A DNA stretch of 64,000 nt from Falsiroseomonas bella (lineage in GTDB: Bacteria; Pseudomonadota; Alphaproteobacteria; Acetobacterales; Acetobacteraceae). Below the pieces are notes generated by a model. It saw only the letters and a program-made list of their open reading frames with translations, was not told the DNA's origin and did not search any database. The stretch lies in the NCBI RefSeq assembly GCF_003173615.1, contig NZ_QGNA01000001.1, positions 1,488,001 to 1,552,000 on the forward strand, in the 5' to 3' direction. Within the stretch, counting starts at the first letter, position 1; every line of letters begins with the position of its first letter. The translations under genes and the position numbers were made by a program. This document shows, piece after piece, positions 1 through 64,000 of the stretch.

Positions 1-928
1 GCGGGATGCCGAGCACGATGTTGAAGGGGAAGGTGATTGCGACGGAAAGCGTAACATAGACGCCCGCATCGGCCTCCGGCAGCGCCAGCCGCATCGCCGC
101 GGGCACCGCAATGTAGGAGGCCGAGGCCGCAAGCGTCATCATCAGCGCCACCCCGCCCAGGCTGAGACCCGCGAAAAGCCCCGCCCCCAGCCCCGCGGCC
201 GCGCCGATCAGCGGCATCACCAGGCCGAAGACGACGAGCCGCGCGCTCAGCCGACCCGGCGCGGCCCGCAGCTGCCGCGCGGCCAGCAGCCCCATCTCCA
301 GCAGGAAGAGGCAGAGCGCGCCTGGGAACAGCCCCTCCACGAAGGGCGCGAGCTGCGCCTTCTGCCCCGCGCCGCCGATCCAGCCGATCAGGAAGGAGCC
401 GAGCAGCAGCACGACCGAGCCGTTCAGCAGCACCTCCCGCGCGAGGTGGCGCTTGCCGCGCACCGCGCCCTGCCGCCCGCGCCGCGCGAGCAGCAGCGCC
501 GTCAGGATCGCCGGCGTCTCCATCGCCGCGAGCACCGCCGGCATGAAGCCCTCGGAGGCGATGCCGGCCGTCGTCAGCGTGCCGGCGGCCGCCGCATAGG
601 TGACGACCGAAACCGAGCCGTAATGCCCCGCCACCGCCGCCGCCGTCACGCGGTCGAGCCGCACCGGCCCGCGCAGCAGCGCATAGGCGGGCAGCGGCAG
701 CAGGAAGGAGAGGGCGATGCCCAGCGCCAGCGCGCCGAACAGCCCCTCCGACGCGCCAGGCGCGGCCAGCGCCATGCCGCCCTTCAGCCCGATCGCGAGC
801 ATGAGATAGAGCGACAGCGCCTTCGCCACCGCGTCCGGCACGGCGAGATCCGATCGCGCCAGCCCCGCCGCGAGGCCGAGGCCGAAGAACATCACCGGCA
901 GGGGGATCAGCAGCGAGAGGGAGGACAA
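1..928 (-). CDS. SbtA-like sodium-dependent bicarbonate transporter (partial)
   Basis: The reading frame runs leftward off the window edge, so the C-terminus is missing; about 309 residues are visible. It is a polytopic inner-membrane protein with roughly eight hydrophobic segments. The pattern matches the SbtA/DUF897 family of sodium-dependent bicarbonate permeases: a Gly-rich early segment (AIGLKGGMA), an internal repeat-like half beginning near LLNGSVVLLL, and a late segment MMTLAASASYIAVPAAMRL followed by a Pro/Asn-containing helix. The chosen start is TTG at 928 because an AAGGA Shine-Dalgarno lies 7 bases upstream and no ATG fits. It is divergent from the amidase gene. In this organism it would import inorganic carbon, but the substrate is inferred from family resemblance only. 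Other permeases with a similar fold remain possible. Confidence 0.65.
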   Translation of the reverse strand, partial: MSSLSLLIPLPVMFFGLGLAAGLARSDLAVPDAVAKALSLYLMLAIGLKGGMALAAPGASEGLFGALALGIALSFLLPLPAYALLRGPVRLDRVTAAAVAGHYGSVSVVTYAAAAGTLTTAGIASEGFMPAVLAAMETPAILTALLLARRGRQGAVRGKRHLAREVLLNGSVVLLLGSFLIGWIGGAGQKAQLAPFVEGLFPGALCLFLLEMGLLAARQLRAAPGRLSARLVVFGLVMPLIGAAAGLGAGLFAGLSLGGVALMMTLAASASYIAVPAAMRLALPEADAGVYVTLSVAITFPFNIVLGIP

Positions 929-1098
929 TCTGGTTTCCTTGGCGCCCCGCTTGCCATGCGCGGCGCGCGCTCAAGGCCTCATTGCGCCGCCGGCGTCAAG
1001 CGCCGGCCGGTGCGGCGCCGACGGGCATTGGCACGGCGCCCGTCTGCTTCGATGCTGCGGGCCGAACGTCCATCAGCACAGCGAGCAGGCCACTGCCC

Positions 1099-2556
1099 AT
1101 GTCCATCGACCTCATCCGCCTGACCGCAACCCAGGCCGTGCAACTGCTCCGCCGCGGCGAGGTCTCGCCGCTCGACCTGATCGAGGCCGCCGCCGCCCGC
1201 ATTGCGGACGTGGAGCCGGCGGTGAACGCACTGCCGACGCTCTGCCTCGATCGCGCGCGGGCGCATGCCGCGCGCCTGATGCGGGGCGAGGGGCGGGAGC
1301 TGGAAGGCGCGCCGGGCTGGCTCGGCGGCCTGCCCGTGACGATCAAGGACCTGACCGACGTGGCGGGCGTGCGCACCACCTATGGCTCGCCGATCTTCGC
1401 GGACCATGTGCCGACGGAGTCGCACCCAGTCGTGAAGCGGATCGAGGCGCGCGGCGGCATCGTGATCGCCAAGTCCAACACGCCGGAATTCGGCGCCGGC
1501 GGCTCGACCTTCAACGAGGTGTTCGGGCGCACGCGCAATCCCTGGAACACCGCGCTGACCTGCGCGGGCAGCACCGGCGGCGGCGCCGTTTCGGTCGCGA
1601 CCGGGGAGGCGTGGCTGGCGCAGGGCACCGACCATGCCGGCAGCCTGCGGCGGCCCGGCACCTATTGCTCCGTGGTCGGGCTGCGGCCCACGCCTGGCCG
1701 GGTGACGCGCGGCACGCCGAACAACCTGTTCTCGCCGCTGACCGTACAGGGGCCGATGGCGCGCACCGTGGCGGATGTCGCGCTGTTCCTCGACACCATG
1801 GCCGGCTGGTGCCCGCTCGATCCGCTGACCTGCGACGCGCCGGCCATGCCCTATGCCCAGGCGGTGACGGAAGCCGAACGCCACCGGCCGCGCCGCATCG
1901 CGTACACGCCCGATTTCAACGGCAAGCTGGCGGTGGACCGCGAGACGCGCGCGATCTGCGCGCGCGCCGTCCGCCGCTTCGAGGAGCTGGGCTGCATCGT
2001 GGAGGAGGCGGCGCCCGATCTGGGTGACTTGGTCGAGGCCTTCCTGGTTCTGCGCAGCCAGGCCTTCGTGGTGGATCGCGAGTTGCAACTGCAGGCGATG
2101 CGCGACCGGCTCAAGCCCGACATCATCTGGAACACCGAGCTCGGCCTGTCCGCTACGCCCAGCCGGCTCGCCTGGGCCGACCGCGAGCGCGCGGCCTTCT
2201 ACCGGCGGATGGCGGCGTTGTTCTCGCAGTACGACGTGCTGATCACGCCCGGCGCGCCGACGCCCGCCTTCGACGTGATGCTGCGCAATCCCCCCAGCAT
2301 CGCGGGCGTGAAGCTGGAGCACTACATGGCCGGCTCGATGCTCAACGCCGCGATCACCATGGCCGGCTGCCCGGCGGTGGCGGTGCCATGCGGCTTCGAC
2401 CAGTACGGGCGCCCCATCGGCCTGCAGATCGCCGCGCCACCCCATCGCGAGGAGGTGGCGCTGCGCGCCGCGGCGCTGTTCGAGGGCCTTTCGGGCCTGG
2501 ACCGCCTGCTGCCGGTGGACCCGCGCCCGGGTGAGGTGCCGCCGCCCGAAGCGTAA
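1099..2556 (+). CDS. Amidase-signature hydrolase
   Basis: A 485-residue amidase of the Ser-cisSer-Lys (amidase signature) family, which hydrolyses C-N amide bonds in the cytoplasm. The catalytic triad is visible: Lys83 in TIKD, cis-Ser158 in CAGSTGGGA and nucleophile Ser182 in HAGSLRRPG. The 24-residue spacing between the two serines is the usual one. The signature differs from the GatA type (GSTGGG rather than GGSSGGS), so this is a catabolic amidase rather than the tRNA amidotransferase subunit. ATG at 1099 is chosen over an in-frame GTG-type extension to 982, because the extension is low-complexity Arg/Ala/Pro and the family begins near the SIDLIRLTA helix. The gene is convergent with the next one, with only 7 bases between stops. 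The substrate is unknown. Proximity to a NicX-like dioxygenase makes a small amide from ring catabolism conceivable. Confidence 0.9.
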   Translation: MSIDLIRLTATQAVQLLRRGEVSPLDLIEAAAARIADVEPAVNALPTLCLDRARAHAARLMRGEGRELEGAPGWLGGLPVTIKDLTDVAGVRTTYGSPIFADHVPTESHPVVKRIEARGGIVIAKSNTPEFGAGGSTFNEVFGRTRNPWNTALTCAGSTGGGAVSVATGEAWLAQGTDHAGSLRRPGTYCSVVGLRPTPGRVTRGTPNNLFSPLTVQGPMARTVADVALFLDTMAGWCPLDPLTCDAPAMPYAQAVTEAERHRPRRIAYTPDFNGKLAVDRETRAICARAVRRFEELGCIVEEAAPDLGDLVEAFLVLRSQAFVVDRELQLQAMRDRLKPDIIWNTELGLSATPSRLAWADRERAAFYRRMAALFSQYDVLITPGAPTPAFDVMLRNPPSIAGVKLEHYMAGSMLNAAITMAGCPAVAVPCGFDQYGRPIGLQIAAPPHREEVALRAAALFEGLSGLDRLLPVDPRPGEVPPPEA

Positions 2557-2563
2557 CGGGCGC

Positions 2564-3466
2564 TCAGCCTTTCGGCTTGTCCCCCGGCAGCGGAATGCCG
2601 GTCAGCGCCTGCCAGACGCGGATCACGAAGCCGTCGTCGGCGCGGCCATGGCCCATGGCGCTGGCCGCAGTGAAGAGTTGCTGCGCCTGGCTGGCCAGCG
2701 GCACCGGATGGTTCAGGCCGCGCGCCATCTCCGCCACCAGGCCGAGATCCTTGACGAAGATGTCCACCGCGCTGCGCGGCGCGTCATCGCCTTCCAGCAC
2801 GCGGGCCATGCGGTTCTCGAACATCCAGGAATTGCCGGCGGCGCTGGTCACCACGTCGTAGAGCTGCCGCGGATCGGCGCCAGCGCGGATGCCGAGCGCC
2901 ATCGCCTCCGCCGCCACCGCGATATGCACGCCGGCGAGAAGCTGGTGCACCACCTTCACCGTTGCGCCGATGCCTGGCGTATCGCCCAGCCGCCAGACCT
3001 TGGACGCGACGGCATCCAGCACCGGCTGCGCACGCTCGAAGGCGGCAGCGCTGCCGGATGCCATCACGGTCATTTCGCCGCTCGCCGCCTTGGCAGCGCC
3101 GCCGGAGACGGGCGCATCCAGATACAGCAGGCCGCGCGCTTCCGCCGCCGCAGCCAGGCGCCGCGCATCGTCGGGCGACATGGTGGCGGAGGAGATCACG
3201 ACGCCGCCCGGCGCCATGCGCCCCGCGCAGCCGGCCTCGCCGAACAGCGCGGCCTCGGTCTGCGCGGCATTGACCACCAGCAGCAGCACCGCCTCGGTGC
3301 CCTGCGGGATCTCCGCCGGGCTGGCGCAGGCGGCACCGCCGGCGGCGACAAAGTCGGCGCGCGCGGAGTCCCGCAGGTCGCAGCCGGTGGTGGCGAGCCC
3401 CGCGCGCAGGCAGGACTTCGCCGCGCCCATTCCCATGGCCCCAAGGCCGATCACCGCAACATTCAT
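2564..3466 (-). CDS. ltnD: L-threonate dehydrogenase-like (beta-hydroxyacid dehydrogenase family)
   Basis: A 300-residue NAD-dependent beta-hydroxyacid dehydrogenase. The N-terminal Rossmann motif GLGAMGMG lies at residues 7-14, the substrate-binding DAPVSGG at about 117-123, and the catalytic Lys171 in ATVKVVHQLL. The C-terminal half carries the stretches GNSWMFENRM and SAVDIFVKDLGLV, which I associate with LtnD, the enzyme oxidising L-threonate to 2-oxo-tetronate. The usual four-carbon-sugar-acid partners (otnK, otnC, otnI) are not adjacent, so the pathway assignment is tentative. 2-hydroxy-3-oxopropionate reductase is the main alternative. The ATG start at 3466 follows an AGGAG-like sequence. 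Confidence 0.85.
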   Translation of the reverse strand: MNVAVIGLGAMGMGAAKSCLRAGLATTGCDLRDSARADFVAAGGAACASPAEIPQGTEAVLLLVVNAAQTEAALFGEAGCAGRMAPGGVVISSATMSPDDARRLAAAAEARGLLYLDAPVSGGAAKAASGEMTVMASGSAAAFERAQPVLDAVASKVWRLGDTPGIGATVKVVHQLLAGVHIAVAAEAMALGIRAGADPRQLYDVVTSAAGNSWMFENRMARVLEGDDAPRSAVDIFVKDLGLVAEMARGLNHPVPLASQAQQLFTAASAMGHGRADDGFVIRVWQALTGIPLPGDKPKG

Positions 3467-3510
3467 GCGCCCTGCTCCTCCGACCGCGGCAGACTCGCCC
3501 CCGCGGCCGG

Positions 3511-3600
3511 TCAGCGCAAGACGAGCACGCCGATCTGCACGACGGCGGCGACGACCATCAAGACCAGGACGATGCGGCTGAGCGTGGAGATGGGCGGCAT
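3511..3600 (-). CDS. Possible 29-residue membrane micropeptide
   Basis: A short open frame upstream of the L-threonate dehydrogenase gene and on the same strand. It begins with ATG at 3600 and encodes a polar start (MPPISTLSR) followed by one uninterrupted hydrophobic helix of about 20 residues ending in an Arg before the stop. The composition is what a single-pass micropeptide would show. No convincing ribosome-binding site precedes it, and chance hydrophobic frames occur in GC-rich DNA, so it is only a candidate. Confidence 0.25.
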   Translation of the reverse strand: MPPISTLSRIVLVLMVVAAVVQIGVLVLR

Positions 3601-3683
3601 GGCTCGCCAGATGGTGCGCCCGGGGCGGTGCCGGAAGGGCCCGGCCCGCGCTATGCTGGCCCCGACGGGGCAGGAGGGCCGGC

Positions 3684-4715
3684 TTGCGCGACGACCGGAT
3701 CGAGCCGCAATGGCTGGACGCCTTCGAAACCGTGCTGCGCCTGTGCAGGGCCGCGCCCAACGAGCCGGTCTGCGTTCTGGCGGAAAGCCAGTCCCGCGCG
3801 CTGAACCAGGACCTTGCGGAACTCGCCGCGCGTCGCCTGGGCTGCCGGCCCTTCCGCGTGGTGGTGCCGACGCCGCCGGCGGCCGCGATGCCGATGCGCT
3901 CCACCGGCGCTTCGCGCGCCTTGCAGGGCCATCCCGGCGCGCTGGCGGCGCTGAAGGCCTCGCCGCTGATCCTCGATCTCACGCTGGAAGGGCTGCTGCA
4001 CGCGCCGGAGCTGAAGGAAATCCTGGCGGCCGGCAGCCGCGTGCTGATGGTCAGCGACGAGCATCCCGAGGTGCTGGAACGGCTGGTCCCGCGCGCGGAG
4101 GACCAGCCGATGGTCAAGGCGGCGCTGGCGAAGCTGCGCGCGGCGAAGCGCATGCGCGTGACCAGCGCAGCGGGCACCGACCTCGATGTGGTGCTGGAGG
4201 GTGCGCCGAGCGCCGGCGTCTGGGGCTGGACGGACCGGCCCGGCACCGTCGCGCATTGGCCCGGCGGTGTGGTCGTCGCCTTCCCGCGCGCCGGCACGGT
4301 GAACGGCACCTTGGTGCTGTCGCCTGGCGACGCGAACCTCACCTTCAAGCGCTACGTCGAAAGCCCCGTGCGCCTGATCCTGCGCGACGATCACATCGTT
4401 TCCGTGGAAGGGGAGGGCGCGGATGCGCGGCTGATGCGCGCGCATCTCGCCGCATGGGGCGAGCGCAGCGCCTATGCCGTCAGCCATGTCGGCTGGGGCC
4501 TCAATGCCCGCGCGCGGCGGGAGGCGCTGCTGTTCCACGACAAGCGCGACGTGAACGGCACGGAGCTGCGCGCCGCGGCGGGGAACTTCCTGTTCTCCAC
4601 CGGCGCCAACGAATTCGCCGGGCGCTACACGGAAGGCCATTTCGACATCCCCGTCTTCGGCTGCACCATCGCGCTGGACGGCGAGGACGTGGTTCGCGAA
4701 GGAGAGGTGCTGTGA
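3684..4715 (+). CDS. NicX-like 2,5-dihydroxypyridine 5,6-dioxygenase / M29-fold metalloenzyme
   Basis: A 343-residue protein resembling NicX, the non-haem iron enzyme of nicotinate catabolism that opens 2,5-dihydroxypyridine to N-formylmaleamate, and more distantly M29 aminopeptidases. The predicted metal ligands are in place: His268 in SHVGWGL, then His319 and Asp321 in GHFDIPV. This mirrors the His-x-Asp arrangement known for NicX. The conserved GNFLFSTG segment also matches. The start is TTG at 3684, supported by AGGAGG 6-7 bases upstream. It is the first gene of an operon: its stop overlaps the start of an alpha/beta hydrolase (GTGA), as expected for the NicX/NicD pair. No pyridine hydroxylase is in the window, so the true substrate may be another dihydroxylated ring. 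Confidence 0.75.
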   Translation: MRDDRIEPQWLDAFETVLRLCRAAPNEPVCVLAESQSRALNQDLAELAARRLGCRPFRVVVPTPPAAAMPMRSTGASRALQGHPGALAALKASPLILDLTLEGLLHAPELKEILAAGSRVLMVSDEHPEVLERLVPRAEDQPMVKAALAKLRAAKRMRVTSAAGTDLDVVLEGAPSAGVWGWTDRPGTVAHWPGGVVVAFPRAGTVNGTLVLSPGDANLTFKRYVESPVRLILRDDHIVSVEGEGADARLMRAHLAAWGERSAYAVSHVGWGLNARARREALLFHDKRDVNGTELRAAAGNFLFSTGANEFAGRYTEGHFDIPVFGCTIALDGEDVVREGEVL

Positions 4716-5416
4716 CGGTCGTTCTGCTGCATGGGATCGGCGGGCCTTCCTGGGGCGACCTGCTGCCGGATGCGATGCATTGGCCGATGCCCGGCTTCTG
4801 CGGCACGCCCGCCCTGCCGGAGATGACCTTCGCGGCCCTGGCCGATGCGCTGATGGACTCGCTCGACGTCAACATCGTCCGCCAGGCGGTTCTGGTCGGG
4901 CATTCGATGGGCGGGATGCTCGCGCAGGAAGTCTATGCGCGCTTCCCGCATCGCGTGTCGAAGATGGTTCTCTACGCGACGACGCCGGCCTTTGGCGGGC
5001 GAGATCCCGCCTTCGCGGAAGCCTTCCTCAAGGCGCGGCTCGGCCCGCTGGAAGGCGGGCGCACGATGGCGGAGGCGGCGCCCGAGATGCTCGCCGGCAT
5101 GTTCGAGCCCGGCGCCGATCCCGACGCGATGCCGCGCGCGATTGCCGCGACCGCCGCCGTGCCGGCGGAGGTCTATCGCGACACGCTGCGCTGCCTGACC
5201 ACCTTCGACCGCCGCGCCGACCTGCCGAACATCGCCGTGCCGACGCTGCTGATCGCCGGCGAGCGCGACCAGGCGGCGCCGCTCAAGACGATGCAGCGCA
5301 TGGCGGAGACCATCCCCGGATCGCGCCTGGTGGTGATCCCGGGCGCCGGCCACATGGTGCATCTGGAACGCCCCGCCGAGTTCCGCGCGGCGCTGCTGCC
5401 CTTCCTGGCGGAATGA
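4712..5416 (+). CDS. Alpha/beta hydrolase, NicD-like position
   Basis: A 234-residue cytoplasmic alpha/beta hydrolase. The oxyanion region is LLHGIGGPS near residue 5, the nucleophile Ser65 in GHSMGG, the acid Asp186 in GERDQAAP and the base His214 in GAGHMVHLE. The start is GTG at 4712, overlapping the upstream stop by four bases, so translation is probably coupled to the NicX-like gene. In nicotinate degradation the equivalent hydrolase (NicD) removes formate from N-formylmaleamate. That role here is inferred from adjacency alone; lactonase or carboxylesterase activity is also possible. The stop overlaps the next ATG (ATGA). Confidence 0.85.
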   Translation: MTVVLLHGIGGPSWGDLLPDAMHWPMPGFCGTPALPEMTFAALADALMDSLDVNIVRQAVLVGHSMGGMLAQEVYARFPHRVSKMVLYATTPAFGGRDPAFAEAFLKARLGPLEGGRTMAEAAPEMLAGMFEPGADPDAMPRAIAATAAVPAEVYRDTLRCLTTFDRRADLPNIAVPTLLIAGERDQAAPLKTMQRMAETIPGSRLVVIPGAGHMVHLERPAEFRAALLPFLAE

Positions 5417-6660
5417 CGCGGATGGACGCCCCGATCTTCGATCCCGCCGCCTTTCGCCTCACGGCCGAGGAAGCGGCGCTGACTGCCAAGGCGCGGGAAT
5501 TCGGTGCGCGCGTGCTGGCGCCGCGCGCCGCGCGCTGGGACCGCGAGGCGTCCTTCCCCACCGACAACTACCGCGACATGCATCGCGAAGGGCTGCTCGG
5601 CATCTGCATCCCCGCCGATGAGGGTGGGCTCGGCGCCGGGTTCCGCGCCTATTGCCTGACGGCGGCCGAGCTCGGCCGCTATTGCGGCGCGACGGCGCTG
5701 ACCTGGAACATGCATGTGTGCAGTACGCTGTGGACCGGCGCGCTGACCGAGGATCTGGAGATGGAGGCGGACACGCGCGCGGTGCATCGCCGCCGCCGCC
5801 GCATCCACTACGACCGCATCCTGCGCGACGGCGCGGTGTATTCGCAGCCCTTCTCCGAAGGCGGCGCGGCGGCGGCGGGCGCGGCGGCCTTCGGCACCAC
5901 GGCGCGGCGCGTGGATGGCGGCTTCCTCGTCAACGGCAAGAAGATCTTTGCAAGTCTTGCCGGCCATGCCGAATACTACGGCATCCTCTGCACCGAGCAG
6001 CATGACGAGCAAAAACTCTCGCGGCGGGACACGCTGTATCTCGGCGTGCCGGCAACCGCGCCCGGCGTGACGGTGGAGGGCGAGTGGGACCCGCTCGGCA
6101 TGCGTGGAACCGTCTCGCGCAACCTGCTGTTCAAGGATGTCTTCGTGCCGGAGGACGCGGCGCTGATGCCGGCGGGCCTCTACTTCCAGGCCGCGTCGCG
6201 CTGGCCGCACATGTTCCTGACGCTCTCGCCGACCTACATGGGCCTGGCGCAGGCCGCCTATGATTTCTGCGTGCGCTATCTGCGCGGGGAGCAGCCAGGG
6301 ACGCCGCCGGTGAAGCGGCGCATGTATCCGACCAAGCAGATCGCGGTGGCGCAGATGCGCGTGATGCTGGAAGCCACCAAGGCGCTGTGGTTCCAGGTGA
6401 TCACCGAGGCCGGCCCTGATCCGACGAAGGAGCAGATGCTGCGCGCGCTGGCCGCGCAGCACACGGTAATGGAGAACGCCAACGCGATCGCGACGCTCGC
6501 CATCCGCACCTGCGGCGGGCAGTCCATGCTGAAGTCACTGCCGCTGGAGCGCATCTACCGGGACAGCCGCTGCGGCGCGCTGATGCTGCCCTGGACCGCC
6601 GAGCTCTGCCTGGACCGCATCGGGCGGGAAGCCCTGTACGAGAAGGGCGAGACGGACTGA
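5413..6660 (+). CDS. Acyl-CoA dehydrogenase
   Basis: A 415-residue FAD-dependent acyl-CoA dehydrogenase. It has the N-terminal helical domain (to about residue 125), a middle beta domain containing NGKKIFASLAGHAEYY and DPLGMRGTVSRN, and a C-terminal helical domain ending with RTCGGQSMLKSLPLERIYRD. The family catalytic base lies in the C-terminal domain but I cannot assign it with certainty. Near residues 118-130 there is an Arg-rich patch (HRRRRRIHYDR) in place of the usual linker. ATG at 5413 overlaps the upstream stop; a second ATG nine bases later is possible. It sits in the dioxygenase operon, so it probably handles a CoA thioester made by the downstream synthetase. Confidence 0.9.
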   Translation: MTRMDAPIFDPAAFRLTAEEAALTAKAREFGARVLAPRAARWDREASFPTDNYRDMHREGLLGICIPADEGGLGAGFRAYCLTAAELGRYCGATALTWNMHVCSTLWTGALTEDLEMEADTRAVHRRRRRIHYDRILRDGAVYSQPFSEGGAAAAGAAAFGTTARRVDGGFLVNGKKIFASLAGHAEYYGILCTEQHDEQKLSRRDTLYLGVPATAPGVTVEGEWDPLGMRGTVSRNLLFKDVFVPEDAALMPAGLYFQAASRWPHMFLTLSPTYMGLAQAAYDFCVRYLRGEQPGTPPVKRRMYPTKQIAVAQMRVMLEATKALWFQVITEAGPDPTKEQMLRALAAQHTVMENANAIATLAIRTCGGQSMLKSLPLERIYRDSRCGALMLPWTAELCLDRIGREALYEKGETD

Positions 6661-8081
6661 TGCTGTGGCGCTGGCCCGAACGCCACGCGGACCACGCGCC
6701 GGATCGCGTCGCGCTGCGCTTCGAAGGCCAGGCGATCACCTGGCGGGATTTCTCGTGCGCGGTGGAGGACGCCGCGGCCGCGCTCTCCGCGCGGGGTGTC
6801 GGGCATGGCGACCGTGTCGGCTTCCTCGGCCACAACCATCCGGCGCAGCTGTTCCTGCTCTTTGCCTGCGCGCGGCTGGGCGCTATCCAGGTGCCGCTGA
6901 ACTGGCGTCTCGCGGCGCCGGAATGGCATTTCATCCTGGCCGATTCCGGCACGCGGCTGCTCTGCGCCGCGCCGGAGATGTTGCGCTCCGCGCAGGAAGC
7001 GGCGCCCGAAGGCTGCGCGGTGGCGGATGCGACGGCGCTCGGCAGCGGTGAGCCGGCGACACCCATCGGCTGCGACGACGATCCCCTGCTGCTGGTCTAC
7101 ACCTCCGGCACCACGGGCAGGCCGAAGGGCGCGCTGCTGGACCAGCGGGCGCTGCTGTTCAACGCTCTGAACGCGCGGCATGGCTTCGACCTCACTTCGG
7201 CCGACCGCGTGCTGACGGTGCTGCCGCTGTTCCATGTCGGCGGGCTGAACATCCAGACCACGCCGGCGCTCTATGCGGGCGCGCAGGTAACTTTGCTTCC
7301 GCGCTTCGATCCAGGCGCCTTCTTCGATGCGGTCGAGCAGCAGCGGCCGACGCTCTCGCTCGTGGTGCCCGCGGTGATGCAGGCGCTGGTGGCGCATGCG
7401 CGCTGGGCGTCCGCGGATCTCTCCTCGCTGCGCGCGGTGGGCGCCGGATCCTCCGACGTGCCGATCCCGCTGATCGAGGCGTTCCACGCGAAGGGCGTGC
7501 CGGTGCAGCAGGTCTATGGCGCGACGGAAACCTGCCCCATTGCCATCCTGCAGACGCGTGCGGAGGCGCTGGCCACGCCCGGCTCCATCGGCCGCCCCGC
7601 CATGCATGCCGAGTGCCGCCTGGCGTCGAGCGGCGAGATCGAGGTGCGCGGCCCGGCCGTGCTGCGCGGCTACTGGAAGCGCGACGATGCGCTGCGCGAC
7701 GGCTGGTTCGCCACCGGCGACATCGGGCGCGTGGACGAGCACGGCCGCTGGTGGTTCACCGACCGCCTCAAGCACGTGATCATTTCGGGTGGCGAGAACA
7801 TCTATCCCGCCGAGGTGGAGCGCATGCTGGCCTCCGCGCCCGGCGTGGCGGAATGCGCCGTGGTCGGCCGCCCCGATCCGAAGTGGGGCGAGGTGCCCGT
7901 CGCCGTCGTCGTGCCGGCGGCCGAGAACTTTGATGCCGCGAGCGTGCTCGCGCATTTCGAAGGGCGCATCGCGCGCTTCAAGCATCCGCGCGCGGTCGTC
8001 ACGCTGCCGGCGTTGCCGCGCACCGCGCTGGGCAAGGTGGCGGTCGCGGAACTGCGCGCGATGGTTAGCCGAGCAGGCTGA
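6660..8081 (+). CDS. AMP-dependent acyl-CoA synthetase
   Basis: A 473-residue member of the ANL adenylate-forming family. The phosphate-binding P-loop YTSGTTGRPKG starts near residue 150. The adenine-binding VYGATE follows, then the hinge GWFATGDIG, the A8-type loop HVIISGGENIYPAEVE, and the C-terminal catalytic lysine in TALGKVAV. It activates a carboxylic acid to its CoA ester using ATP. The ATG shares one base with the stop of the acyl-CoA dehydrogenase gene (TGATG). Its 3' end overlaps the convergent epimerase gene by 17 bases. The acid substrate cannot be read from sequence. Confidence 0.92.
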   Translation: MLWRWPERHADHAPDRVALRFEGQAITWRDFSCAVEDAAAALSARGVGHGDRVGFLGHNHPAQLFLLFACARLGAIQVPLNWRLAAPEWHFILADSGTRLLCAAPEMLRSAQEAAPEGCAVADATALGSGEPATPIGCDDDPLLLVYTSGTTGRPKGALLDQRALLFNALNARHGFDLTSADRVLTVLPLFHVGGLNIQTTPALYAGAQVTLLPRFDPGAFFDAVEQQRPTLSLVVPAVMQALVAHARWASADLSSLRAVGAGSSDVPIPLIEAFHAKGVPVQQVYGATETCPIAILQTRAEALATPGSIGRPAMHAECRLASSGEIEVRGPAVLRGYWKRDDALRDGWFATGDIGRVDEHGRWWFTDRLKHVIISGGENIYPAEVERMLASAPGVAECAVVGRPDPKWGEVPVAVVVPAAENFDAASVLAHFEGRIARFKHPRAVVTLPALPRTALGKVAVAELRAMVSRAG

Positions 8082-8970
8082 TCCGGTGCTGGAAGCTGGC
8101 GCTCGCGCCGGGCTCCAGCACCTGGACCGCGGGCTTGCGGCGAAAGTCGGTCGGCTGCCCGGTGAAATCGGCGTGCCCCGCCCAGGGCTCGATGCACAGG
8201 AACTCGGCGCCCGGCTTCATCCAGATGCCGAGCTGTTCGAAGCCCTGCCACGCCACCTCCAGCCCCGGTGCGCCGGGGGCGGTGAAGCGCACATGCCGGC
8301 TGGCCGGCGCCAGCAGCACCAGCGCGCCGGTCTCGAACAACGCATCGTCCAGCGGCAGCGTGCGGCCATGCGCCGGAAAGGGCTGCGGCGTGGGATCGAG
8401 CAGGCCAAGGCTGCCGGGCCGATACACCGGCCCGCTCTCCTCCTGCTCGAACTCCAGGCGATGCGCGGTTTTCGGGCCCGCGCCCGGCAGCGGCCAGCAA
8501 AAGGCCGGATGCGCGCCGACGCAGAAGGGCAGGGGCGCCTCGCCTGGATTGATCACGGTGTAGCCGATGGCGAGGCTCGCCTCATGCACGGCGTAGGAAA
8601 CTTCGAGCCGGAAGGGGAAGGGATAGGCGGCATGCGTGGCCGGGTTGTCACGCAGCCGAAAGCGACAGGCGGCCGGGTCGCACTCGACAAGCTCGAAAGG
8701 CAGGTCGCGGGCGAAACCGTGCTGCCCGATCGGGTGACGCGCTTCGCCCAGCCTCAGCACGTCGTCATGCAGCCGGCCGACGATGGGGAACAGGATCGGC
8801 GCGTGGCGCGGCCACGCCTCGCCGGCCTGCCACAGGAATTCCCGGCCTGCGGCATCGCGCAGGCTGCACAGCTCGGCCCCAAGCGGCTTCACCCGGGCAA
8901 TCAATGCGCCGATGCCGATCTCGACGATCCCGTCTTGACCTTCCCGCGCGGCCTGTATCTCTCGTGCCAT
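8065..8970 (-). CDS. Aldose 1-epimerase family protein
   Basis: A 301-residue galactose-mutarotase-like beta-sandwich protein. Family marks are KPLGAELCSLRD near residue 28, the early motif FPIVGRL, HGFARDLPF and the substrate-pocket histidine in VGAHPAFCWPL. It probably interconverts sugar anomers in the cytoplasm. It belongs to the shorter YihR/LacX-like class rather than classical GalM. The ATG at 8970 physically overlaps the divergent ATG of the next gene (CCATGG), which leaves no leader. A later in-frame start is possible because residues 1-13 are not typical of the family. Confidence 0.85.
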   Translation of the reverse strand: MAREIQAAREGQDGIVEIGIGALIARVKPLGAELCSLRDAAGREFLWQAGEAWPRHAPILFPIVGRLHDDVLRLGEARHPIGQHGFARDLPFELVECDPAACRFRLRDNPATHAAYPFPFRLEVSYAVHEASLAIGYTVINPGEAPLPFCVGAHPAFCWPLPGAGPKTAHRLEFEQEESGPVYRPGSLGLLDPTPQPFPAHGRTLPLDDALFETGALVLLAPASRHVRFTAPGAPGLEVAWQGFEQLGIWMKPGAEFLCIEPWAGHADFTGQPTDFRRKPAVQVLEPGASASFQHRISLLG

Positions 8971-10072
8971 GGCTCGCCTCGCTCTTCCGTGGAGATTGCC
9001 TAGCCTGCGCCTTGCCCCCCGCCAAGGCGCGGCGTTCCTGCTTGCCCTTCTGTTGGCGGCCGGCTGCTCCCCCGTCGTGCTGCCGGCAGGGCCGGCCACC
9101 ACCGCGCCCGGCCTGCGGGAGGACGCGATCATCGCCACCGACGGCGCCGCGCTGCCGCTGCGCCGCTTCGCGCCGGAAGGGCCGCCGCGTGCCGTGCTGC
9201 TGGCGCTGCACGGCTTCAACGACCATTCCGGCAACTTCCTCACCGACAGCATCGCGGCGCTGAACGCCGCCGGGCTGCTGGTCTATGCCTATGACCAGCG
9301 CGGCTTCGGGCGGGCACCGAACCGCGGCTACTGGGCCGGCGCCGAGACGCTGGCCGCGGACGCCGCCGATGCCGCGCGGCTGCTGCGCCGTCGCCATCCG
9401 GGCCTGCCGCTCTACATGCTCGGCGAGAGCATGGGCGCCTCTGTCGCCATCCTCGCGGGCGCTGGCGCGGTGCCGCCGCCGGTGGATGGCTATGTGCTGC
9501 TGACGCCGGCGATCTGGTCGCGGGAGGCGATGAATCCCTTCATGCGCGGCGGGTTGTGGCTGGTCTCCCGCACCATCCCCGCGGTGCCCTTCCAGGGCGG
9601 CGTCGGCGGCGTGGTGGCGAGCGACAATCCTGCCGCGCTGCGCCGCCTCGGCCGGGATCCGCTCGTCATCCGCAACACGCGCGTGGATTCCGCGGTTGGC
9701 CTCGTGGACCTGATGGACGCCGCCGTGGCCGCGTTGCCGATGTGCTGCCGCACCGCCAACGGGCAGCGCGTGCCGGCCCTGATGCTGATCGGCGCGCAGG
9801 ACAGCGTCGTGCCACCTTTCGCCAGCCGTTCGGCGCTCGGCCGATTGCCGCCGGAGGCGCGGCCGCGCCTCGTCGTCTATGCCGGCGGATACCACCTGCT
9901 GCTGGCTGGCCGGGAGCGGGCGACCGTGGTGGACGACATCCTCGCCTTCCTCGCCGCCCCGGACGGGCCGCTCCCCTCGGGCGCCGACGAGAATGCCGCG
10001 CCCTGGATGGCGGCGCAGCCGCTGCCGGTCCCGGCGCGCCCAGCGGGCGACGGCTTCAGTCCAGACTCCTGA
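8969..10072 (+). CDS. Lipoprotein alpha/beta hydrolase, monoacylglycerol-lipase-like
   Basis: A 367-residue hydrolase with a lipoprotein signal: a basic start, a hydrophobic run AAFLLALLLA, and a lipobox LAAGC with Cys33. It is therefore probably anchored to a membrane facing the periplasm. The fold shows the oxyanion LALHGFNDHS, the nucleophile Ser154 in GESMGAS, an acid in IGAQDSVVPP and a base in YAGGYHLLL, resembling serine-aminopeptidase/monoacylglycerol lipases. The ATG at 8969 overlaps the start codon of the divergent epimerase, and no clear ribosome-binding site is visible. The 3' end overlaps the tartrate dehydratase gene by 17 bases. The C-terminal 40 residues are Pro/Ala-rich. Confidence 0.85.
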   Translation: MARLALPWRLPSLRLAPRQGAAFLLALLLAAGCSPVVLPAGPATTAPGLREDAIIATDGAALPLRRFAPEGPPRAVLLALHGFNDHSGNFLTDSIAALNAAGLLVYAYDQRGFGRAPNRGYWAGAETLAADAADAARLLRRRHPGLPLYMLGESMGASVAILAGAGAVPPPVDGYVLLTPAIWSREAMNPFMRGGLWLVSRTIPAVPFQGGVGGVVASDNPAALRRLGRDPLVIRNTRVDSAVGLVDLMDAAVAALPMCCRTANGQRVPALMLIGAQDSVVPPFASRSALGRLPPEARPRLVVYAGGYHLLLAGRERATVVDDILAFLAAPDGPLPSGADENAAPWMAAQPLPVPARPAGDGFSPDS

Positions 10073-11234
10073 GCACGGCGTAGAGGTCGTTCTTCGCCTC
10101 GAAGCCGATGCCCGGCACCTCGGGCATCGCCACGCGGCTGTCGCGCACCGGCACGTCGTCCGCGAAGCCGCCGAACGGAGCAAAAACCTCCGGGTAGCTT
10201 TCGTTGCCGCCGAGGCCGAGCCCGACCGCGATGTTCAGCGCGAACTGGTGCCCGCCATGCGGCACGCAGCGCCGCGGCGACCACCCATGCTCCACCAGCA
10301 TCTGCAGCGTGCGCAGGTATTCGACCAGGCCGTAGGACAGCGCGGGGTCGAACTGCAGGATATCGCGGTCCGGCCGCAGCCCGCCATGCCGGATCAGGTT
10401 GCGCGCATCCAGCATGGAGAACAGGTTTTCTCCTGTTGCGATCGGCGGCCCGTAATGCTCGGCGAGCGTCGCATGGGTGCTGTAGTCCAGCGGGTCCAGC
10501 GGCTCCTCGTACCAGCGCAGGTTGAAGGGGCGCAGCGCCGCGGCGTAGGTCAGCGCGGCGTGCAGGCCGAAGCGGCCATTCACGTCCACGCAGAGCTTCG
10601 ATCCGTCGCCGCCGAGCAGCTTCAGCACCGCTTCAATCCGCGCGAGGTCTTCGGTGAGCGCCTCCTTCAGGCCGGTGCCGGGCGCGCCGCCGATCTTCAT
10701 CTTCACGGTGGAATAACCCATGCCGAGGTAGCGCTTCATCTCCTCGACCAGCTGGTCCACGCCCTTGCCGGGATAGTAGTAGCCGCCGGCGGCGTAGACC
10801 CACGCCGCGTCGTCCGCCTTTCCGCCATTGTAGCGATCCGCGAGCAGACGCCAGAGCGGCACCCCCTCCAGCTTTGCGGCCGCATCCCACAGCGCCATGT
10901 CCAGCACGCCGACGGCGACGCTGCGCTCGCCATGGCCGCCGGGCTTTTCGTTCTTCATCATCGCGGCCCAGGCCCCGGCCGGATCGAGACGGCCCTGCGC
11001 ATCGGTCACCTGGGCCTCCGTCGCCTCCGTCAGGCGGGGCACGAAGCGTTCCGCCAGCAGGCCGGGCTGCGCATAGCGGCCGTTGGAATTGAAGCCGTAG
11101 CCCGTCGCGCGCTTCCCGTTGCCTTCGACCGTCACCGCGACGATCGAGGCCGTCATCTTGGAGAAATCGATATAGGCGTTGGCGATGGCGCTGCTGATCG
11201 GGGCGACGCCCTGCTTCACGCTGACGATGCGCAT
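10056..11234 (-). CDS. tarD: D(-)-tartrate dehydratase (enolase superfamily)
   Basis: A 392-residue member of the mandelate-racemase branch of the enolase superfamily, closely resembling Bradyrhizobium D-tartrate dehydratase, which converts D-tartrate to oxaloacetate. Visible residues are the base pair K178-M-K180 followed by IGG, Mg ligands Asp217, Glu243 and Glu269 with the regular 26-residue spacing, and the His326 motif VPHGGHQ. The family-specific stretches AYIDFSKMT, NSNGRYAQ and AAGGYYYPGKG are also present. The ATG at 11234 follows an AGGACAGGA Shine-Dalgarno. The gene is divergent from an enoyl-CoA hydratase with 78 bases between. Together with the threonate dehydrogenase it suggests use of plant-derived sugar acids. 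Confidence 0.88.
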   Translation of the reverse strand: MRIVSVKQGVAPISSAIANAYIDFSKMTASIVAVTVEGNGKRATGYGFNSNGRYAQPGLLAERFVPRLTEATEAQVTDAQGRLDPAGAWAAMMKNEKPGGHGERSVAVGVLDMALWDAAAKLEGVPLWRLLADRYNGGKADDAAWVYAAGGYYYPGKGVDQLVEEMKRYLGMGYSTVKMKIGGAPGTGLKEALTEDLARIEAVLKLLGGDGSKLCVDVNGRFGLHAALTYAAALRPFNLRWYEEPLDPLDYSTHATLAEHYGPPIATGENLFSMLDARNLIRHGGLRPDRDILQFDPALSYGLVEYLRTLQMLVEHGWSPRRCVPHGGHQFALNIAVGLGLGGNESYPEVFAPFGGFADDVPVRDSRVAMPEVPGIGFEAKNDLYAVLRSLD

Positions 11235-11312
11235 GCGGTCCTGTCCTGGCTTTCCGCCCCCCTTGTCGCCCCGCCCCCGCCGGCCGCACAAGAGGTCGCC
11301 GAGGAGACACCG

Positions 11313-12089
11313 ATGAGCGACATCCTGCACGAGACGCGCGGCCCCGTGGCCTGGACCACGCTGAACCGCCCCCAGGCCCGCAACGCCATGACCTTCGCCA
11401 TGTACGAAGGCCTGTTCGAGCAGGCGAAGGCGGTGGCGGAGAACCCGGCCATCCGTGCCTGGGTCATCACCGGCGCCGGCGGCAAGGCCTTCGCGGCGGG
11501 CACGGACATCAGCCAGTTCAAGGAATTCCGCACCGGCCAGGACGCGCTGGACTACGAGGCTCGGATCGACCGCGTCCTGTCGGCCATCGAGGATTGCCCG
11601 AAGCCCGTGATCGCAGCCATTGCCGGCGCCTGCACCGGCGGCGGGCTCGGCATCGCAGGCGTCTGCGACCTGCGCATAGCCGCGGCCAATGCGCGCTTCG
11701 GCCTGCCCATCGCGCGCACCCTCGGCAATTGCCTGTCCATGGCGAACTACGCGCGCTTCGCCGCGCTGATCGGCCCCGCGCGCGTGAAGGAGCTGGTCTT
11801 CACCGCCCGGCTCGTGGAAGCCGACGAAGCGCTGAAGGCCGGCCTTGTCTCCGAACTGCTGGAGACGCCGGAAGCGCTGGAGGCGCGCGCGATGGAACTC
11901 GCCACCCACATCGCCGGCCTCGCGCCGCGCACGCTGACGGCGACGAAATTCGCGCTGAAGCGCCTGCGGCAGGCGGCCGGCACGATCCATGGCGACGACC
12001 TGGTGACCATGTGCTTCGGCAGCCAGGATTTCCAGGAAGGCGTGAAGGCCTTCCTGGAGAAGCGCGCGCCCAACTGGACCGGGAACTAG
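11313..12089 (+). CDS. Enoyl-CoA hydratase/isomerase
   Basis: A 258-residue crotonase-family protein, with GAGGKAFAAGTDI (oxyanion-hole region) near residue 53 and AIAGACTGGGLGIAGVCD near residue 102 carrying the second oxyanion glycines. The usual Glu pair of hydratases is not obvious: the second position reads RTLGNCLSM. The reaction could therefore be isomerisation or hydrolysis of a CoA ester rather than hydration. ATG at 11313 has GAGGAGA upstream. Its stop and that of the convergent gene share the palindrome CTAG. Confidence 0.85.
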   Translation: MSDILHETRGPVAWTTLNRPQARNAMTFAMYEGLFEQAKAVAENPAIRAWVITGAGGKAFAAGTDISQFKEFRTGQDALDYEARIDRVLSAIEDCPKPVIAAIAGACTGGGLGIAGVCDLRIAAANARFGLPIARTLGNCLSMANYARFAALIGPARVKELVFTARLVEADEALKAGLVSELLETPEALEARAMELATHIAGLAPRTLTATKFALKRLRQAAGTIHGDDLVTMCFGSQDFQEGVKAFLEKRAPNWTGN

Positions 12090-13060
12090 GCGTTCCGGCC
12101 CAGCACCTCGCTGTTGACCACCACGTCGGGATCGAGGGTTCCGGCGAAGAAGCCCAGCACCGCTGCGGCGCTTTCCAGCGCCATGCGCCGCAGCCCTTCC
12201 TGCGTGCTGGCCGCGACATGCGGCGTCAGGACCAGGTTGGGCGCGGAGAGCAGGGCGATCGGCGTCTCCACCGGCTCCTCCTCGAACACGTCGAGGCCGG
12301 CGGCGGAAAGATGTCCCTCGGTGAGCGCCGCGGCGAGCGCCGCCTCCTCTACCAGCGTGCCGCGCGCGGTGTTCACCAGCACCGCGCCGCGCTTCATGCC
12401 GCGCAGGAAAGTCGCATCCACCATGCCGCGGGTTTCCGCGTTCGAAGGACAATGCAGCGTGACGATGTCCGCCTCCTTTACCGCGGCGGCGAGGTCCTCC
12501 ACCGGCGCGTAGCCAGCGCCGCGGATGGTGCCCTTCGGCATGTAGGGATCGCGCACCAGCACGCGCATGCCGAAGGCCTGGCAGAGCCGCGCGACGCGCG
12601 TGCCGATGCGGCCGAAGCCGAAGACCAACACGGTCTTCCCTGCCAGCTCGAAGCTCGGCAGGTTCGCCTGCCCGCCCCAGACGAAGCCGCGCACATTCGC
12701 GTCGTAGCCGCGCAGCTTGCGCATGCTGGCCAGCATCAGCATCAGCGCGTGCTCCGCCACGCTGACGGCGTTCGCTTCCGGCGTGATGGTCAGCGGGATC
12801 TTTCGGCGCGTCAGCGCGGGCACGTCGATGATGTCGTAGCCGACGCCGTGGCGGGCCAGGATCTGCAGGCGGGAGCAATGCGCGAGGAAGGCCTCGTCCA
12901 CGCGGATGGTGCGCAGGATCAGCGCATCCGCGTCCGGCAGGCGTGCCGCCAGCCCGGCAGGGCTGCGATCGGCCAGCGTCTCCAGCGTGAAGCCCGGCGT
13001 CGCGCGGATCACCGCCTCCGCATCCGGGTGGATGGGGTGGGAGCAGATCACATGCGGCAT
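12086..13060 (-). CDS. D-2-hydroxyacid dehydrogenase (NAD-dependent)
   Basis: A 324-residue D-isomer-specific 2-hydroxyacid dehydrogenase of the phosphoglycerate-dehydrogenase class. It has the Rossmann motif GFGRIGTRVA in the middle, the catalytic Arg in NTARGTLVEE, a Glu in DVFEEEPVE, and the catalytic His in LTPHVAASTQEG. No C-terminal ACT domain is present, so it is not full-length SerA. It lies 10 bases downstream of the two thiamine-diphosphate decarboxylase genes on the same strand. The three genes probably form one operon: hydroxyacid to oxoacid by this enzyme, oxoacid to aldehyde by the decarboxylase. Confidence 0.9.
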   Translation of the reverse strand: MPHVICSHPIHPDAEAVIRATPGFTLETLADRSPAGLAARLPDADALILRTIRVDEAFLAHCSRLQILARHGVGYDIIDVPALTRRKIPLTITPEANAVSVAEHALMLMLASMRKLRGYDANVRGFVWGGQANLPSFELAGKTVLVFGFGRIGTRVARLCQAFGMRVLVRDPYMPKGTIRGAGYAPVEDLAAAVKEADIVTLHCPSNAETRGMVDATFLRGMKRGAVLVNTARGTLVEEAALAAALTEGHLSAAGLDVFEEEPVETPIALLSAPNLVLTPHVAASTQEGLRRMALESAAAVLGFFAGTLDPDVVVNSEVLGRNA

Positions 13061-13070
13061 GCGTCCGCCT

Positions 13071-13655
13071 TCAGAGCTGGTGATGCGCGGCAGGCCCGAG
13101 CACGGCCTCGCGGAAGCGCGCAGTGAGATAGGCGCCCTCGCGCGGCGGCAGCACCAGCGGATGGTTACCTGGCGCCACCTTGACGTTGGCAAACAGTGGC
13201 GCCGTCGTCGCATGGATCGCCTGGCGCAGCGGCCCGAGCTCCTGCGCGCCATGCACCACGCGGGAATCCGCGATGCCGGCGCCGCGCGCGATGGCGGCGA
13301 GGTCCACGCCGTGGCGTGTCGCTGTCTCCTGCCCGCCGGTCTCGCTGTAATGCTCGTTGTCGAGCACCACGACGGAAAGATTGGCCGGCTTCTTCACCGC
13401 GATGGTGCAAAGCGCGCCGAGGCCCATCAGCATCTCGCCATCGCCGGTGATCACCAGCACGCGGCGCTGCGGCTGCGCCAGCGCGAGGCCGAGGCCGAGC
13501 ACCGCCGCCCCGCCCATGCCGCCCCAGAGCGGAAAGTTGTTCGGGCAATCGCCCGCTGCCGTGATGTCCCAGGCCGAGGCGCCGAGCCCCGCCACCACCA
13601 GCAGGTCGCCGCGATCCTCCAGCAGCGCCCGCACCACGTCGCGTCGGTCTAGCAT
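13071..13655 (-). CDS. Thiamine-diphosphate decarboxylase, C-terminal (catalytic) subunit
   Basis: A 194-residue protein carrying only the PP/cofactor domain of thiamine-diphosphate enzymes. The GDGEMLMGLG segment with the following VVVLDNEHYSETGGQ forms the GDG...N metal-diphosphate motif, and LWGGMGGAAVLGLGLA precedes it. The size and split match the beta subunit of sulfopyruvate decarboxylase (ComE) and the C-terminal half of phosphonopyruvate decarboxylase. The ATG at 13655 has GAGGG upstream. It starts 5 bases after the partner subunit gene. The substrate is unassigned; sulfopyruvate, phosphonopyruvate or another 3-substituted pyruvate are candidates. Confidence 0.85.
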   Translation of the reverse strand: MLDRRDVVRALLEDRGDLLVVAGLGASAWDITAAGDCPNNFPLWGGMGGAAVLGLGLALAQPQRRVLVITGDGEMLMGLGALCTIAVKKPANLSVVVLDNEHYSETGGQETATRHGVDLAAIARGAGIADSRVVHGAQELGPLRQAIHATTAPLFANVKVAPGNHPLVLPPREGAYLTARFREAVLGPAAHHQL

Positions 13656-13660
13656 CGCCC

Positions 13661-14212
13661 TCAATCCTTGCCGAAGGTCTTGGCGCCGATCAGCCGCTGC
13701 CCGAGCAGCGCCGCGGTCGGGCGATAGGTGTTGAAGGCGAGCCTGATCACCGCATCCACCACCGCCGGCACGTCCTGCGGCACGTCGGCGCGGCGCACCA
13801 GCGTGCCCATCGCCTCCAGCGTCGGCTGCACGGCGTTGCCCATCGGGATCTGCGCCGGGTTGAACTCCCCGAAGTCGCCGCGCATCGTCACGATCATCGG
13901 CAGCGGCGCACGATGCAGCACCGGCAGCGAGAGCATGTTGATGCAGTTGCCGACGCCGGAGGACTGCATCAGCAGCACGCCCTTCGCGCCGCCGAGCCAG
14001 GAGCCGACGAGCATCGCCACGCCCTCCTCCTCGGTGGTGAGGGTCACGACCGTCATGGCGGGGTCGGCCAGGCAGCGGCGGATCAGGCGCGCATGGCCGG
14101 CATCCGGCACCAGGGCCACATGCGTGATCCCGTGGGCCTTGAGGATATCGAAGATGCGGTCCGGCCAATCGGCCGCCGCATCGGGGCGCATTTCCAGCGC
14201 GTCGCGGTCCAT
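13661..14212 (-). CDS. Thiamine-diphosphate decarboxylase, N-terminal (PYR) subunit
   Basis: A 183-residue PYR-domain protein. The conserved acidic segment TTEEEGVAMLVGSWLGG near residue 60 includes the glutamate that activates the cofactor, and MQSSGVGNCINMLSL follows. The N-terminus IFDILKAHGITHVALVPD is typical of ComD-type alpha subunits of sulfopyruvate decarboxylase. With the neighbouring PP-domain subunit it would form a complete active site at the dimer interface. It is the first gene of the three-gene operon and lies 83 bases from the divergent eutB. Confidence 0.85.
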   Translation of the reverse strand: MDRDALEMRPDAAADWPDRIFDILKAHGITHVALVPDAGHARLIRRCLADPAMTVVTLTTEEEGVAMLVGSWLGGAKGVLLMQSSGVGNCINMLSLPVLHRAPLPMIVTMRGDFGEFNPAQIPMGNAVQPTLEAMGTLVRRADVPQDVPAVVDAVIRLAFNTYRPTAALLGQRLIGAKTFGKD

Positions 14213-14295
14213 CCCGGTCCTCCCGAAGCGGGCGCATCCTTGGGCGGGGTCATGCGGGCTGGCAAGACGGGGCGGCCGGTGGCATCTGTGGCGGC

Positions 14296-15657
14296 ATGGG
14301 CTTCGCGCACACCGTGGGCGGCACCCGCCACGTCTTCCCCGACCTCCGCACCCTGCTGGCGCGGGCCACTCCCTCGCGCTCGGGCGACGTGCTGGCCGGG
14401 GTCGCGGCGGAGAGCGCGGCGGAGCGCGTGGCGGCGCAGCGCGCCCTGGCCGACCTGCCGCTGCGCCATTTTTTGGCCGAGGCGGTCGTTCCGTATGAGG
14501 CGGACGAGGTCACGCGGCTGATCCTGGACAGCCACGATCCGGCCGCCTTCGCGCCGGTGGCGCACCTGACCGTCGGCGGCTTCCGCGACTGGCTGCTGGG
14601 CGAGGCAGATAGCACCGCGCTGACCGCCCTGGCGCCCGGCCTGACGCCCGAGATGGTCGCCGCCGCCAGCAAGATCTGCCGGCTGCAGGACCTGGTCGCC
14701 ATCGCCGCCAAGTGCCGGGTCACTACGCGCTTCCGCAACACCATCGGCCTGCCCGGAACGCTCTCGATCCGGTTGCAGCCGAACGATCCCGTGGACGACC
14801 CGAAGGGGGTGGCCGCGCAGATCCTGGACGGCCTGCTGTTGGGCGCGGGCGATGCGGTGATCGGCGTGAACCCCGCCACCGACAACGTGGACAATCTCTG
14901 CCGCCTGCTGGAGATGCTGGACGGCGTGCGCGCGCGGTTCGACATCCCGACGCAGACCTGCGTGCTCGCGCATGTCACGACCACGCTGCTGGCGATCGAG
15001 CGCGGCGCGCCGGTGGACCTGGTGTTCCAGTCCATTGGCGGCACGCAGAAGACCAACGAAAGCTTCGCCGTCTCGCTGGCGCTGCTGAAGGAAGCGCGGG
15101 AGGCGGCGCTGGCCTTGAGGCGCGGCACGCTCGGCGACGACCTGATGTATTTCGAGACCGGCCAGGGCAGCGCGCTCTCGGCGGAGGCGCATCACGGCTG
15201 CGACCAGCAGACCATCGAGGCGCGCGCCTATGCCGTGGCCCGCGCCTTCTCGCCGCTCCTGGTGAACAGCGTCGTCGGCTTCATCGGCCCGGAATACCTG
15301 TTCGACGGCAAGCAGATCACCCGCGCGGGGCTCGAGGACCATTTCTGCGGCAAGCTGCTCGGCCTGCCGATGGGAGTGGATGTTTGCTACACCAACCACG
15401 CCGAGGCCGACCAGGACGACATGGATGCGCTGCTGACGCTGCTCGGCGTCGCCGGTGTCACCTATGTGATGGGTGTGGCGGGCGCGGATGACGTGATGCT
15501 CGCCTACCAGTCCACCTCCTTCCATGACGGTCTCTATGCGCGGGCCGCGCTGGGAAAGCGCCCTGCACCGGAATTCGCCGCCTGGCTCGAGCGCATGGGC
15601 ATCGCGGACCGCACGCTGGAGGCGCTGCCGGCGCCGATGACGGATTTGCTGCGATGA
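14296..15657 (+). CDS. eutB: Ethanolamine ammonia-lyase, large subunit
   Basis: A 453-residue catalytic subunit of adenosylcobalamin-dependent ethanolamine ammonia-lyase, which turns ethanolamine into acetaldehyde and ammonia. Family stretches are MVAAASKICRLQDL, RFRNTIGLPGTLS, IGVNPATDN and FIGPEYLFDGKQI. A conserved glutamate sits in YFETGQGSALSAEAHHG. The start is ATG at 14296; the upstream ribosome-binding site is weak (GGCGG). Its stop overlaps the eutC ATG. No eut microcompartment shell, eutA reactivase or acetaldehyde dehydrogenase is adjacent, so this is the short two-gene catabolic version. Confidence 0.96.
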   Translation: MGFAHTVGGTRHVFPDLRTLLARATPSRSGDVLAGVAAESAAERVAAQRALADLPLRHFLAEAVVPYEADEVTRLILDSHDPAAFAPVAHLTVGGFRDWLLGEADSTALTALAPGLTPEMVAAASKICRLQDLVAIAAKCRVTTRFRNTIGLPGTLSIRLQPNDPVDDPKGVAAQILDGLLLGAGDAVIGVNPATDNVDNLCRLLEMLDGVRARFDIPTQTCVLAHVTTTLLAIERGAPVDLVFQSIGGTQKTNESFAVSLALLKEAREAALALRRGTLGDDLMYFETGQGSALSAEAHHGCDQQTIEARAYAVARAFSPLLVNSVVGFIGPEYLFDGKQITRAGLEDHFCGKLLGLPMGVDVCYTNHAEADQDDMDALLTLLGVAGVTYVMGVAGADDVMLAYQSTSFHDGLYARAALGKRPAPEFAAWLERMGIADRTLEALPAPMTDLLR

Positions 15658-16433
15658 GCACGCCCGTGCTGTGGCGCGACCTGCGCCGCTACACCCCGGC
15701 GCGCGTCGCGCTCGGCCGCGCCGGGAATGCGCTGCCGACCGCGGCGCATCTCGATTTCCAGGAAGCGCATGCACGGGCGCGCGACGCGGTGTGGTCAGGC
15801 CTCGACGCGCCGGCGCTTGAAGGCGCGGTTGGCGCCTTGGGCGTTCCCGTGCGCCGCGTGGCGAGCGCGGCGCCCGACCGGCGCAGCTACCTGCTGCGAC
15901 CCGATCTCGGGCGGCGCCTGGCGGATGGCGAAGCGGCGCGGCTGGCCGAAATCGCTGCGCCCGGCAGCATCGCGGTCGTGCTGGCCGACGGGCTCTGTGC
16001 CACCGGGGTGCAGGCGCATGCGCCGCCGCTGCTCGCCGCGCTGCTGCCGGGGCTGCGCGCGGCGGGCTGGCAGCTGGCGCCGGTCGTCATCGCGACCCAG
16101 GCCCGCGTGGCGCTTGGTGATGCCGTCGGCGAGGCGCTGCAGGCCGCCGCGGTCGCCGTGCTGATCGGCGAGCGGCCGGGCCTTTCGGCGACCGACAGCC
16201 TCGGCTGCTATCTCACCTGGGCGCCGCGCCGTGGCCGCACCGATGCCGAGCGAAACTGCATCAGCAACATCCGCCCCGAGGGCCTGCCGCCCGAGGCTGC
16301 CGCGCGCAAGCTGCTGTGGCTGCTCGATGCCGCGCGCCGGCTCGGCCAGACCGGCGTGGCGCTGAAGGACGAGGAACCGGCCGCCCCGCTCGTCGCGCCG
16401 CAGCCGCAGGATCGGATCGGCGGCACGCCGTAG
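15654..16433 (+). CDS. eutC: Ethanolamine ammonia-lyase, small subunit
   Basis: A 259-residue small subunit that forms the cobalamin-binding part of the enzyme with EutB. Recognisable segments are TPARVALGRAGNALPT, VVLADGLCATGVQAHA, LIGERPGLSATDSLG and RNCISNIRPEGLP. The start ATG overlaps the eutB stop (ATGA), so translation is coupled. The C-terminal tail after about residue 240 is Pro/Gln-rich and probably disordered. Confidence 0.96.
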   Translation: MSTPVLWRDLRRYTPARVALGRAGNALPTAAHLDFQEAHARARDAVWSGLDAPALEGAVGALGVPVRRVASAAPDRRSYLLRPDLGRRLADGEAARLAEIAAPGSIAVVLADGLCATGVQAHAPPLLAALLPGLRAAGWQLAPVVIATQARVALGDAVGEALQAAAVAVLIGERPGLSATDSLGCYLTWAPRRGRTDAERNCISNIRPEGLPPEAAARKLLWLLDAARRLGQTGVALKDEEPAAPLVAPQPQDRIGGTP

Positions 16434-16445
16434 CCGGCTGTTCAG

Positions 16446-16467
16446 GATGTTCGCGAACGCGAACATC
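16446..16467. promoter_or_regulatory. Perfect 10-bp inverted repeat (candidate operator or enhancer)
   Basis: Half-sites GATGTTCGCG and CGCGAACATC are separated by two A residues. It is followed by two direct copies of CGTTCGCG at 16472-16487. It lies 12 bases after eutC and about 120 bases before mrpA. No T-run follows, so a terminator is less likely than a protein-binding site. Its place about 90 bases upstream of a -24/-12-like sequence suits an enhancer for the NtrC-type regulator encoded at the end of the same operon (inference). Confidence 0.5.
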
Positions 16468-16559
16468 GGGGCGTTCGCGCGTTCGCGCCGCTGAACGCGC
16501 ACGGGCCGCTCCGGATTTCTAAGCAATTGATTTTACAGGCTTTGACGCGCCGCGCGGCC

Positions 16560-16575
16560 TGGCACGTCTCTTGAA
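16560..16575 (+). promoter_or_regulatory. Degenerate sigma54-like -24/-12 element before mrpA
   Basis: TGGCACG-TCTC-TTGAA matches the sigma54 consensus (TGGCACG-N4-TTGCA) except that the -12 C is an A. The element would place transcription start only a couple of bases before the mrpA ATG at 16588. That is too short for a normal leader, so it is weak evidence by itself. It gains interest from the sigma54 activator in the same gene set. Confidence 0.25.
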
Positions 16576-16587
16576 AAGTGGGCAGCG

Positions 16588-18903
16588 ATGAGCATCGCCC
16601 CGTCCCTCGCGCTCGGCCTTCCGCTCGGCCTCGGCCTGGCAGGCGCCATTGCGGCCACCATGATGAAGCGCGGCGTGGCGCAGGCCGGCGCCGCCGTCGC
16701 CGCGCTGGCCTTCCTGCTCTACCTGCTCGCCGCGCCGGGCGTGACCGAGACCACCGACCTGCGGTTCGGCTTCTGGTCCGTCCCCTCCCTCGGCGTGGTC
16801 GGCGGGCTGCGCCTGGACGGCCTTTCGTTGGTCTTCGTGCTGCTCATCACCGGCATCGGCGCGCTCGTTCTGCTCTATGCCAGCCGCTATTTGAAGGGCG
16901 ATACGCGCCTGCCGCGCCTGGTCACGCTGCTGTTGATCTTCATGGTCGCGATGCTCGGCGCCGTCACGGCGGACGACGTCGTCACGCTCTTCGTCTTCTG
17001 GGAGCTGACGAGCCTCGCCTCCTTCTTCCTTGTGGCCTACGACCATGAGAAGCCCGGCGCGCGGAAGGCGGCTCTGCAGGCGCTGCTGGTCACCGGCGGC
17101 GGCGGGCTGGCGCTGCTCGCCGGCCTGATCCTGGTGGCGATGGCCGCCGGCACCACCAGCCTCTCCGGCATCATCGCGGCGCGGGAAGCGGTGCTGGCGC
17201 ATCCCGCCGCCATCCCCGCGATGCTGCTGGTCGTGCTCGGCTGCTTCACCAAGTCGGCGCAGTTCCCCTTCCAGTTCTGGCTGCCGAACGCGATGGCGGC
17301 GCCCACGCCGGTCAGCGCCTATCTGCACTCCGCCACCATGGTGAAGCTCGGCATCTACCTGCTGGCGCGGCTCAATCCGGTCTATCAGCACGAGGCGTTC
17401 TGGCAGGAACTGCTGACCACGGCCGGCCTGCTCACCACCGCCGTGGGCGCGATCTACGCGCTGCGCGAGAGCGACCTGAAGCGCGTGCTGGCCTGGACCA
17501 CCGTCACCGCGCTCGGCTCGCTCACCATGCTGATCGGCCTGGCGCCCGCGCTCTCGGCCACGGCTGCGGTCACTTTCCTGCTGGTGCATGCGCTCTACAA
17601 GGCGGCGCTGTTCCTGGTCGCCGGCATCGTGGACCACGAGACCGGCACGCGCGATGCCGCCGCGCTCGGCGGGCTGCGCCGCGCCATGCCGCTGACGGCG
17701 CTCGCGGCCGTGCTCGCCGCGCTCTCTATGGCGGGGCTGCCGCCCTTCGTCGGCTTCGTGGCGAAGGAGATCATCTACGAGGCGAAGCTCGCCACCGGCG
17801 GTGCGGCGGGGCTGTTCGCCAGCATCGGCTTCCTGGTCAACGCCGCGATGGTCGCCATCGCCGGGCTGCTTTCCTGGCGGCTCTTCTTCGGCCCGCTGCG
17901 CCCGACGCCGGCGACGCCGCATGATCCGCCGAAATCCATGCTGGCCGGCCCGATCCTGCTGGCCGGGCTCGGCCTGCTGGCCGGCGCAGCACCCTCCCTT
18001 GTCGGCGCGTGGCTGGTGGATGGCGCGGTCGCCGCGATGCTCGGCGCGCCGGCGGCGGTGCCGCTCAAACTGTGGCACGGCTTCACGCCCGTGCTGGCGC
18101 TGAGCGCGGCGACCATCGCGCTCGGCCTGCTGCTGCTGCTCGCCTGGGGGCGCCTGATGCCGCGGCTGCGCCGCGCATCTGCCTTCGACCGCTTCGACAC
18201 CGCGCGCCTCTATGACCGCGCGCTGGCAGGGCTCGTCGCCTGGGCCGAGGGCACGACGCGGCTGGTGCAGCATGGCAGCCTGCGCGGCTACATGCAGGTG
18301 CTTCTGCTGGTTGCCGCGCTCGGCCCGCTGGCCGTGCTGGTCGCGCGCGGCGGGCTCGACCTGCCGGAGGCCGCGCCGCTTGATTTCCGCGCCCTGGCAT
18401 TCCTGCCGATCGCGCTCGGCGCCATCGCGGCGGCGGTCGCCCGCGGCACCCTGGCCGCGGTGATGGCGACCGGCTTGGTCGGCTTCGGCACGGCGCTGGT
18501 CTTCCTGACGTTCGGCGCGCCGGACGTGGCGCTGACGCAGTTCACCGTGGAGGTGCTGCTGATCGTCATCCTCGCGACGGTGCTGATCCGCCTGCCGGTG
18601 CGTGCGCGCGATGTCCGCACGGGGCGCCAGCGCACCGTGGATGCCGCGGTGGCGGGCGCGCTCGGTCTCTCGGTCGCGCTGGTGCTGCTCGCCGTCCTGG
18701 CCGCGCCCTTCGATCCGCGCCTCGGCGAATGGTTCGGCGCGGAGAGCGTGCCCGGCGGCCACGGCCGCAACGTGGTGAACGTGATCCTGGTGGATTTCCG
18801 CGCGCTGGACACGCTCGGCGAGATCGCGGTGCTCGCCATCGCCGCCTTCTCGGTGATCGCGCTGCTGCGGGCTTCCGGCCGCGGCGCCCGGGTGGGGAGC
18901 TGA
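16588..18903 (+). CDS. mrpA: Mrp-type Na+/H+ antiporter subunit A
   Basis: A 771-residue polytopic membrane protein homologous to the NuoL/ND5 proton-pumping subunit and the largest subunit of the Mrp (Mnh/Pha) cation/proton antiporter. Family motifs are FFLVAYDHEKPGARKAALQA, SAQFPFQFWLPNAMAAPTPV, SAYLHSATMVKLGIY and HALYKAALFLVAGIVDHE. The C-terminal DUF4040/MrpB-like region (FLTFGAPDVALTQFTVEVL) is followed by GRNVVNVILVDFRALDTLGE. It heads a seven-gene operon in canonical A-B-C-D-E-F-G order with overlaps or short gaps throughout. The length is that of a separate MrpA, not the longer MrpAB fusion seen in some rhizobia. Confidence 0.95.
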   Translation: MSIAPSLALGLPLGLGLAGAIAATMMKRGVAQAGAAVAALAFLLYLLAAPGVTETTDLRFGFWSVPSLGVVGGLRLDGLSLVFVLLITGIGALVLLYASRYLKGDTRLPRLVTLLLIFMVAMLGAVTADDVVTLFVFWELTSLASFFLVAYDHEKPGARKAALQALLVTGGGGLALLAGLILVAMAAGTTSLSGIIAAREAVLAHPAAIPAMLLVVLGCFTKSAQFPFQFWLPNAMAAPTPVSAYLHSATMVKLGIYLLARLNPVYQHEAFWQELLTTAGLLTTAVGAIYALRESDLKRVLAWTTVTALGSLTMLIGLAPALSATAAVTFLLVHALYKAALFLVAGIVDHETGTRDAAALGGLRRAMPLTALAAVLAALSMAGLPPFVGFVAKEIIYEAKLATGGAAGLFASIGFLVNAAMVAIAGLLSWRLFFGPLRPTPATPHDPPKSMLAGPILLAGLGLLAGAAPSLVGAWLVDGAVAAMLGAPAAVPLKLWHGFTPVLALSAATIALGLLLLLAWGRLMPRLRRASAFDRFDTARLYDRALAGLVAWAEGTTRLVQHGSLRGYMQVLLLVAALGPLAVLVARGGLDLPEAAPLDFRALAFLPIALGAIAAAVARGTLAAVMATGLVGFGTALVFLTFGAPDVALTQFTVEVLLIVILATVLIRLPVRARDVRTGRQRTVDAAVAGALGLSVALVLLAVLAAPFDPRLGEWFGAESVPGGHGRNVVNVILVDFRALDTLGEIAVLAIAAFSVIALLRASGRGARVGS

Positions 18904-18906
18904 GTC

Positions 18907-19323
18907 ATGGACGCATCGTTGATCCTCCGCGTCTCCGCGCCGCTGCTGCTCTGGGTGCCGGCAATCGTCTCGCTCTACCTGCTGATCCGCGGCCACAACG
19001 AGCCGGGCGGCGGCTTCGTGGGCGGGCTTGTGGCTTCGGCAGGGCTCGTCTTCTTCGTCATCTCGCGCGGGCGGCAGGCGGCGCTGCGCGTCATGCGCGT
19101 GCCGCCGGCCGGCTGGTGCGGCATCGGCCTGCTGCTCGCGGCGGGCAGCGGCCTGCTGGCCTGGATCGATCCCGCCGCGGGCTACCTGACGCATCGCTGG
19201 TGGTTCCCGGACGTCGGCTTCAAGGTGCCGCTCGGCACCGCGCTGCTCTTCGATGTCGGCGTGTACCTCACCGTGATCGGCACGATCACGGCGATGGTCT
19301 TCGCCCTGGTGGACGAGGACTGA
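18907..19323 (+). CDS. mrpB: Mrp antiporter subunit B
   Basis: A 138-residue membrane protein with four hydrophobic segments. It carries the MrpB signature RGHNEPGGGFVGGLV after the first helix and ends with IGTITAMVFALVDED. It starts three bases after mrpA, with GGGGAG upstream of the ATG. It is part of the membrane core of the hetero-oligomeric antiporter. Confidence 0.95.
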   Translation: MDASLILRVSAPLLLWVPAIVSLYLLIRGHNEPGGGFVGGLVASAGLVFFVISRGRQAALRVMRVPPAGWCGIGLLLAAGSGLLAWIDPAAGYLTHRWWFPDVGFKVPLGTALLFDVGVYLTVIGTITAMVFALVDED

Positions 19324-19327
19324 GCCG

Positions 19328-19771
19328 ATGGAAATCGCCCTTCCCCTCGCCATTGGCGTGCTCGTCGCCGCGGCCGCCTATCTGCTGATGGCGCGCGACC
19401 TGCCGCGCGGGCTGCTCGGCTTCGTGCTGCTCGGCACCGCCGCCAACCTGACCATCTTCGCCGCCGGCCGCATCGGCACGATGACGCCGCCGCTCGTTGC
19501 ACCCGGTGCGCAGGCGCTGGAGGCCGGGGCGGCCAACCCGCTGCCGCAGGCGCTGGTGCTGACCGCCATCGTCATCGGCTTCGGCCTCGCTTCCTTCGCG
19601 CTGGTGCTGCTGCGTCGCGCCCATGCCGAATTCGGCAGCGTGATGTCCGAGGACATGCAGGAAGCCGAGCCGCCCCTCGCCGCCGCGCCGCCCGCCGAGC
19701 CGGCGCCGACGCCCCCGCCCGCGCGCCCGCGACCTGTGCCGGCCCCCGCCGCGCTGCGGGAGGTTGTGTGA
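19328..19771 (+). CDS. mrpC: Mrp antiporter subunit C (NuoK-like) with proline-rich tail
   Basis: A 147-residue subunit homologous to NuoK. Three membrane helices occupy roughly the first 100 residues, including GLLGFVLLGTAANLTIFAAG and ALVLTAIVIGFGLASFALVLL. A tail of about 40 residues rich in Pro and Ala (EPAPTPPPARPRPVPAPAA) follows, longer than usual, and is probably a disordered cytoplasmic extension. A GAGGA ribosome-binding site precedes the ATG. The stop overlaps the mrpD start. Confidence 0.93.
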   Translation: MEIALPLAIGVLVAAAAYLLMARDLPRGLLGFVLLGTAANLTIFAAGRIGTMTPPLVAPGAQALEAGAANPLPQALVLTAIVIGFGLASFALVLLRRAHAEFGSVMSEDMQEAEPPLAAAPPAEPAPTPPPARPRPVPAPAALREVV

Positions 19772-21309
19772 TGCGCCAGATCCTTCTCGTCGCGCCGATC
19801 CTGATCCCGCTTGCCGCCTGTGCGATCACCGCGCTGCTGTGGCAGCGGCCGGAGGTGCAGCGTCGCATCGGCGTCGCCGCCGCCGCGCTGCTGTTCCTCT
19901 CCACCCTCGCCCTGCTGGCGGAGGTGGTGACGGGCGGCATGGTCGTCGGGCAGATGGGCAACTGGCCGGCGCCCTTCGGCATCACGCTGGTCGTGGATCC
20001 GCTCTCCGCCGCCATGCTGGTGATCACCGGGCTGATGGCCCTGGCAGTGGCCGTATACGCCATGGGCCCGGGCGCGGCGGAGCGCGACCGCGCCGGCTTC
20101 CAGCCGCTGTTCCACGCGCTGGTCATGGGTGTGGCGGGCGCCTTCTCCACCGGCGATCTGTTCAACCTCTATGTCTGGTTCGAGGTGATGCTCATCGCCT
20201 CCTTCGGCCTGCTCGTGCTGGACCGCACGCGCGAGCAGCTGGATGGCGGGCTGCGCTACGTGATGCTGAACCTGGTCGGCACCACCTTCTTCCTGCTGGC
20301 GGTCGGGCTGGTCTACGGGCTGACCGGCACGCTGAACCTGGCGGACCTCGCGCGCGTCGCGCCGCAGGTGGAGAACCAGGGCGCGCTGGCCGCGGCAGCG
20401 GTGCTGCTGCTGATCTCCTTCGGCGCCAAGGCCGCGGTCTTCCCGCTGTTCAACTGGCTGCCCGCCGCCTACCACACCGCGTCCATGCCGGTGGCGGCGA
20501 TCTTCGCCGCGCTGCTGACGAAGGTCGGCGTCTACGCGATCATCCGCGTCTTCACGCTGGTCTTCGCGCATGACCAGGCGCTGTTCGGCCCGATCATCGG
20601 CGTGGTCGCGATGCTGACGATGGTGGTCGGCGTACTCGGCGCCGCGGCGCATTACGACGTGCGGCGCATCCTGAGTTTCCACATCATCAGCCAGATCGGC
20701 TATATGCTGGTCGGCGTCGCGCTGATGACGCCGCTCGCGCTCGCCGGCGCGGTGCTCTACATCGTCCACCACATCGTGGTGAAGGCGAACCTGTTCCTGG
20801 TCGCCGGCGCGATGCAGAAGGTCGGCGGCTCCTTCGCGCTGGCGAAGCTCGGCGGGCTCTGGGCCACGCGCCCGCTGCTCGGCCTGATGTTCCTGATCCC
20901 CGCGCTCTCGCTCGCCGGCATCCCGCCGCTCTCCGGCTTCTGGGGCAAGCTCGTCGTCATCCGCTCCGGCTTCGAGGCGGAGGCCTGGCTGCTCGCCTCC
21001 GTCGCGCTCGCGGTCGGACTGCTGACGCTCTACTCCATGGTGAAGATCTGGAACGAGGCCTTCTGGAAGGCCGCGCCGGCCGAGGCCGCTGCGCACCAGC
21101 CGGCGCCGGGCGAGTGGGGCCGCATGCAGCGCTTCGCCACCTTCGCGCCTATCGTCGCGCTCTGCGCCGTCACGCTGACGATCGGCCTCTGGACCGAGCC
21201 CTTCGCCGCCTTTTCGCTCGCCGCGGCCGAGGCGCTGCTGGACCGCGAGGCCTATATCGCCGCGGTGCTCGGCACCGCGCCGGTCCAGCTTGCGGAGGCC
21301 GTGCGATGA
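19771..21309 (+). CDS. mrpD: Mrp antiporter subunit D (NuoN/M-like)
   Basis: A 512-residue proton-translocating subunit of the NuoM/NuoN type. Characteristic segments are FNLYVWFEVMLIASFGLLVL, FGAKAAVFPLFNWLPAAYHT, the cation-channel lysine region FHIISQIGYMLVGVAL, and VKANLFLVAGAM. ATG at 19771 shares one base with the mrpC stop; a GTG one codon earlier is in frame. Its stop overlaps mrpE. Confidence 0.95.
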   Translation: MRQILLVAPILIPLAACAITALLWQRPEVQRRIGVAAAALLFLSTLALLAEVVTGGMVVGQMGNWPAPFGITLVVDPLSAAMLVITGLMALAVAVYAMGPGAAERDRAGFQPLFHALVMGVAGAFSTGDLFNLYVWFEVMLIASFGLLVLDRTREQLDGGLRYVMLNLVGTTFFLLAVGLVYGLTGTLNLADLARVAPQVENQGALAAAAVLLLISFGAKAAVFPLFNWLPAAYHTASMPVAAIFAALLTKVGVYAIIRVFTLVFAHDQALFGPIIGVVAMLTMVVGVLGAAAHYDVRRILSFHIISQIGYMLVGVALMTPLALAGAVLYIVHHIVVKANLFLVAGAMQKVGGSFALAKLGGLWATRPLLGLMFLIPALSLAGIPPLSGFWGKLVVIRSGFEAEAWLLASVALAVGLLTLYSMVKIWNEAFWKAAPAEAAAHQPAPGEWGRMQRFATFAPIVALCAVTLTIGLWTEPFAAFSLAAAEALLDREAYIAAVLGTAPVQLAEAVR

Positions 21310-21632
21310 GACGCGCCTTCGCCTGGCTGCGTGTGGCGGCCACCTTCGTCGTGGAGCTCGCCAAATCCACCTGGGCGACGATCCGCGCCGTGCTGGGCCC
21401 GACCGAGCGGCTGCGCCCGGCGATCCTGGCGGTGCCGCTCGATGTCCGATCGCCGGCGGGGACCGTGCTCTTCGCCGACATGGTCACGCTGACGCCCGGC
21501 ACCACCAGCCTCGACGTCTCGCCGGATGGACGCACGCTCTACGTCCATGTGCTGCACGCGCCCGACCATGCGGAGGCGATCGACGGCATGAAATCCACCC
21601 TCGAGGCCCGCGCGCGGGAGGTGCTGCCATGA
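21306..21632 (+). CDS. mrpE: Mrp antiporter subunit E
   Basis: A 108-residue subunit with an N-terminal membrane region (AWLRVAATFVVELAKSTW) and a small soluble domain containing VTLTPGTTSLDVSPDGRTLYVHVL, the diagnostic stretch of MrpE. It overlaps its neighbours by four bases on both sides. It is shorter at the N-terminus than many MrpE proteins and lacks one of the usual first helices. Confidence 0.93.
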   Translation: MRRAFAWLRVAATFVVELAKSTWATIRAVLGPTERLRPAILAVPLDVRSPAGTVLFADMVTLTPGTTSLDVSPDGRTLYVHVLHAPDHAEAIDGMKSTLEARAREVLP

Positions 21633-21925
21633 GCGAGCTCGTCATCCTGGCGGCCAAGGCGGCTGCGCTGATCGTGGCGCTCGGCCTGGTGCCGGTGGCG
21701 TGGCGCCTGATCACCGGCCCGTCCTCGGCGGATCGCGCGATCGCGACCGACATGCTCGGCCTGATCGGCGTGTGCCTCGCCGCGCTGACCGCGCTGGTTG
21801 CGGGCCATGCCGCCTTCCTCGACATCGCGCTCGGGATCGCGCTGGTCGGCTTCCTCGCCGCAGTCGCCTTCGCGCGCCTGCTCGAGCGCGCCAGCGTGAA
21901 GCCCGCGACGGAGCCCGCGGAATGA
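21629..21925 (+). CDS. mrpF: Mrp antiporter subunit F
   Basis: A 98-residue membrane protein with three helices and the family motif RLITGPSSADRAIATDML between the first and second. FLDIALGIALVGFLAAVAFAR forms the third. It overlaps mrpE and mrpG by ATGA junctions. Confidence 0.95.
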   Translation: MSELVILAAKAAALIVALGLVPVAWRLITGPSSADRAIATDMLGLIGVCLAALTALVAGHAAFLDIALGIALVGFLAAVAFARLLERASVKPATEPAE

Positions 21926-23235
21926 GCGACCTCATCGAGATCCTCGCCGCCTTCCTGCTGATCGCCGGCGCGTCCGTCGTGGCGCTTGCGGCGCTCGGCG
22001 TCGCGCGCCTGCCGGATCCGTTCAGCCGAATGCATGCGGCGGCGAAAGCGGGCGTGGGCGGGGCGGGGCTGCTGCTGCTCGGCGCCGGCCTCGCGCTCGG
22101 CACGCCGGGCGCGATCCTGACCGCGATCGCCGCCGTCGCCTTCCTCGTGCTGACCGCGCCCATCGCCTCCCACGCGCTGGGCCGTGCCGCCTATGTCGCC
22201 GGCGCGCCGCTTGGCGCCGCCTCGGTCGCCGACGCGCTCGCCGGCGTTCTCGACCGCGGCGTCTTCGACATCGACCCCGCCCGCACGGCGCGGCGTCGCC
22301 CCCTCCCGCGTGACCTCCTGCCGAAGGACAACGCCATGACCGCGATCCCGGAGTTCCGCCGGGCGGCCGATCCGGCCAGCCGCGGCGCGCCCGCCGCCGA
22401 TGCCGCGGCGATCCGCCGCATCCTCTGCTGCCTCGTCGGCGGCGCCGCCCAGCGCGAGGCCACCGAGGCCGCGCTGGAGATGGCGCGCGGCACCGGCGCG
22501 CAGCTCACCGGCCTCTCCGGCGCGGGGCTGGAGCCGCGCGCCTGGCGCGGCCCGCTGCCGGTCGGCGGCGCCTTCTGGTCCAGCTGGCTCGCTTCCAGCA
22601 GCCGCGCCCGCATCCGGCAGAGCTGCGCCGCCGCGCTGGACGAGTTCCAGTCCCTCGCGGCCGGATCGCCGGATCTCGACATCGTCGCCCGCCATGAGGA
22701 GACGGAGGCCAGCGCGCTGGCCCGCCTGCTCGCCGGGCAGGACCTGGTGGTGCTGCCCGCCGGCGCCGGCCCGCATGGCGCTGAGGCCGAGCCGGGCATG
22801 GAGATCGCGGCCTCTCTCGCGCGGGCGCGCGTCGCGCCGGTGCTGCGCGTGGCGCGGCGGCCGGGGGATGTTCGCGCGGTGCTGCTGCTGGTCGGCAGCT
22901 CTCCTGCCTGCGGCGCGCTCGCGGCCGGGCTGCTGCGCACCGGCCTCTGGCAGGGCGCGCCGGTCGCCATCCTGCCGGTCGGCGATGATCGGCCGGGCGT
23001 CGCCGAGATGGTGTCCGCTCAGGCGGAACTGCTGCGCGCGCATGGTCGCAAGGTGACCGTGCTCGCCTCGCTCGACCTCGACTTCGAGCAGGAGGAGCTG
23101 CGCCGCCTGCTCTCCCGCTACGACGGGGCGGTGATGTCACGTCTGTCGAACCGGCATGGCGGGTTCTTCGACAGCATCCGCAACTGCGCCTTCGAGACCA
23201 CGGCCGACACGGTGCCCGTCATCCTCTTGCCGTGA
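21922..23235 (+). CDS. mrpG: Mrp subunit G fused to a universal-stress-protein-like domain
   Basis: A 437-residue uninterrupted frame. Residues 1-about 105 are MrpG: three helices with the motif ALGVARLPDPFSRMHAAAKA and FLVLTAPIASHALGRAA. A linker of about 35 residues follows. Residues from about 139 on form a soluble alpha/beta domain pair resembling tandem UspA folds (RRILCCLVGGAAQREATEA, QDLVVLPAGAGPHG, AVLLLVGSSPACGALA, TVPVILLP). An internal ATG at codon 139 (22336) has AAGGA seven bases upstream, so a free USP-like protein might also be made. The canonical UspA nucleotide motif is not clearly retained. No stop separates the two parts. The sensor kinase follows after 52 bases. Confidence 0.85.
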   Translation: MSDLIEILAAFLLIAGASVVALAALGVARLPDPFSRMHAAAKAGVGGAGLLLLGAGLALGTPGAILTAIAAVAFLVLTAPIASHALGRAAYVAGAPLGAASVADALAGVLDRGVFDIDPARTARRRPLPRDLLPKDNAMTAIPEFRRAADPASRGAPAADAAAIRRILCCLVGGAAQREATEAALEMARGTGAQLTGLSGAGLEPRAWRGPLPVGGAFWSSWLASSSRARIRQSCAAALDEFQSLAAGSPDLDIVARHEETEASALARLLAGQDLVVLPAGAGPHGAEAEPGMEIAASLARARVAPVLRVARRPGDVRAVLLLVGSSPACGALAAGLLRTGLWQGAPVAILPVGDDRPGVAEMVSAQAELLRAHGRKVTVLASLDLDFEQEELRRLLSRYDGAVMSRLSNRHGGFFDSIRNCAFETTADTVPVILLP

Positions 23236-23287
23236 GGCGGGGCGGCCGGTAGGGGCGCGGGGAAGCGCGACCCCATATGAGCCGGCG

Positions 23288-24718
23288 ATGACTGCCGACC
23301 GCCCACTTCCCGAAGGCGCCTCGCGCCGGCCCGCCATGCTGCCGCCCGCGCTGCGCCTGCCCGCGGCGGCGGGCGCGCTGGTGTTTGCGGTGGCGGTGGG
23401 CACCACCCAGGTCGCGCTGCTGGTGACGAACCGGCAGGCCGACCAGCAGCTGGAACAGCTCGGCAAGGTCTATCTGGACGGCATCGCCGCCAGCGTGCGC
23501 GCCGGGCTGGAGGCAGGGGACGGCGCCTATGTCGCCGATCGCTTCGCCCGAGCCTTCACCGAGCAGCGCGGCGTCGCGGAGCGCGGCCTCTTTGCCTTCG
23601 GGCCGGACGGCACGCTGCTCGCCCGCCATGGCGATCCCGCACTGCCGGAAGCGGTGGCGGCCGGCCTGCCCGAGAATGGCTGGCGGATGGACGAGGAGGC
23701 AGGCACCGCCTGGGCCGCGCGGCGCGTGGACGGCGCGGGCCGCATCGTCGCCGCGCTCGACATCGGGCCTTTGCTCGAATCGCGCAGCCGCCTCTCCTGG
23801 ACCATCGTGCTGGTGGATCTTGCGCTGGCCGGAATCTTCGCCGCGCTGACCTGGCTCGTGCTCGGCCGGGTGGGGCGCCCGCTCCGGGCGCTTGTCGCCG
23901 CGCTGTCGGAGGGCGCGCGGCGTGCGCCGGCGCCGCTCTCGGACGTGGTGGTGGCACAGGCCGATGCGCGCAGCGCCGCGGTGCTCCGCGCCTACAATCA
24001 CATGGTGGACGGCGTGAGGGAGCGCGAGCGGCTGGCCAACGAGCTGGCGGACCGGGAACAGGCCGCGGCGCTCGGGCGGCTTGCGGCCACCGTCGCGCAT
24101 GAGGTGCGCAACCCGCTCGGCGGGCTGTCCACCGCCGTCTCCACCCTGCGTCGCTTCGGCGACGACCCCACGGTGCGGGAGGAGGCGCTGGGCTTCCTCG
24201 ACCGCGGCATCGGCGCCCTGGACCGCATCGTGACGAGCACGCTGAACCTCTATCGCCCGGAGGACGACCGGCGCCTGACGCGCACCGACCTCGAGGATCT
24301 GGCGCAGCTGGTGCGCCCGGCGGCGGCGCGTGGCGGCGTCGGGCTCGATGTCGCGCTGGACCTGCCGGGGGGCGAGATCGGCGTCGGCGCCGGCGGCGTG
24401 CGACAGGTGCTGCTGAACCTGCTGCTGAACGCCTGCGAGGCGACGCCGCGCGGCGGCGCGGTCGGGTTCCGCGCATGGCTCGAAGCGGACGCGCTGGCCT
24501 GCGAGATCGCCGATGCTGGCCCGGGCCTCGGCGCCGCGGAAGCCGCGCGGCTGGCCGGGCAGGGGGAGGCGCCGCAGGGCTCGCGCCGGCTTGGCCTCGG
24601 CGTGGTGGTCGGGCTGCTCGGCAACCTCGATGCGCGGGCCTCGGTCGCGGAGCGGCCGGGCGGCGGCACGCTGATCCGGCTCTCCATTCCCCTGACATCG
24701 GCGGGCGCCCCGGCATGA
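23288..24718 (+). CDS. Sensor histidine kinase linked to the Mrp operon
   Basis: A 476-residue membrane kinase. Two transmembrane helices, at about 24-46 and 172-193, flank a periplasmic sensing domain of about 125 residues. A HAMP-like region and a HisKA domain follow, with phospho-acceptor His271 in VAHEVRNPLGG. The ATPase domain has the N-box NLLLNACEAT (Asn381) and ADAGPGLG. This is the NtrB/AtoS-like arrangement that partners sigma54 response regulators. The next gene overlaps by ATGA. It presumably senses an envelope or ionic signal related to the antiporter (inference). Confidence 0.93.
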   Translation: MTADRPLPEGASRRPAMLPPALRLPAAAGALVFAVAVGTTQVALLVTNRQADQQLEQLGKVYLDGIAASVRAGLEAGDGAYVADRFARAFTEQRGVAERGLFAFGPDGTLLARHGDPALPEAVAAGLPENGWRMDEEAGTAWAARRVDGAGRIVAALDIGPLLESRSRLSWTIVLVDLALAGIFAALTWLVLGRVGRPLRALVAALSEGARRAPAPLSDVVVAQADARSAAVLRAYNHMVDGVRERERLANELADREQAAALGRLAATVAHEVRNPLGGLSTAVSTLRRFGDDPTVREEALGFLDRGIGALDRIVTSTLNLYRPEDDRRLTRTDLEDLAQLVRPAAARGGVGLDVALDLPGGEIGVGAGGVRQVLLNLLLNACEATPRGGAVGFRAWLEADALACEIADAGPGLGAAEAARLAGQGEAPQGSRRLGLGVVVGLLGNLDARASVAERPGGGTLIRLSIPLTSAGAPA

Positions 24719-26037
24719 GCACGCCGAAAGTGGTGCTGGTCGTGGAGGACGACCCGGTTCTTGGCCCCGCTTTGGTGCAGCGGCTTCGACTGGAAGGTTA
24801 TCGGCCGCGCCTTGCCGAGACAGGCGCGGCGGCGCTGCGGGAGGCGGCGGCGCTGGCGCCCGATGCGGTGCTCAGCGACATCCGCCTGCCGGACATGTCG
24901 GGCGAGGAGGTATATCGCCGCCTGCTGGCGGAATACGGCGCCCTGCCCGCCTTCTTCATGACCGCCTTCGGCGAGGTGGCGCAGGCCGTGCGCCTGGTTC
25001 GCGCCGGCGCGCGCGATTACCTGACGAAGCCCGTGGACGTGGACCGGCTGATGGTCGCGCTGCGCGCGGCGCTGGCGGCCGATCCGCAACCCGAGGCAGA
25101 CGCGCCGCCGCTTGGCGTCTCGCCCGCCATGCGCACCGTTGAGGCGACGCTGCGCAAGGCGGCGCGGGTGGATGTGCCGGTGGTGCTGACCGGCGAGACG
25201 GGTGTCGGCAAGGAAGTGGCGGCGCGCTTCCTGCACGCCGCCTCGCCGCGTGCGGCGCAACCCTTCGTCGCGGTGAACTGCGCCGCCATCCCGGCGGAAC
25301 TGGCGGAGAGCACGCTGTTCGGCCATGAGCGCGGCGCCTTCACCGGCGCGGTCGCGCGCAATGTCGGGCTGGTGGAGCGCGCGGGCGCGGGCACGCTGTT
25401 GCTGGACGAGGTGGCGGAACTCGCGCCCGACCTGCAGGCCAAGCTGCTGCGCCTGGTGCAGGAGCGCAGCTTCCTGCCGGTGGGCGCCGCCGCGGAGCGG
25501 CCCTTCGCCGCCCGGATCGTCTGCGCCACCCATGCCGACCTGGCGGAGCGCGTGCGCGCCGGCGCCTTTCGCGAGGACCTGTTCTTCCGCCTCAATGTGA
25601 TCGGGGTGGCGGTGCCGCCGCTGCGGCGCCGGCCGGAGGATGTTCCCCTGCTCGCCGCGCGCCTTCTGGCGGATGCGGTGGCCCGCTTCGGCCTCGGCCC
25701 GCGCCGGCTGCCGTCGGCGGCCATGGCGGCGCTGGCCGAGCATGACTGGCCCGGCAACATCCGTGAGCTGCGCAACCGGATCGAGCGCGCCGTCGCGCTG
25801 GCCGAGGGCGAGGAGCTCAAGGCTGCCGACCTCTTTCCCGAGGCGGCGCTGGAGCCGCCGCCCGCTGCCACGCCCGCGACGTTGGACACGGCATTGGGCG
25901 ATGCCGCGCGCGCCGCGATCCGCGACGCGCTGCGCCGTTCCGGCGGCAGCCGCGCCGGCGCCGCGCAGCTGCTCGGCATCTCCCGCACCACGCTTTGGAA
26001 GCGAATGCGGGAACTGGGCCTCGGCGAGGAGGGCTGA
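24715..26037 (+). CDS. NtrC-family response regulator (sigma54 activator)
   Basis: A 440-residue three-domain regulator. The receiver domain has Asp55 as phosphorylation site (LSDIRLPDMSG) and Lys105. The AAA+ domain has Walker A GETGVGKE (160-167), the sigma54-contact loop GAFTGA (207-212), Walker B TLLLDEVAEL and the arginine-containing sensor NIRELRNRIERA. The C-terminal Fis-type helix-turn-helix is SRAGAAQLLGISRTTLWKRM. It is translationally coupled to the kinase. The palindrome before mrpA is a candidate target. It is convergent with hemC; the 59-base gap contains no convincing terminator. Confidence 0.95.
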   Translation: MSTPKVVLVVEDDPVLGPALVQRLRLEGYRPRLAETGAAALREAAALAPDAVLSDIRLPDMSGEEVYRRLLAEYGALPAFFMTAFGEVAQAVRLVRAGARDYLTKPVDVDRLMVALRAALAADPQPEADAPPLGVSPAMRTVEATLRKAARVDVPVVLTGETGVGKEVAARFLHAASPRAAQPFVAVNCAAIPAELAESTLFGHERGAFTGAVARNVGLVERAGAGTLLLDEVAELAPDLQAKLLRLVQERSFLPVGAAAERPFAARIVCATHADLAERVRAGAFREDLFFRLNVIGVAVPPLRRRPEDVPLLAARLLADAVARFGLGPRRLPSAAMAALAEHDWPGNIRELRNRIERAVALAEGEELKAADLFPEAALEPPPAATPATLDTALGDAARAAIRDALRRSGGSRAGAAQLLGISRTTLWKRMRELGLGEEG

Positions 26038-26096
26038 GCCCGTTATCTGAGCGACTGATTCACCGCTTCGGCGACTCTGCCTTCGCGGATCAGGCG

Positions 26097-27125
26097 CTAC
26101 CCGAAAATGTCGGCGGGCGAGTCCGCGCGCAGGCTGTCGCCGAGCTCGCGGCCGAGCCGCGCGGCGTCGGCCGCGGCGCCGCACATCCGCCGTTTCAACA
26201 GGAAGGAGCCATCGGCGCGCGCGACGAGGCCGGTCAGTTCCACGTTGCCATCCGCCTGCAGACGCGCATGACCGCCGATCGGCGTGCGGCAGGAGCCGTC
26301 GAGCTCCGAGAGCAGCGCGCGTTCCGCACGGCTGGCGACCGCTGCCTCGGCATCCTCGATGATCGAGAGCAGCTCCCGCAGCTCGGCGTCGTCGGCCCGC
26401 ACCGTCACGCCGACGATGCCCTGGCAGGCGGCGGGCACCATGACCTCGGGATCCAGCACGCTGCCGGCCTCATGCGCCATCTCAAGCCGCCGCAGCCCGG
26501 CGAGCGCGAGCAGCGAAGCCTGCGGCCCGCCCTCGCCGCGCACCTTGGCCAGGCGCGATCCGACATTGCCGCGGATCATCTCCACCTGCAGGTCGGGGCG
26601 CGCATGCAGCAGCTGGCTCTGCCGGCGGACGGAGGCGGTGCCGACCAGCGCGCCGCGCGGCAGGCAGGCGAAGGGATCCCCGGCGTCCGGCGCGTGGCAT
26701 TCGGGACCGAGCACGATGGCATCGCGCGGATCCTCGCGCCGCAGCGTGCAGGCCAGCACGATGCCGGGCGGCAGCTCCGTCTCCAGGTCCTTAAGGCTGT
26801 GGACCGCGAAGTCGATGCGGCCATCCGTCAGCGCCTCGTGGATCTCCTTCGCGAACAGCCCCTTGCCGCCGATATCCGCCAGGCGCTTGTCCTGGATCTT
26901 GTCGCCGGAGGTCGCGATCACATGCTCCTCGAAGGCGTTGACCTCGCGCAGCAACGGGCAGACGCGCTGGATCAGGCCGAGGAAGTGCCGCGTCTGCCAC
27001 AGCGCGAGCGGCGAGCCGCGTGTGCCAACGCGCAGCGGCAGCGCCCGCGTCGTGCCGTGGCGATGCGGGGAGCCGCCGCCCGTGGCGCGGGCGTCGAGGG
27101 CGGCATCGAGCGAAGAGAGGCGCAT
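26097..27125 (-). CDS. hemC: Hydroxymethylbilane synthase (porphobilinogen deaminase)
   Basis: A 342-residue enzyme that polymerises four porphobilinogen units to hydroxymethylbilane in tetrapyrrole synthesis. Visible are GTRGSPLALWQT, DGRIDFAVHSLKDLE, GTASVRRQSQLL and the dipyrromethane-cofactor cysteine Cys279 in DGSCRTPIGG. About 28 residues precede the usual N-terminus, so a later start is possible. It lies 31 bases downstream of bchP on the same strand. It may therefore be co-transcribed with the leftward photosynthesis arm, tying early tetrapyrrole supply to bacteriochlorophyll synthesis. Confidence 0.96.
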   Translation of the reverse strand: MRLSSLDAALDARATGGGSPHRHGTTRALPLRVGTRGSPLALWQTRHFLGLIQRVCPLLREVNAFEEHVIATSGDKIQDKRLADIGGKGLFAKEIHEALTDGRIDFAVHSLKDLETELPPGIVLACTLRREDPRDAIVLGPECHAPDAGDPFACLPRGALVGTASVRRQSQLLHARPDLQVEMIRGNVGSRLAKVRGEGGPQASLLALAGLRRLEMAHEAGSVLDPEVMVPAACQGIVGVTVRADDAELRELLSIIEDAEAAVASRAERALLSELDGSCRTPIGGHARLQADGNVELTGLVARADGSFLLKRRMCGAAADAARLGRELGDSLRADSPADIFG

Positions 27126-27156
27126 CAGTCAGTCACTCCAGCGGGTCGCGCGCGGC

Positions 27157-28359
27157 TCATGCGCGGGCGAACCCGAACAGGTGGGCCAGATCCTTGAAGA
27201 AGATCCGCACATGCGCCAGCGGATCGCGGCGCACGAGCTCCTTGTTCATGTAGCTCTGCCAGGTCAGGCGCTGGACGTCCTTGTCCTCGCAGATCTTGAC
27301 GAACTTCTCGCGGCGCTTGTCCGACGAGTACCAGAAATACTGCATGATCCCGAGGATCCAGAAGACGCGCCCGTGCTGCTTCATGAAGCGCTTGCGCGCC
27401 AGGCCGAGCGCGGCCGGATTGCCGGAGGCGCAGAACGCCTCAGCCGCCTCCGCGGCAAGCCGCCCGCCGAGCATCGCGTAGTAGATGCCCTCGCCGGAGG
27501 CCGGCGCGACCACGCCGGCGGCATCGCCGGCCAGCAGCACGTCCCGTCCGTTGTCCCATTTCTTCAGCGGCTTCAGCGGGATGGGCGCGCCTTCGTGGCG
27601 GATGGTGCGCAGCTTGTCGAAGCCGGTCGCGCGCCGCAGGTCAGCGACGGCGCCGCGCAGCGCAAAACCCTTGTGCATGGAGCCGGTGCCGATGCTCACC
27701 TTCTCCCCATGCGGGAAGATCCAGGCGTAGAAGTCGGGCGAGAGCTTGCCCTGGTAGTACACGTCGCAGCGGTCGGCGTCGTATTTTGTGACCTCGCCCT
27801 GCCGCGGCGCCTCGACGATCTCGTGATAGGCGAAGACGCACTTCACCTTGTCGGCGCCCGGCACGGCCTGCTTGCCGACCTGGCTGCGTGCGCCATCGGC
27901 GCCGATGACGAGGCGTGCCCGCACACGCGTAAGCGGCGCGGAGTCGGGCGAACCCTTCTCCCGGTACTCCACAACGGCCACGCCGTCGGGATCGCGCGCG
28001 AGGGTCTCAAAGCTTCCGGTCGCCCGTGTCGCGCCCGCCTCCGCCGCGCGAACCCGGAGAAACTCGTCGAAATCCTCGCGGTCCACCATGCCGACATAGC
28101 CGCCGGTGTCGATCGGCATGTCCACTTCCTTGTCGGCGGGCGAGACCATCCGCGCCGAGGTGATCCGCGCCACCAGCAGATGTGCCGGGATGTCGAAGTC
28201 GCGGATCAGCCGTGGCGGGATCGCGCCGCCGCAAGGCTTGATGCGCCCTGCCTTGTCCAGCAGCAGCACGCTGCGGCCATTGCGGGCCAGGTCATACGCG
28301 GCCGTCGCGCCGGAAGGCCCGCCCCCCACCACCACGACATCGAAGGTCTCGTCCTGCAT
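27157..28359 (-). CDS. bchP: Geranylgeranyl reductase for bacteriochlorophyll
   Basis: A 400-residue flavoprotein that reduces the geranylgeranyl tail of bacteriochlorophyll to phytyl. It has an N-terminal FAD-binding motif GGGPSGATAA (12-21), GRIKPCGGAIPPRL, the middle GADGARSQVGK, and GDAAGVVAPASGEGIYYAM. The C-terminal segment FWILGIMQYFWYSSDKRREK is typical of BchP/ChlP. It is the fifth gene of the ppaA-led leftward operon; 13 bases separate it from the pucC-like gene. Confidence 0.96.
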   Translation of the reverse strand: MQDETFDVVVVGGGPSGATAAYDLARNGRSVLLLDKAGRIKPCGGAIPPRLIRDFDIPAHLLVARITSARMVSPADKEVDMPIDTGGYVGMVDREDFDEFLRVRAAEAGATRATGSFETLARDPDGVAVVEYREKGSPDSAPLTRVRARLVIGADGARSQVGKQAVPGADKVKCVFAYHEIVEAPRQGEVTKYDADRCDVYYQGKLSPDFYAWIFPHGEKVSIGTGSMHKGFALRGAVADLRRATGFDKLRTIRHEGAPIPLKPLKKWDNGRDVLLAGDAAGVVAPASGEGIYYAMLGGRLAAEAAEAFCASGNPAALGLARKRFMKQHGRVFWILGIMQYFWYSSDKRREKFVKICEDKDVQRLTWQSYMNKELVRRDPLAHVRIFFKDLAHLFGFARA

Positions 28360-28372
28360 CCTTCGTCTGCTC

Positions 28373-29695
28373 CTAGGGTGAGGCCGGTGCGGCCTGGGCG
28401 AAGTCGTCGCGGCGCATTGCCACGTCCTGGCCGATGCGCAGCGCCAGCAGCGCCGCGGCGAGGAACAGCGCGGCGTCTGCCAGGAAGACCACGCTGAAAC
28501 CCCCGGCGATGCTGCCCGTGGCGAGGCGCCCGAGATCCAGCACCACCGTGCCGAGGAAGCCGCCGAGGCCGAAGGCGATCGCCTGCGCCGCGCCGAACAT
28601 GCCCATGCGCACGCCTTCGCGTCCGCGTCGGCCCTGCGCCACGAGCTGCATCATCGCGGCGATAGCGGCGGCGGCGAACAGGCCGTTGGCCACGCCCAGC
28701 GCGAAGAAGGCGAGCCGCAGCGGGAAGGCGCCGCCGCGCACGCCGGCGAAAGCGAGGGTCAGCAGCACGCAGCAGGCGACCACGCAGCCGCCCAGGATCC
28801 AGCCCCGCAGCATCCGGATGCCGCCTTTCGCAAGGCTGCCCAGGATCGCGATGGCGATCATGCCGGCCAGCACGCCGCCATGCTGCACCGAGGACAGCCG
28901 CGTGGACTCGCCGAGCGTCATGCCGAAGACCGCGCCGGCGAAGGGCTCCAGGATCAGGTCCTGCGCGCTGTAGGCCAGCATCGAGACGAAGACGAAGAGG
29001 GTGAAGTGCCGCGCCGCGGGCTCCGACCAGACTTCCGCGAGTGCCGTGCGGAAGGCGGTTGGTGCCGCGCGCTCCGTCCGCGCGGCCTGGCCGCGCCCCT
29101 CGATGCCCGCCACGGCGAGGATGCTGACGAAGAAGGCGATGACGGAGACCGCCGCCGTCACCGTGATGAGCCGTTCCGCCGTGTAGGGATCGAGCAGGCG
29201 ACCGGTGGTCGCCGTCGTCACGACGAAGCCGGCGATCATCATGATCCACACGATCGAGGCCGCCGCCGGCTTGCGCGCCGGCGCCACGCGCGACGCCAGC
29301 AGCACCAGCAGCGACGTGCCCGCCGCGCCGACGCCGAGCCCGACCAGCAGGAAGCCCAGCACCGCAAGCAGGATGCCCGGCACCAGCGCCGTGCCCATCC
29401 AGGCCGTCGCCGCCGCGGCCACAACGCCGCCCAGTCCGAGCACCGCCATACCGCCGATGATCCAGGGCGTGCGCCGGCCGCCCTGGTCGGAGCCATGCCC
29501 GAGCCGCGGCCGCAGCATCTGCACGGCATAGTGCAGAGCGACCAGCGCGCCCGGCAGCATGGCCGGCAGCGCGTGCTCCACCACCATCACCCGGTTCAGC
29601 GCCGCCGTGGTCAGCACCACCACGGCACCGAGCGAGGTCTGCACCAGGCCGAGGCGCAGGATGCCGAGCCAGCCGAGGGGTGCTTGCGTCGTCAT
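28373..29695 (-). CDS. PucC/BCD-family MFS protein between bchP and bchG
   Basis: A 440-residue, twelve-helix member of the bacteriochlorophyll-delivery branch of the major facilitator superfamily. Family marks are ALNRVMVVEHALPAMLPG, GGRRTPWIIGG, SMLAYSAQDLILEPFAG and FGMTLGESTRLSS. This is the protein found between bchP and bchG in many purple bacteria (Bch2/ORF428), distinct from LhaA encoded at 42008. It probably helps move or insert pigment into light-harvesting complexes. Its start overlaps the bchG stop. Confidence 0.92.
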   Translation of the reverse strand: MTTQAPLGWLGILRLGLVQTSLGAVVVLTTAALNRVMVVEHALPAMLPGALVALHYAVQMLRPRLGHGSDQGGRRTPWIIGGMAVLGLGGVVAAAATAWMGTALVPGILLAVLGFLLVGLGVGAAGTSLLVLLASRVAPARKPAAASIVWIMMIAGFVVTTATTGRLLDPYTAERLITVTAAVSVIAFFVSILAVAGIEGRGQAARTERAAPTAFRTALAEVWSEPAARHFTLFVFVSMLAYSAQDLILEPFAGAVFGMTLGESTRLSSVQHGGVLAGMIAIAILGSLAKGGIRMLRGWILGGCVVACCVLLTLAFAGVRGGAFPLRLAFFALGVANGLFAAAAIAAMMQLVAQGRRGREGVRMGMFGAAQAIAFGLGGFLGTVVLDLGRLATGSIAGGFSVVFLADAALFLAAALLALRIGQDVAMRRDDFAQAAPASP

Positions 29696-30597
29696 GGCGC
29701 CAGCGCCACCGAGCAGGTCATCATGCCGGTCACGAACAGCGTGACGCCCGCGCCGTTGTACCAGGGCGCCAGGCCACGCGGATCGGTCAGCCACTTGCGC
29801 ATCGAGAGACCCTGCAGCGCCAGCACCACCGTGACGATCCCGGCCGCGATCGGATGACCCCAGGCCAGCAGCAGCGCGACCACCAGCATCTGCGGCACCG
29901 CCATGATCCAGCAGGCGGCCAGCGCCGCGCGTTCCGGCCCCAGCATCACCGGCAGCGACCGCAGCCCGAAGCGCCGATCGCCCTCGATGGACTTGAAGTC
30001 GTTGATCGTCATGATGCCATGCGCCGCAAGGCCATAGAGCACAGCAACCGCCACCACGCGGGGATCGGGCGCCATGCCGGACAGCACCGCGGCACCGGTG
30101 ATCCAGGGCAGTGACTCGTAGCTCAGCCCGCAGGCCAGCGGCCCCCAGATGCCGCTGCGCTTCAGCCGCAGCGGTGGCGCGCTGTAGATCCAGGCAAGGA
30201 TGCAGGCCAGTACCGTCGCCCCGAATCCCCAGGGCCCGAGCAGCGCGCCCACCACGAGCGACACGCAAGTCCAGCCGATCGCGACATAGAGGCCCCAACG
30301 ACCCGGCATGCGGCCCGAGGGGATCGGCCGATGCGGCTCGTTCACCGCGTCTACATGCCGGTCGAACCAGTCGTTCACCGCCTGGCTCATGCCGCAGACC
30401 AGCGGTCCCGCGAGCAGCACTCCGAGCATCGCCAGCGGCCAGCGCTCCGCCAGCGAGGCGCCGGAGGCGACGACGCCGCAGGCGAAGGCGAACATCGGCG
30501 GGAACCAGGTGACCGGCTTCAGCAGCTCCAGCACCACGGCCGGCGAGGGCCGCGTGCGGGGCGTGGTGGTGCCGGAAATCCCTGCCTCGCCGGACAT
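29692..30597 (-). CDS. bchG: Bacteriochlorophyll a synthase (esterifying prenyltransferase)
   Basis: A 301-residue UbiA-family membrane prenyltransferase that attaches geranylgeranyl to bacteriochlorophyllide a. The first polyprenyl-diphosphate site is NDWFDRHVDAVNEPHRPIPS and the second is NDFKSIEGDRRFGLRSLP. ATG at 30597 is chosen because AGGA stands five bases before it; an upstream ATG at 30618 would overlap ppsR and lacks a ribosome-binding site. Eight or nine membrane helices are predicted from the hydrophobic pattern. Confidence 0.96.
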   Translation of the reverse strand: MSGEAGISGTTTPRTRPSPAVVLELLKPVTWFPPMFAFACGVVASGASLAERWPLAMLGVLLAGPLVCGMSQAVNDWFDRHVDAVNEPHRPIPSGRMPGRWGLYVAIGWTCVSLVVGALLGPWGFGATVLACILAWIYSAPPLRLKRSGIWGPLACGLSYESLPWITGAAVLSGMAPDPRVVAVAVLYGLAAHGIMTINDFKSIEGDRRFGLRSLPVMLGPERAALAACWIMAVPQMLVVALLLAWGHPIAAGIVTVVLALQGLSMRKWLTDPRGLAPWYNGAGVTLFVTGMMTCSVALAP

Positions 30598-30604
30598 GGC
30601 GTCC

Positions 30605-32035
30605 TCAGCCCTCCACATGGTCGTCGGGGCCGAGATCGCCGAGGCCGTAGCGCCGCAGCTTCACATAGAGGCTCTGCCGGCTGAGCCCGAGCATCTCCGC
30701 GGCCGAGGCCCGGTTGTCGCCCGTCAGGTCCAGCGCCGCCTCGATGCATAGGCGCTCGATCGCATCGGTCGCCTCCCGCACCAGATCCTTGAGCGGAACG
30801 CGGCCGATCAGCTCGGTCAGTTGCTCGACCGAGCGCGTCGCGCCGTTGGCCGTGCGCGGCGCCGGCTTCGTGCGCGGCCCGATGTCGCGCACCAGGAAAC
30901 CGTAGGAGGGCTCGCCGCCATGCTGGACGGCGACGGCGGAAACCTCGACCTCGGTCATCGCGCCGAGGTCGCCGCGCAAGGTGGTGGTGAAGAGCCGGAC
31001 GGAGCCGCGGCTGCGGAGCGTGGCGAGCAGGACGTCGAGCTCGACCCCCTGGCGCCCCATCCAGCGTTCGAGGGACATGCCGCGCGCCTGGTCCTCGGCG
31101 CCGATCTGCACCATGTCGAGGAAGGCGGCATTGGCGCTGATGATGCGGGCATCCTGGTCGGTGACGACGAAGGCGTCGGGGGCGCCGTCGATCACCTTCA
31201 GCAGCCGCGCGCCAAGCCCCGTCTCTTCTTCGGATGCGCCCGCGGCGGCGTCCGTCTCGAGCCGTACGAGGAACAGGATGCTGCCTTCCTGGCGGAAGGT
31301 CGCGGCGGACACCGTGACGTCCGGCCCTTCCTCGAACAGCTTCGCGCGCATGTCGTCCGCCCGGCCTGCATTGCGCAGCGTCGTCAGCAGCGATTGCAGG
31401 GATGCGCGGTCCGACATGGCGAACAGCTCGGGCAGCGGGCGGCCGGTGAGCCGGCGCGTGGCGCCCGCAAACAGCCGCTGCGCGGACGGGTTCGCCTCCA
31501 GCACCCTGAGCGACTCCGAATCCAGCACGAGCAGCGGATCCACCGACATCTGGAACAGCAGCCGATAGCGCGTCTCGGCCTGGCGCAGGCGGGAATAGTC
31601 GCGCTCCAGCGACTGCTGCACCTCGACCAGGCGCTGCTGCAGCTGCGAGAGCGGGCGCAGGTCCCGCCCGAACACGACGCGGCGCCCGGCGCGCCCGAGC
31701 GGGGCGACCGAGCAGAGGATCGGCACCGTGGCGCCTTCCGCGAGCACGTGGTTCACGTGGCGCCAGCGCGGCGCGTCCTGCGGCGGAGCAGGATCCAGCA
31801 GCGCCTCGACCTTGCCGCGGCTGTCGCGGCTGACCGTGTCGATCCATGCGCGCCCGAGCCAGGAGCCGCCATTCCCGAGGTCGCTCGCCAGCTCGTCGCT
31901 GCCGAAGCCGACATCGCGGATGGCGCCAGCCTCATCAAGCACGAGCGCAACGTCCGCCGAGGCGACGACCAGCCCCGACACCGCTTCGGCGTCGAGGTGT
32001 CCGACCGACGTCTTGGGGGCTTTGAACGCCTTCAC
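30605..32035 (-). CDS. ppsR: PpsR/CrtJ photosynthesis repressor
   Basis: A 476-residue transcription factor that represses photosynthesis genes under oxygen. It contains an N-terminal domain, a coiled Q-linker (LQQRLVEVQQSLERDYSRLR), two PAS domains (about residues 160-260 and 280-390), and a C-terminal Fis-type helix-turn-helix with SAAEMLGLSRQSLYVKLRRY. Cysteines are present near the DNA-binding helix (IERLCIEAALD) and in the N-terminal region (PILCSVAP). These are candidates for the redox switch described in CrtJ/PpsR. The start is GTG at 32035. Its likely binding sites, TGT-N12-ACA, occur at several promoters in this window. Confidence 0.95.
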   Translation of the reverse strand: MKAFKAPKTSVGHLDAEAVSGLVVASADVALVLDEAGAIRDVGFGSDELASDLGNGGSWLGRAWIDTVSRDSRGKVEALLDPAPPQDAPRWRHVNHVLAEGATVPILCSVAPLGRAGRRVVFGRDLRPLSQLQQRLVEVQQSLERDYSRLRQAETRYRLLFQMSVDPLLVLDSESLRVLEANPSAQRLFAGATRRLTGRPLPELFAMSDRASLQSLLTTLRNAGRADDMRAKLFEEGPDVTVSAATFRQEGSILFLVRLETDAAAGASEEETGLGARLLKVIDGAPDAFVVTDQDARIISANAAFLDMVQIGAEDQARGMSLERWMGRQGVELDVLLATLRSRGSVRLFTTTLRGDLGAMTEVEVSAVAVQHGGEPSYGFLVRDIGPRTKPAPRTANGATRSVEQLTELIGRVPLKDLVREATDAIERLCIEAALDLTGDNRASAAEMLGLSRQSLYVKLRRYGLGDLGPDDHVEG

Positions 32036-32139
32036 ACCGCATCCCGTCCTTCATGCCGGGGGACCCCTCTGCAATCCGTCCTCCTGGTCGCCAATCCGAA
32101 AAGAAACCAGCACGATCAAAATCCAGGCGCCTCGACGCC

Positions 32140-33078
32140 TCATGTCTCCTGTGTGAGCAGGGCCAGCAACGTCTCCGCCTTCAGCACCGCCTGCTGCCCG
32201 TCCGTCGCCGTGGCGTCCGCACCGACCAGCGCCGCCAGCTCGGGCCGCTCCGCGAAAGGCAGGCCGCCGACCATGACGCCGAGGCCCGGGTTGCGCGTCG
32301 CACGCCGGATGTCGTGGATCAGCGCCGCAAGGGCCTCGACCCTGCTGTCGCAGGTGAGCGAGAAGCCCACCATGCTGAACCACTGCTTGCGCGTGGTCGC
32401 CACGATCTCCCGTGCGGATGCGCCGGTGCCGCTGATCACCTCCCAGCCCTGCCGGCGGAAGAACTCGCCGACGATGAGAAGGCCGAGGCTGTGCTGCTCG
32501 CCCGGAACCGGCGCCAGCAGGATGCGCCGCACGCCACCATGGCGGCCGCGGCGTGGCTCGAAGGCGTGACTGTTCTCCAGCACCAGCTGCTGCAGGCAGC
32601 ACAGGCCGACGGTGACGCTGGTGAAGTCGCAGCGGTCCTCCGACCACATCTCGCCAAGCCGGCGGGCCGTGGGTGCCAGGAGTTCGAGATAGATCCGCGG
32701 CAGCGAAACGTCGCGCGCGCGCAACCGGCCGACGAAGGCCGCAGCGGCGGCGAGCTCACCCGTCATCGCGATGCGGGCGAGTTCTTCGACTTCCTCGGCC
32801 GTGGGGCCTGGGCCGGCTTCGTGGCCGGCGGTGTCCGGTCCGACATTCCGCGCCAGGACGAGCCGGGGAATGACTTCCGCCTCCAGCGCCTTTGCGAGCC
32901 AGGCGACATGCCGCCGCTCCGCGCCTTCGCCTGCCGGGCGCAGGCCTGTCTCGGATGCGGACGCCAGCGCCACGGGCGACGCGGGGGAGAACCCCGACGT
33001 CACCACGGACATGGATTGGCCCCCGCTCTCGGTCATCTCCACCAGTGGCTCTCCAGCAGCCATGGGTTTCGAGGTCAT
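32140..33078 (-). CDS. ppaA: PpaA/AerR cobalamin-binding antirepressor
   Basis: A 312-residue regulator of the PpaA/AerR family. It has an N-terminal region of about 90 residues, a helical cap (PRIYLELLAPTARRLGEMWS) and a C-terminal B12-binding Rossmann domain (EQHSLGLLIVGEFFRRQGWE, VGFSLTC, VMVGGLPF). Such proteins bind cobalamin and relieve PpsR/CrtJ repression in a light- or redox-dependent way. The start at 33078 is supported by GGGAGAGG just upstream. It is the first gene of the leftward operon and divergent from bchF across a region with PpsR-like operators. A 104-base gap separates it from ppsR. Confidence 0.93.
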   Translation of the reverse strand: MTSKPMAAGEPLVEMTESGGQSMSVVTSGFSPASPVALASASETGLRPAGEGAERRHVAWLAKALEAEVIPRLVLARNVGPDTAGHEAGPGPTAEEVEELARIAMTGELAAAAAFVGRLRARDVSLPRIYLELLAPTARRLGEMWSEDRCDFTSVTVGLCCLQQLVLENSHAFEPRRGRHGGVRRILLAPVPGEQHSLGLLIVGEFFRRQGWEVISGTGASAREIVATTRKQWFSMVGFSLTCDSRVEALAALIHDIRRATRNPGLGVMVGGLPFAERPELAALVGADATATDGQQAVLKAETLLALLTQET

Positions 33079-33119
33079 CGCCCTCTCCCGCTGATGACTG
33101 TCACGATCGCGGCTCGGAA

Positions 33120-33153
33120 TGTCAATCCCGATTTACGTCAATGAAGCTTGACA
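33120..33153. promoter_or_regulatory. Abutting pair of PpsR-like boxes between ppaA and bchF
   Basis: TGTCAATCCCGATTTACG (33120-33137) and CGTCAATGAAGCTTGACA (33136-33153) each match TGT-N12-ACA with one mismatch, and they share two bases. The second contains the symmetric core GTCAA-N6-TTGAC and ends in a TTGACA that could serve as a -35 element. The divergent ppaA and bchF genes flank it, so both could be controlled from here. Confidence 0.6.
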
Positions 33154-33341
33154 CCTGCGACGCTGTGTCTCTAGCCTTCCTCTACGAAGCGCGACGTGGG
33201 GAGAAACATGCGGAAGTGCCCTGCCCAAGATGCCGAAAGTGGGCGGCCTTTCGAACCGAGCTTCCGCAGCCTGCCGTTCCTGGCGGTAGGCAGACCCGCG
33301 CGACGCACAGCGGACCGCCATTGACCGAGGGTTGTCAAGCA

Positions 33342-35203
<1,862 letters not shown>

Positions 35204-35205
35204 CC

Positions 35206-36763
35206 ATGCAGCTCGCCGTCTGGACCTATGAAGGTCCGCCCCATGTCGGCGCAATGCGCATCGCCACCGCGATGCGCGACGTGCACTACGTGCTGCACGC
35301 GCCGCAGGGCGACACCTATGCCGACCTGCTCTTCACGATGATCGAGCGGCGCGCTGCGCGCCCGCCCGTCACCTACACCACCTTCCAGGCGCGCGACCTC
35401 GGCGGCGACACGGCGGAGCTGTTCAAGACCGCGGTGCGCGACGCCTATGAGCGTTTCAGGCCGCAGGCCATGCTGGTCGGCGCCTCCTGCACGGCGGAAC
35501 TGATCCAGGACGATCCCGGCGGCCTTGCGAAGACGCTCGGCCTGCCCATCCCGGTCGTGCCCCTGGAGCTGCCTTCCTACCAGCGGAAGGAGAACTGGGG
35601 CGCGGCCGAGACCTTCTACCAGCTCGTCCGCGCCATGGCCGGCCCGCATGCGCCGCCGCCCGGGACGAAGCGCTTGCCCGGCCGGCGCTGCAACATCCTC
35701 GGACCGACCGCGCTCGGGTTCCGCCACCGCGACGACATCGCCGAAGTGCGGCGCCTGCTGGAAGCGATGGGCGTCGAAGTCTGCGTCGTGGCGCCGCTCG
35801 GTGCCACGCCCGCGGATCTCGCGCGGCTCGGCGAGGCCGATTTCAACGTGGTGCTGTATCCCGAGATCGCGGGCCAGGCCGCCTCCTGGCTCAAGCGCAG
35901 CTTCGGCCAGCCCTGCACGACGACGGTGCCGATCGGCGTCGGCGCGACGCGCCGCTTCTGCGCGGAAGTGGCGGCGCTGGCCGGCCTTCCGGCACCCTCG
36001 GACGACGTGGCGCTTCGCATGCCCTGGTACTCGCGCTCGGTGGACAGCACCTATCTGACCGGCAAGCGCGTCTTCATCTTCGGTGATGCGACGCATGCCA
36101 TCGCCGCCGCCCAGGTCGCCGCCAAGGAGCTGGCCTTCGAGGTGGTCGGCCTCGGTACCTACAGCCGCGAATTCGGCCGCGAAGTGCGGGAAGCAGCGAA
36201 GGCCCACGGCATCGAGGCGTTGGTCACAGACGACTACCTGGATGTGGAGGCGGCAATCGCCGCCGCGCAGCCGGAGCTCGTGCTCGGCACGCAGATGGAG
36301 CGCCATGTCGCCAAGCGGCTCGGCATCCCCTGCGCGGTGATCTCGGCGCCGGTGCATGTGCAGGATTTCCCGGCGCGGCACTCGCCGCAGATGGGCATCG
36401 AGGGTGCGAACGTCCTGTTCGACACCTGGGTGCATCCCCTGATGATGGGCCTCGAGGAGCATCTGCTGACGATGTTCCGCGACGACTTCGAATTCCATGA
36501 CGGCGCGGCCCCTTCGCATCTCGGTGCGAAGGCGTCCGGGCCGGCCGAGCTGGGCAACGGGAGGGCGCCCGCCGCGCCGTCCGTGCCCGCGCCCGCGGCG
36601 GTGACTCCCCACGCCGTCGCGGGCGACCCTATCAGCTGGGGCGCGGAAGCCGAGCAGGAGCTGAAGAAGATCCCGTTCTTCGTGCGGGGAAAGGCCCGCC
36701 GGAACACCGAGCGCTTCGCCGCGGAACGCGGCATCGGCGTGATCACGCTCGAGACGCTGTACG

Positions 36764-36789
<26 letters not shown>
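35206..36789 (+). CDS. bchB: Dark-operative protochlorophyllide reductase, B subunit
   Basis: A 527-residue partner of BchN. Asp36 (PQGDTYAD) supplies the unusual fourth cluster ligand, and Cys95 (VGASCTAEL) is in the expected place. [16 protein letters not shown], the catalytic-region RSVDSTYL, and the C-terminal domain (PWxREAEQEL-like, here [20 protein letters not shown]) complete the family features. The linker around residues 450-480 is Ala/Pro-rich. Its 3' end overlaps bchH by 26 bases. Confidence 0.97.
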
Positions 36790-41309
<4,520 letters not shown>

Positions 41310-41310
<1 letters not shown>

Positions 41311-42011
41311 TGCCGACCCTCACCTACGAGACGCGCCGCGGCGAGCTGCACGAATACTTCGACCGGACGGCACTTCGCGCCTGGGAGCGCCTGACCTCGG
41401 ACGCGCCGGTGTCCGGCATCCGCGCCACTGTGCGTGCCGGCCGCGATGCGATGCGCGCGACGCTGCTCTCCTGGCTGCCGCCGGACCTGACGGGGCGGCG
41501 GGTGCTTGATGCCGGGTGCGGCACCGGCGCGCTGGCGATGGAAGCCGCGCGGCGCGGCGCGCATGTGGTTGCGGTCGACATCGCCCCCGGCCTGATCGAA
41601 ATCGCGCGCCAGCGCAGCGCGGAACTGCGGGAACCCGGCCGTATCGACTTCCTGGCCGGCGACATGACCGACCCGGCGCTCGGCCTCTTCGACCATGTCG
41701 TCGCGATGGACAGCCTGATCCACTATCGGCCCGAGGACACGGTGCGTGTGCTGGCCGGCCTGGCGGCGCGAACCACCGGCTCGATCGCCTTCACCTTCGC
41801 GCCCCGCACGGCGCTGCTCTCTGCGATGCATGCGGCGGGCCGCTTCTTTCCGCGCGGCGACCGCGCGCCCTCCATCGTGCCGGTCGGCGAGGCGCGCCTG
41901 CGCCGGCTGATCGCGCAGGACACTGCATTGGCCGGTTTCGCCCCGGGCCGCCACCGTCGCATCGCCTCCGGCTTCTACACCTCCCATGCCTTGGAGCTGT
42001 GCCGCCGATGA
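41310..42011 (+). CDS. bchM: Mg-protoporphyrin IX O-methyltransferase
   Basis: A 233-residue class I methyltransferase that transfers the S-adenosylmethionine methyl group to Mg-protoporphyrin IX before ring-E closure. The SAM-binding motif is VLDAGCGTGALAMEAARRGA, followed by VVAVDIAPGLIEIAR and DHVVAMDSLIHY. The C-terminal FYTSHALELCRR region is typical. The ATG shares one base with the bchL stop. Confidence 0.96.
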
Positions 42012-43453
42012 ACCGCTTCGAGGCCAAGATCGCGAACATCTGGACGAAGGTCGGCAGCGAGCTGCTGCCCTTCGCGGATGTCACCTCCAAGGAGCTGTCC
42101 TGGCCGAAGCTGCTGCGCCTTTCGCTGTTCCAGATCTCCTGCGGCATGACGGCTGTGCTGCTGATCGGCACCTTGAACCGCGTGATGATCGTGGAGCTTC
42201 AGGTGGCCGCGGGGCTGGTCGCGACCATGCTAGCCCTGCCGCTGGTCTTCGCGCCGCTGCGCGCGCTCATTGGGTTCAAGTCGGACACCCACCGATCCGT
42301 GCTGGGATGGCGGCGCGTGCCCTATATCTGGATCGGTACGACCTGGCAGTTCGGCGGGCTGGCCATGATGCCCTTCGCGCTGATCGTGCTCTCGGGCGAC
42401 ACCTGGGCGCCGCCCTGGGCGGGCCAGTTGGCTGCGGCTATCGCCTTCCTCATGGTCGGCGCCGGGATGCACACGGTGCAGACGGTAGGCCTGGCGCTGG
42501 CCACCGACCTGGTGCCGGAGAAGGAGCAACCGAACATCGTGGCGCTGCTGTCGCTGATGCTGCTGGTCGGCATGGTGATCTCGGCGCTGCTGTTCGGCCT
42601 GCTGCTCGCGGATTTCAGCCAGCTGCGTCTGATCCAGGTGATCCAGGGCTGCGCCGGAGCGACGCTGATCCTGAACCTCGTCGCGATCTGGAAGCAGGAA
42701 GCGCGCAACCCGGAACGCACGCAGGGCGCGCAGCAGGGCGATCCCGGTTTCCTCGAAAGCTTCCGGATGCTGCGCGCCAGCGGGCCCTGGGACCGGCGCC
42801 TGCTGGCCTCCGGGCTCGGTTTCGCAGGCTTCGCGATGCAGGACGTGCTGCTCGAGCCTTACGGCGGGCAGATCCTCGGGCTCGGCGTCGGCGCCACCAC
42901 GGGCCTGACGGCGCTGCTTGCAGGTGGCAGCGCGGTCGGCTTCGTGATGGGCGCGCGCTGGCTCTCGCGCGGGGCGGATGCGCATCGGCTCGCCGCCTAT
43001 GGCGCGCTGACGGGCGCGGCGGCCTTTGCCTTCGTCACGTTGGCGGGCGTGGTCGAGTCGCGCGGGCTCTTCGCGCTCGGCTCGCTCTGCATCGGGCTCG
43101 GCGGCGGACTGTTCGCCCATGCGACGTTGACGGCCTGCATGCGCCTGGCCCCGCCGAACCAGATCGGGCTCGCGCTCGGGGTCTGGGGCGCGGTGCAGGC
43201 GACCGCCGCCGGCCTTGCGATCGGCGCTGGCGGCGTGGTGCGCGATGCGATCAGCGCGCTGGCCGTCTCCGGTGCGCTTGGCGACGCGATGTCCGGTCCG
43301 GGCACCGGCTACTACGCGGTCTACATCTTCGAGATCGGCCTTCTCTTCTTCACCCTGGCCGTGGTCGGCCCGCTCGTGCGCGGCACGGGCGCGCCCCGCA
43401 CTCGACCGCGACCACAATCAGGATCCGGCATGGCCGGGTCCGCGCACGTCTGA
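42008..43453 (+). CDS. lhaA: Light-harvesting 1 assembly protein LhaA (PucC family)
   Basis: A 481-residue twelve-helix BCD-family MFS protein located between bchM and puhA, the standard place of lhaA. Family marks are GTLNRVMIVELQVAAGLVA, LGWRRVPYIWIGTTWQFGGL and GFAMQDVLLEPYGGQILGLG. It is needed for LH1 assembly, probably by delivering pigment. An N-terminal segment of about 30 residues precedes the first helix. The C-terminus is basic and hydrophilic. It is coupled to bchM by ATGA. Confidence 0.94.
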   Translation: MNRFEAKIANIWTKVGSELLPFADVTSKELSWPKLLRLSLFQISCGMTAVLLIGTLNRVMIVELQVAAGLVATMLALPLVFAPLRALIGFKSDTHRSVLGWRRVPYIWIGTTWQFGGLAMMPFALIVLSGDTWAPPWAGQLAAAIAFLMVGAGMHTVQTVGLALATDLVPEKEQPNIVALLSLMLLVGMVISALLFGLLLADFSQLRLIQVIQGCAGATLILNLVAIWKQEARNPERTQGAQQGDPGFLESFRMLRASGPWDRRLLASGLGFAGFAMQDVLLEPYGGQILGLGVGATTGLTALLAGGSAVGFVMGARWLSRGADAHRLAAYGALTGAAAFAFVTLAGVVESRGLFALGSLCIGLGGGLFAHATLTACMRLAPPNQIGLALGVWGAVQATAAGLAIGAGGVVRDAISALAVSGALGDAMSGPGTGYYAVYIFEIGLLFFTLAVVGPLVRGTGAPRTRPRPQSGSGMAGSAHV

Positions 43454-43485
43454 CGGCTCAACGCTCTGCTCAACGGAGGTCCACC

Positions 43486-44268
43486 ATGCAGGCGCCGACA
43501 ACGGTCTTCCAGGACCTGGCAGCACTCTCGCTCTACATCTTCTACGCCTTCTTCTTCCTGCTGGTGCTCTGGCTGCACCGCGAGGGCAAGCGCGAGGGCT
43601 ACCCGCTGATCTCCGACCGGGAAGGCCGCGAGCTGCGCGCCCCGATCGAGGGCTTCCCGGCCACGCCGGAGCCGAAGCGCTTCATCATGGCGCATGGCCA
43701 TCACGACGTCCTCGCTCCCGGCCCGCGGGAGGAGCGGGACATGGACCCGCTGATGACCGCCTATGACCCGTTCCCGGGCGCCTCGCAGGTGGCGACCGTG
43801 GATCCCATGCAGGCGGGCATCGGCGCCGCCTCCTACTCGCTGCGCGCCGACACGCCCGACATCACCTGGGACACCCAGGAACCGAAGATCGTGCCGCTCC
43901 GCGCCGCGCCGGGTTGGCACATCGCGGAGGGAGACCCTGAGATCCGCGGCCGGCCCGTCTTCGGCCTGGACGGCAAGATCGCCGGGACGGTGGTGGATCT
44001 CTGGGTCGACAAGTCCGACGTGCTGCTCCGCTACGTCGAGGTCGAGGCCATCGGCAGCGGCAAGCGCGTGCTGATCCCGATCGGCCTCGTGCATTGGTGG
44101 GGCGACGGCCCGGTGAAGTGCGACACCGCGACCTGCGCACAGATCGCCGCGGCACCGACCACGGCGCACCCCGAGCGCGTGACGCTGCGCGAGGAGGACC
44201 GCATCAGCGGCTACTTCGGCGGCGGCGAGCTCTACGCCACGCCCGAGCGCGCAGAGCCGCTGGCATGA
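43486..44268 (+). CDS. puhA: Photosynthetic reaction centre H subunit
   Basis: A 260-residue H subunit with one N-terminal transmembrane helix (LYIFYAFFFLLVLWLHREGK) and a cytoplasmic PRC-barrel domain. That domain includes GRPVFGLDGKIAGTVVDLWV and KRVLIPIGLV. The linker between them has MDPLMTAYDPFPG-like sequence of unknown function. A strong GGAGG ribosome-binding site lies before the ATG after a 32-base gap, so it is well translated and may have an extra promoter inside lhaA. It caps the L/M core on the cytoplasmic side. Confidence 0.97.
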   Translation: MQAPTTVFQDLAALSLYIFYAFFFLLVLWLHREGKREGYPLISDREGRELRAPIEGFPATPEPKRFIMAHGHHDVLAPGPREERDMDPLMTAYDPFPGASQVATVDPMQAGIGAASYSLRADTPDITWDTQEPKIVPLRAAPGWHIAEGDPEIRGRPVFGLDGKIAGTVVDLWVDKSDVLLRYVEVEAIGSGKRVLIPIGLVHWWGDGPVKCDTATCAQIAAAPTTAHPERVTLREEDRISGYFGGGELYATPERAEPLA

Positions 44269-44939
44269 GCACGTCGCATCGCCCCACCTTCAGCGAGCAC
44301 GACAGCGAGCCGGTGCCCGGCCTGCCCGGGCCGCTGCCGGACGGCGAAGCGATCCTCTGGCAGGGCCGTCCGAGCTGGCGGGGCATTGCCCGCCGCGCCA
44401 TGCACCTCCGCGCGCTCGCACTCTACTTCGCGGTGCTGGCCATCTGGCGCGCGGCGCTGCAGTCCGCGGACGGCGCAGGCCTGGCCGAGGCCGCGCAGGG
44501 GATGGGCTTCATCCTGCTGCTGGGCATTGTGCCGATCGCCCTTCTTGCGGGCTATGCCTGGTTGTCGGCGCACAGCACGATCTACACCGTGACAACGCGG
44601 CGGATCGTGGTGCGCACCGGCGTCGCGCTGCCGATGACGGTCAACATCCCCTTCGCGGTGATCGGCAGCGCCGGCGTGGCGCAGCACGCGGACGGCACAG
44701 GCGACATCCTGCTGCAGGTGATGCCCCCGCACCGGATCTCCTGGCTGGCGCTTTGGCCGCATACCCGGTCCTTCCGCGTCATGCGGCCGCAGCCGATGCT
44801 GCGCGCCGTGCCGCAGCCGGACAGCGTGGCGCAGATCCTGGGCCGGGCTCTGGCATCGGCGGCGGCGATGCCGGTGCAGCCGATCGCCGGGCGCAAGGCG
44901 AACCAGGCGGCCGAGCGTCCGGCCGAGGCGATGGCCTAG
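44265..44939 (+). CDS. puhB: Reaction centre assembly protein PuhB
   Basis: A 224-residue membrane protein required for efficient reaction-centre/LH1 assembly. It begins with the motif LPDGEAILWQGRPSWRGIAR, has three predicted helices, and contains HSTIYTVTTRRIVVRTGVAL, a PH-like domain. The C-terminal 40 residues are variable. It overlaps puhA by four bases. Confidence 0.94.
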   Translation: MSTSHRPTFSEHDSEPVPGLPGPLPDGEAILWQGRPSWRGIARRAMHLRALALYFAVLAIWRAALQSADGAGLAEAAQGMGFILLLGIVPIALLAGYAWLSAHSTIYTVTTRRIVVRTGVALPMTVNIPFAVIGSAGVAQHADGTGDILLQVMPPHRISWLALWPHTRSFRVMRPQPMLRAVPQPDSVAQILGRALASAAAMPVQPIAGRKANQAAERPAEAMA

Positions 44940-44942
44940 GCC

Positions 44943-45392
44943 ATGGCGCAGGCGCTCTCCCGTCCGGCCTTCCTGCCCCGCGGCATGCTGCTGGCCGCCG
45001 TGGCCGTCGTGGGCGGCACGCTGCTGCTCGCCTCGCTCGGCCACCGGGCGCCGGTGAACCCCGCGGTGACAGGCGAAAGGCCCGTCGCCACGCGCGACCT
45101 GCGCTTCGCCGATCGCGACGACGGCGCCGTGGTGGTCAGCGATGCACGCAGCGGCGCCGTGATCGAGGTGCTGCCGGGTGGCAGCGAGGGCTTCGTGCGC
45201 GGCGCCATGCGCGGCCTGGTGCGGCAGCGCCGGATCGCCGGGCTCGGGCCCGACCTGCCCTTCCGGCTCAGCACCTGGCCCGATGGCCGCATCACGCTTC
45301 TTGATACGGCGAACGGCAATGCGATGGAGCTGCACGCCTTCGGCAGGACCAATGCGGAGGCATTCCTGAAACTCTTGGCAACCGGGGAGTAA
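44943..45392 (+). CDS. puhC: Photosynthetic complex assembly protein PuhC
   Basis: A 149-residue protein with a single N-terminal membrane anchor (MLLAAVAVVGGTLLLASLG) and a periplasmic domain. LRFADRDDGAVVVSDA and GFVRGAMRGLVRQRR are the conserved parts of the family (TIGR03054-type). It acts in assembly of the reaction centre-LH1 complex. It lies three bases after puhB and five before the next gene. Confidence 0.92.
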   Translation: MAQALSRPAFLPRGMLLAAVAVVGGTLLLASLGHRAPVNPAVTGERPVATRDLRFADRDDGAVVVSDARSGAVIEVLPGGSEGFVRGAMRGLVRQRRIAGLGPDLPFRLSTWPDGRITLLDTANGNAMELHAFGRTNAEAFLKLLATGE

Positions 45393-45396
45393 AGCC

Positions 45397-45717
45397 ATGA
45401 CGGACCACTGGGGAGTGGGCCGGGCGATCTTCGGCGGAAAGACCGTCGAGGTGCCTTGCACAGTGGAGATAGAACGGACGGCGGACTACTTCTTCGCCAA
45501 TGCCATCCCGGAAGGGATCGATCTGCGGCCGGGCGACCGCGTGCTGGTGCACGGCGCGCCCGACCGCATCGAGTTCGGCGAGAAGCTCGCCTTCGCCACC
45601 ACCGCCACCGTCTACCTGGCAGGCCCGCTGGAGCGGTTCTGGACCCGCTGGTCGGCGCTGTTCGAGCTCACCGAGCTCTATCACTGCGGCTTCGAGCCGA
45701 AGGAGGCCGCGGCATGA
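45397..45717 (+). CDS. Conserved small protein between puhC and acsF, function unknown
   Basis: A 106-residue soluble protein with no membrane segment or signal peptide. Visible patches are [37 protein letters not shown] and [13 protein letters not shown]. These suggest a small beta-rich fold with a two-cysteine C-terminal half. A GGGGAG ribosome-binding site is present, and its stop overlaps the acsF ATG. Translation coupling to the aerobic cyclase suggests a role with AcsF or with reaction-centre assembly. I do not recognise a named family and assign no function. Confidence 0.85.
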
Positions 45718-46790
45718 ACGCGATGACGCCGGCGGGTCGCCCGTCCTCCTCTTCCGAGACAACGAAGATGGCGATGACCGAGACGGTCCTCTCGCCGCGC
45801 TTTTACACCACCGACTTCGCCGCCATGGACGCGATCAGCGTCGAGCCGGTGCGGGAGCAGTGGGACAAGCTGATGGCGGAGTTCCACGCCGATCCGAACA
45901 GGGGCCACTTCATCCGCACGGCCGAGTTCGACGAGTTCGACATCGAGAGCCTGCCCGTGCCGCTGCAGAAGGAGTTCCTGGAGTTCCTGGTCAGCAGCGT
46001 GACCGCGGAATTCTCGGGCTGCGTGCTCTATGCCGAGATCAAGAAGCGGGTGACGAACCCGGACATGAAGGATCTGTTCGGCGTGATGGCGCGTGATGAA
46101 TCCCGCCATGCCGGATTCATCAACGACACGCTGAAGGACATGAAGGTCGGCGTGGATCTCGGCTTCCTGACGAAGGCGAAGAAGTACCACTACTTCCAGC
46201 CGAAGTTCATCTTCTACGCGACCTACCTGTCGGAGAAGATCGGCTACGCCCGCTACATCACCATCTTCCGCCAGTTCGAGCGGCGCCCGGAGCTGCGCAT
46301 CCACCCGATCTTCAAGTGGTTCGAGAAGTGGTGCAACGACGAGTTCCGCCACGGCGAAGCCTTCGCCCTGCTGATGCGCGCCAACCCGGATCTGGTGAAA
46401 GGCGTGAATCGCTACTGGGCGCGCTTCTTCCAGCTTGCAGTCTTCGCCACCATGTATGTGCGCGATCATGCGAGGCCGGAATTCCACAAGGCGCTGGGGA
46501 TGGACGCGACCGAATACGACATGCGCGTCTTCCGCATCACGGAGGAAATCTGCCGCCAGGTCTTCCCGGACACGCTGGACGTGGACAACCCCGCCTTCCT
46601 CCGCAACCTGCAGCGCCTGAACACGATCGCCGAAGGGTTGGGGCGCGCCAAGGCGCAGGGCGGCGTTGTCGGCAAGGCGAAGCAGGCCGCGCTCTCGGCC
46701 GCAGCGGCTGCGGTCTTCGCGCGGCTCTACCTGATGCGTCCCCGGCGCCATGCGCTGCCGGACGACGCGCGCCTGTCGCCGGCCTGGTAG
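45714..46790 (+). CDS. acsF: Aerobic Mg-protoporphyrin IX monomethyl ester cyclase
   Basis: A 358-residue di-iron oxygenase that forms the isocyclic ring E using O2. Iron-ligand motifs are [24 protein letters not shown] and [11 protein letters not shown]. The family stretches [20 protein letters not shown] and DPNRGHFIR are present. The first 25-30 residues (Ser/Thr-rich) are not conserved, so the functional start could be the Met at about residue 20. The ATG at 45714 overlaps the preceding stop. It coexists with the O2-independent cyclase BchE encoded at 53871. Confidence 0.97.
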
Positions 46791-46805
46791 GGCAGGGGCG
46801 CCGAC

Positions 46806-47600
46806 ATGGCCGAATACGGGCTTCCCGCGCTCTTCACCCTCCTGCTCTGGTGGTCGAGCACCGGCTTGATCATCTACCTGGACGGGCTGCGGCGGGAGAC
46901 GTTCCGCTGGACCATGCTCGGCGCCACGACCCTGCTGCTCGCCGGCCTGTTCGGGCTGCATGCCGTGGCCCAGGACACCGGCGTGGCCGCGGCCTGGCTC
47001 GGCTTCGTCTGCGGCGTGCTGTGCTGGGCCTGGATCGAGATCGCCTTCCTGACCGGCGTGGTGACCGGGCCGCGGCGGACGCCGATCCCGCCTGACCTCT
47101 CCGGCTGGCCGCGCTTCAAGGCGGCGGTCGCGGTGATCCTCTGGCACGAACTGGCGATCGTCGCGATGGCGGCGGCGATCCTGACCTTGACCTGGGGCGC
47201 ACCGAACCAGATTGGCACCTGGACCTTCCTTGCCTTCTGGGCCATGCGGCAGAGCGCGAAGCTGAACCTGTTTCTCGGCGTGCGGAATCTTTCCGAATCC
47301 TTCCTTCCGGACCACCTCCGCTATCTGGAGAGCTACTTCGCGCGCCGCCGGATGAACCTCCTGTTTCCCTTCTCCGTCGTGGCGGGCCTCGTCGCGGCCA
47401 CCATGCTCGTCCTGGCGGCGGTCTCGCCCGACGCGACGCGGCATGAGGCCGTGGGCTTCACGCTGCTCGCCTCGCTCGTCGTGCTCGGGCTGCTCGAGCA
47501 TGTCTTCATGGTCCTGCCGATCCCGGCCGATGCGCTGTGGCGCTGGGGCCTGGCGTCGCGCACGCGGGAGGGGCGGCAGGAACCGTCCGGCGCGGCATGA
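46806..47600 (+). CDS. puhE: Photosynthetic complex assembly protein PuhE
   Basis: A 264-residue membrane protein with seven or eight helices, matching the DUF3623/TIGR03055-type family usually found beside acsF. Conserved parts are WWSSTGLIIYLDGLRRETFR, WIEIAFLTGVVTGPRR, AFWAMRQSAKLNLFLGVRN and FARRRMNLLFPFSV. It influences reaction centre/LH1 levels and bacteriochlorophyll synthesis in purple bacteria. Its stop is overlapped by a 42-codon open frame that leads to hemA. Confidence 0.93.
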   Translation: MAEYGLPALFTLLLWWSSTGLIIYLDGLRRETFRWTMLGATTLLLAGLFGLHAVAQDTGVAAAWLGFVCGVLCWAWIEIAFLTGVVTGPRRTPIPPDLSGWPRFKAAVAVILWHELAIVAMAAAILTLTWGAPNQIGTWTFLAFWAMRQSAKLNLFLGVRNLSESFLPDHLRYLESYFARRRMNLLFPFSVVAGLVAATMLVLAAVSPDATRHEAVGFTLLASLVVLGLLEHVFMVLPIPADALWRWGLASRTREGRQEPSGAA

Positions 47601-47725
47601 ACGAACCGCGCTTGATCCCGATCAACGCGGGCGCGCCGCGCGCCTGCCAGCCTTCCTGTCGCGCTGCGCCGCCGCGCCAGGGACAGTTCCGCTCGGCGTC
47701 ATCCAGTGACTGGGGGCCACGATGA
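47597..47725 (+). CDS. Possible 42-residue ORF bridging puhE and hemA
   Basis: ATG at 47597 overlaps the puhE stop (ATGA) and the TGA at 47723-47725 overlaps the hemA ATG (ATGA). The whole intergenic space is thus an open frame coupled on both sides. The product would be polar, rich in Arg, Pro, Ala and Ser ([15 protein letters not shown] start), without helix or domain features. A perfect FNR-type box is embedded in it, so the stretch may simply be the hemA promoter and leader. Codon content does not settle this. Confidence 0.35.
47612..47625. promoter_or_regulatory. FNR/FnrL-type box before hemA
   Basis: TTGATCCCGATCAA is an exact TTGAT-N4-ATCAA palindrome centred about 104 bases before the hemA ATG. 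FnrL control of hemA by oxygen is established in Rhodobacter. This suggests an internal anaerobic promoter for hemA-bchID inside the superoperon. Confidence 0.75.
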
Positions 47726-48933
47726 ACTATGAAAGCTTCTTTCGCGCGCAGCTCGATGGTCTCCGGCGGGAGGGTCGCTACCGCGTCTTCGCCGATATCG
47801 AGCGCCAGGCGGGCAGCTTCCCGCGTGCCATCCGCCATGATGCCGGCCGTGCGCGCGAGGTGACGGTATGGTGCTCCAACGACTATCTCGGCATGGGCCA
47901 GCATCCGAAGGTGCTCGCCGCGATGCATGCCGCGCTCGACCGTTACGGCGCCGGCGCCGGCGGCACGCGCAACATCTCCGGCACCAACCACGAGCATGTC
48001 CTGCTGGAGCGTGACCTGGCCGACCTGCACGGCACCGAATCGGCGCTGTTGTTCAACTCCGGCTACATGTCGAACTGGGCGACGCTCTCCACCCTCGCCT
48101 CCCGCATGCCCGGCTGCGTCATCGTCTCGGACGAGATGAACCACGCCTCGATGATCGAAGGGATGCGCCACTCCCGTGCCGAGCGCCGGCTGTTCCGCCA
48201 CAACGACGTCGCCGACCTGCGCCGCGTGCTGGCCGAGCTTCCGCCCGACGCCCCGAAGCTGGTCGCCTTCGAATCGGTCTACAGCATGGATGGCGACATC
48301 GCGCCGATCGCCGCGATCTGCGACGTGGCCGATGAGTTCGGCGCCATGACCTATTGCGACGAGGTGCATGCCACCGGCCTCTATGGTGCGCGCGGCGGCG
48401 GCATCACGGAGCGGGACGGCGTGGCGCACCGCGTCACTGTCATCGAGGGCACGCTCGCCAAGGCCTTCGGCGTGATCGGCGGCTACATCGCCGGCAGCAC
48501 GGCGATGTGTGACTTCGTGCGCAGCTTCGCCTCCGGCTTCATCTTCTCCACCGCGCTGCCGCCCGCCGTCGCGGCCGGCGCCCGCGCCGCGATCAACCAC
48601 CTGAAGCAGAGCAGCGCGGAGCGCGAGGGGCTGCAGGAACGCGCGCGGACGCTGCGCCGCCGCCTGGACGCGATCCAGGTGCCGCATCTCGACAATCCCA
48701 GCCACATCGTGCCGGTGATGGTCTATGACCCCGTGCAGTGCAAGGCGATCAGCGACATCCTGCTGGACCACTACGGCGTCTATGTTCAGCCCATCAACTA
48801 CCCGACGGTGCCGCGCGGCACGGAGCGGCTGCGCATCACGCCCGGCCCGGTGCACAGCGACGCCGACATGGACCACCTGGTCGCGAGCCTGGAGGCGGTT
48901 TGGTCGCAATTCAGCCTGAGGCGGGCCGCCTGA
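47722..48933 (+). CDS. hemA: 5-aminolevulinate synthase
   Basis: A 403-residue pyridoxal-phosphate enzyme condensing glycine and succinyl-CoA, the first step of tetrapyrrole synthesis in alphaproteobacteria. Family features are [54 protein letters not shown] and the cofactor lysine Lys247 in GTLAKAFG. The length is standard. It lies between puhE and bchI, so precursor supply is transcribed with bacteriochlorophyll genes. A perfect FNR-type box precedes it. Its stop shares a base with the bchI ATG. Confidence 0.97.
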
Positions 48934-50054
48934 TGGACGCCACCGGTTCCCAGGGGAGGGGAGCCGGGCGGGCCGCGGAAGTCCAGGACAGCGCCGCGGC
49001 AGGTCCGATGCAGTCGCGCAGGGCGGCGAAGCCCGCGGCGCGACCGGTGTTTCCCTTCTCCGCCATCGTCGGCCAGGACGAGATGAAGCTCGCCCTGCTG
49101 ATCGCCGCGGTGGATCCCGCGCTCGGCGGCGTGCTGGTCTTCGGCGACCGCGGCACGGGCAAGTCCACCACGGTGCGCGCCCTGGCCGCACTGCTGCCGC
49201 CCATGCAGGCGGTGGCCAGCTGCCCCTTCGCCTGCGATCCCGCGCGCCCCGCGCAGCTCTGCGAAGCCTGCCGCGCGGCGCCGCGCCGCGTCGCCGTCAG
49301 TGTGCCCGTGCCGGTGGTGGACCTGCCGCTCGGCGCCACGGAAGATCGCGTGACAGGCGCGCTGGATATCGAGCGTGCGCTGGCCGAAGGCGTGAAGGCC
49401 TTCGATCCAGGGCTGCTCGCCCGCGCGCATCGCGGCTTCCTCTACATCGACGAGGTGAACCTGCTGGAGGACCACCTGGTGGACCTCCTGCTCGATGTCG
49501 CCGCCTCGGGCGAGAATGTCGTCGAGCGCGAGGGCATCTCCATCCGCCATCCCGCCCGCTTCGTGCTGATCGGCAGCGGCAACCCGGAGGAGGGCGAGCT
49601 GCGCCCGCAGCTCACCGACCGCTTCGGCCTGGCGGTGGAGGTGCGCACGCCGCAGGACCTGCCGACGCGGATCGAGGTCGTGAAGCGGCGCGATTCCTTC
49701 GACCGTGATCCGAAGCGCTTCTGCGCGGGGTGGGCGAAGGAAGAAGCGGCGACGCGCAAGCGCCTTCTGGCCGCGCGGCGCCTGCTGCCGAAGGTGAAGG
49801 TGCCCGAGGCCACGCTGGAAGCCGCGACGCGCCTCTGCCTCGCCCTCGGCACCGACGGGCTGCGCGGCGAGCTCACGCTGATGCGCGCCGCCCGCGCGCT
49901 CGCGGCGCTCGACGGTGATCGCGAGGTCACGCTGACGCATCTGCGCCGTATCGCCTCGCCCGCGCTGCGGCATCGGCTGCGGCGCGATCCGCTCGACGAA
50001 TCCGTCGCCGCGACGCGGGTGGAGCGCGCCTTGGCCGAAGTGCTCCCGGCGTGA
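48933..50054 (+). CDS. bchI: Magnesium chelatase, I (AAA+) subunit
   Basis: A 373-residue AAA+ ATPase of Mg-chelatase. Walker A is GDRGTGKST (71-79) and Walker B FLYIDEVNLLEDHLVD. The sensor region is VLIGSGNPEEGELRPQLTDR, followed by the C-terminal helical domain. A four-cysteine segment (ASCPFACDPARPAQLCEACR) lies after Walker A. The first 38 residues are variable, and a start at the Met of MQSRRAAKP is possible. It shares one base with hemA and overlaps bchD. Confidence 0.97.
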   Translation: MDATGSQGRGAGRAAEVQDSAAAGPMQSRRAAKPAARPVFPFSAIVGQDEMKLALLIAAVDPALGGVLVFGDRGTGKSTTVRALAALLPPMQAVASCPFACDPARPAQLCEACRAAPRRVAVSVPVPVVDLPLGATEDRVTGALDIERALAEGVKAFDPGLLARAHRGFLYIDEVNLLEDHLVDLLLDVAASGENVVEREGISIRHPARFVLIGSGNPEEGELRPQLTDRFGLAVEVRTPQDLPTRIEVVKRRDSFDRDPKRFCAGWAKEEAATRKRLLAARRLLPKVKVPEATLEAATRLCLALGTDGLRGELTLMRAARALAALDGDREVTLTHLRRIASPALRHRLRRDPLDESVAATRVERALAEVLPA

Positions 50055-51808
50055 CCACGCCCGGCACGGGCGAAGGCGGCAACACAGCCGCCGACATCGT
50101 GCAGGCCGCGCTGCTGCTGGCCGTGGATCCCGTCGGCCTCGGTGGTGCGGTGCTGCGCGGCCCGCCCGGAGCCGCGCGCGACGCCTGGCTTGCCACGATG
50201 CGCGCCGCCCTGCCGCTCGGCACGCCCTGGCGCCGCCTGCCGCTCGGCGTGCCGGACAGCCGGCTGCTCGGCGGCCTTGATCTTTCTGCGACCCTCGCGG
50301 CCGGCAGACCGATCGCGGAGCGCGGCGTCCTGGCGGAAGCAGACGGCGGCATCGTCCTCGCCGCGATGGCGGAGCGCATGGAGACTGCGACCGCGGCGCG
50401 CATCTGCGCCGTGATGGATGCCGGCGCCGTGGTGATGCAGCGCGACGGCCTGTCGGACCGGCTGCCCGCGCGCTTCGGACTGGTGGCGCTGGACGAAGGC
50501 ATCGCGCCCGAGGAAGTCGTGCCCGCCGCGCTGCGCGCGCGCCTCGCCTTCCATATCGCGCTGCCTGAGTCCGCTCCTGCCTCAGCCGGGAGTGACAGAG
50601 CGACGCAGGATGCCCGCGCCCTCCTGCCCCACGTCACCCTTGACGACGACGTCGCGGAAGCCCTCTGCGCCGCCGCCGCAGCGCTCGGCATCGACGATCC
50701 CCGCGCGCCGCTCTTCGCGTTGCGCGCCGCACGCGCTGCCGCGGCACTGGCTGGCCGCCTCACCGTGAGCCGCGACGACGCCAACCTCGCCGCGCGCCTC
50801 GTCCTGGCTTCGCGCGCCACGCGCCTGCCGGCACATGAGGAGGAGCAGCCGGAGCAGCCCCCGCCCGAACCGCCGCCGCCCGACACCAGCGCGCAGAACG
50901 AGGACCAGCCCGATCGCGGCCCCGATGAGCGCGACCTGCAGGAGATGCTGGTCGCCGCCGCCCGCGCCGCGCTGCCCGCCGGCCTGCTCGAGGCGCTGCA
51001 GCTGCGCGATGCCGCGCGCAAGCGCAACGGCGCGGAGGGCAAGGCCGGCGCGCGGCGCGACCAGGCGCAGCGCGGCCGTCCCGTCGGAACCCGCGCGGGG
51101 CAGCTCCGTTCCGGCGCGCGCCTCGCGCTGGTGGAGACGCTGCGCAACGCCGCGCCCTGGCAGCCGCTCCGCCGTCGCGAGCGTCCGCACGGCCCGCCGA
51201 TCCAGGTGCGGAAGGAGGACATCCGCCTGCGCCGCTTCCGTCACAAGGCCGGCACGACGGCGATCTTCGTCGTGGACGCATCCGGCTCCGCCGCGTTGCA
51301 TCGTCTGGCGGAGGCGAAGGGCGCGGTGGAGATGCTGCTGGCGGATTGCTACGTGCGGCGGGACCAGGTGGCGGTGGTCGCCTTCCGTGGCCAGCGCGCG
51401 GAGGTGCTGCTGCCGCCCACGCCCTCGCTCGTGCGCGCGAAGCGCAGCCTCGCCGGCCTGCCCGGTGGCGGGCCGACTCCGCTCGCCTCCGGCATGGAGG
51501 CCGCCGCCGCCATCGCCGCCGACTCCACGCGGCGCGGCCGCACGCCGCTGCTCGTCCTGCTGACCGACGGCCGCGCCAACATCGCGCGCGACGGCACACA
51601 GGGAAGGCCCGCGGCGGAAGCGGATGCGCTCGCCGCCGCGGCGCCGATCCGGCTGGCTGGCATCCCGTCGCTGCTGGTGGACACCGCGCCGCGCCCGCAT
51701 CCCTTCGCGAAGCGCGTGGCGGAGGCGATGGGCGCGCGCTACCTGCCGCTGCCCGCCGCCGATTCCGCGCGGCTTTCCGGCGCCGTCGCCGCCGCCAGGC
51801 CTGCGTGA
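50051..51808 (+). CDS. bchD: Magnesium chelatase, D subunit
   Basis: A 585-residue platform subunit that joins BchI to BchH. The N-terminal AAA-like domain lacks an intact Walker A (GGAVLRGPPGAARDAW), as is usual for BchD. An acidic Pro-rich linker occupies about residues 258-300 (EEEQPEQPPPEPPPPD). The C-terminal von Willebrand A/integrin-I domain has its metal-binding MIDAS at Asp409 (VVDASGSAAL) and LLTDGRANIA. The start is GTG at 50051, overlapping the bchI stop (GTGA). Confidence 0.96.
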   Translation: MTTPGTGEGGNTAADIVQAALLLAVDPVGLGGAVLRGPPGAARDAWLATMRAALPLGTPWRRLPLGVPDSRLLGGLDLSATLAAGRPIAERGVLAEADGGIVLAAMAERMETATAARICAVMDAGAVVMQRDGLSDRLPARFGLVALDEGIAPEEVVPAALRARLAFHIALPESAPASAGSDRATQDARALLPHVTLDDDVAEALCAAAAALGIDDPRAPLFALRAARAAAALAGRLTVSRDDANLAARLVLASRATRLPAHEEEQPEQPPPEPPPPDTSAQNEDQPDRGPDERDLQEMLVAAARAALPAGLLEALQLRDAARKRNGAEGKAGARRDQAQRGRPVGTRAGQLRSGARLALVETLRNAAPWQPLRRRERPHGPPIQVRKEDIRLRRFRHKAGTTAIFVVDASGSAALHRLAEAKGAVEMLLADCYVRRDQVAVVAFRGQRAEVLLPPTPSLVRAKRSLAGLPGGGPTPLASGMEAAAAIAADSTRRGRTPLLVLLTDGRANIARDGTQGRPAAEADALAAAAPIRLAGIPSLLVDTAPRPHPFAKRVAEAMGARYLPLPAADSARLSGAVAAARPA

Positions 51809-51811
51809 CCC

Positions 51812-52738
51812 ATGGTGGACCGCCCCAACTGGGAGCGTGACGGCCGAGACTGGCCGAACCGCGAGCACAGCCGCTTCGTCACCGCCGCCGGGCTGCGCTG
51901 GCATGTGCAGGTGGCGGGGGACGGCCCGGACCTGCTGCTGCTGCATGGCACTGCCGCCGCGACGCATTCCTGGCGCGACATGCTGCCACTGCTCGCGCCG
52001 CATGTCCGCGTGATCGCGCCCGACCTTCCGGGCCACGGCTTCACCGACCTGCCGCCCGCGCAGCGCCTGTCGCTGCCCGGCATGGCGGCCTCCGTCGCCG
52101 CGCTGCTGCAGGCGATGCAGGTGCGGCCGGTGCTGGTCGCGGGCCACTCCGCTGGCGCCGCGGTGGCGCTGCGCCTGGCGCTGGACGGCCGGATCGCGCC
52201 CGAGGCCGTCGTGGCCTTCAACGGCGCGCTGCAGCCGCTCGGCGACCGGCACGCGGCCTTCTTCACCCGCGCCGCGCGCATGCTGGCCGGTCTGCCCTTC
52301 GTGCCCAACCTGATGGCCTGGCGCGCCTCCAACCGCGCGGTGGCGGAGCGGCTTCTGATGGACACCGGCAGCCGCATCTCCGCCCGCGGCGTGGACCTCT
52401 ATGCACGGCTGTTCCGCCACACCAGCCATGTCGCCGCCGCACTCGGCATGATGGCGAACTGGGACCTGCAGCCGCTGCTGCGCGACCTGCCGCGGCTGCA
52501 GCCGGCGCTGGTGCTGGCGGTCGGCACCAACGACCGCTCCGTCCCGCCTGCCCAGGCGGAGCGGGTGCGCGCACGCCTGCCCGCGGCGCGGATCGTGAAG
52601 CTCCAAGGCCTCGGCCACCTGGCGCATGAGGAGCAGCCGCAGCAGGCAGTGGACCTGCTGCTGGCGGAGATCCGCGCGTTCGAGGCAACAAGCATCTCGC
52701 CCTCGGTGTCAGAGTTGCCTTACAGTCGGACAGGGTGA
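51812..52738 (+). CDS. bchO: BchO alpha/beta hydrolase
   Basis: A 308-residue alpha/beta hydrolase that follows bchD in purple bacteria and is thought to assist Mg-chelatase or Mg-porphyrin handling. Family features are LLLHGTAAATHSWRD, the nucleophile in VAGHSAGAAVALRLAL, a late acidic site in GTNDRSVPP and the histidine in LGLGHLAHEEQP-like sequence (here QGLGHLAHEEQ). It starts three bases after bchD and is the last gene of the uninterrupted bchF-to-bchO run. Its 3' end contains the PpsR box that would control crtB. Confidence 0.92.
   Translation: MVDRPNWERDGRDWPNREHSRFVTAAGLRWHVQVAGDGPDLLLLHGTAAATHSWRDMLPLLAPHVRVIAPDLPGHGFTDLPPAQRLSLPGMAASVAALLQAMQVRPVLVAGHSAGAAVALRLALDGRIAPEAVVAFNGALQPLGDRHAAFFTRAARMLAGLPFVPNLMAWRASNRAVAERLLMDTGSRISARGVDLYARLFRHTSHVAAALGMMANWDLQPLLRDLPRLQPALVLAVGTNDRSVPPAQAERVRARLPAARIVKLQGLGHLAHEEQPQQAVDLLLAEIRAFEATSISPSVSELPYSRTG
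52707..52724. promoter_or_regulatory. PpsR/CrtJ box before crtB
   Basis: TGTCAGAGTTGCCTTACA is an exact TGT-N12-ACA site inside the last codons of bchO, about 30 bases before crtB. It indicates that crtB has its own PpsR-repressed promoter. Confidence 0.75.
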
Positions 52739-52754
52739 CGCGGAGGCGATGCCG

Positions 52755-53795
52755 ATGCCGTTCGATGCGCCGGAGACCGTGCATGCGGATCTCGCCGCCT
52801 GCCGGGGCCTGTTGGCCGGCGGTTCGAAATCCTTTGCCGCGGCCGCGCGCCTGCTGCCGCGCCGCATCGCGGAGCCCGCGACGGCGCTCTACGCCTTCTG
52901 CCGGATCGCCGACGACCTGATCGACGAAGGCGGCGGCGCCGCCGGGATGGAGGAACTCACCGCTCGGCTGGATGGCATCTATGCCGGGGAGCCCGCGGCC
53001 CATCCGGCTGACCGCGCCTTCGCTCGAGTGGTCGCCCGCTTCGCGATCCCCCGCGCCCTGCCCGAGGCCCTGTTGGAAGGCCTGGCCTGGGATGCCGAGG
53101 GCCGGCAATGCCCGGACGAGCCCGCGCTGGAAGCCTATGCGGCCCGCGTCGCCGCCGCGGTCGGTGCCATCATGACGCTGCTGATGGGCGTGCGCGCGCC
53201 GGCGGCCCTCGCGCGGGCCTGCGATCTCGGCGTGGCGATGCAATACACCAACATCGCGCGCGACGTGGGTGAGGATGCGCGCAACGGCCGGCTCTATTTG
53301 CCGCATGACTGGCTGCGCGCGGAAGGGATCGAGCCGCGCGACTTTCTGGCCGCGCCGGCCTTCTCGCCCGCGCTCGGCCGCGTCGTCGCGCGACTGCTGC
53401 GCCAGGCGGACCTGCTGTATCGCCGCGCCGAGTCGGGTGTCGCGTTGCTGCCGCGCGATTGCCGCGCCGGGATCGGCGCGGCGCGCCTGATCTATGCCGA
53501 GATCGGCCGGCAGGTGGAGCGGCAGGGGCTCGATTCCGTCGCGCGCCGCGCCGTGGTGCCGCGCCACCGCAAGCTGCGGCTGATGGCCCGCAGCCTCGGC
53601 CTGCCGGCGCCCCGCGCGGCCGACATCGCCGCCCCGCCGCTGCCCGGGACGGACTTCCTGGTCCGCGCCGTCGAGGCGATGCCGGAGGAGGCCGCCCCGT
53701 GGCCTGCCGGCGGGTTCCGGGACCGTCTGCTCTGGGCGGTGGACCTCTTCGGCCGTCTCGACAACGCGACAGCCATGACTGTCAGGACAACTTGA
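52755..53795 (+). CDS. crtB: Phytoene synthase
   Basis: A 346-residue squalene/phytoene synthase that condenses two geranylgeranyl diphosphates. It has YAFCRIADDLID with the first Asp-rich motif and the second motif within YTNIARDVGEDARNGRLYLP. The ATG at 52755 is favoured because GGAGG lies eight bases upstream; the ATG at 52749 is only two bases from it. The expected partner phytoene desaturase crtI is not next to it in this window. Confidence 0.94.
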   Translation: MPFDAPETVHADLAACRGLLAGGSKSFAAAARLLPRRIAEPATALYAFCRIADDLIDEGGGAAGMEELTARLDGIYAGEPAAHPADRAFARVVARFAIPRALPEALLEGLAWDAEGRQCPDEPALEAYAARVAAAVGAIMTLLMGVRAPAALARACDLGVAMQYTNIARDVGEDARNGRLYLPHDWLRAEGIEPRDFLAAPAFSPALGRVVARLLRQADLLYRRAESGVALLPRDCRAGIGAARLIYAEIGRQVERQGLDSVARRAVVPRHRKLRLMARSLGLPAPRAADIAAPPLPGTDFLVRAVEAMPEEAAPWPAGGFRDRLLWAVDLFGRLDNATAMTVRTT

Positions 53796-53797
53796 CA
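53780..53797. promoter_or_regulatory. PpsR/CrtJ box before bchE
   Basis: TGTCAGGACAACTTGACA, an exact TGTC-N10-GACA palindrome, lies at the very end of crtB, 73 bases before bchE. Its right half TTGACA doubles as the left half of the FNR-type site at 53792. Confidence 0.8.
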
Positions 53798-53805
53798 CAC
53801 ATCAA
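53792..53805. promoter_or_regulatory. FNR/FnrL-type box before bchE
   Basis: TTGACACACATCAA matches TTGAT-N4-ATCAA with one mismatch. It overlaps the PpsR box by six bases and is centred about 72 bases before the bchE ATG. This fits anaerobic activation of the oxygen-independent cyclase. Confidence 0.65.
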
Positions 53806-53870
53806 GGTCAGGGACGCCCGCTTCGGGTGAGGCTGCCCCATTCCGGCCGGTTGCCGGGGGGAGCGTTCCG

Positions 53871-55571
53871 ATGCGCATCGTCCTGATCCACCCCAACTAC
53901 CATTCCGGCGGCGCCGAGATTGCCGGCAACTGGCCGCCTGCCTGGGTCGCCTATCTCTCCGGCTACCTGAAGGCCGAGGGCTTCTCGGACATCACCTTCA
54001 TCGACGCGATGACGAACCACCTGAGCCATGACCAGGTGCGCAACCGTCTGCTGGATCTGAAGCCCGACGTGATCGGCGCCACCGCCATCACGCCGGCGAT
54101 CTACGAGGCCGAGGCGCTGCTGAAGCTCGCGAAGGAGACCTGCCCGAACGCGGTGACGGTGCTCGGCGGCATCCACGGCACCTTCATGTATCCGCAGGTC
54201 CTGGCCGAGGCGCCCTGGATCGACTGCGTCGTGCGCGGCGAGGGCGAGCAGGTGCTGACCGACCTGGTGCGCTGCGTGGACGAAGGCCGCTGGCCGGCCG
54301 AGCGCGGGAGCGTGAAGGGCATCGCCTATGCCGAGGACGGCAAGGTGGTCGCCACCCCCGCCTGCCCGCCGATCAAGGACGTGGACCGCATCGTCGCCGA
54401 CTGGGGAATCCTCGACTGGTCGAAATACATCTACATCCCGATGAACACGAAGGTCGCGATCCCGAACCTGGCGCGCGGCTGCCCCTTCACCTGCTCCTTC
54501 TGTTCGCAATGGAAATTCTGGCGCGACTACCGCGTGCGCGACCCGAAGAAGGTGGTGGACGAGATCGAGGACCTGGTGCGCAACCACGGCGTCGGCTTCT
54601 TCATCCTGGCCGACGAGGAACCGACGATCCACAAGAAGAAATTCGTCGAGTTCTGCGAGGTGTTGATGGAGCGCAACCTGCCCGTGCTCTGGGGCATCAA
54701 CACCCGCGTCACCGACATCCTGCGCGACGAGGCGCTGCTGCCGCTGTACCGCAAGGCGGGCCTGATCCATGTCTCGCTCGGGACGGAAGCCGCAGCGCAG
54801 CTGAAGCTCGACATGTTCAACAAGGAGACGACGGTCGCGCAGAACAAGAAGGCCATCCAGCTGCTGCGCCAGAACGGCATCGTGGCCGAGGCGCAGTTCA
54901 TCGTAGGCCTCGACAACGAGACGCCGGAGACTCTGGAAGAGACCTATCGCATGGCGCTCGACTGGGATCCGGACATGGCGAACTGGGCGATGTACACGCC
55001 CTGGCCGTTCAACGACCTCTTCAAGGAGCTGGGCGACAAGGTCGAGGTGTTCGACTTCTCGAAATACAACTTCGTCACGCCGATCATGAAGCCGGAGGCG
55101 ATGGACCGCGCCACGCTGCTCGATCGCACGATGAACAACTACCGCCGCTTCTACCTGCGCAAGACCTTCCTGGGGTACCCGTGGATCCGCGACAAGGTGA
55201 AGCGGAAATACATGCTGGGCTGCCTCTGGGCCTTCGCGAAATCCGGCTTCCAGCGGACCTTCTACGACCTCGGGAAGGTCGGCTACTGGGGGCCGCAGTC
55301 GAAGAAGAACGTGGACTTCCACTTCGACGAGAGCCGCACGCTGACCGCCGAGGCCGCGCGCGCGCCGCACAACGCCATGTGGAAGACGATGCACCGCCCG
55401 AAGGTGAAGCTGCCCGCGGCGAATGCGGCGGCCGCCAAGGCATGCGGCGGCGGCACCGAGCAGCTGGTGGAGGAGGACGAGAGCGCGCGCATGGAGCCGG
55501 AGGTCATCAAGGCCTGCGGCGGCGGCACGCAGCAACTGCCCGAATCCGTGAACAGCCCGACGCGGGACTGA
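53871..55571 (+). CDS. bchE: Oxygen-independent Mg-protoporphyrin IX monomethyl ester cyclase
   Basis: A 566-residue B12-binding radical SAM enzyme that closes ring E using water-derived oxygen. The N-terminal cobalamin-binding domain ([20 protein letters not shown] and VLGGIHGTF) is followed by the radical SAM core with the cluster motif CPFTCSFC and [16 protein letters not shown]. The C-terminal end carries two copies of a KACGGGTxQL motif, at about codons 522 and 546. GGAG precedes the ATG. PpsR and FNR-type sites lie upstream. Confidence 0.97.
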
Positions 55572-55604
55572 TCCCTTGTCTCTCTCCCCTGCTGGCGGGG
55601 GCTT

Positions 55605-55621
55605 CGACGCCAAAGGCGTCG
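55605..55621. repeat. Small hairpin in the bchE-bchJ gap
   Basis: CGACGCC-AAA-GGCGTCG is a perfect 7-bp stem with a three-base loop, flanked by pyrimidine-rich and G-rich runs. It sits in the 94-base gap before bchJ. It looks like a dispersed short repeat of the kind found in GC-rich alphaproteobacteria, or an attenuator; no T-run follows. Confidence 0.4.
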
Positions 55622-55665
55622 GAGGCCGAAGGCTGGTCGGGGTGGGGGCTGCGCCGACTACACGA

Positions 55666-56253
55666 ATGCAGGCAAGCCTGACCGAAGCGGGCCGCATCGG
55701 CCCCAACGCCGTGACTCGCCTTGCCGAGGCGCTCGGTCCCGCGGAGGCGCCGGGAATCTTCGCGGCGGCGGGGCTGTCCCATCGCCTCGTCGACCCGCCC
55801 GGCCGCATGGTGCCAGAAGCGGAGGTCACCGCGCTGCATCGCGCCGCGCGCCGTCTTCTTGGTGAGGCCGAAGCCGAGCGCGCTGCGCGGGAGGCCGGCC
55901 GTCTCACCGCGCTGTACCTGCTCGCCAACCGCATCCCGCGCCCGCTGCAGGCCGTGCTGAAGCGCCTGCCGGCGGGGCTCGCGGCGCGCATCCTCACCGG
56001 CGCCATCGGCCGCCACGCCTGGACCTTCGCCGGCAGCGGCCGCTTCCGCGTGCTGCCCGGCCGGCCCATGCGCCTCGAGGTCGCGGGCGGCCCCATCCCG
56101 CGCGCGGGCGAGGCCGACCACCCGGTCTGCGGCTACTACGCCGCCACCTTCGAGACGCTGTTCCGCGCCCTGGTCAGCCCGCGAACGCAGGTGGCGGAGG
56201 TCGCCTGCGAAGCCATGGGCGCCCCCGCCTGCGTGTTCGAGCTGCGCTGGTAA
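55666..56253 (+). CDS. bchJ: BchJ (V4R-domain bacteriochlorophyll accessory protein)
   Basis: A 195-residue V4R-domain protein. It begins with IGPNAVTRLAEAL and ends with the V4R segment YYAATFETLFRALVSPRTQ and VACEAMGAPACVFELRW. BchJ was once proposed as 8-vinyl reductase and is now regarded as a porphyrin-binding helper acting near Mg-chelatase or reduction. ATG at 55666 is preferred over a longer frame from 55576, whose first 30 codons run through the hairpin repeat and are not BchJ-like. Confidence 0.9.
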   Translation: MQASLTEAGRIGPNAVTRLAEALGPAEAPGIFAAAGLSHRLVDPPGRMVPEAEVTALHRAARRLLGEAEAERAAREAGRLTALYLLANRIPRPLQAVLKRLPAGLAARILTGAIGRHAWTFAGSGRFRVLPGRPMRLEVAGGPIPRAGEADHPVCGYYAATFETLFRALVSPRTQVAEVACEAMGAPACVFELRW

Positions 56254-56256
56254 AGG

Positions 56257-57039
56257 CTAGACAACCACGGCGCGGTACAGGTGCCAGGTCGCGTGCCCCA
56301 GCACCGGCAGCACCACCGCCAGCCCGATGAAGAGCGGCAGCGATCCCAGCAGCAGCAGCACCGCGACGATCAGCCCCCAGCCCGCCATGGGCAGCGGGTT
56401 CATCGCGAAGGCGCGTGCTGAGGTCGCCACCGCCTCCGCCACGCCGCCATCGCGGTCGAGCAGCATGGGGAAAGAGATCGCAGTCAGCACGAGCACCGCC
56501 GCGGCGAAGCAGAAGCCGACCAGGTTGCCGAGCCAGATCATCCGCCAGCCCTCCGGCGTGCCGAACAGCGCCTCCTGCACCGGCATGCCCGGCGGCAGAT
56601 GGCCGAGCGTCGCCGCAAAGATCGCATCCGCCGCCCAGAGCCACAGCAGGAACACGCCCACCAGCAGCAGGCCGAGCGCAAGGATGGACCCGATCGCCGG
56701 TGAGCGCAGCACGTCGAACACATTCCGCCAGCTCGCTTCCTGCCCGCGCTCCCGCCGGCGGCTGATCTCGTAGAGGCCGAGCGCCGCCACCGGCCCGACA
56801 AGGGCGAATCCCGCCGCCATCGGATAGAACAGGTGCATCGCGTCACCGCCCGCCGCGAGCGTCGCGGCGACGAGCCCGATCGCCGGATACAGCACGCAGA
56901 GGAAGAACAGCTGCGTCGGCGCCTGCAGGAAGTCGCTCCATCCGCGCCGCAGCGCGGTCCAGAGTGCCGCCGTCCCGATGCGTCGCAACTCGGGACTGGC
57001 CGTCTTCGCGTGGGCGGCCGTCCTCAGCACCTCATCCAT
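56257..57039 (-). CDS. DUF2189-like integral membrane protein
   Basis: A 260-residue inner-membrane protein with six hydrophobic segments. It begins with a polar cytoplasmic stretch and contains LRRGWSDFLQAPTQLFFLCV, GLYEISRRRERGQEASW, and a C-terminal LVLPVLGHATWHLYRAVV. These are the marks of the DUF2189 family often found near cytochrome or respiratory genes. It is transcribed against the photosynthesis genes and ends three bases after bchJ, so it interrupts the cluster. No role is known. Confidence 0.85.
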   Translation of the reverse strand: MDEVLRTAAHAKTASPELRRIGTAALWTALRRGWSDFLQAPTQLFFLCVLYPAIGLVAATLAAGGDAMHLFYPMAAGFALVGPVAALGLYEISRRRERGQEASWRNVFDVLRSPAIGSILALGLLLVGVFLLWLWAADAIFAATLGHLPPGMPVQEALFGTPEGWRMIWLGNLVGFCFAAAVLVLTAISFPMLLDRDGGVAEAVATSARAFAMNPLPMAGWGLIVAVLLLLGSLPLFIGLAVVLPVLGHATWHLYRAVVV

Positions 57040-57179
57040 GCACGCCTCCTTCCCTTCACGGGCGGGTGCCGCGCGTCCAAGGCGCCTGGCGCCCGCTGCG
57101 CCACGACATGGCGCGCCGCCCGAGATCGTGGGCTCACAAGGCTGCGAGATAGCGGCCAGCCGAAAGCCATTGACTTCAG

Positions 57180-57197
57180 TGTCAAGAAAGACTGACA
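57180..57197. promoter_or_regulatory. PpsR/CrtJ box before crtE
   Basis: TGTCAAGAAAGACTGACA is an exact TGTC-N10-GACA site 87 bases before the crtE ATG. It lies in the 244-base divergent space between the DUF2189 gene and crtE. A further TGACA occurs ten bases on. No other conserved site was seen in this gap. Confidence 0.8.
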
Positions 57198-57283
57198 GTT
57201 AGTGCTGACAGGACCGATTGACGGTCGGCTGCCCTCGTGCCGGTTCGTCCGCGCGCGCAGGGCGCCGCCAAGGGAGCCATCGC

Positions 57284-58153
57284 ATGGATGTCGCCGCGCG
57301 CATCGAGTCCAGCCTCGCCGATGCCGTCCTGCTCGCCGAGGCGAGCGGCGCGCCGCCGCGCCTGGCCGCGGCGATGCGCCATGCCGTCTTCCCCAAGGGC
57401 GCCCGCATCCGCCCGCGCCTGACGCTGGCCGTGGCAGGCGCCTGCGGCGACGACCGCCCGGCCCTCGCCTCGGCCGCCGCCGCCGCGATCGAACTGCTGC
57501 ACTGCGCAAGCCTCGTCCATGACGACATGCCCTGCTTCGACGATGCCGAGACGCGGCGCGGCAAGCCGAGCGTGCATCGCGCCTTCGGCGTGCCGCTGGC
57601 CGTGCTCGCCGGCGATGCGCTGATCATCCTGGCCTTTCAGACGCTGGCGCGCGTCGCCACTGTCGCGCCGGAACGCCTTGGACCCGTCATCGCCGCCGTG
57701 GGCGACGGTGTCGGCGTGCCCTTCGGCATCGTCGCCGGGCAGGCCTGGGAGTGCGAGCCGAAGGTCGATCTCTCCGAATACCAGCGGCAGAAGACCGGCG
57801 CTCTCTTCGCCGCCGCCACCGTCGCCGGCGCCGCGGCCGCCGGCCATGCGGAGGCGGAAGCCTGGCGCCTGCTCGGCGACCGGCTGGGCGAGGCCTACCA
57901 GGTCGCCGACGACCTGCGCGATGCGGTGGAGACGGAGGAAAGCCTCGGCAAGCCGGTCGGCCGCGACGCCGTGCTCGGCCGGCCGAGCGCCGTCGCCGAA
58001 TTCGGGCTCGACGGCGCGGTCGCGCGCCTGCGCCACCTCAGCGAGGCCGCCGTCGCCGCGATCCCCTGCTGCCCGGGCCAGGCGATGCTGCGCGCGCTGA
58101 TGCTGCAGGAAGCGCAGCGCCTGGTGCCCCGAAAGCTTGCCACCGCCGCATGA
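57284..58153 (+). CDS. crtE: Geranylgeranyl diphosphate synthase
   Basis: A 289-residue trans-prenyltransferase making geranylgeranyl diphosphate for carotenoids and the bacteriochlorophyll tail. It has the first Asp-rich motif in LVHDDMPCFDDAETRRGKPS and the second in YQVADDLRDAVET. The ATG at 57284 has AGGGAG upstream; a GTG-type extension to 57218 is Arg-rich and unlikely. It heads the crtEF-bchCXYZ operon and overlaps crtF by ATGA. Confidence 0.95.
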   Translation: MDVAARIESSLADAVLLAEASGAPPRLAAAMRHAVFPKGARIRPRLTLAVAGACGDDRPALASAAAAAIELLHCASLVHDDMPCFDDAETRRGKPSVHRAFGVPLAVLAGDALIILAFQTLARVATVAPERLGPVIAAVGDGVGVPFGIVAGQAWECEPKVDLSEYQRQKTGALFAAATVAGAAAAGHAEAEAWRLLGDRLGEAYQVADDLRDAVETEESLGKPVGRDAVLGRPSAVAEFGLDGAVARLRHLSEAAVAAIPCCPGQAMLRALMLQEAQRLVPRKLATAA

Positions 58154-59304
58154 GCGCCACGGCCGGCCTGAACGCGGCGATGCCACCCGGCTGGCGTGAC
58201 CGCTTCCGCGCCTGGCGCGAGGGCCTGACCGCCTCGCCGGGCTTCCGGCGCTGGGCCGCGCGCTTCCCGCTGACGCGCCCCTTCGCGCGCCGCCGCGCGC
58301 GTGCGCTGTTCGATCTCTGCGCCGGCTTCGTCTATTCGCAGGTGCTGCTGGCCTGCGTGCGGCTTCGGCTGTTCGACCTTCTCGAGCAGGGGCCGATCAC
58401 GGAGGCCGCGCTCGCAAGCCGCACGCAGCTGCCGCCGGAGGCGCTGGAACGCCTGCTGCGTGCCGCCGCGGCGCTGGATCTGGTCGCCCGGCGCGAGGAT
58501 GGCAACTGGGCGCTGGGTCCACTCGGCGCGGCGATGATCGGCAATCCGGGCATCGCCGCGATGGTCGAGCACCATGCGCTGCTCTACGGCGATCTTGCCG
58601 ATCCGGTCGCGCTGCTGCGCCGGCCGCGCGGGGGCAACGCGCTTTCCGGGTATTGGGCCTATTCCGGCGCGGAAGCGCCGCAGGCGCTCGGGCGCGAGCG
58701 GACGCAGGACTACACCGCGCTCATGGCGGCCTCCCAGCCGATGGTCGCGGAGGAGGTGCTGGCCGCCTACGACTTCCGGCGTCACCGCTGCCTGCTGGAT
58801 GTCGGCGGCGGCAGCGGCGCCTTCCTGGCCGCCGTTGCGGCCGCGGCGCCCGATCTTCGCCTGATGCTGTTCGACCTGCCCGCGGTTGCCGAGCAGGGGC
58901 GGGAGCGCTTCGCGCGCCTCGGTCTCGCGTCGCGCGCCAGCGTGCATGGCGGCGACTTCACCACGGATCCGCTGCCCGAAGGCGCCGACCTCGTGAGCCT
59001 GGTGCGCGTGCTGCACGACCATGACGATGCGGTGGTGCTGTCGCTGCTGCGCCGGGTGCGCGCTGTGCTGCCGAAGGGCGGCCGGCTGCTGATCGCGGAG
59101 CCGATGTCCGGCACGCCGGGCGCCGAGCCCGCCGGCGACGCCTACTTCGGCTTCTACCTGCTTGCCATGGGCCGCGGACGTCCGCGCCGGCCGGACGAGC
59201 TGCAGGCGTTGCTCGCCTCCGCCGGCTTCGCCTCATCCCGCCTGCTTCCGACCCATACGCCGCTGTTGACGCGCGTGATGATCGCGGAAGCCGGCGCGCC
59301 GTGA
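58150..59304 (+). CDS. crtF: Hydroxyneurosporene/demethylspheroidene O-methyltransferase
   Basis: A 384-residue SAM-dependent O-methyltransferase of the plant-type (dimerisation domain plus Rossmann) class. Segments are FVYSQVLLACVRLRLFDLLE, the SAM motif LLDVGGGSGAFLAAV, SLVRVLHDHDDAVVLSLLRR and LLIAEPMSGTPGA. It methylates the tertiary hydroxyl made by CrtC, giving methoxylated carotenoids of the spheroidene/spirilloxanthin series. crtC and crtD must be elsewhere in the genome. Confidence 0.94.
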   Translation: MSATAGLNAAMPPGWRDRFRAWREGLTASPGFRRWAARFPLTRPFARRRARALFDLCAGFVYSQVLLACVRLRLFDLLEQGPITEAALASRTQLPPEALERLLRAAAALDLVARREDGNWALGPLGAAMIGNPGIAAMVEHHALLYGDLADPVALLRRPRGGNALSGYWAYSGAEAPQALGRERTQDYTALMAASQPMVAEEVLAAYDFRRHRCLLDVGGGSGAFLAAVAAAAPDLRLMLFDLPAVAEQGRERFARLGLASRASVHGGDFTTDPLPEGADLVSLVRVLHDHDDAVVLSLLRRVRAVLPKGGRLLIAEPMSGTPGAEPAGDAYFGFYLLAMGRGRPRRPDELQALLASAGFASSRLLPTHTPLLTRVMIAEAGAP

Positions 59305-59312
59305 ACGATCGG

Positions 59313-59356
59313 TGTCAATTATGCTTGACAGTAAATTCTGTCAGGCTACCCTGACG
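59313..59356 (+). promoter_or_regulatory. bchC promoter with tandem PpsR/CrtJ boxes
   Basis: TGTCAATTATGCTTGACA (59313-59330) is an exact box, and TGTCAGGCTACCCTGACG (59339-59356) has one mismatch. They are 8 bp apart, the arrangement known for CrtJ at bchC in Rhodobacter capsulatus. A sigma70-type -35 TTGACA (59325-59330) and -10-like TACCCT (59347-59352), spaced by 16 bp, overlap the boxes. Confidence 0.85.
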
Positions 59357-59380
59357 ATCCGCAGAAGCCCGGAACCCACG

Positions 59381-60334
59381 GTGGACACGCTCGCTGTCGT
59401 CCTCGAAGCACCCGAAACGCTTGCACTCAGCAGGCTGGATCTCGTCGCCCCGGGCGATGAGGACGTGGTGGTGGATGTCGAGTTCAGCGGCATCAGCACC
59501 GGCACGGAGCGCCTGCTCTTCACCGGCCGCATGCCGCCCTTCCCCGGGATGGGCTATCCGCTGGTGCCCGGATACGAATCCGTCGGCCGCGTGGTCGGCG
59601 CCGGCGCCGCGGCGTCACGTCGCGTCGGAGAGCATGTCTTCGTGCCCGGTGCGCGCTGCTTCGCACCGCGGGACGGGCAGCCGGTGCGCGGCCTTTTCGG
59701 TGGCGCGGCGCGGCGCCTGGTGGTGCCATCCGCGAAGACGGTTCCGGTCGCGGAGTCGCTCGGGGCCGATGCCGTCCTGCTGGCCCTCGCCGCCACCGCG
59801 CAGCATGCGATCGCGCCGGGCGCCGTGCCGCCCGATCTCGTCATCGGCCATGGCGTGCTGGGGCGCCTGATCGCGCGCATCGTCGTCGCGATGGGCGCGC
59901 CCGCACCGACCGTGTGGGAACTGAACCCGGCGCGCAGCGACGGCGCGCGCGGCTACCAGGTGGTGTCGCCCGACGACGATCCGCGGCGGGACTATCGCTG
60001 CATCTGCGACGTCAGCGGCGACTCCGGCATCCTCGACACGCTGGTGCAGCGCCTCGCGCCCGGCGGCGAGATCGTGCTGGCGGGCTTCTACAGCGCGCCG
60101 CTCAGCTTCTCCTTCCCGCCTGCCTTCATGCGGGAGGCGCGGATCCGCATCGCCGCCGAATGGCGCGAGCCCGACCTCATCACGGTGCAGGCGCTGATCG
60201 CCGATGGCCGCCTGCCACTCGATGGTCTCGTCACGCATCGGCGTGACTTCGCGTCCGCGCCGGACGCCTACCGGACCGCCTTCGAAGATCCGGGCTGCCT
60301 CAAGATGGTTCTCGACTGGAGGGACTGCCAATGA
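59381..60334 (+). CDS. bchC: 3-hydroxyethyl bacteriochlorophyllide a dehydrogenase
   Basis: A 317-residue medium-chain dehydrogenase that oxidises the 3-hydroxyethyl group to acetyl, the last change on the chlorin ring. Features are SGISTGTERLLFTGRMPPF, GMGYPLVPGYESVGRVVG, GHGVLGRLIARIV and EWREPDLITVQALI. GTG at 59381 is taken as start because DTLAVVLEAPETLALS is the family N-terminus and the upstream extension to 59312 runs through the PpsR boxes. The stop overlaps bchX. Confidence 0.94.
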   Translation: MDTLAVVLEAPETLALSRLDLVAPGDEDVVVDVEFSGISTGTERLLFTGRMPPFPGMGYPLVPGYESVGRVVGAGAAASRRVGEHVFVPGARCFAPRDGQPVRGLFGGAARRLVVPSAKTVPVAESLGADAVLLALAATAQHAIAPGAVPPDLVIGHGVLGRLIARIVVAMGAPAPTVWELNPARSDGARGYQVVSPDDDPRRDYRCICDVSGDSGILDTLVQRLAPGGEIVLAGFYSAPLSFSFPPAFMREARIRIAAEWREPDLITVQALIADGRLPLDGLVTHRRDFASAPDAYRTAFEDPGCLKMVLDWRDCQ

Positions 60335-61350
60335 ACGCCCCTGCCGGCTTCCAGCCGAACCGCGACACCCAGGCCAGCATGACCGAGAAGCTGCGCGAGG
60401 AAGCCGCGCAGGGCCCCGACCCCGTGCACACCGAGCCTGCGAAGAAGCAGACGCAGGTGATCGCCATCTACGGCAAGGGTGGCATCGGCAAGTCCTTCAC
60501 GCTGGCCAACCTCAGCTACATGATGGCGCAGCAGGGAAAACGTGTCCTGCTCATCGGCTGCGACCCGAAGAGCGACACGACATCGCTGCTTTTCGGCGGC
60601 AAGGCATGCCCGACCATCATCGAGACCAGCTCGAAGAAGAAGGCGGCGGGCGAGCCGGTCGTGATCGGCGATGTCTGCTTCAAGCGCGACGGCGTCTTCG
60701 CCATGGAGCTCGGCGGGCCCGAGGTCGGCCGCGGCTGCGGTGGCCGCGGCATCATCCACGGCTTCGAACTGCTCGAGAAGCTCGGCTTCCACGAATGGGA
60801 CTTCGACTTCGTCCTGCTCGACTTCCTGGGCGACGTCGTCTGCGGCGGCTTCGGCCTGCCGATCGCGCGCGACATGTGCCAGAAGGTCATCATCGTCGGC
60901 TCGAACGATCTGCAGAGCCTCTATGTCGCGAACAACGTCTGCTCCGCGGTGGAATACTTCCGCAAGCTCGGCGGCAATGTCGGCGTCGCGGGCCTAGTGA
61001 TCAACAAGGACGACGGCACCGGTGAGGCGCAGGCCTTCGCGGATGCCGCCGGCATTCCGGTGCTCGCTGCGATCCCGGCGAACGAGGACATCCGGCGCAA
61101 GAGCGCGAACTACGAGATCGTCGGCCGGCCCGATGGCGAATGGGGTCCGCTGTTCCAGGCGCTCGGCGTGCAGGTGGCGGAGGCGCCGCCGCTTCGGCCT
61201 ACGCCGCTGACGCAGGAAGGGCTGCTCGGCCTGTTCAAGGGCGATGTGGTGGGCCGCGACGTGGTGCTGCAGCCCGCGAGCCAGGAAGACATGCGCGCGG
61301 CGGGTGTCGTCGCGAAGCCCTCCCTCGAAGTGGTCTACGAGGGCGCCTGA
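60331..61350 (+). CDS. bchX: Chlorophyllide a reductase, X (iron) protein
   Basis: A 339-residue NifH-like ATPase of chlorophyllide a oxidoreductase, which reduces the C7-C8 bond to make the bacteriochlorin. The P-loop is YGKGGIGKS (47-55), switch GCDPKSDTTSLL, and the cluster cysteines Cys136 (GRGCGGRG) and Cys171 ([11 protein letters not shown]). It has a longer N-terminal extension than BchL. It overlaps bchC by ATGA and shares one base with bchY. Confidence 0.97.
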   Translation: MNAPAGFQPNRDTQASMTEKLREEAAQGPDPVHTEPAKKQTQVIAIYGKGGIGKSFTLANLSYMMAQQGKRVLLIGCDPKSDTTSLLFGGKACPTIIETSSKKKAAGEPVVIGDVCFKRDGVFAMELGGPEVGRGCGGRGIIHGFELLEKLGFHEWDFDFVLLDFLGDVVCGGFGLPIARDMCQKVIIVGSNDLQSLYVANNVCSAVEYFRKLGGNVGVAGLVINKDDGTGEAQAFADAAGIPVLAAIPANEDIRRKSANYEIVGRPDGEWGPLFQALGVQVAEAPPLRPTPLTQEGLLGLFKGDVVGRDVVLQPASQEDMRAAGVVAKPSLEVVYEGA

Positions 61351-62864
61351 TGGACACGCTCCCTCCCACCAGCGCACCGCCGCCCGTCGAGGGCTCCGGC
61401 TGCCACGGCGGCCGGGACACGATGGAGGCGGCCGCGCGCGCCGCCGGCAAGAGCGAGACGATGGATCGCCTTGCGAAGGACTATCCGCGCGGCCCGCATG
61501 ACCAGCCGCAGAGCATGTGCCCGGCCTTCGGGTCGCTCCGCGTCGGCCTGCGCATGCGGCGCGTGGCGACGATCCTCTCGGGCAGCGCCTGCTGCGTCTA
61601 CGGCCTGACCTTCACCAGCCATTTCTACGGCGCGCGGCGCACGGTGGGCTACGTGCCGTTCAATTCCGAGACGCTGGTGACCGGCAAGCTGTTCGAGGAC
61701 ATCCGCGACGCGGTCCACGAGACGGCGAAGCCGGAGGACTACGACGCAGTCATCGTGACGAATCTCTGCGTCCCGACCGCCTCCGGCGTGCCGCTCGAGC
61801 TACTGCCGAAGCAGATCAACGGCGTGCGCATCATCGGCATCGACGTGCCGGGCTTCGGCGTGCCGACCCATGCCGAGGCGAAGGACGTGCTCTCCGGCGC
61901 GATGCTGCGCTATGCGCGCACCGAGGCCGAGGCCGGCCCCGTCGCGCGTCCGCGCAACCTGGTGGAGGGCGAGCGCACCATCGCGCTGATCGGCGAGCTC
62001 TTTCCCGCGGATCCCATGGGCATCGGCGCGCTGCTCTCCCCGATGGGCCTTGGCCTGGCGCCGCAAACGCCGGCGCGCGAGTGGCGCGATCTCTATGCCG
62101 CGCTGGACGCGGTCGCGGTCGCCGCCGTGCATCCCTTCTACACCGCGAGTATCCGGGAGTTCCGCGCCGCCGGACGCCCGGTGGTCGGCTCCGGCCCCGT
62201 CGGCGTCGAAGGCACAGCGGCCTGGATGGACGCGATCGCCAAGGCCGCCGACGTGCCGGCCGCGATGCTGGACGCCGCCAAGGCGCGCATGCTGCCCGCG
62301 ATCAAGGGCGCGATGGCGGCCGCGCCGATCAAGGCGCGCATCACCGTCTCCGGCTACGAGGGCAGCGAACTGCTCGTCGCCCGCCTGCTGAGCGAGGCTG
62401 GCGCCGAGGTGCCCTATGTCGGCACGGCCTGCCCGCGCACCGAATGGTCCGATCCCGACCGCGAATGGCTCGAGGCCCGCGGCACGCATGTGCAGTACCG
62501 CGCGAGCCTTGAGCAGGACGTCCACGCGATGCTGGACGCGAAGCCCGATCTCGCGCTCGGCACCACGCCGCTGGTGCAGAAGGCGAAGGAGCTCGGCATC
62601 CCCGCGCTCTACTTCACGAATATGGTCAGCGCGCGGCCGCTCTTCGGCCCCGCGGGCGCAGGCTCCATGGCCGGCATCGTCGCCGCGCAGACCGGCGGGC
62701 GCGAGCGCTTCGCGCGCATGGTCTCCTTCTTCGAGGGCGTCGGCACGCCCGACCGCGCCGGCTACGGCTTCAAGACCAAGCCCGAGGATCCGCCCGGCTT
62801 CCGCGAGCGGCAGCGCAAGCTGCGCGCGGCGAAGGCCAAGGCCGAAGAGGCGGTGGGGAGCTAG
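61350..62864 (+). CDS. bchY: Chlorophyllide a reductase, Y subunit
   Basis: A 504-residue NifD/BchN-like subunit forming the catalytic YZ component. Candidate cluster cysteines are in [28 protein letters not shown] and [14 protein letters not shown]-terminal patch [18 protein letters not shown] is typical. The first 60 residues are variable and hydrophilic. It ends four bases before bchZ. Confidence 0.96.
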
Positions 62865-62868
62865 CGCC

Positions 62869-64000
62869 ATGCTCGTCCTCGACCATGACCGGGCAGGCGG
62901 CTACTGGGGGGCGATCTACGCCTTCTCGGCGATCCGCGGGCTGCGCGTGGTGATCGACGGGCCGGTGGGCTGCGAGAACCTGCCCGTCACGGCGGTGCTG
63001 CACTACACGGATGCGCTGCCGCCGCACGAGTTGCCGATCGTGGTGACTGGCCTCGACGAGGATTCGCTGTCGCAGAACGGCACCGAGCCCAACCTGAAGC
63101 GCGCCGCGGCAAGCCAGGACCCGGATCTGCCGGCCGTGGTCGTCACCGGCTCGATCGCGGAGATGATCGGCGGCGGCGTGACGCCGCAGGGCAGCAACCT
63201 GCAACGCTTCATCTGCCGCACCATCGACGAGGACCAGTGGCAGGCCGCGGACCGCGCCATCATGTGGCTCTGGACCGAGTTCGGCGCCAAGGGCCGCAAG
63301 GTGCGCGCGCGCAATCCGAAGCTCGGCGAGAAGCCGCGCGTCAACATCATCGGGCCGATCTACGGCACCTTCAACATGCCCTCCGACCTCGCGGAGATCC
63401 GACGCCTGGTCGAGGGCATCGGGTGCGAGGTGAACCTGGTCTTCCCGCTCGGCAGCCATGTCGAGGACATCGCGAAGCTTCCGGATGCGGACGTCAACAT
63501 CTGCATGTACCGCGAATTCGGTCGCAAGCTGTGCGAGGAGCTCGACCGCCCCTGGCTGCGCGCGCCGATGGGGCTGTTCGCGACCACGAACTTCCTGAGC
63601 AAGCTCGGCGAACTGACGGGCCTCGACCCGGAGCCTTTCATCGAGCGTGAGAAGCACACCACCATCAAGCCGCTGTGGGATCTCTGGCGCTCCGTCACCC
63701 AGGACTTCTTCGCCAGCGCCTCCTTCGCGGTGGTCGCGACCGAGACCTACGCGCGCGGCCTGCAGCGCTTCCTGGGCGAGGAGATGGGCGTGCCCTGCGC
63801 CTTCGCCTTCGCGCGCAAGGCCGGCGAGAAGCCAGACAACGCCGCGGTGCGGGACGCGATGAAGAAGTCCCCGCCGCTGGTCCTGTTCGGCAGCTACAAC
63901 GAGCGGATGTACGCAGCGGAGCTGCGCAGCCGGACGATGTACATCCCGGCCAGCTTCCCGGGCGCGATCATCCGGCGCAGCACGGGCACGCCCTTCATGG
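62869..64000 (+). CDS. bchZ: Chlorophyllide a reductase, Z subunit (partial)
   Basis: The first 377 or so residues of BchZ, running off the right edge of the window. It is the NifK/BchB-like partner of BchY. Visible marks are [19 protein letters not shown], the cluster cysteine in [46 protein letters not shown] and [14 protein letters not shown]. In most purple bacteria pufB/pufA follow, so the puf operon is expected just outside the window. Confidence 0.96.

Follow-up and report, generated by a model that had tools for sequence, protein, structure and literature searches.

The Mrp antiporter operon of Falsiroseomonas bella very probably forms an autoregulated unit that is governed, through sigma54, by a two-component pair of its own. 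Within the window (the whole 64,000-nucleotide stretch of DNA that was analyzed), seven mrp genes are followed by genes for a histidine kinase (HK) and an NtrC-type response regulator (RR). Our argument draws on what can be read from the sequence: the gene set, a promoter module upstream of mrpA, its conservation in relatives, the kinship of the pair with known arsenite regulators, and the fusion of a USP domain to an antiporter subunit. A preliminary description of this DNA knew of no reported pairing of mrp with an NtrC-type system, and a literature search likewise found no description of one.

Gene set, two-component pair and MrpG-USP fusion

As that description proposed, MrpA-G, HK and RR are co-directional and supported by Pfam (Table 1), and the Mrp (CPA3) set of subunits A-G is complete. 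Gaps or overlaps between genes are 3 to 4 nt, except for the 52 nt between mrpG and the HK gene. The window shares its seven subunits and MrpG fold with CPA3 antiporters having separate mrpA and mrpB, and adds to them a tandem USP on MrpG, its own two-component pair and a sigma54-type promoter.

Table 1. Features of the mrp operon and its upstream region, with positions in the window
Feature	Position	Strand	Evidence
Perfect 10-bp inverted repeat, containing candidate regulator site 1	16446..16467		sequence; conservation in relatives
Candidate regulator site 1, GTTC-N8-GAAC	16449-16464		inside the 10-bp inverted repeat
Candidate regulator site 2, GTTCGCGCCGCTGAAC	16481..16496		32 bp downstream of site 1
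-24/-12 sigma54-type box TGGCACG-TCTC-TTGAA, no -12 C	16560..16575	+	sequence; promoter comparison
mrpA, 771 aa, C-terminal domains of MbhD/MbhE type	16588..18903	+	Pfam
mrpB	18907..19323	+	Pfam MnhB
mrpC	19328..19771	+	Pfam Oxidored_q2
mrpD	19768..21309	+	Pfam Proton_antipo_M
mrpE	21306..21632	+	Pfam MNHE
mrpF	21629..21925	+	Pfam MrpF_PhaF
mrpG with C-terminal tandem USP domain, 437 aa	21922..23235	+	Pfam; open frame; model/structure matches
Sensor histidine kinase (HK)	23288..24718	+	Pfam HisKA, HATPase_c; model; alignment
NtrC-type response regulator (RR), AioR-like clade	24715..26037	+	Pfam; tree

A USP-like domain had been seen before and is indeed present, but as part of mrpG, not as a gene of its own. 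The mrpG frame has no stop codon before 23233, and thus the product is a 437-aa MrpG-USP fusion, which had been overlooked. MrpG usually has about 110-160 aa, and the surplus is the C-terminal domain. According to the model and structure matches, an MrpG fold occupies residues of about 6-111 and a tandem USP fold about 165-407. By sequence, Pfam Usp does not match the window's USP domain; it matches a stand-alone Skermanella relative at 8.9e-8 and locus L089 at 3.7e-4, under its cut-off. To the eye, the ATP-binding motif of the fused USP looks degenerate and may be so. On Skermanella plasmids the tandem USP precedes the kinase unfused; at L060 the fusion occurs, but HK/RR and the promoter module do not; and L064 has a broken MrpG frame of 249 aa, compared with 410 aa in its sisters L065 and L066.

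Judged from sequence and a model, HK probably has two membrane helices flanking an extracytoplasmic alpha/beta region. The modeled order of this region is helix-2 strands-helix-3 strands, which was compared with the Cache fold; it has no convincing Pfam match, and the structure matches listed were taken up by kinase domains. RR carries Response_reg, Sigma54_activat and HTH_8 domains (receiver, AAA+ and Fis-type HTH), and both GAFTGA and GETGVGKE are read in its translation. Neither protein reached the cut-off of any listed NCBIfam model.

The mrpA promoter and its conservation

Upstream of mrpA, the perfect 10-bp inverted repeat reported earlier was found (GATGTTCGCG-AA-CGCGAACATC), as were two direct copies of CGTTCGCG (16472-16479 and 16480-16487) and a -24/-12-like sequence, TGGCACGTCTCTTGAA. 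The functional unit of the repeat is probably the GTTC-N8-GAAC within it (site 1). A second copy, site 2, which had not been recorded, overlaps the second CGTTCGCG. Scored against the AioR motif given in the accessible part of PMC5335332, site 1 fits at 16/16 positions, the sole such place in the window, and site 2 at 13/16. GTTC-N8-GAAC is conserved in relatives, and the earlier view of the repeat as a candidate enhancer is supported. The box has GG and the spacing of sigma54 promoters, with GA where GC is expected at -12. From the usual distance between a sigma54 box and its start, transcription of mrpA is predicted to begin at ∼16586.

The HK/RR pair is conserved next to mrp in other alphaproteobacteria, contrary to the case that the preliminary description had named as a refutation. 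Its proposals of a dedicated NtrC-type pair and of sigma54-type control of mrpA are supported. Across linked loci box and sites are kept, and nearly all unlinked loci lack them; the unlinked L082, with a single 7/8 site, does satisfy the module rule. These linked and unlinked counts cover loci away from contig ends (eight, L050, L057, L059, L070, L073, L075, L193 and L204, were set aside), with too little upstream DNA at L194 and L083 for a promoter score, and with L100 scored as unlinked on account of a partial RR match, although HK and RR pieces adjoin its mrp. The box cut-off in this comparison was 18, chosen after both family and class loci had been seen; at 21, only 1/4 class loci would pass.

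Module promoters were listed for 28 loci. The two sites lie 31-33 bp apart in 14/28 (58 bp at L043 and 27 bp at L097). The missing -12 C had been named as a weak point: it is real here, but 10/28 module promoters lack it and 18/28 have it. The same holds for the very short leader, which is short indeed, but whose length is conserved: the start codon lies 27-31 nt past the T of TGG in 16/17 same-family mrp promoters, all but that of L044. Boxes are weak at L185, L187 and L194 (20, 19 and 18 of 24), L194 having two perfect sites 33 bp apart. A stricter scan, which asked for a box of at least 21 together with one perfect site or a pair of 7/8 sites, did not recover the linked loci L039, L045, L046 and L089. 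In the kinase gene, L035 has a TGA within the frame, and at L065 HK is split.

The samples behind these counts have defined bounds. Locus searches took the best 2 or best 3 candidates per genome, so additional copies of mrp may have escaped; a check for mrp covered 13 (L089-L101) of 80 loci; and 10/12 plasmid records were examined, 3 of those 10 without annotation. In the mrpA tree, built without L065 and L098, an AU test of 26 rows (24 linked to the pair, plus L059 and L060) rejects a single origin of the linked mrpA (p 5.9e-8). All 26 fall in a 40-row group (100/99) in which 14 unlinked rows are nested, and repeated loss is therefore likely. A link to light through the adjoining bacteriochlorophyll genes did not hold up, as those genes are without match at L035-L054, including 12 linked mrp loci.

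It is useful to ask how far single elements discriminate. The window has 5 single and 1 double site, compared with averages of 0.28 and 0.0 in first-order Markov copies, and the 5.9-Mb genome has two sites 8-28 bp apart at 2 places, one being the mrpA promoter. Among 387 genomes of the family, 11 contain a double site with spacer 15-17, 12 places in all, of which 3 are linked mrpA promoters (G000, G007 and G188); a reversed control pattern occurs in 2 genomes, once in each. Thus, the double site alone is rare, yet not unique. The -24/-12 box by itself does not separate linked from unlinked mrp loci, since the unlinked L050, L062 and L079 reach up to 20/24 on our own score. The case rests on position, combination and conservation of the promoter elements.

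Kinship with AioSR and alternative readings

By sequence, the pair is kin to the arsenite regulators AioSR, which the preliminary description had missed. In the RR tree, made without L065 and some further collected rows (the RR match of L100 was too poor for inclusion), RR joins AioR in a 45-row clade (100/100) against 6 outgroup rows. The window's RR lies outside the aio/arx/ars set, as do the mrp-linked RRs (95/90). When the tree is rooted with the NtrC-type outgroup, its deepest split has mrp-linked rows on either side, and the aio/arx/ars rows are nested as a single set. AioXSR and ArxXSR of Agrobacterium GW4 and Rhizobium NT-26 belong to this clade and likewise combine an HK with a sigma54-type RR. 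According to the accessible parts of PMC5335332 and PMC6011840, they also share with the window 16-bp GTTC-N8-GAAC-type sites and a -24/-12 promoter of an adjoining operon. They differ in target (aioBA or arx instead of mrp), in the placement of HK and RR, which in the window end the target operon, and in the binding protein AioX, which adjoins their pair and has no counterpart beside the mrp pair, where the MrpG-USP fusion is found instead.

The pair might be a true sensor of arsenite (or antimonite), with the antiporter as part of an arsenic response. The AioR type of RR and of its sites would fit, but we consider this unlikely. Neither AioX nor arsenic genes adjoin the pair; in the locus stretches searched, an AioX-like gene occurs at 0/28 mrp/usp-linked loci compared with 10/10 arsenic-linked loci, 4 of which had supplied queries. 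AioA was found in 0/21 genomes having the mrp system, with the control G762 positive, no aioA or aioB was found at the mrp loci searched, and the tree keeps mrp-linked RRs apart from the aio/arx/ars set.

A second possibility, very improbable in our estimate, is that another regulator binds the sites and that the linked RR acts elsewhere. A paralogous pair of AioR-like type does exist in the same genome, at C10, where a single GTTC-N8-GAAC site (GTTCGGCTTTCCGAAC) precedes the kinase. This makes cross-talk possible, and members of the AioR-like clade may read similar sites. However, sites follow the linked pair locus by locus, and Skermanella usp-HK-RR loci have them without mrp. Finally, that mrpA is read from a sigma70-type promoter, with the box coincidental and the pair controlling other genes, is hardly credible: the missing -12 C, the near-lack of a leader and the chance scores of some unlinked loci on the box would suit it, but box and sites are kept at linked and missing from nearly all unlinked loci, and a simple scan of 16200-16800 for sigma70-type sites found none.

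A proposed circuit and its parallels

In the autoregulated unit that we propose, mrpABCDEF, mrpG-USP, HK and RR would form one transcription unit. The membrane kinase would respond to some condition at the membrane or outside it and phosphorylate RR. Dimers of RR would occupy the two sites, which are three helical turns apart and some 98 and 130 bp ahead of the start, and activate sigma54 RNA polymerase at the box. The mRNA would start roughly 2 nt ahead of the mrpA start codon and so be leaderless. We guess that, through the USP domain, the kinase or the activity of the antiporter is coupled to antiporter or energy state. For the condition sensed, Na+, pH or proton-motive force is a reasonable guess, something else is possible, and arsenic or another oxyanion is doubtful.

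We also entertain, tentatively, a broader view in which arsenite-sensing AioXSR is a derived branch of an older Mrp-controlling family, AioX having taken the place of the MrpG-USP input. The antiporter would also sense itself: the tandem USP on MrpG would read the transport or energy state and, via the linked kinase and sigma54, set the antiporter level. The seed sequences were mrp-linked, so the tree picture of an Mrp-first origin could carry sampling bias. The kinship gives the arsenite regulators a place in a larger family, with other members beside an ion antiporter, and makes the origin of bacterial arsenite sensing a concrete question.

The switching of Mrp antiporters seems little described. 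In the accessible text of one Mrp review (PMC5703873), a word search for 'two-component', 'promoter', 'sigma' and 'universal stress' found none of them, and by this search no dedicated regulator was seen. What the window offers looks like a small conserved circuit in which sites and promoter are defined and an antiporter subunit is physically joined to a signaling domain. Its conserved near-lack of a leader would mean a sigma54-dependent leaderless mRNA, which to our knowledge is unusual.

Parallels exist in other transport systems. As described in the accessible parts of PMC4686210 and PMC8214093, KdpD/KdpE likewise governs an ion transporter, KdpFABC, with a USP domain in the sensing apparatus. 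That domain is in the kinase in KdpD and in an antiporter subunit in the window. Unlike the window's RR, which is of the NtrC type, KdpE is not known to be a sigma54 activator. In Halomonas, TeaD is a stand-alone USP beside the TRAP transporter TeaABC; it is single, whereas the window's USP is tandem and fused to a subunit.

Across the class, 3/385 genomes contain the pattern GTTCN8GAAC-N70-100-TGGCAYGN4TTGC, which the window's own promoter cannot fit because of its missing -12 C. At L173 the match is the promoter of aioBA, at L171 it appears from an ORF reading to precede an aspartase-like gene, and L172 is the third match. L176 (Pseudoroseomonas cervicalis) was rejected as the same system, since the scanned stretch has no perfect or 7/8 GTTC-N8-GAAC site. 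Its gene order is binding protein, HK, RR, PTS IIA and mrpACDEFG, a second Mrp type beside an AioR-like pair.

Anatomy and conservation of the mrp operon

Within the window, which spans G000:C1:1488001-1552000 in a genome of 5.9 Mb, the seven mrp genes, the sensor histidine kinase (HK), the NtrC-type response regulator (RR) and the upstream sequence features were all found where the preliminary description had placed them. The universal stress protein (USP)-like domain it reported is also present, not as a separate gene but within mrpG, whose frame continues without a stop through the USP-like region to give a 437-aa MrpG. The window mrpA has an MbhD/MbhE-type end, mrpB is a separate gene, and in a predicted model the HK apparently has two membrane helices flanking an extracytoplasmic alpha/beta region.

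Whether the pair stays next to mrp in relatives was a check called for at that stage, and the pair proved to be conserved in congeners, in other genera and in four other families. mrpA occurs at 73–80% identity in 7 of 14 congeners, and in all seven HK and RR lie directly 3′ of mrp in unchanged order; the HK frame of one (G011) holds a TGA. The operon is also found in the same-genus genome G005, and Falsiroseomonas oryziterrae (L098) has the same genes. Outside the genus but within the family, five loci (G188, G345, G068, G404 and G051) have the gene set, as do G153, G074 and G243, the last with a split HK. Among the 41 mrpA places listed in a search of 397 family genomes, the pair accompanies 16 and is lacking at 19, and the other 6 are truncated where their contig stops. 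In a class-wide sample of 347 genomes, the pair stands at 4 of 21 mrp loci besides the window, each from a different family. An HK-alignment scan of named genomes, with 13 of 80 loci checked for mrp, extends the list to Pseudochelatococcus contaminans, Pelagibacterium luteolum, Rhizobium albus and Pararhizobium haloflavum; in Salinarimonas rosea the HK/RR matches beside mrp are only partial.

The operon adjoins a bacteriochlorophyll gene group convergent to RR. The genes of this group are not kept beside the mrp operon in relatives, with no match to them at L035-L054. On the other side, the eutC stop immediately precedes the mrpA control region. Two variants of MrpG were also seen: L060 (G216:C53) has a fused MrpG of 388 aa with no HK/RR or promoter module on its stretch, perhaps the remnant of a system whose regulator was lost, and Pseudochelatococcus contaminans (L089 7796-9946) has a fusion of ~720 aa with, by appearance, a second USP-like stretch.

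Features at and around the mrpA control region (window coordinates)
Feature	Position	Strand	Remark
Ethanolamine ammonia-lyase eutB, eutC	14296-16433		Pfam; directly upstream of mrp promoter
Site 1, GTTC-N8-GAAC	16449-16464		Inside the inverted repeat first described
Site 2, second GTTC-N8-GAAC copy	16481-16496		32 bp beyond site 1
-24/-12 sigma54-type box	16560-16575		Starts 79 bp downstream of the start of site 2
Porphobilinogen deaminase, geranylgeranyl-reductase-like FAD protein, PUCC protein, UbiA-type (bchG-like) gene	26097-30618	-	Pfam

The promoter module and the predicted transcript start

The layout of sites and box is kept in relatives, while the remaining upstream DNA has diverged. 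Counting as recognizable any site that matches 7 or all 8 of the fixed letters, we compared 28 module promoters (26 mrp and 2 Skermanella usp). Two sites lie 31–33 bp apart in 14, a single site is present in 12, and the spacing is 27 bp in L097 and 58 bp in L043. Of these promoters, 18 have the -12 C and 10, that of the window among them, lack it.

When one rule was applied to 67 mrp loci, the module was found at 23/23 loci with HK/RR beside mrp (TCS-linked) versus 2/34 unlinked loci, with a box cut-off of 18/24 chosen after all loci had been inspected. Boxes scoring 18–20 also turn up by chance at unlinked loci, and class loci L185, L187 and L194 score only 20, 19 and 18. Of the two unlinked loci that pass, L100 has a partial RR match and L082 a single 7/8 site. 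Within 250 bp, one or more perfect palindromes are present at 17/23 TCS-linked versus 0/34 unlinked loci. In the class sample, a perfect palindrome ≤400 bp upstream of mrpA marks 3/4 linked versus 0/17 unlinked loci, which is a cleaner out-of-sample test than the box-based rule.

As background, 11 of 387 family genomes contain the double site, at 12 places in all, and TCS-linked mrpA accounts for 3 of these places. A stricter scan, covering the window plus loci L035-L101 (2.3 Mb with both strands counted), recovered the combined module at TCS-linked mrpA, at L059, before aioB of L091 and L099, ahead of the L096 HK, and at one further place, in L073; it missed TCS-linked loci L039, L045, L046 and L089. 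Elsewhere, at L171 1515 (G448:C3, - strand), a gene that, judged by eye, reads like aspartase is preceded by a perfect -24/-12 box and by two perfect GTTC-N8-GAAC copies at a spacing of 32 bp. The only other double site in the window's own genome (G000:C9:161846-161894; L056, L086) has no -24/-12 box scoring ≥21 in the scan covering L086.

Among 17 same-family mrp promoters, 16 have the T of TGG 27–31 nt upstream of the start codon; in the five loci of other orders the distance is 35–51 nt. At the usual spacing between a sigma54 box and its start, the mrp transcript would begin 1–5 nt before the start codon (2 nt in the window), and we infer that it would be leaderless. Start codons further downstream are unlikely in L045 and L046, since their proteins open directly with an apparent first membrane helix.

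Kinship with the arsenite-oxidase regulators

Finding the module before aioB led us to compare the pair with AioSR. According to Corsini et al. 2017 (PMC6011840), the NT-26 aioBA promoter reads TGGCACAACGATTGCA. Against the AioR motif of Shi et al. (PMC5335332), site 1 matches at 16/16, the sole such place in 64 kb, and site 2 at 13/16; other mrp sites tried match at 13–16.

In an IQ-TREE analysis of 51 RR rows, mrp-linked and arsenic-linked RRs form one clade (100/100) versus 6 other NtrC-type rows, together with 12 further RRs (2 usp-linked, 9 with no target assigned, and that of L176). Within it, the window RR groups in a 16-row set with the Skermanella usp-linked RRs (100/97), and the aio/arx/ars RRs form a single 10-row set (95/90) inside the sister group of 29 rows (93/91). 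Genes like AioX, the binding protein of AioSR, distinguish the arsenic-linked loci (10/10, 4 of which had supplied queries) from the mrp/usp-linked ones (0/28). AioA was found in 0/21 genomes with the mrp system and was detected in a control genome. On sequence grounds, therefore, the mrp-linked pair is AioSR-like, with shared sites and RR clade, but it is not AioSR, because its RR falls outside the aio/arx/ars set, and AioX-like genes and AioA are lacking at the loci and in the genomes searched, respectively.

By annotation, Ensifer and Bosea plasmids carry a PhnD-type binding protein, HK, RR (named AioR in Ensifer) and arsenite-oxidase subunits, and an Acuticoccus plasmid carries oxidase subunits; we read a Cereibacter plasmid cluster as arx-type. 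The nearest literature link between antiporter and arsenite is a 2006 paper by Kashyap et al., in whose title A. tumefaciens is reported to require a Na+:H+ antiporter for oxidizing arsenite.

Proposed control, evolution and related pairs

The sequence supports a co-directional gene set with paired activator sites, a -24/-12 box and a complete sigma54-activator RR. The linked RR would bind the paired sites, and autoregulation would extend over the whole operon, including the HK and RR genes. USP recurs together with HK, either as a separate gene or joined to the antiporter, and this recurrence suggests a role for USP in the input or in adjusting the antiporter. MrpG-USP would resemble KdpD in this respect, whose USP domain takes part in K+ control according to two papers (PMC4686210, PMC8214093). 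The preliminary description knew of no Mrp system with a sigma54-type pair; likewise, searches limited to open-access PubMed Central yielded no paper tying Mrp to sigma54, NtrC, RpoN or AioSR control, or MrpG to USP.

In an mrpA tree whose root was not inferred, 24/24 TCS-linked rows fall in one 40-row group (100/99) with 14 unlinked rows, L059 and L060. Its main branches broadly agree with those of the RR tree, suggesting that mrp and RR were long inherited together, with losses. The Mrp linkage may be ancestral and the arsenic linkage derived, although the collection compared was seeded with mrp-linked proteins.

Other AioR-like pairs were observed. On Pseudoroseomonas cervicalis plasmid pL11-A (L176 8917-18410), a tripartite-tricarboxylate-type binding protein precedes an AioR-like HK/RR, and this pair is followed by a PTS IIA gene and by Mrp genes of another type (mrpA, C, D, E, F and G annotated); the stretch scanned has no recognizable GTTC-N8-GAAC site. 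AioR-like pairs with no assigned target occur at L047 8398-11216 (own genome, C10), L051-L054, L090, L092, L094 and L096, several with a -24/-12 box or AioR-type site before the kinase gene (a site in the own-genome case). Finally, L048 (G014) and L049 (G011) have AioX, HK and RR without aioBA in the stretch; with an arsC-like gene in both and an arsB-like gene in L048, these pairs perhaps serve arsenic sensing with a different output.
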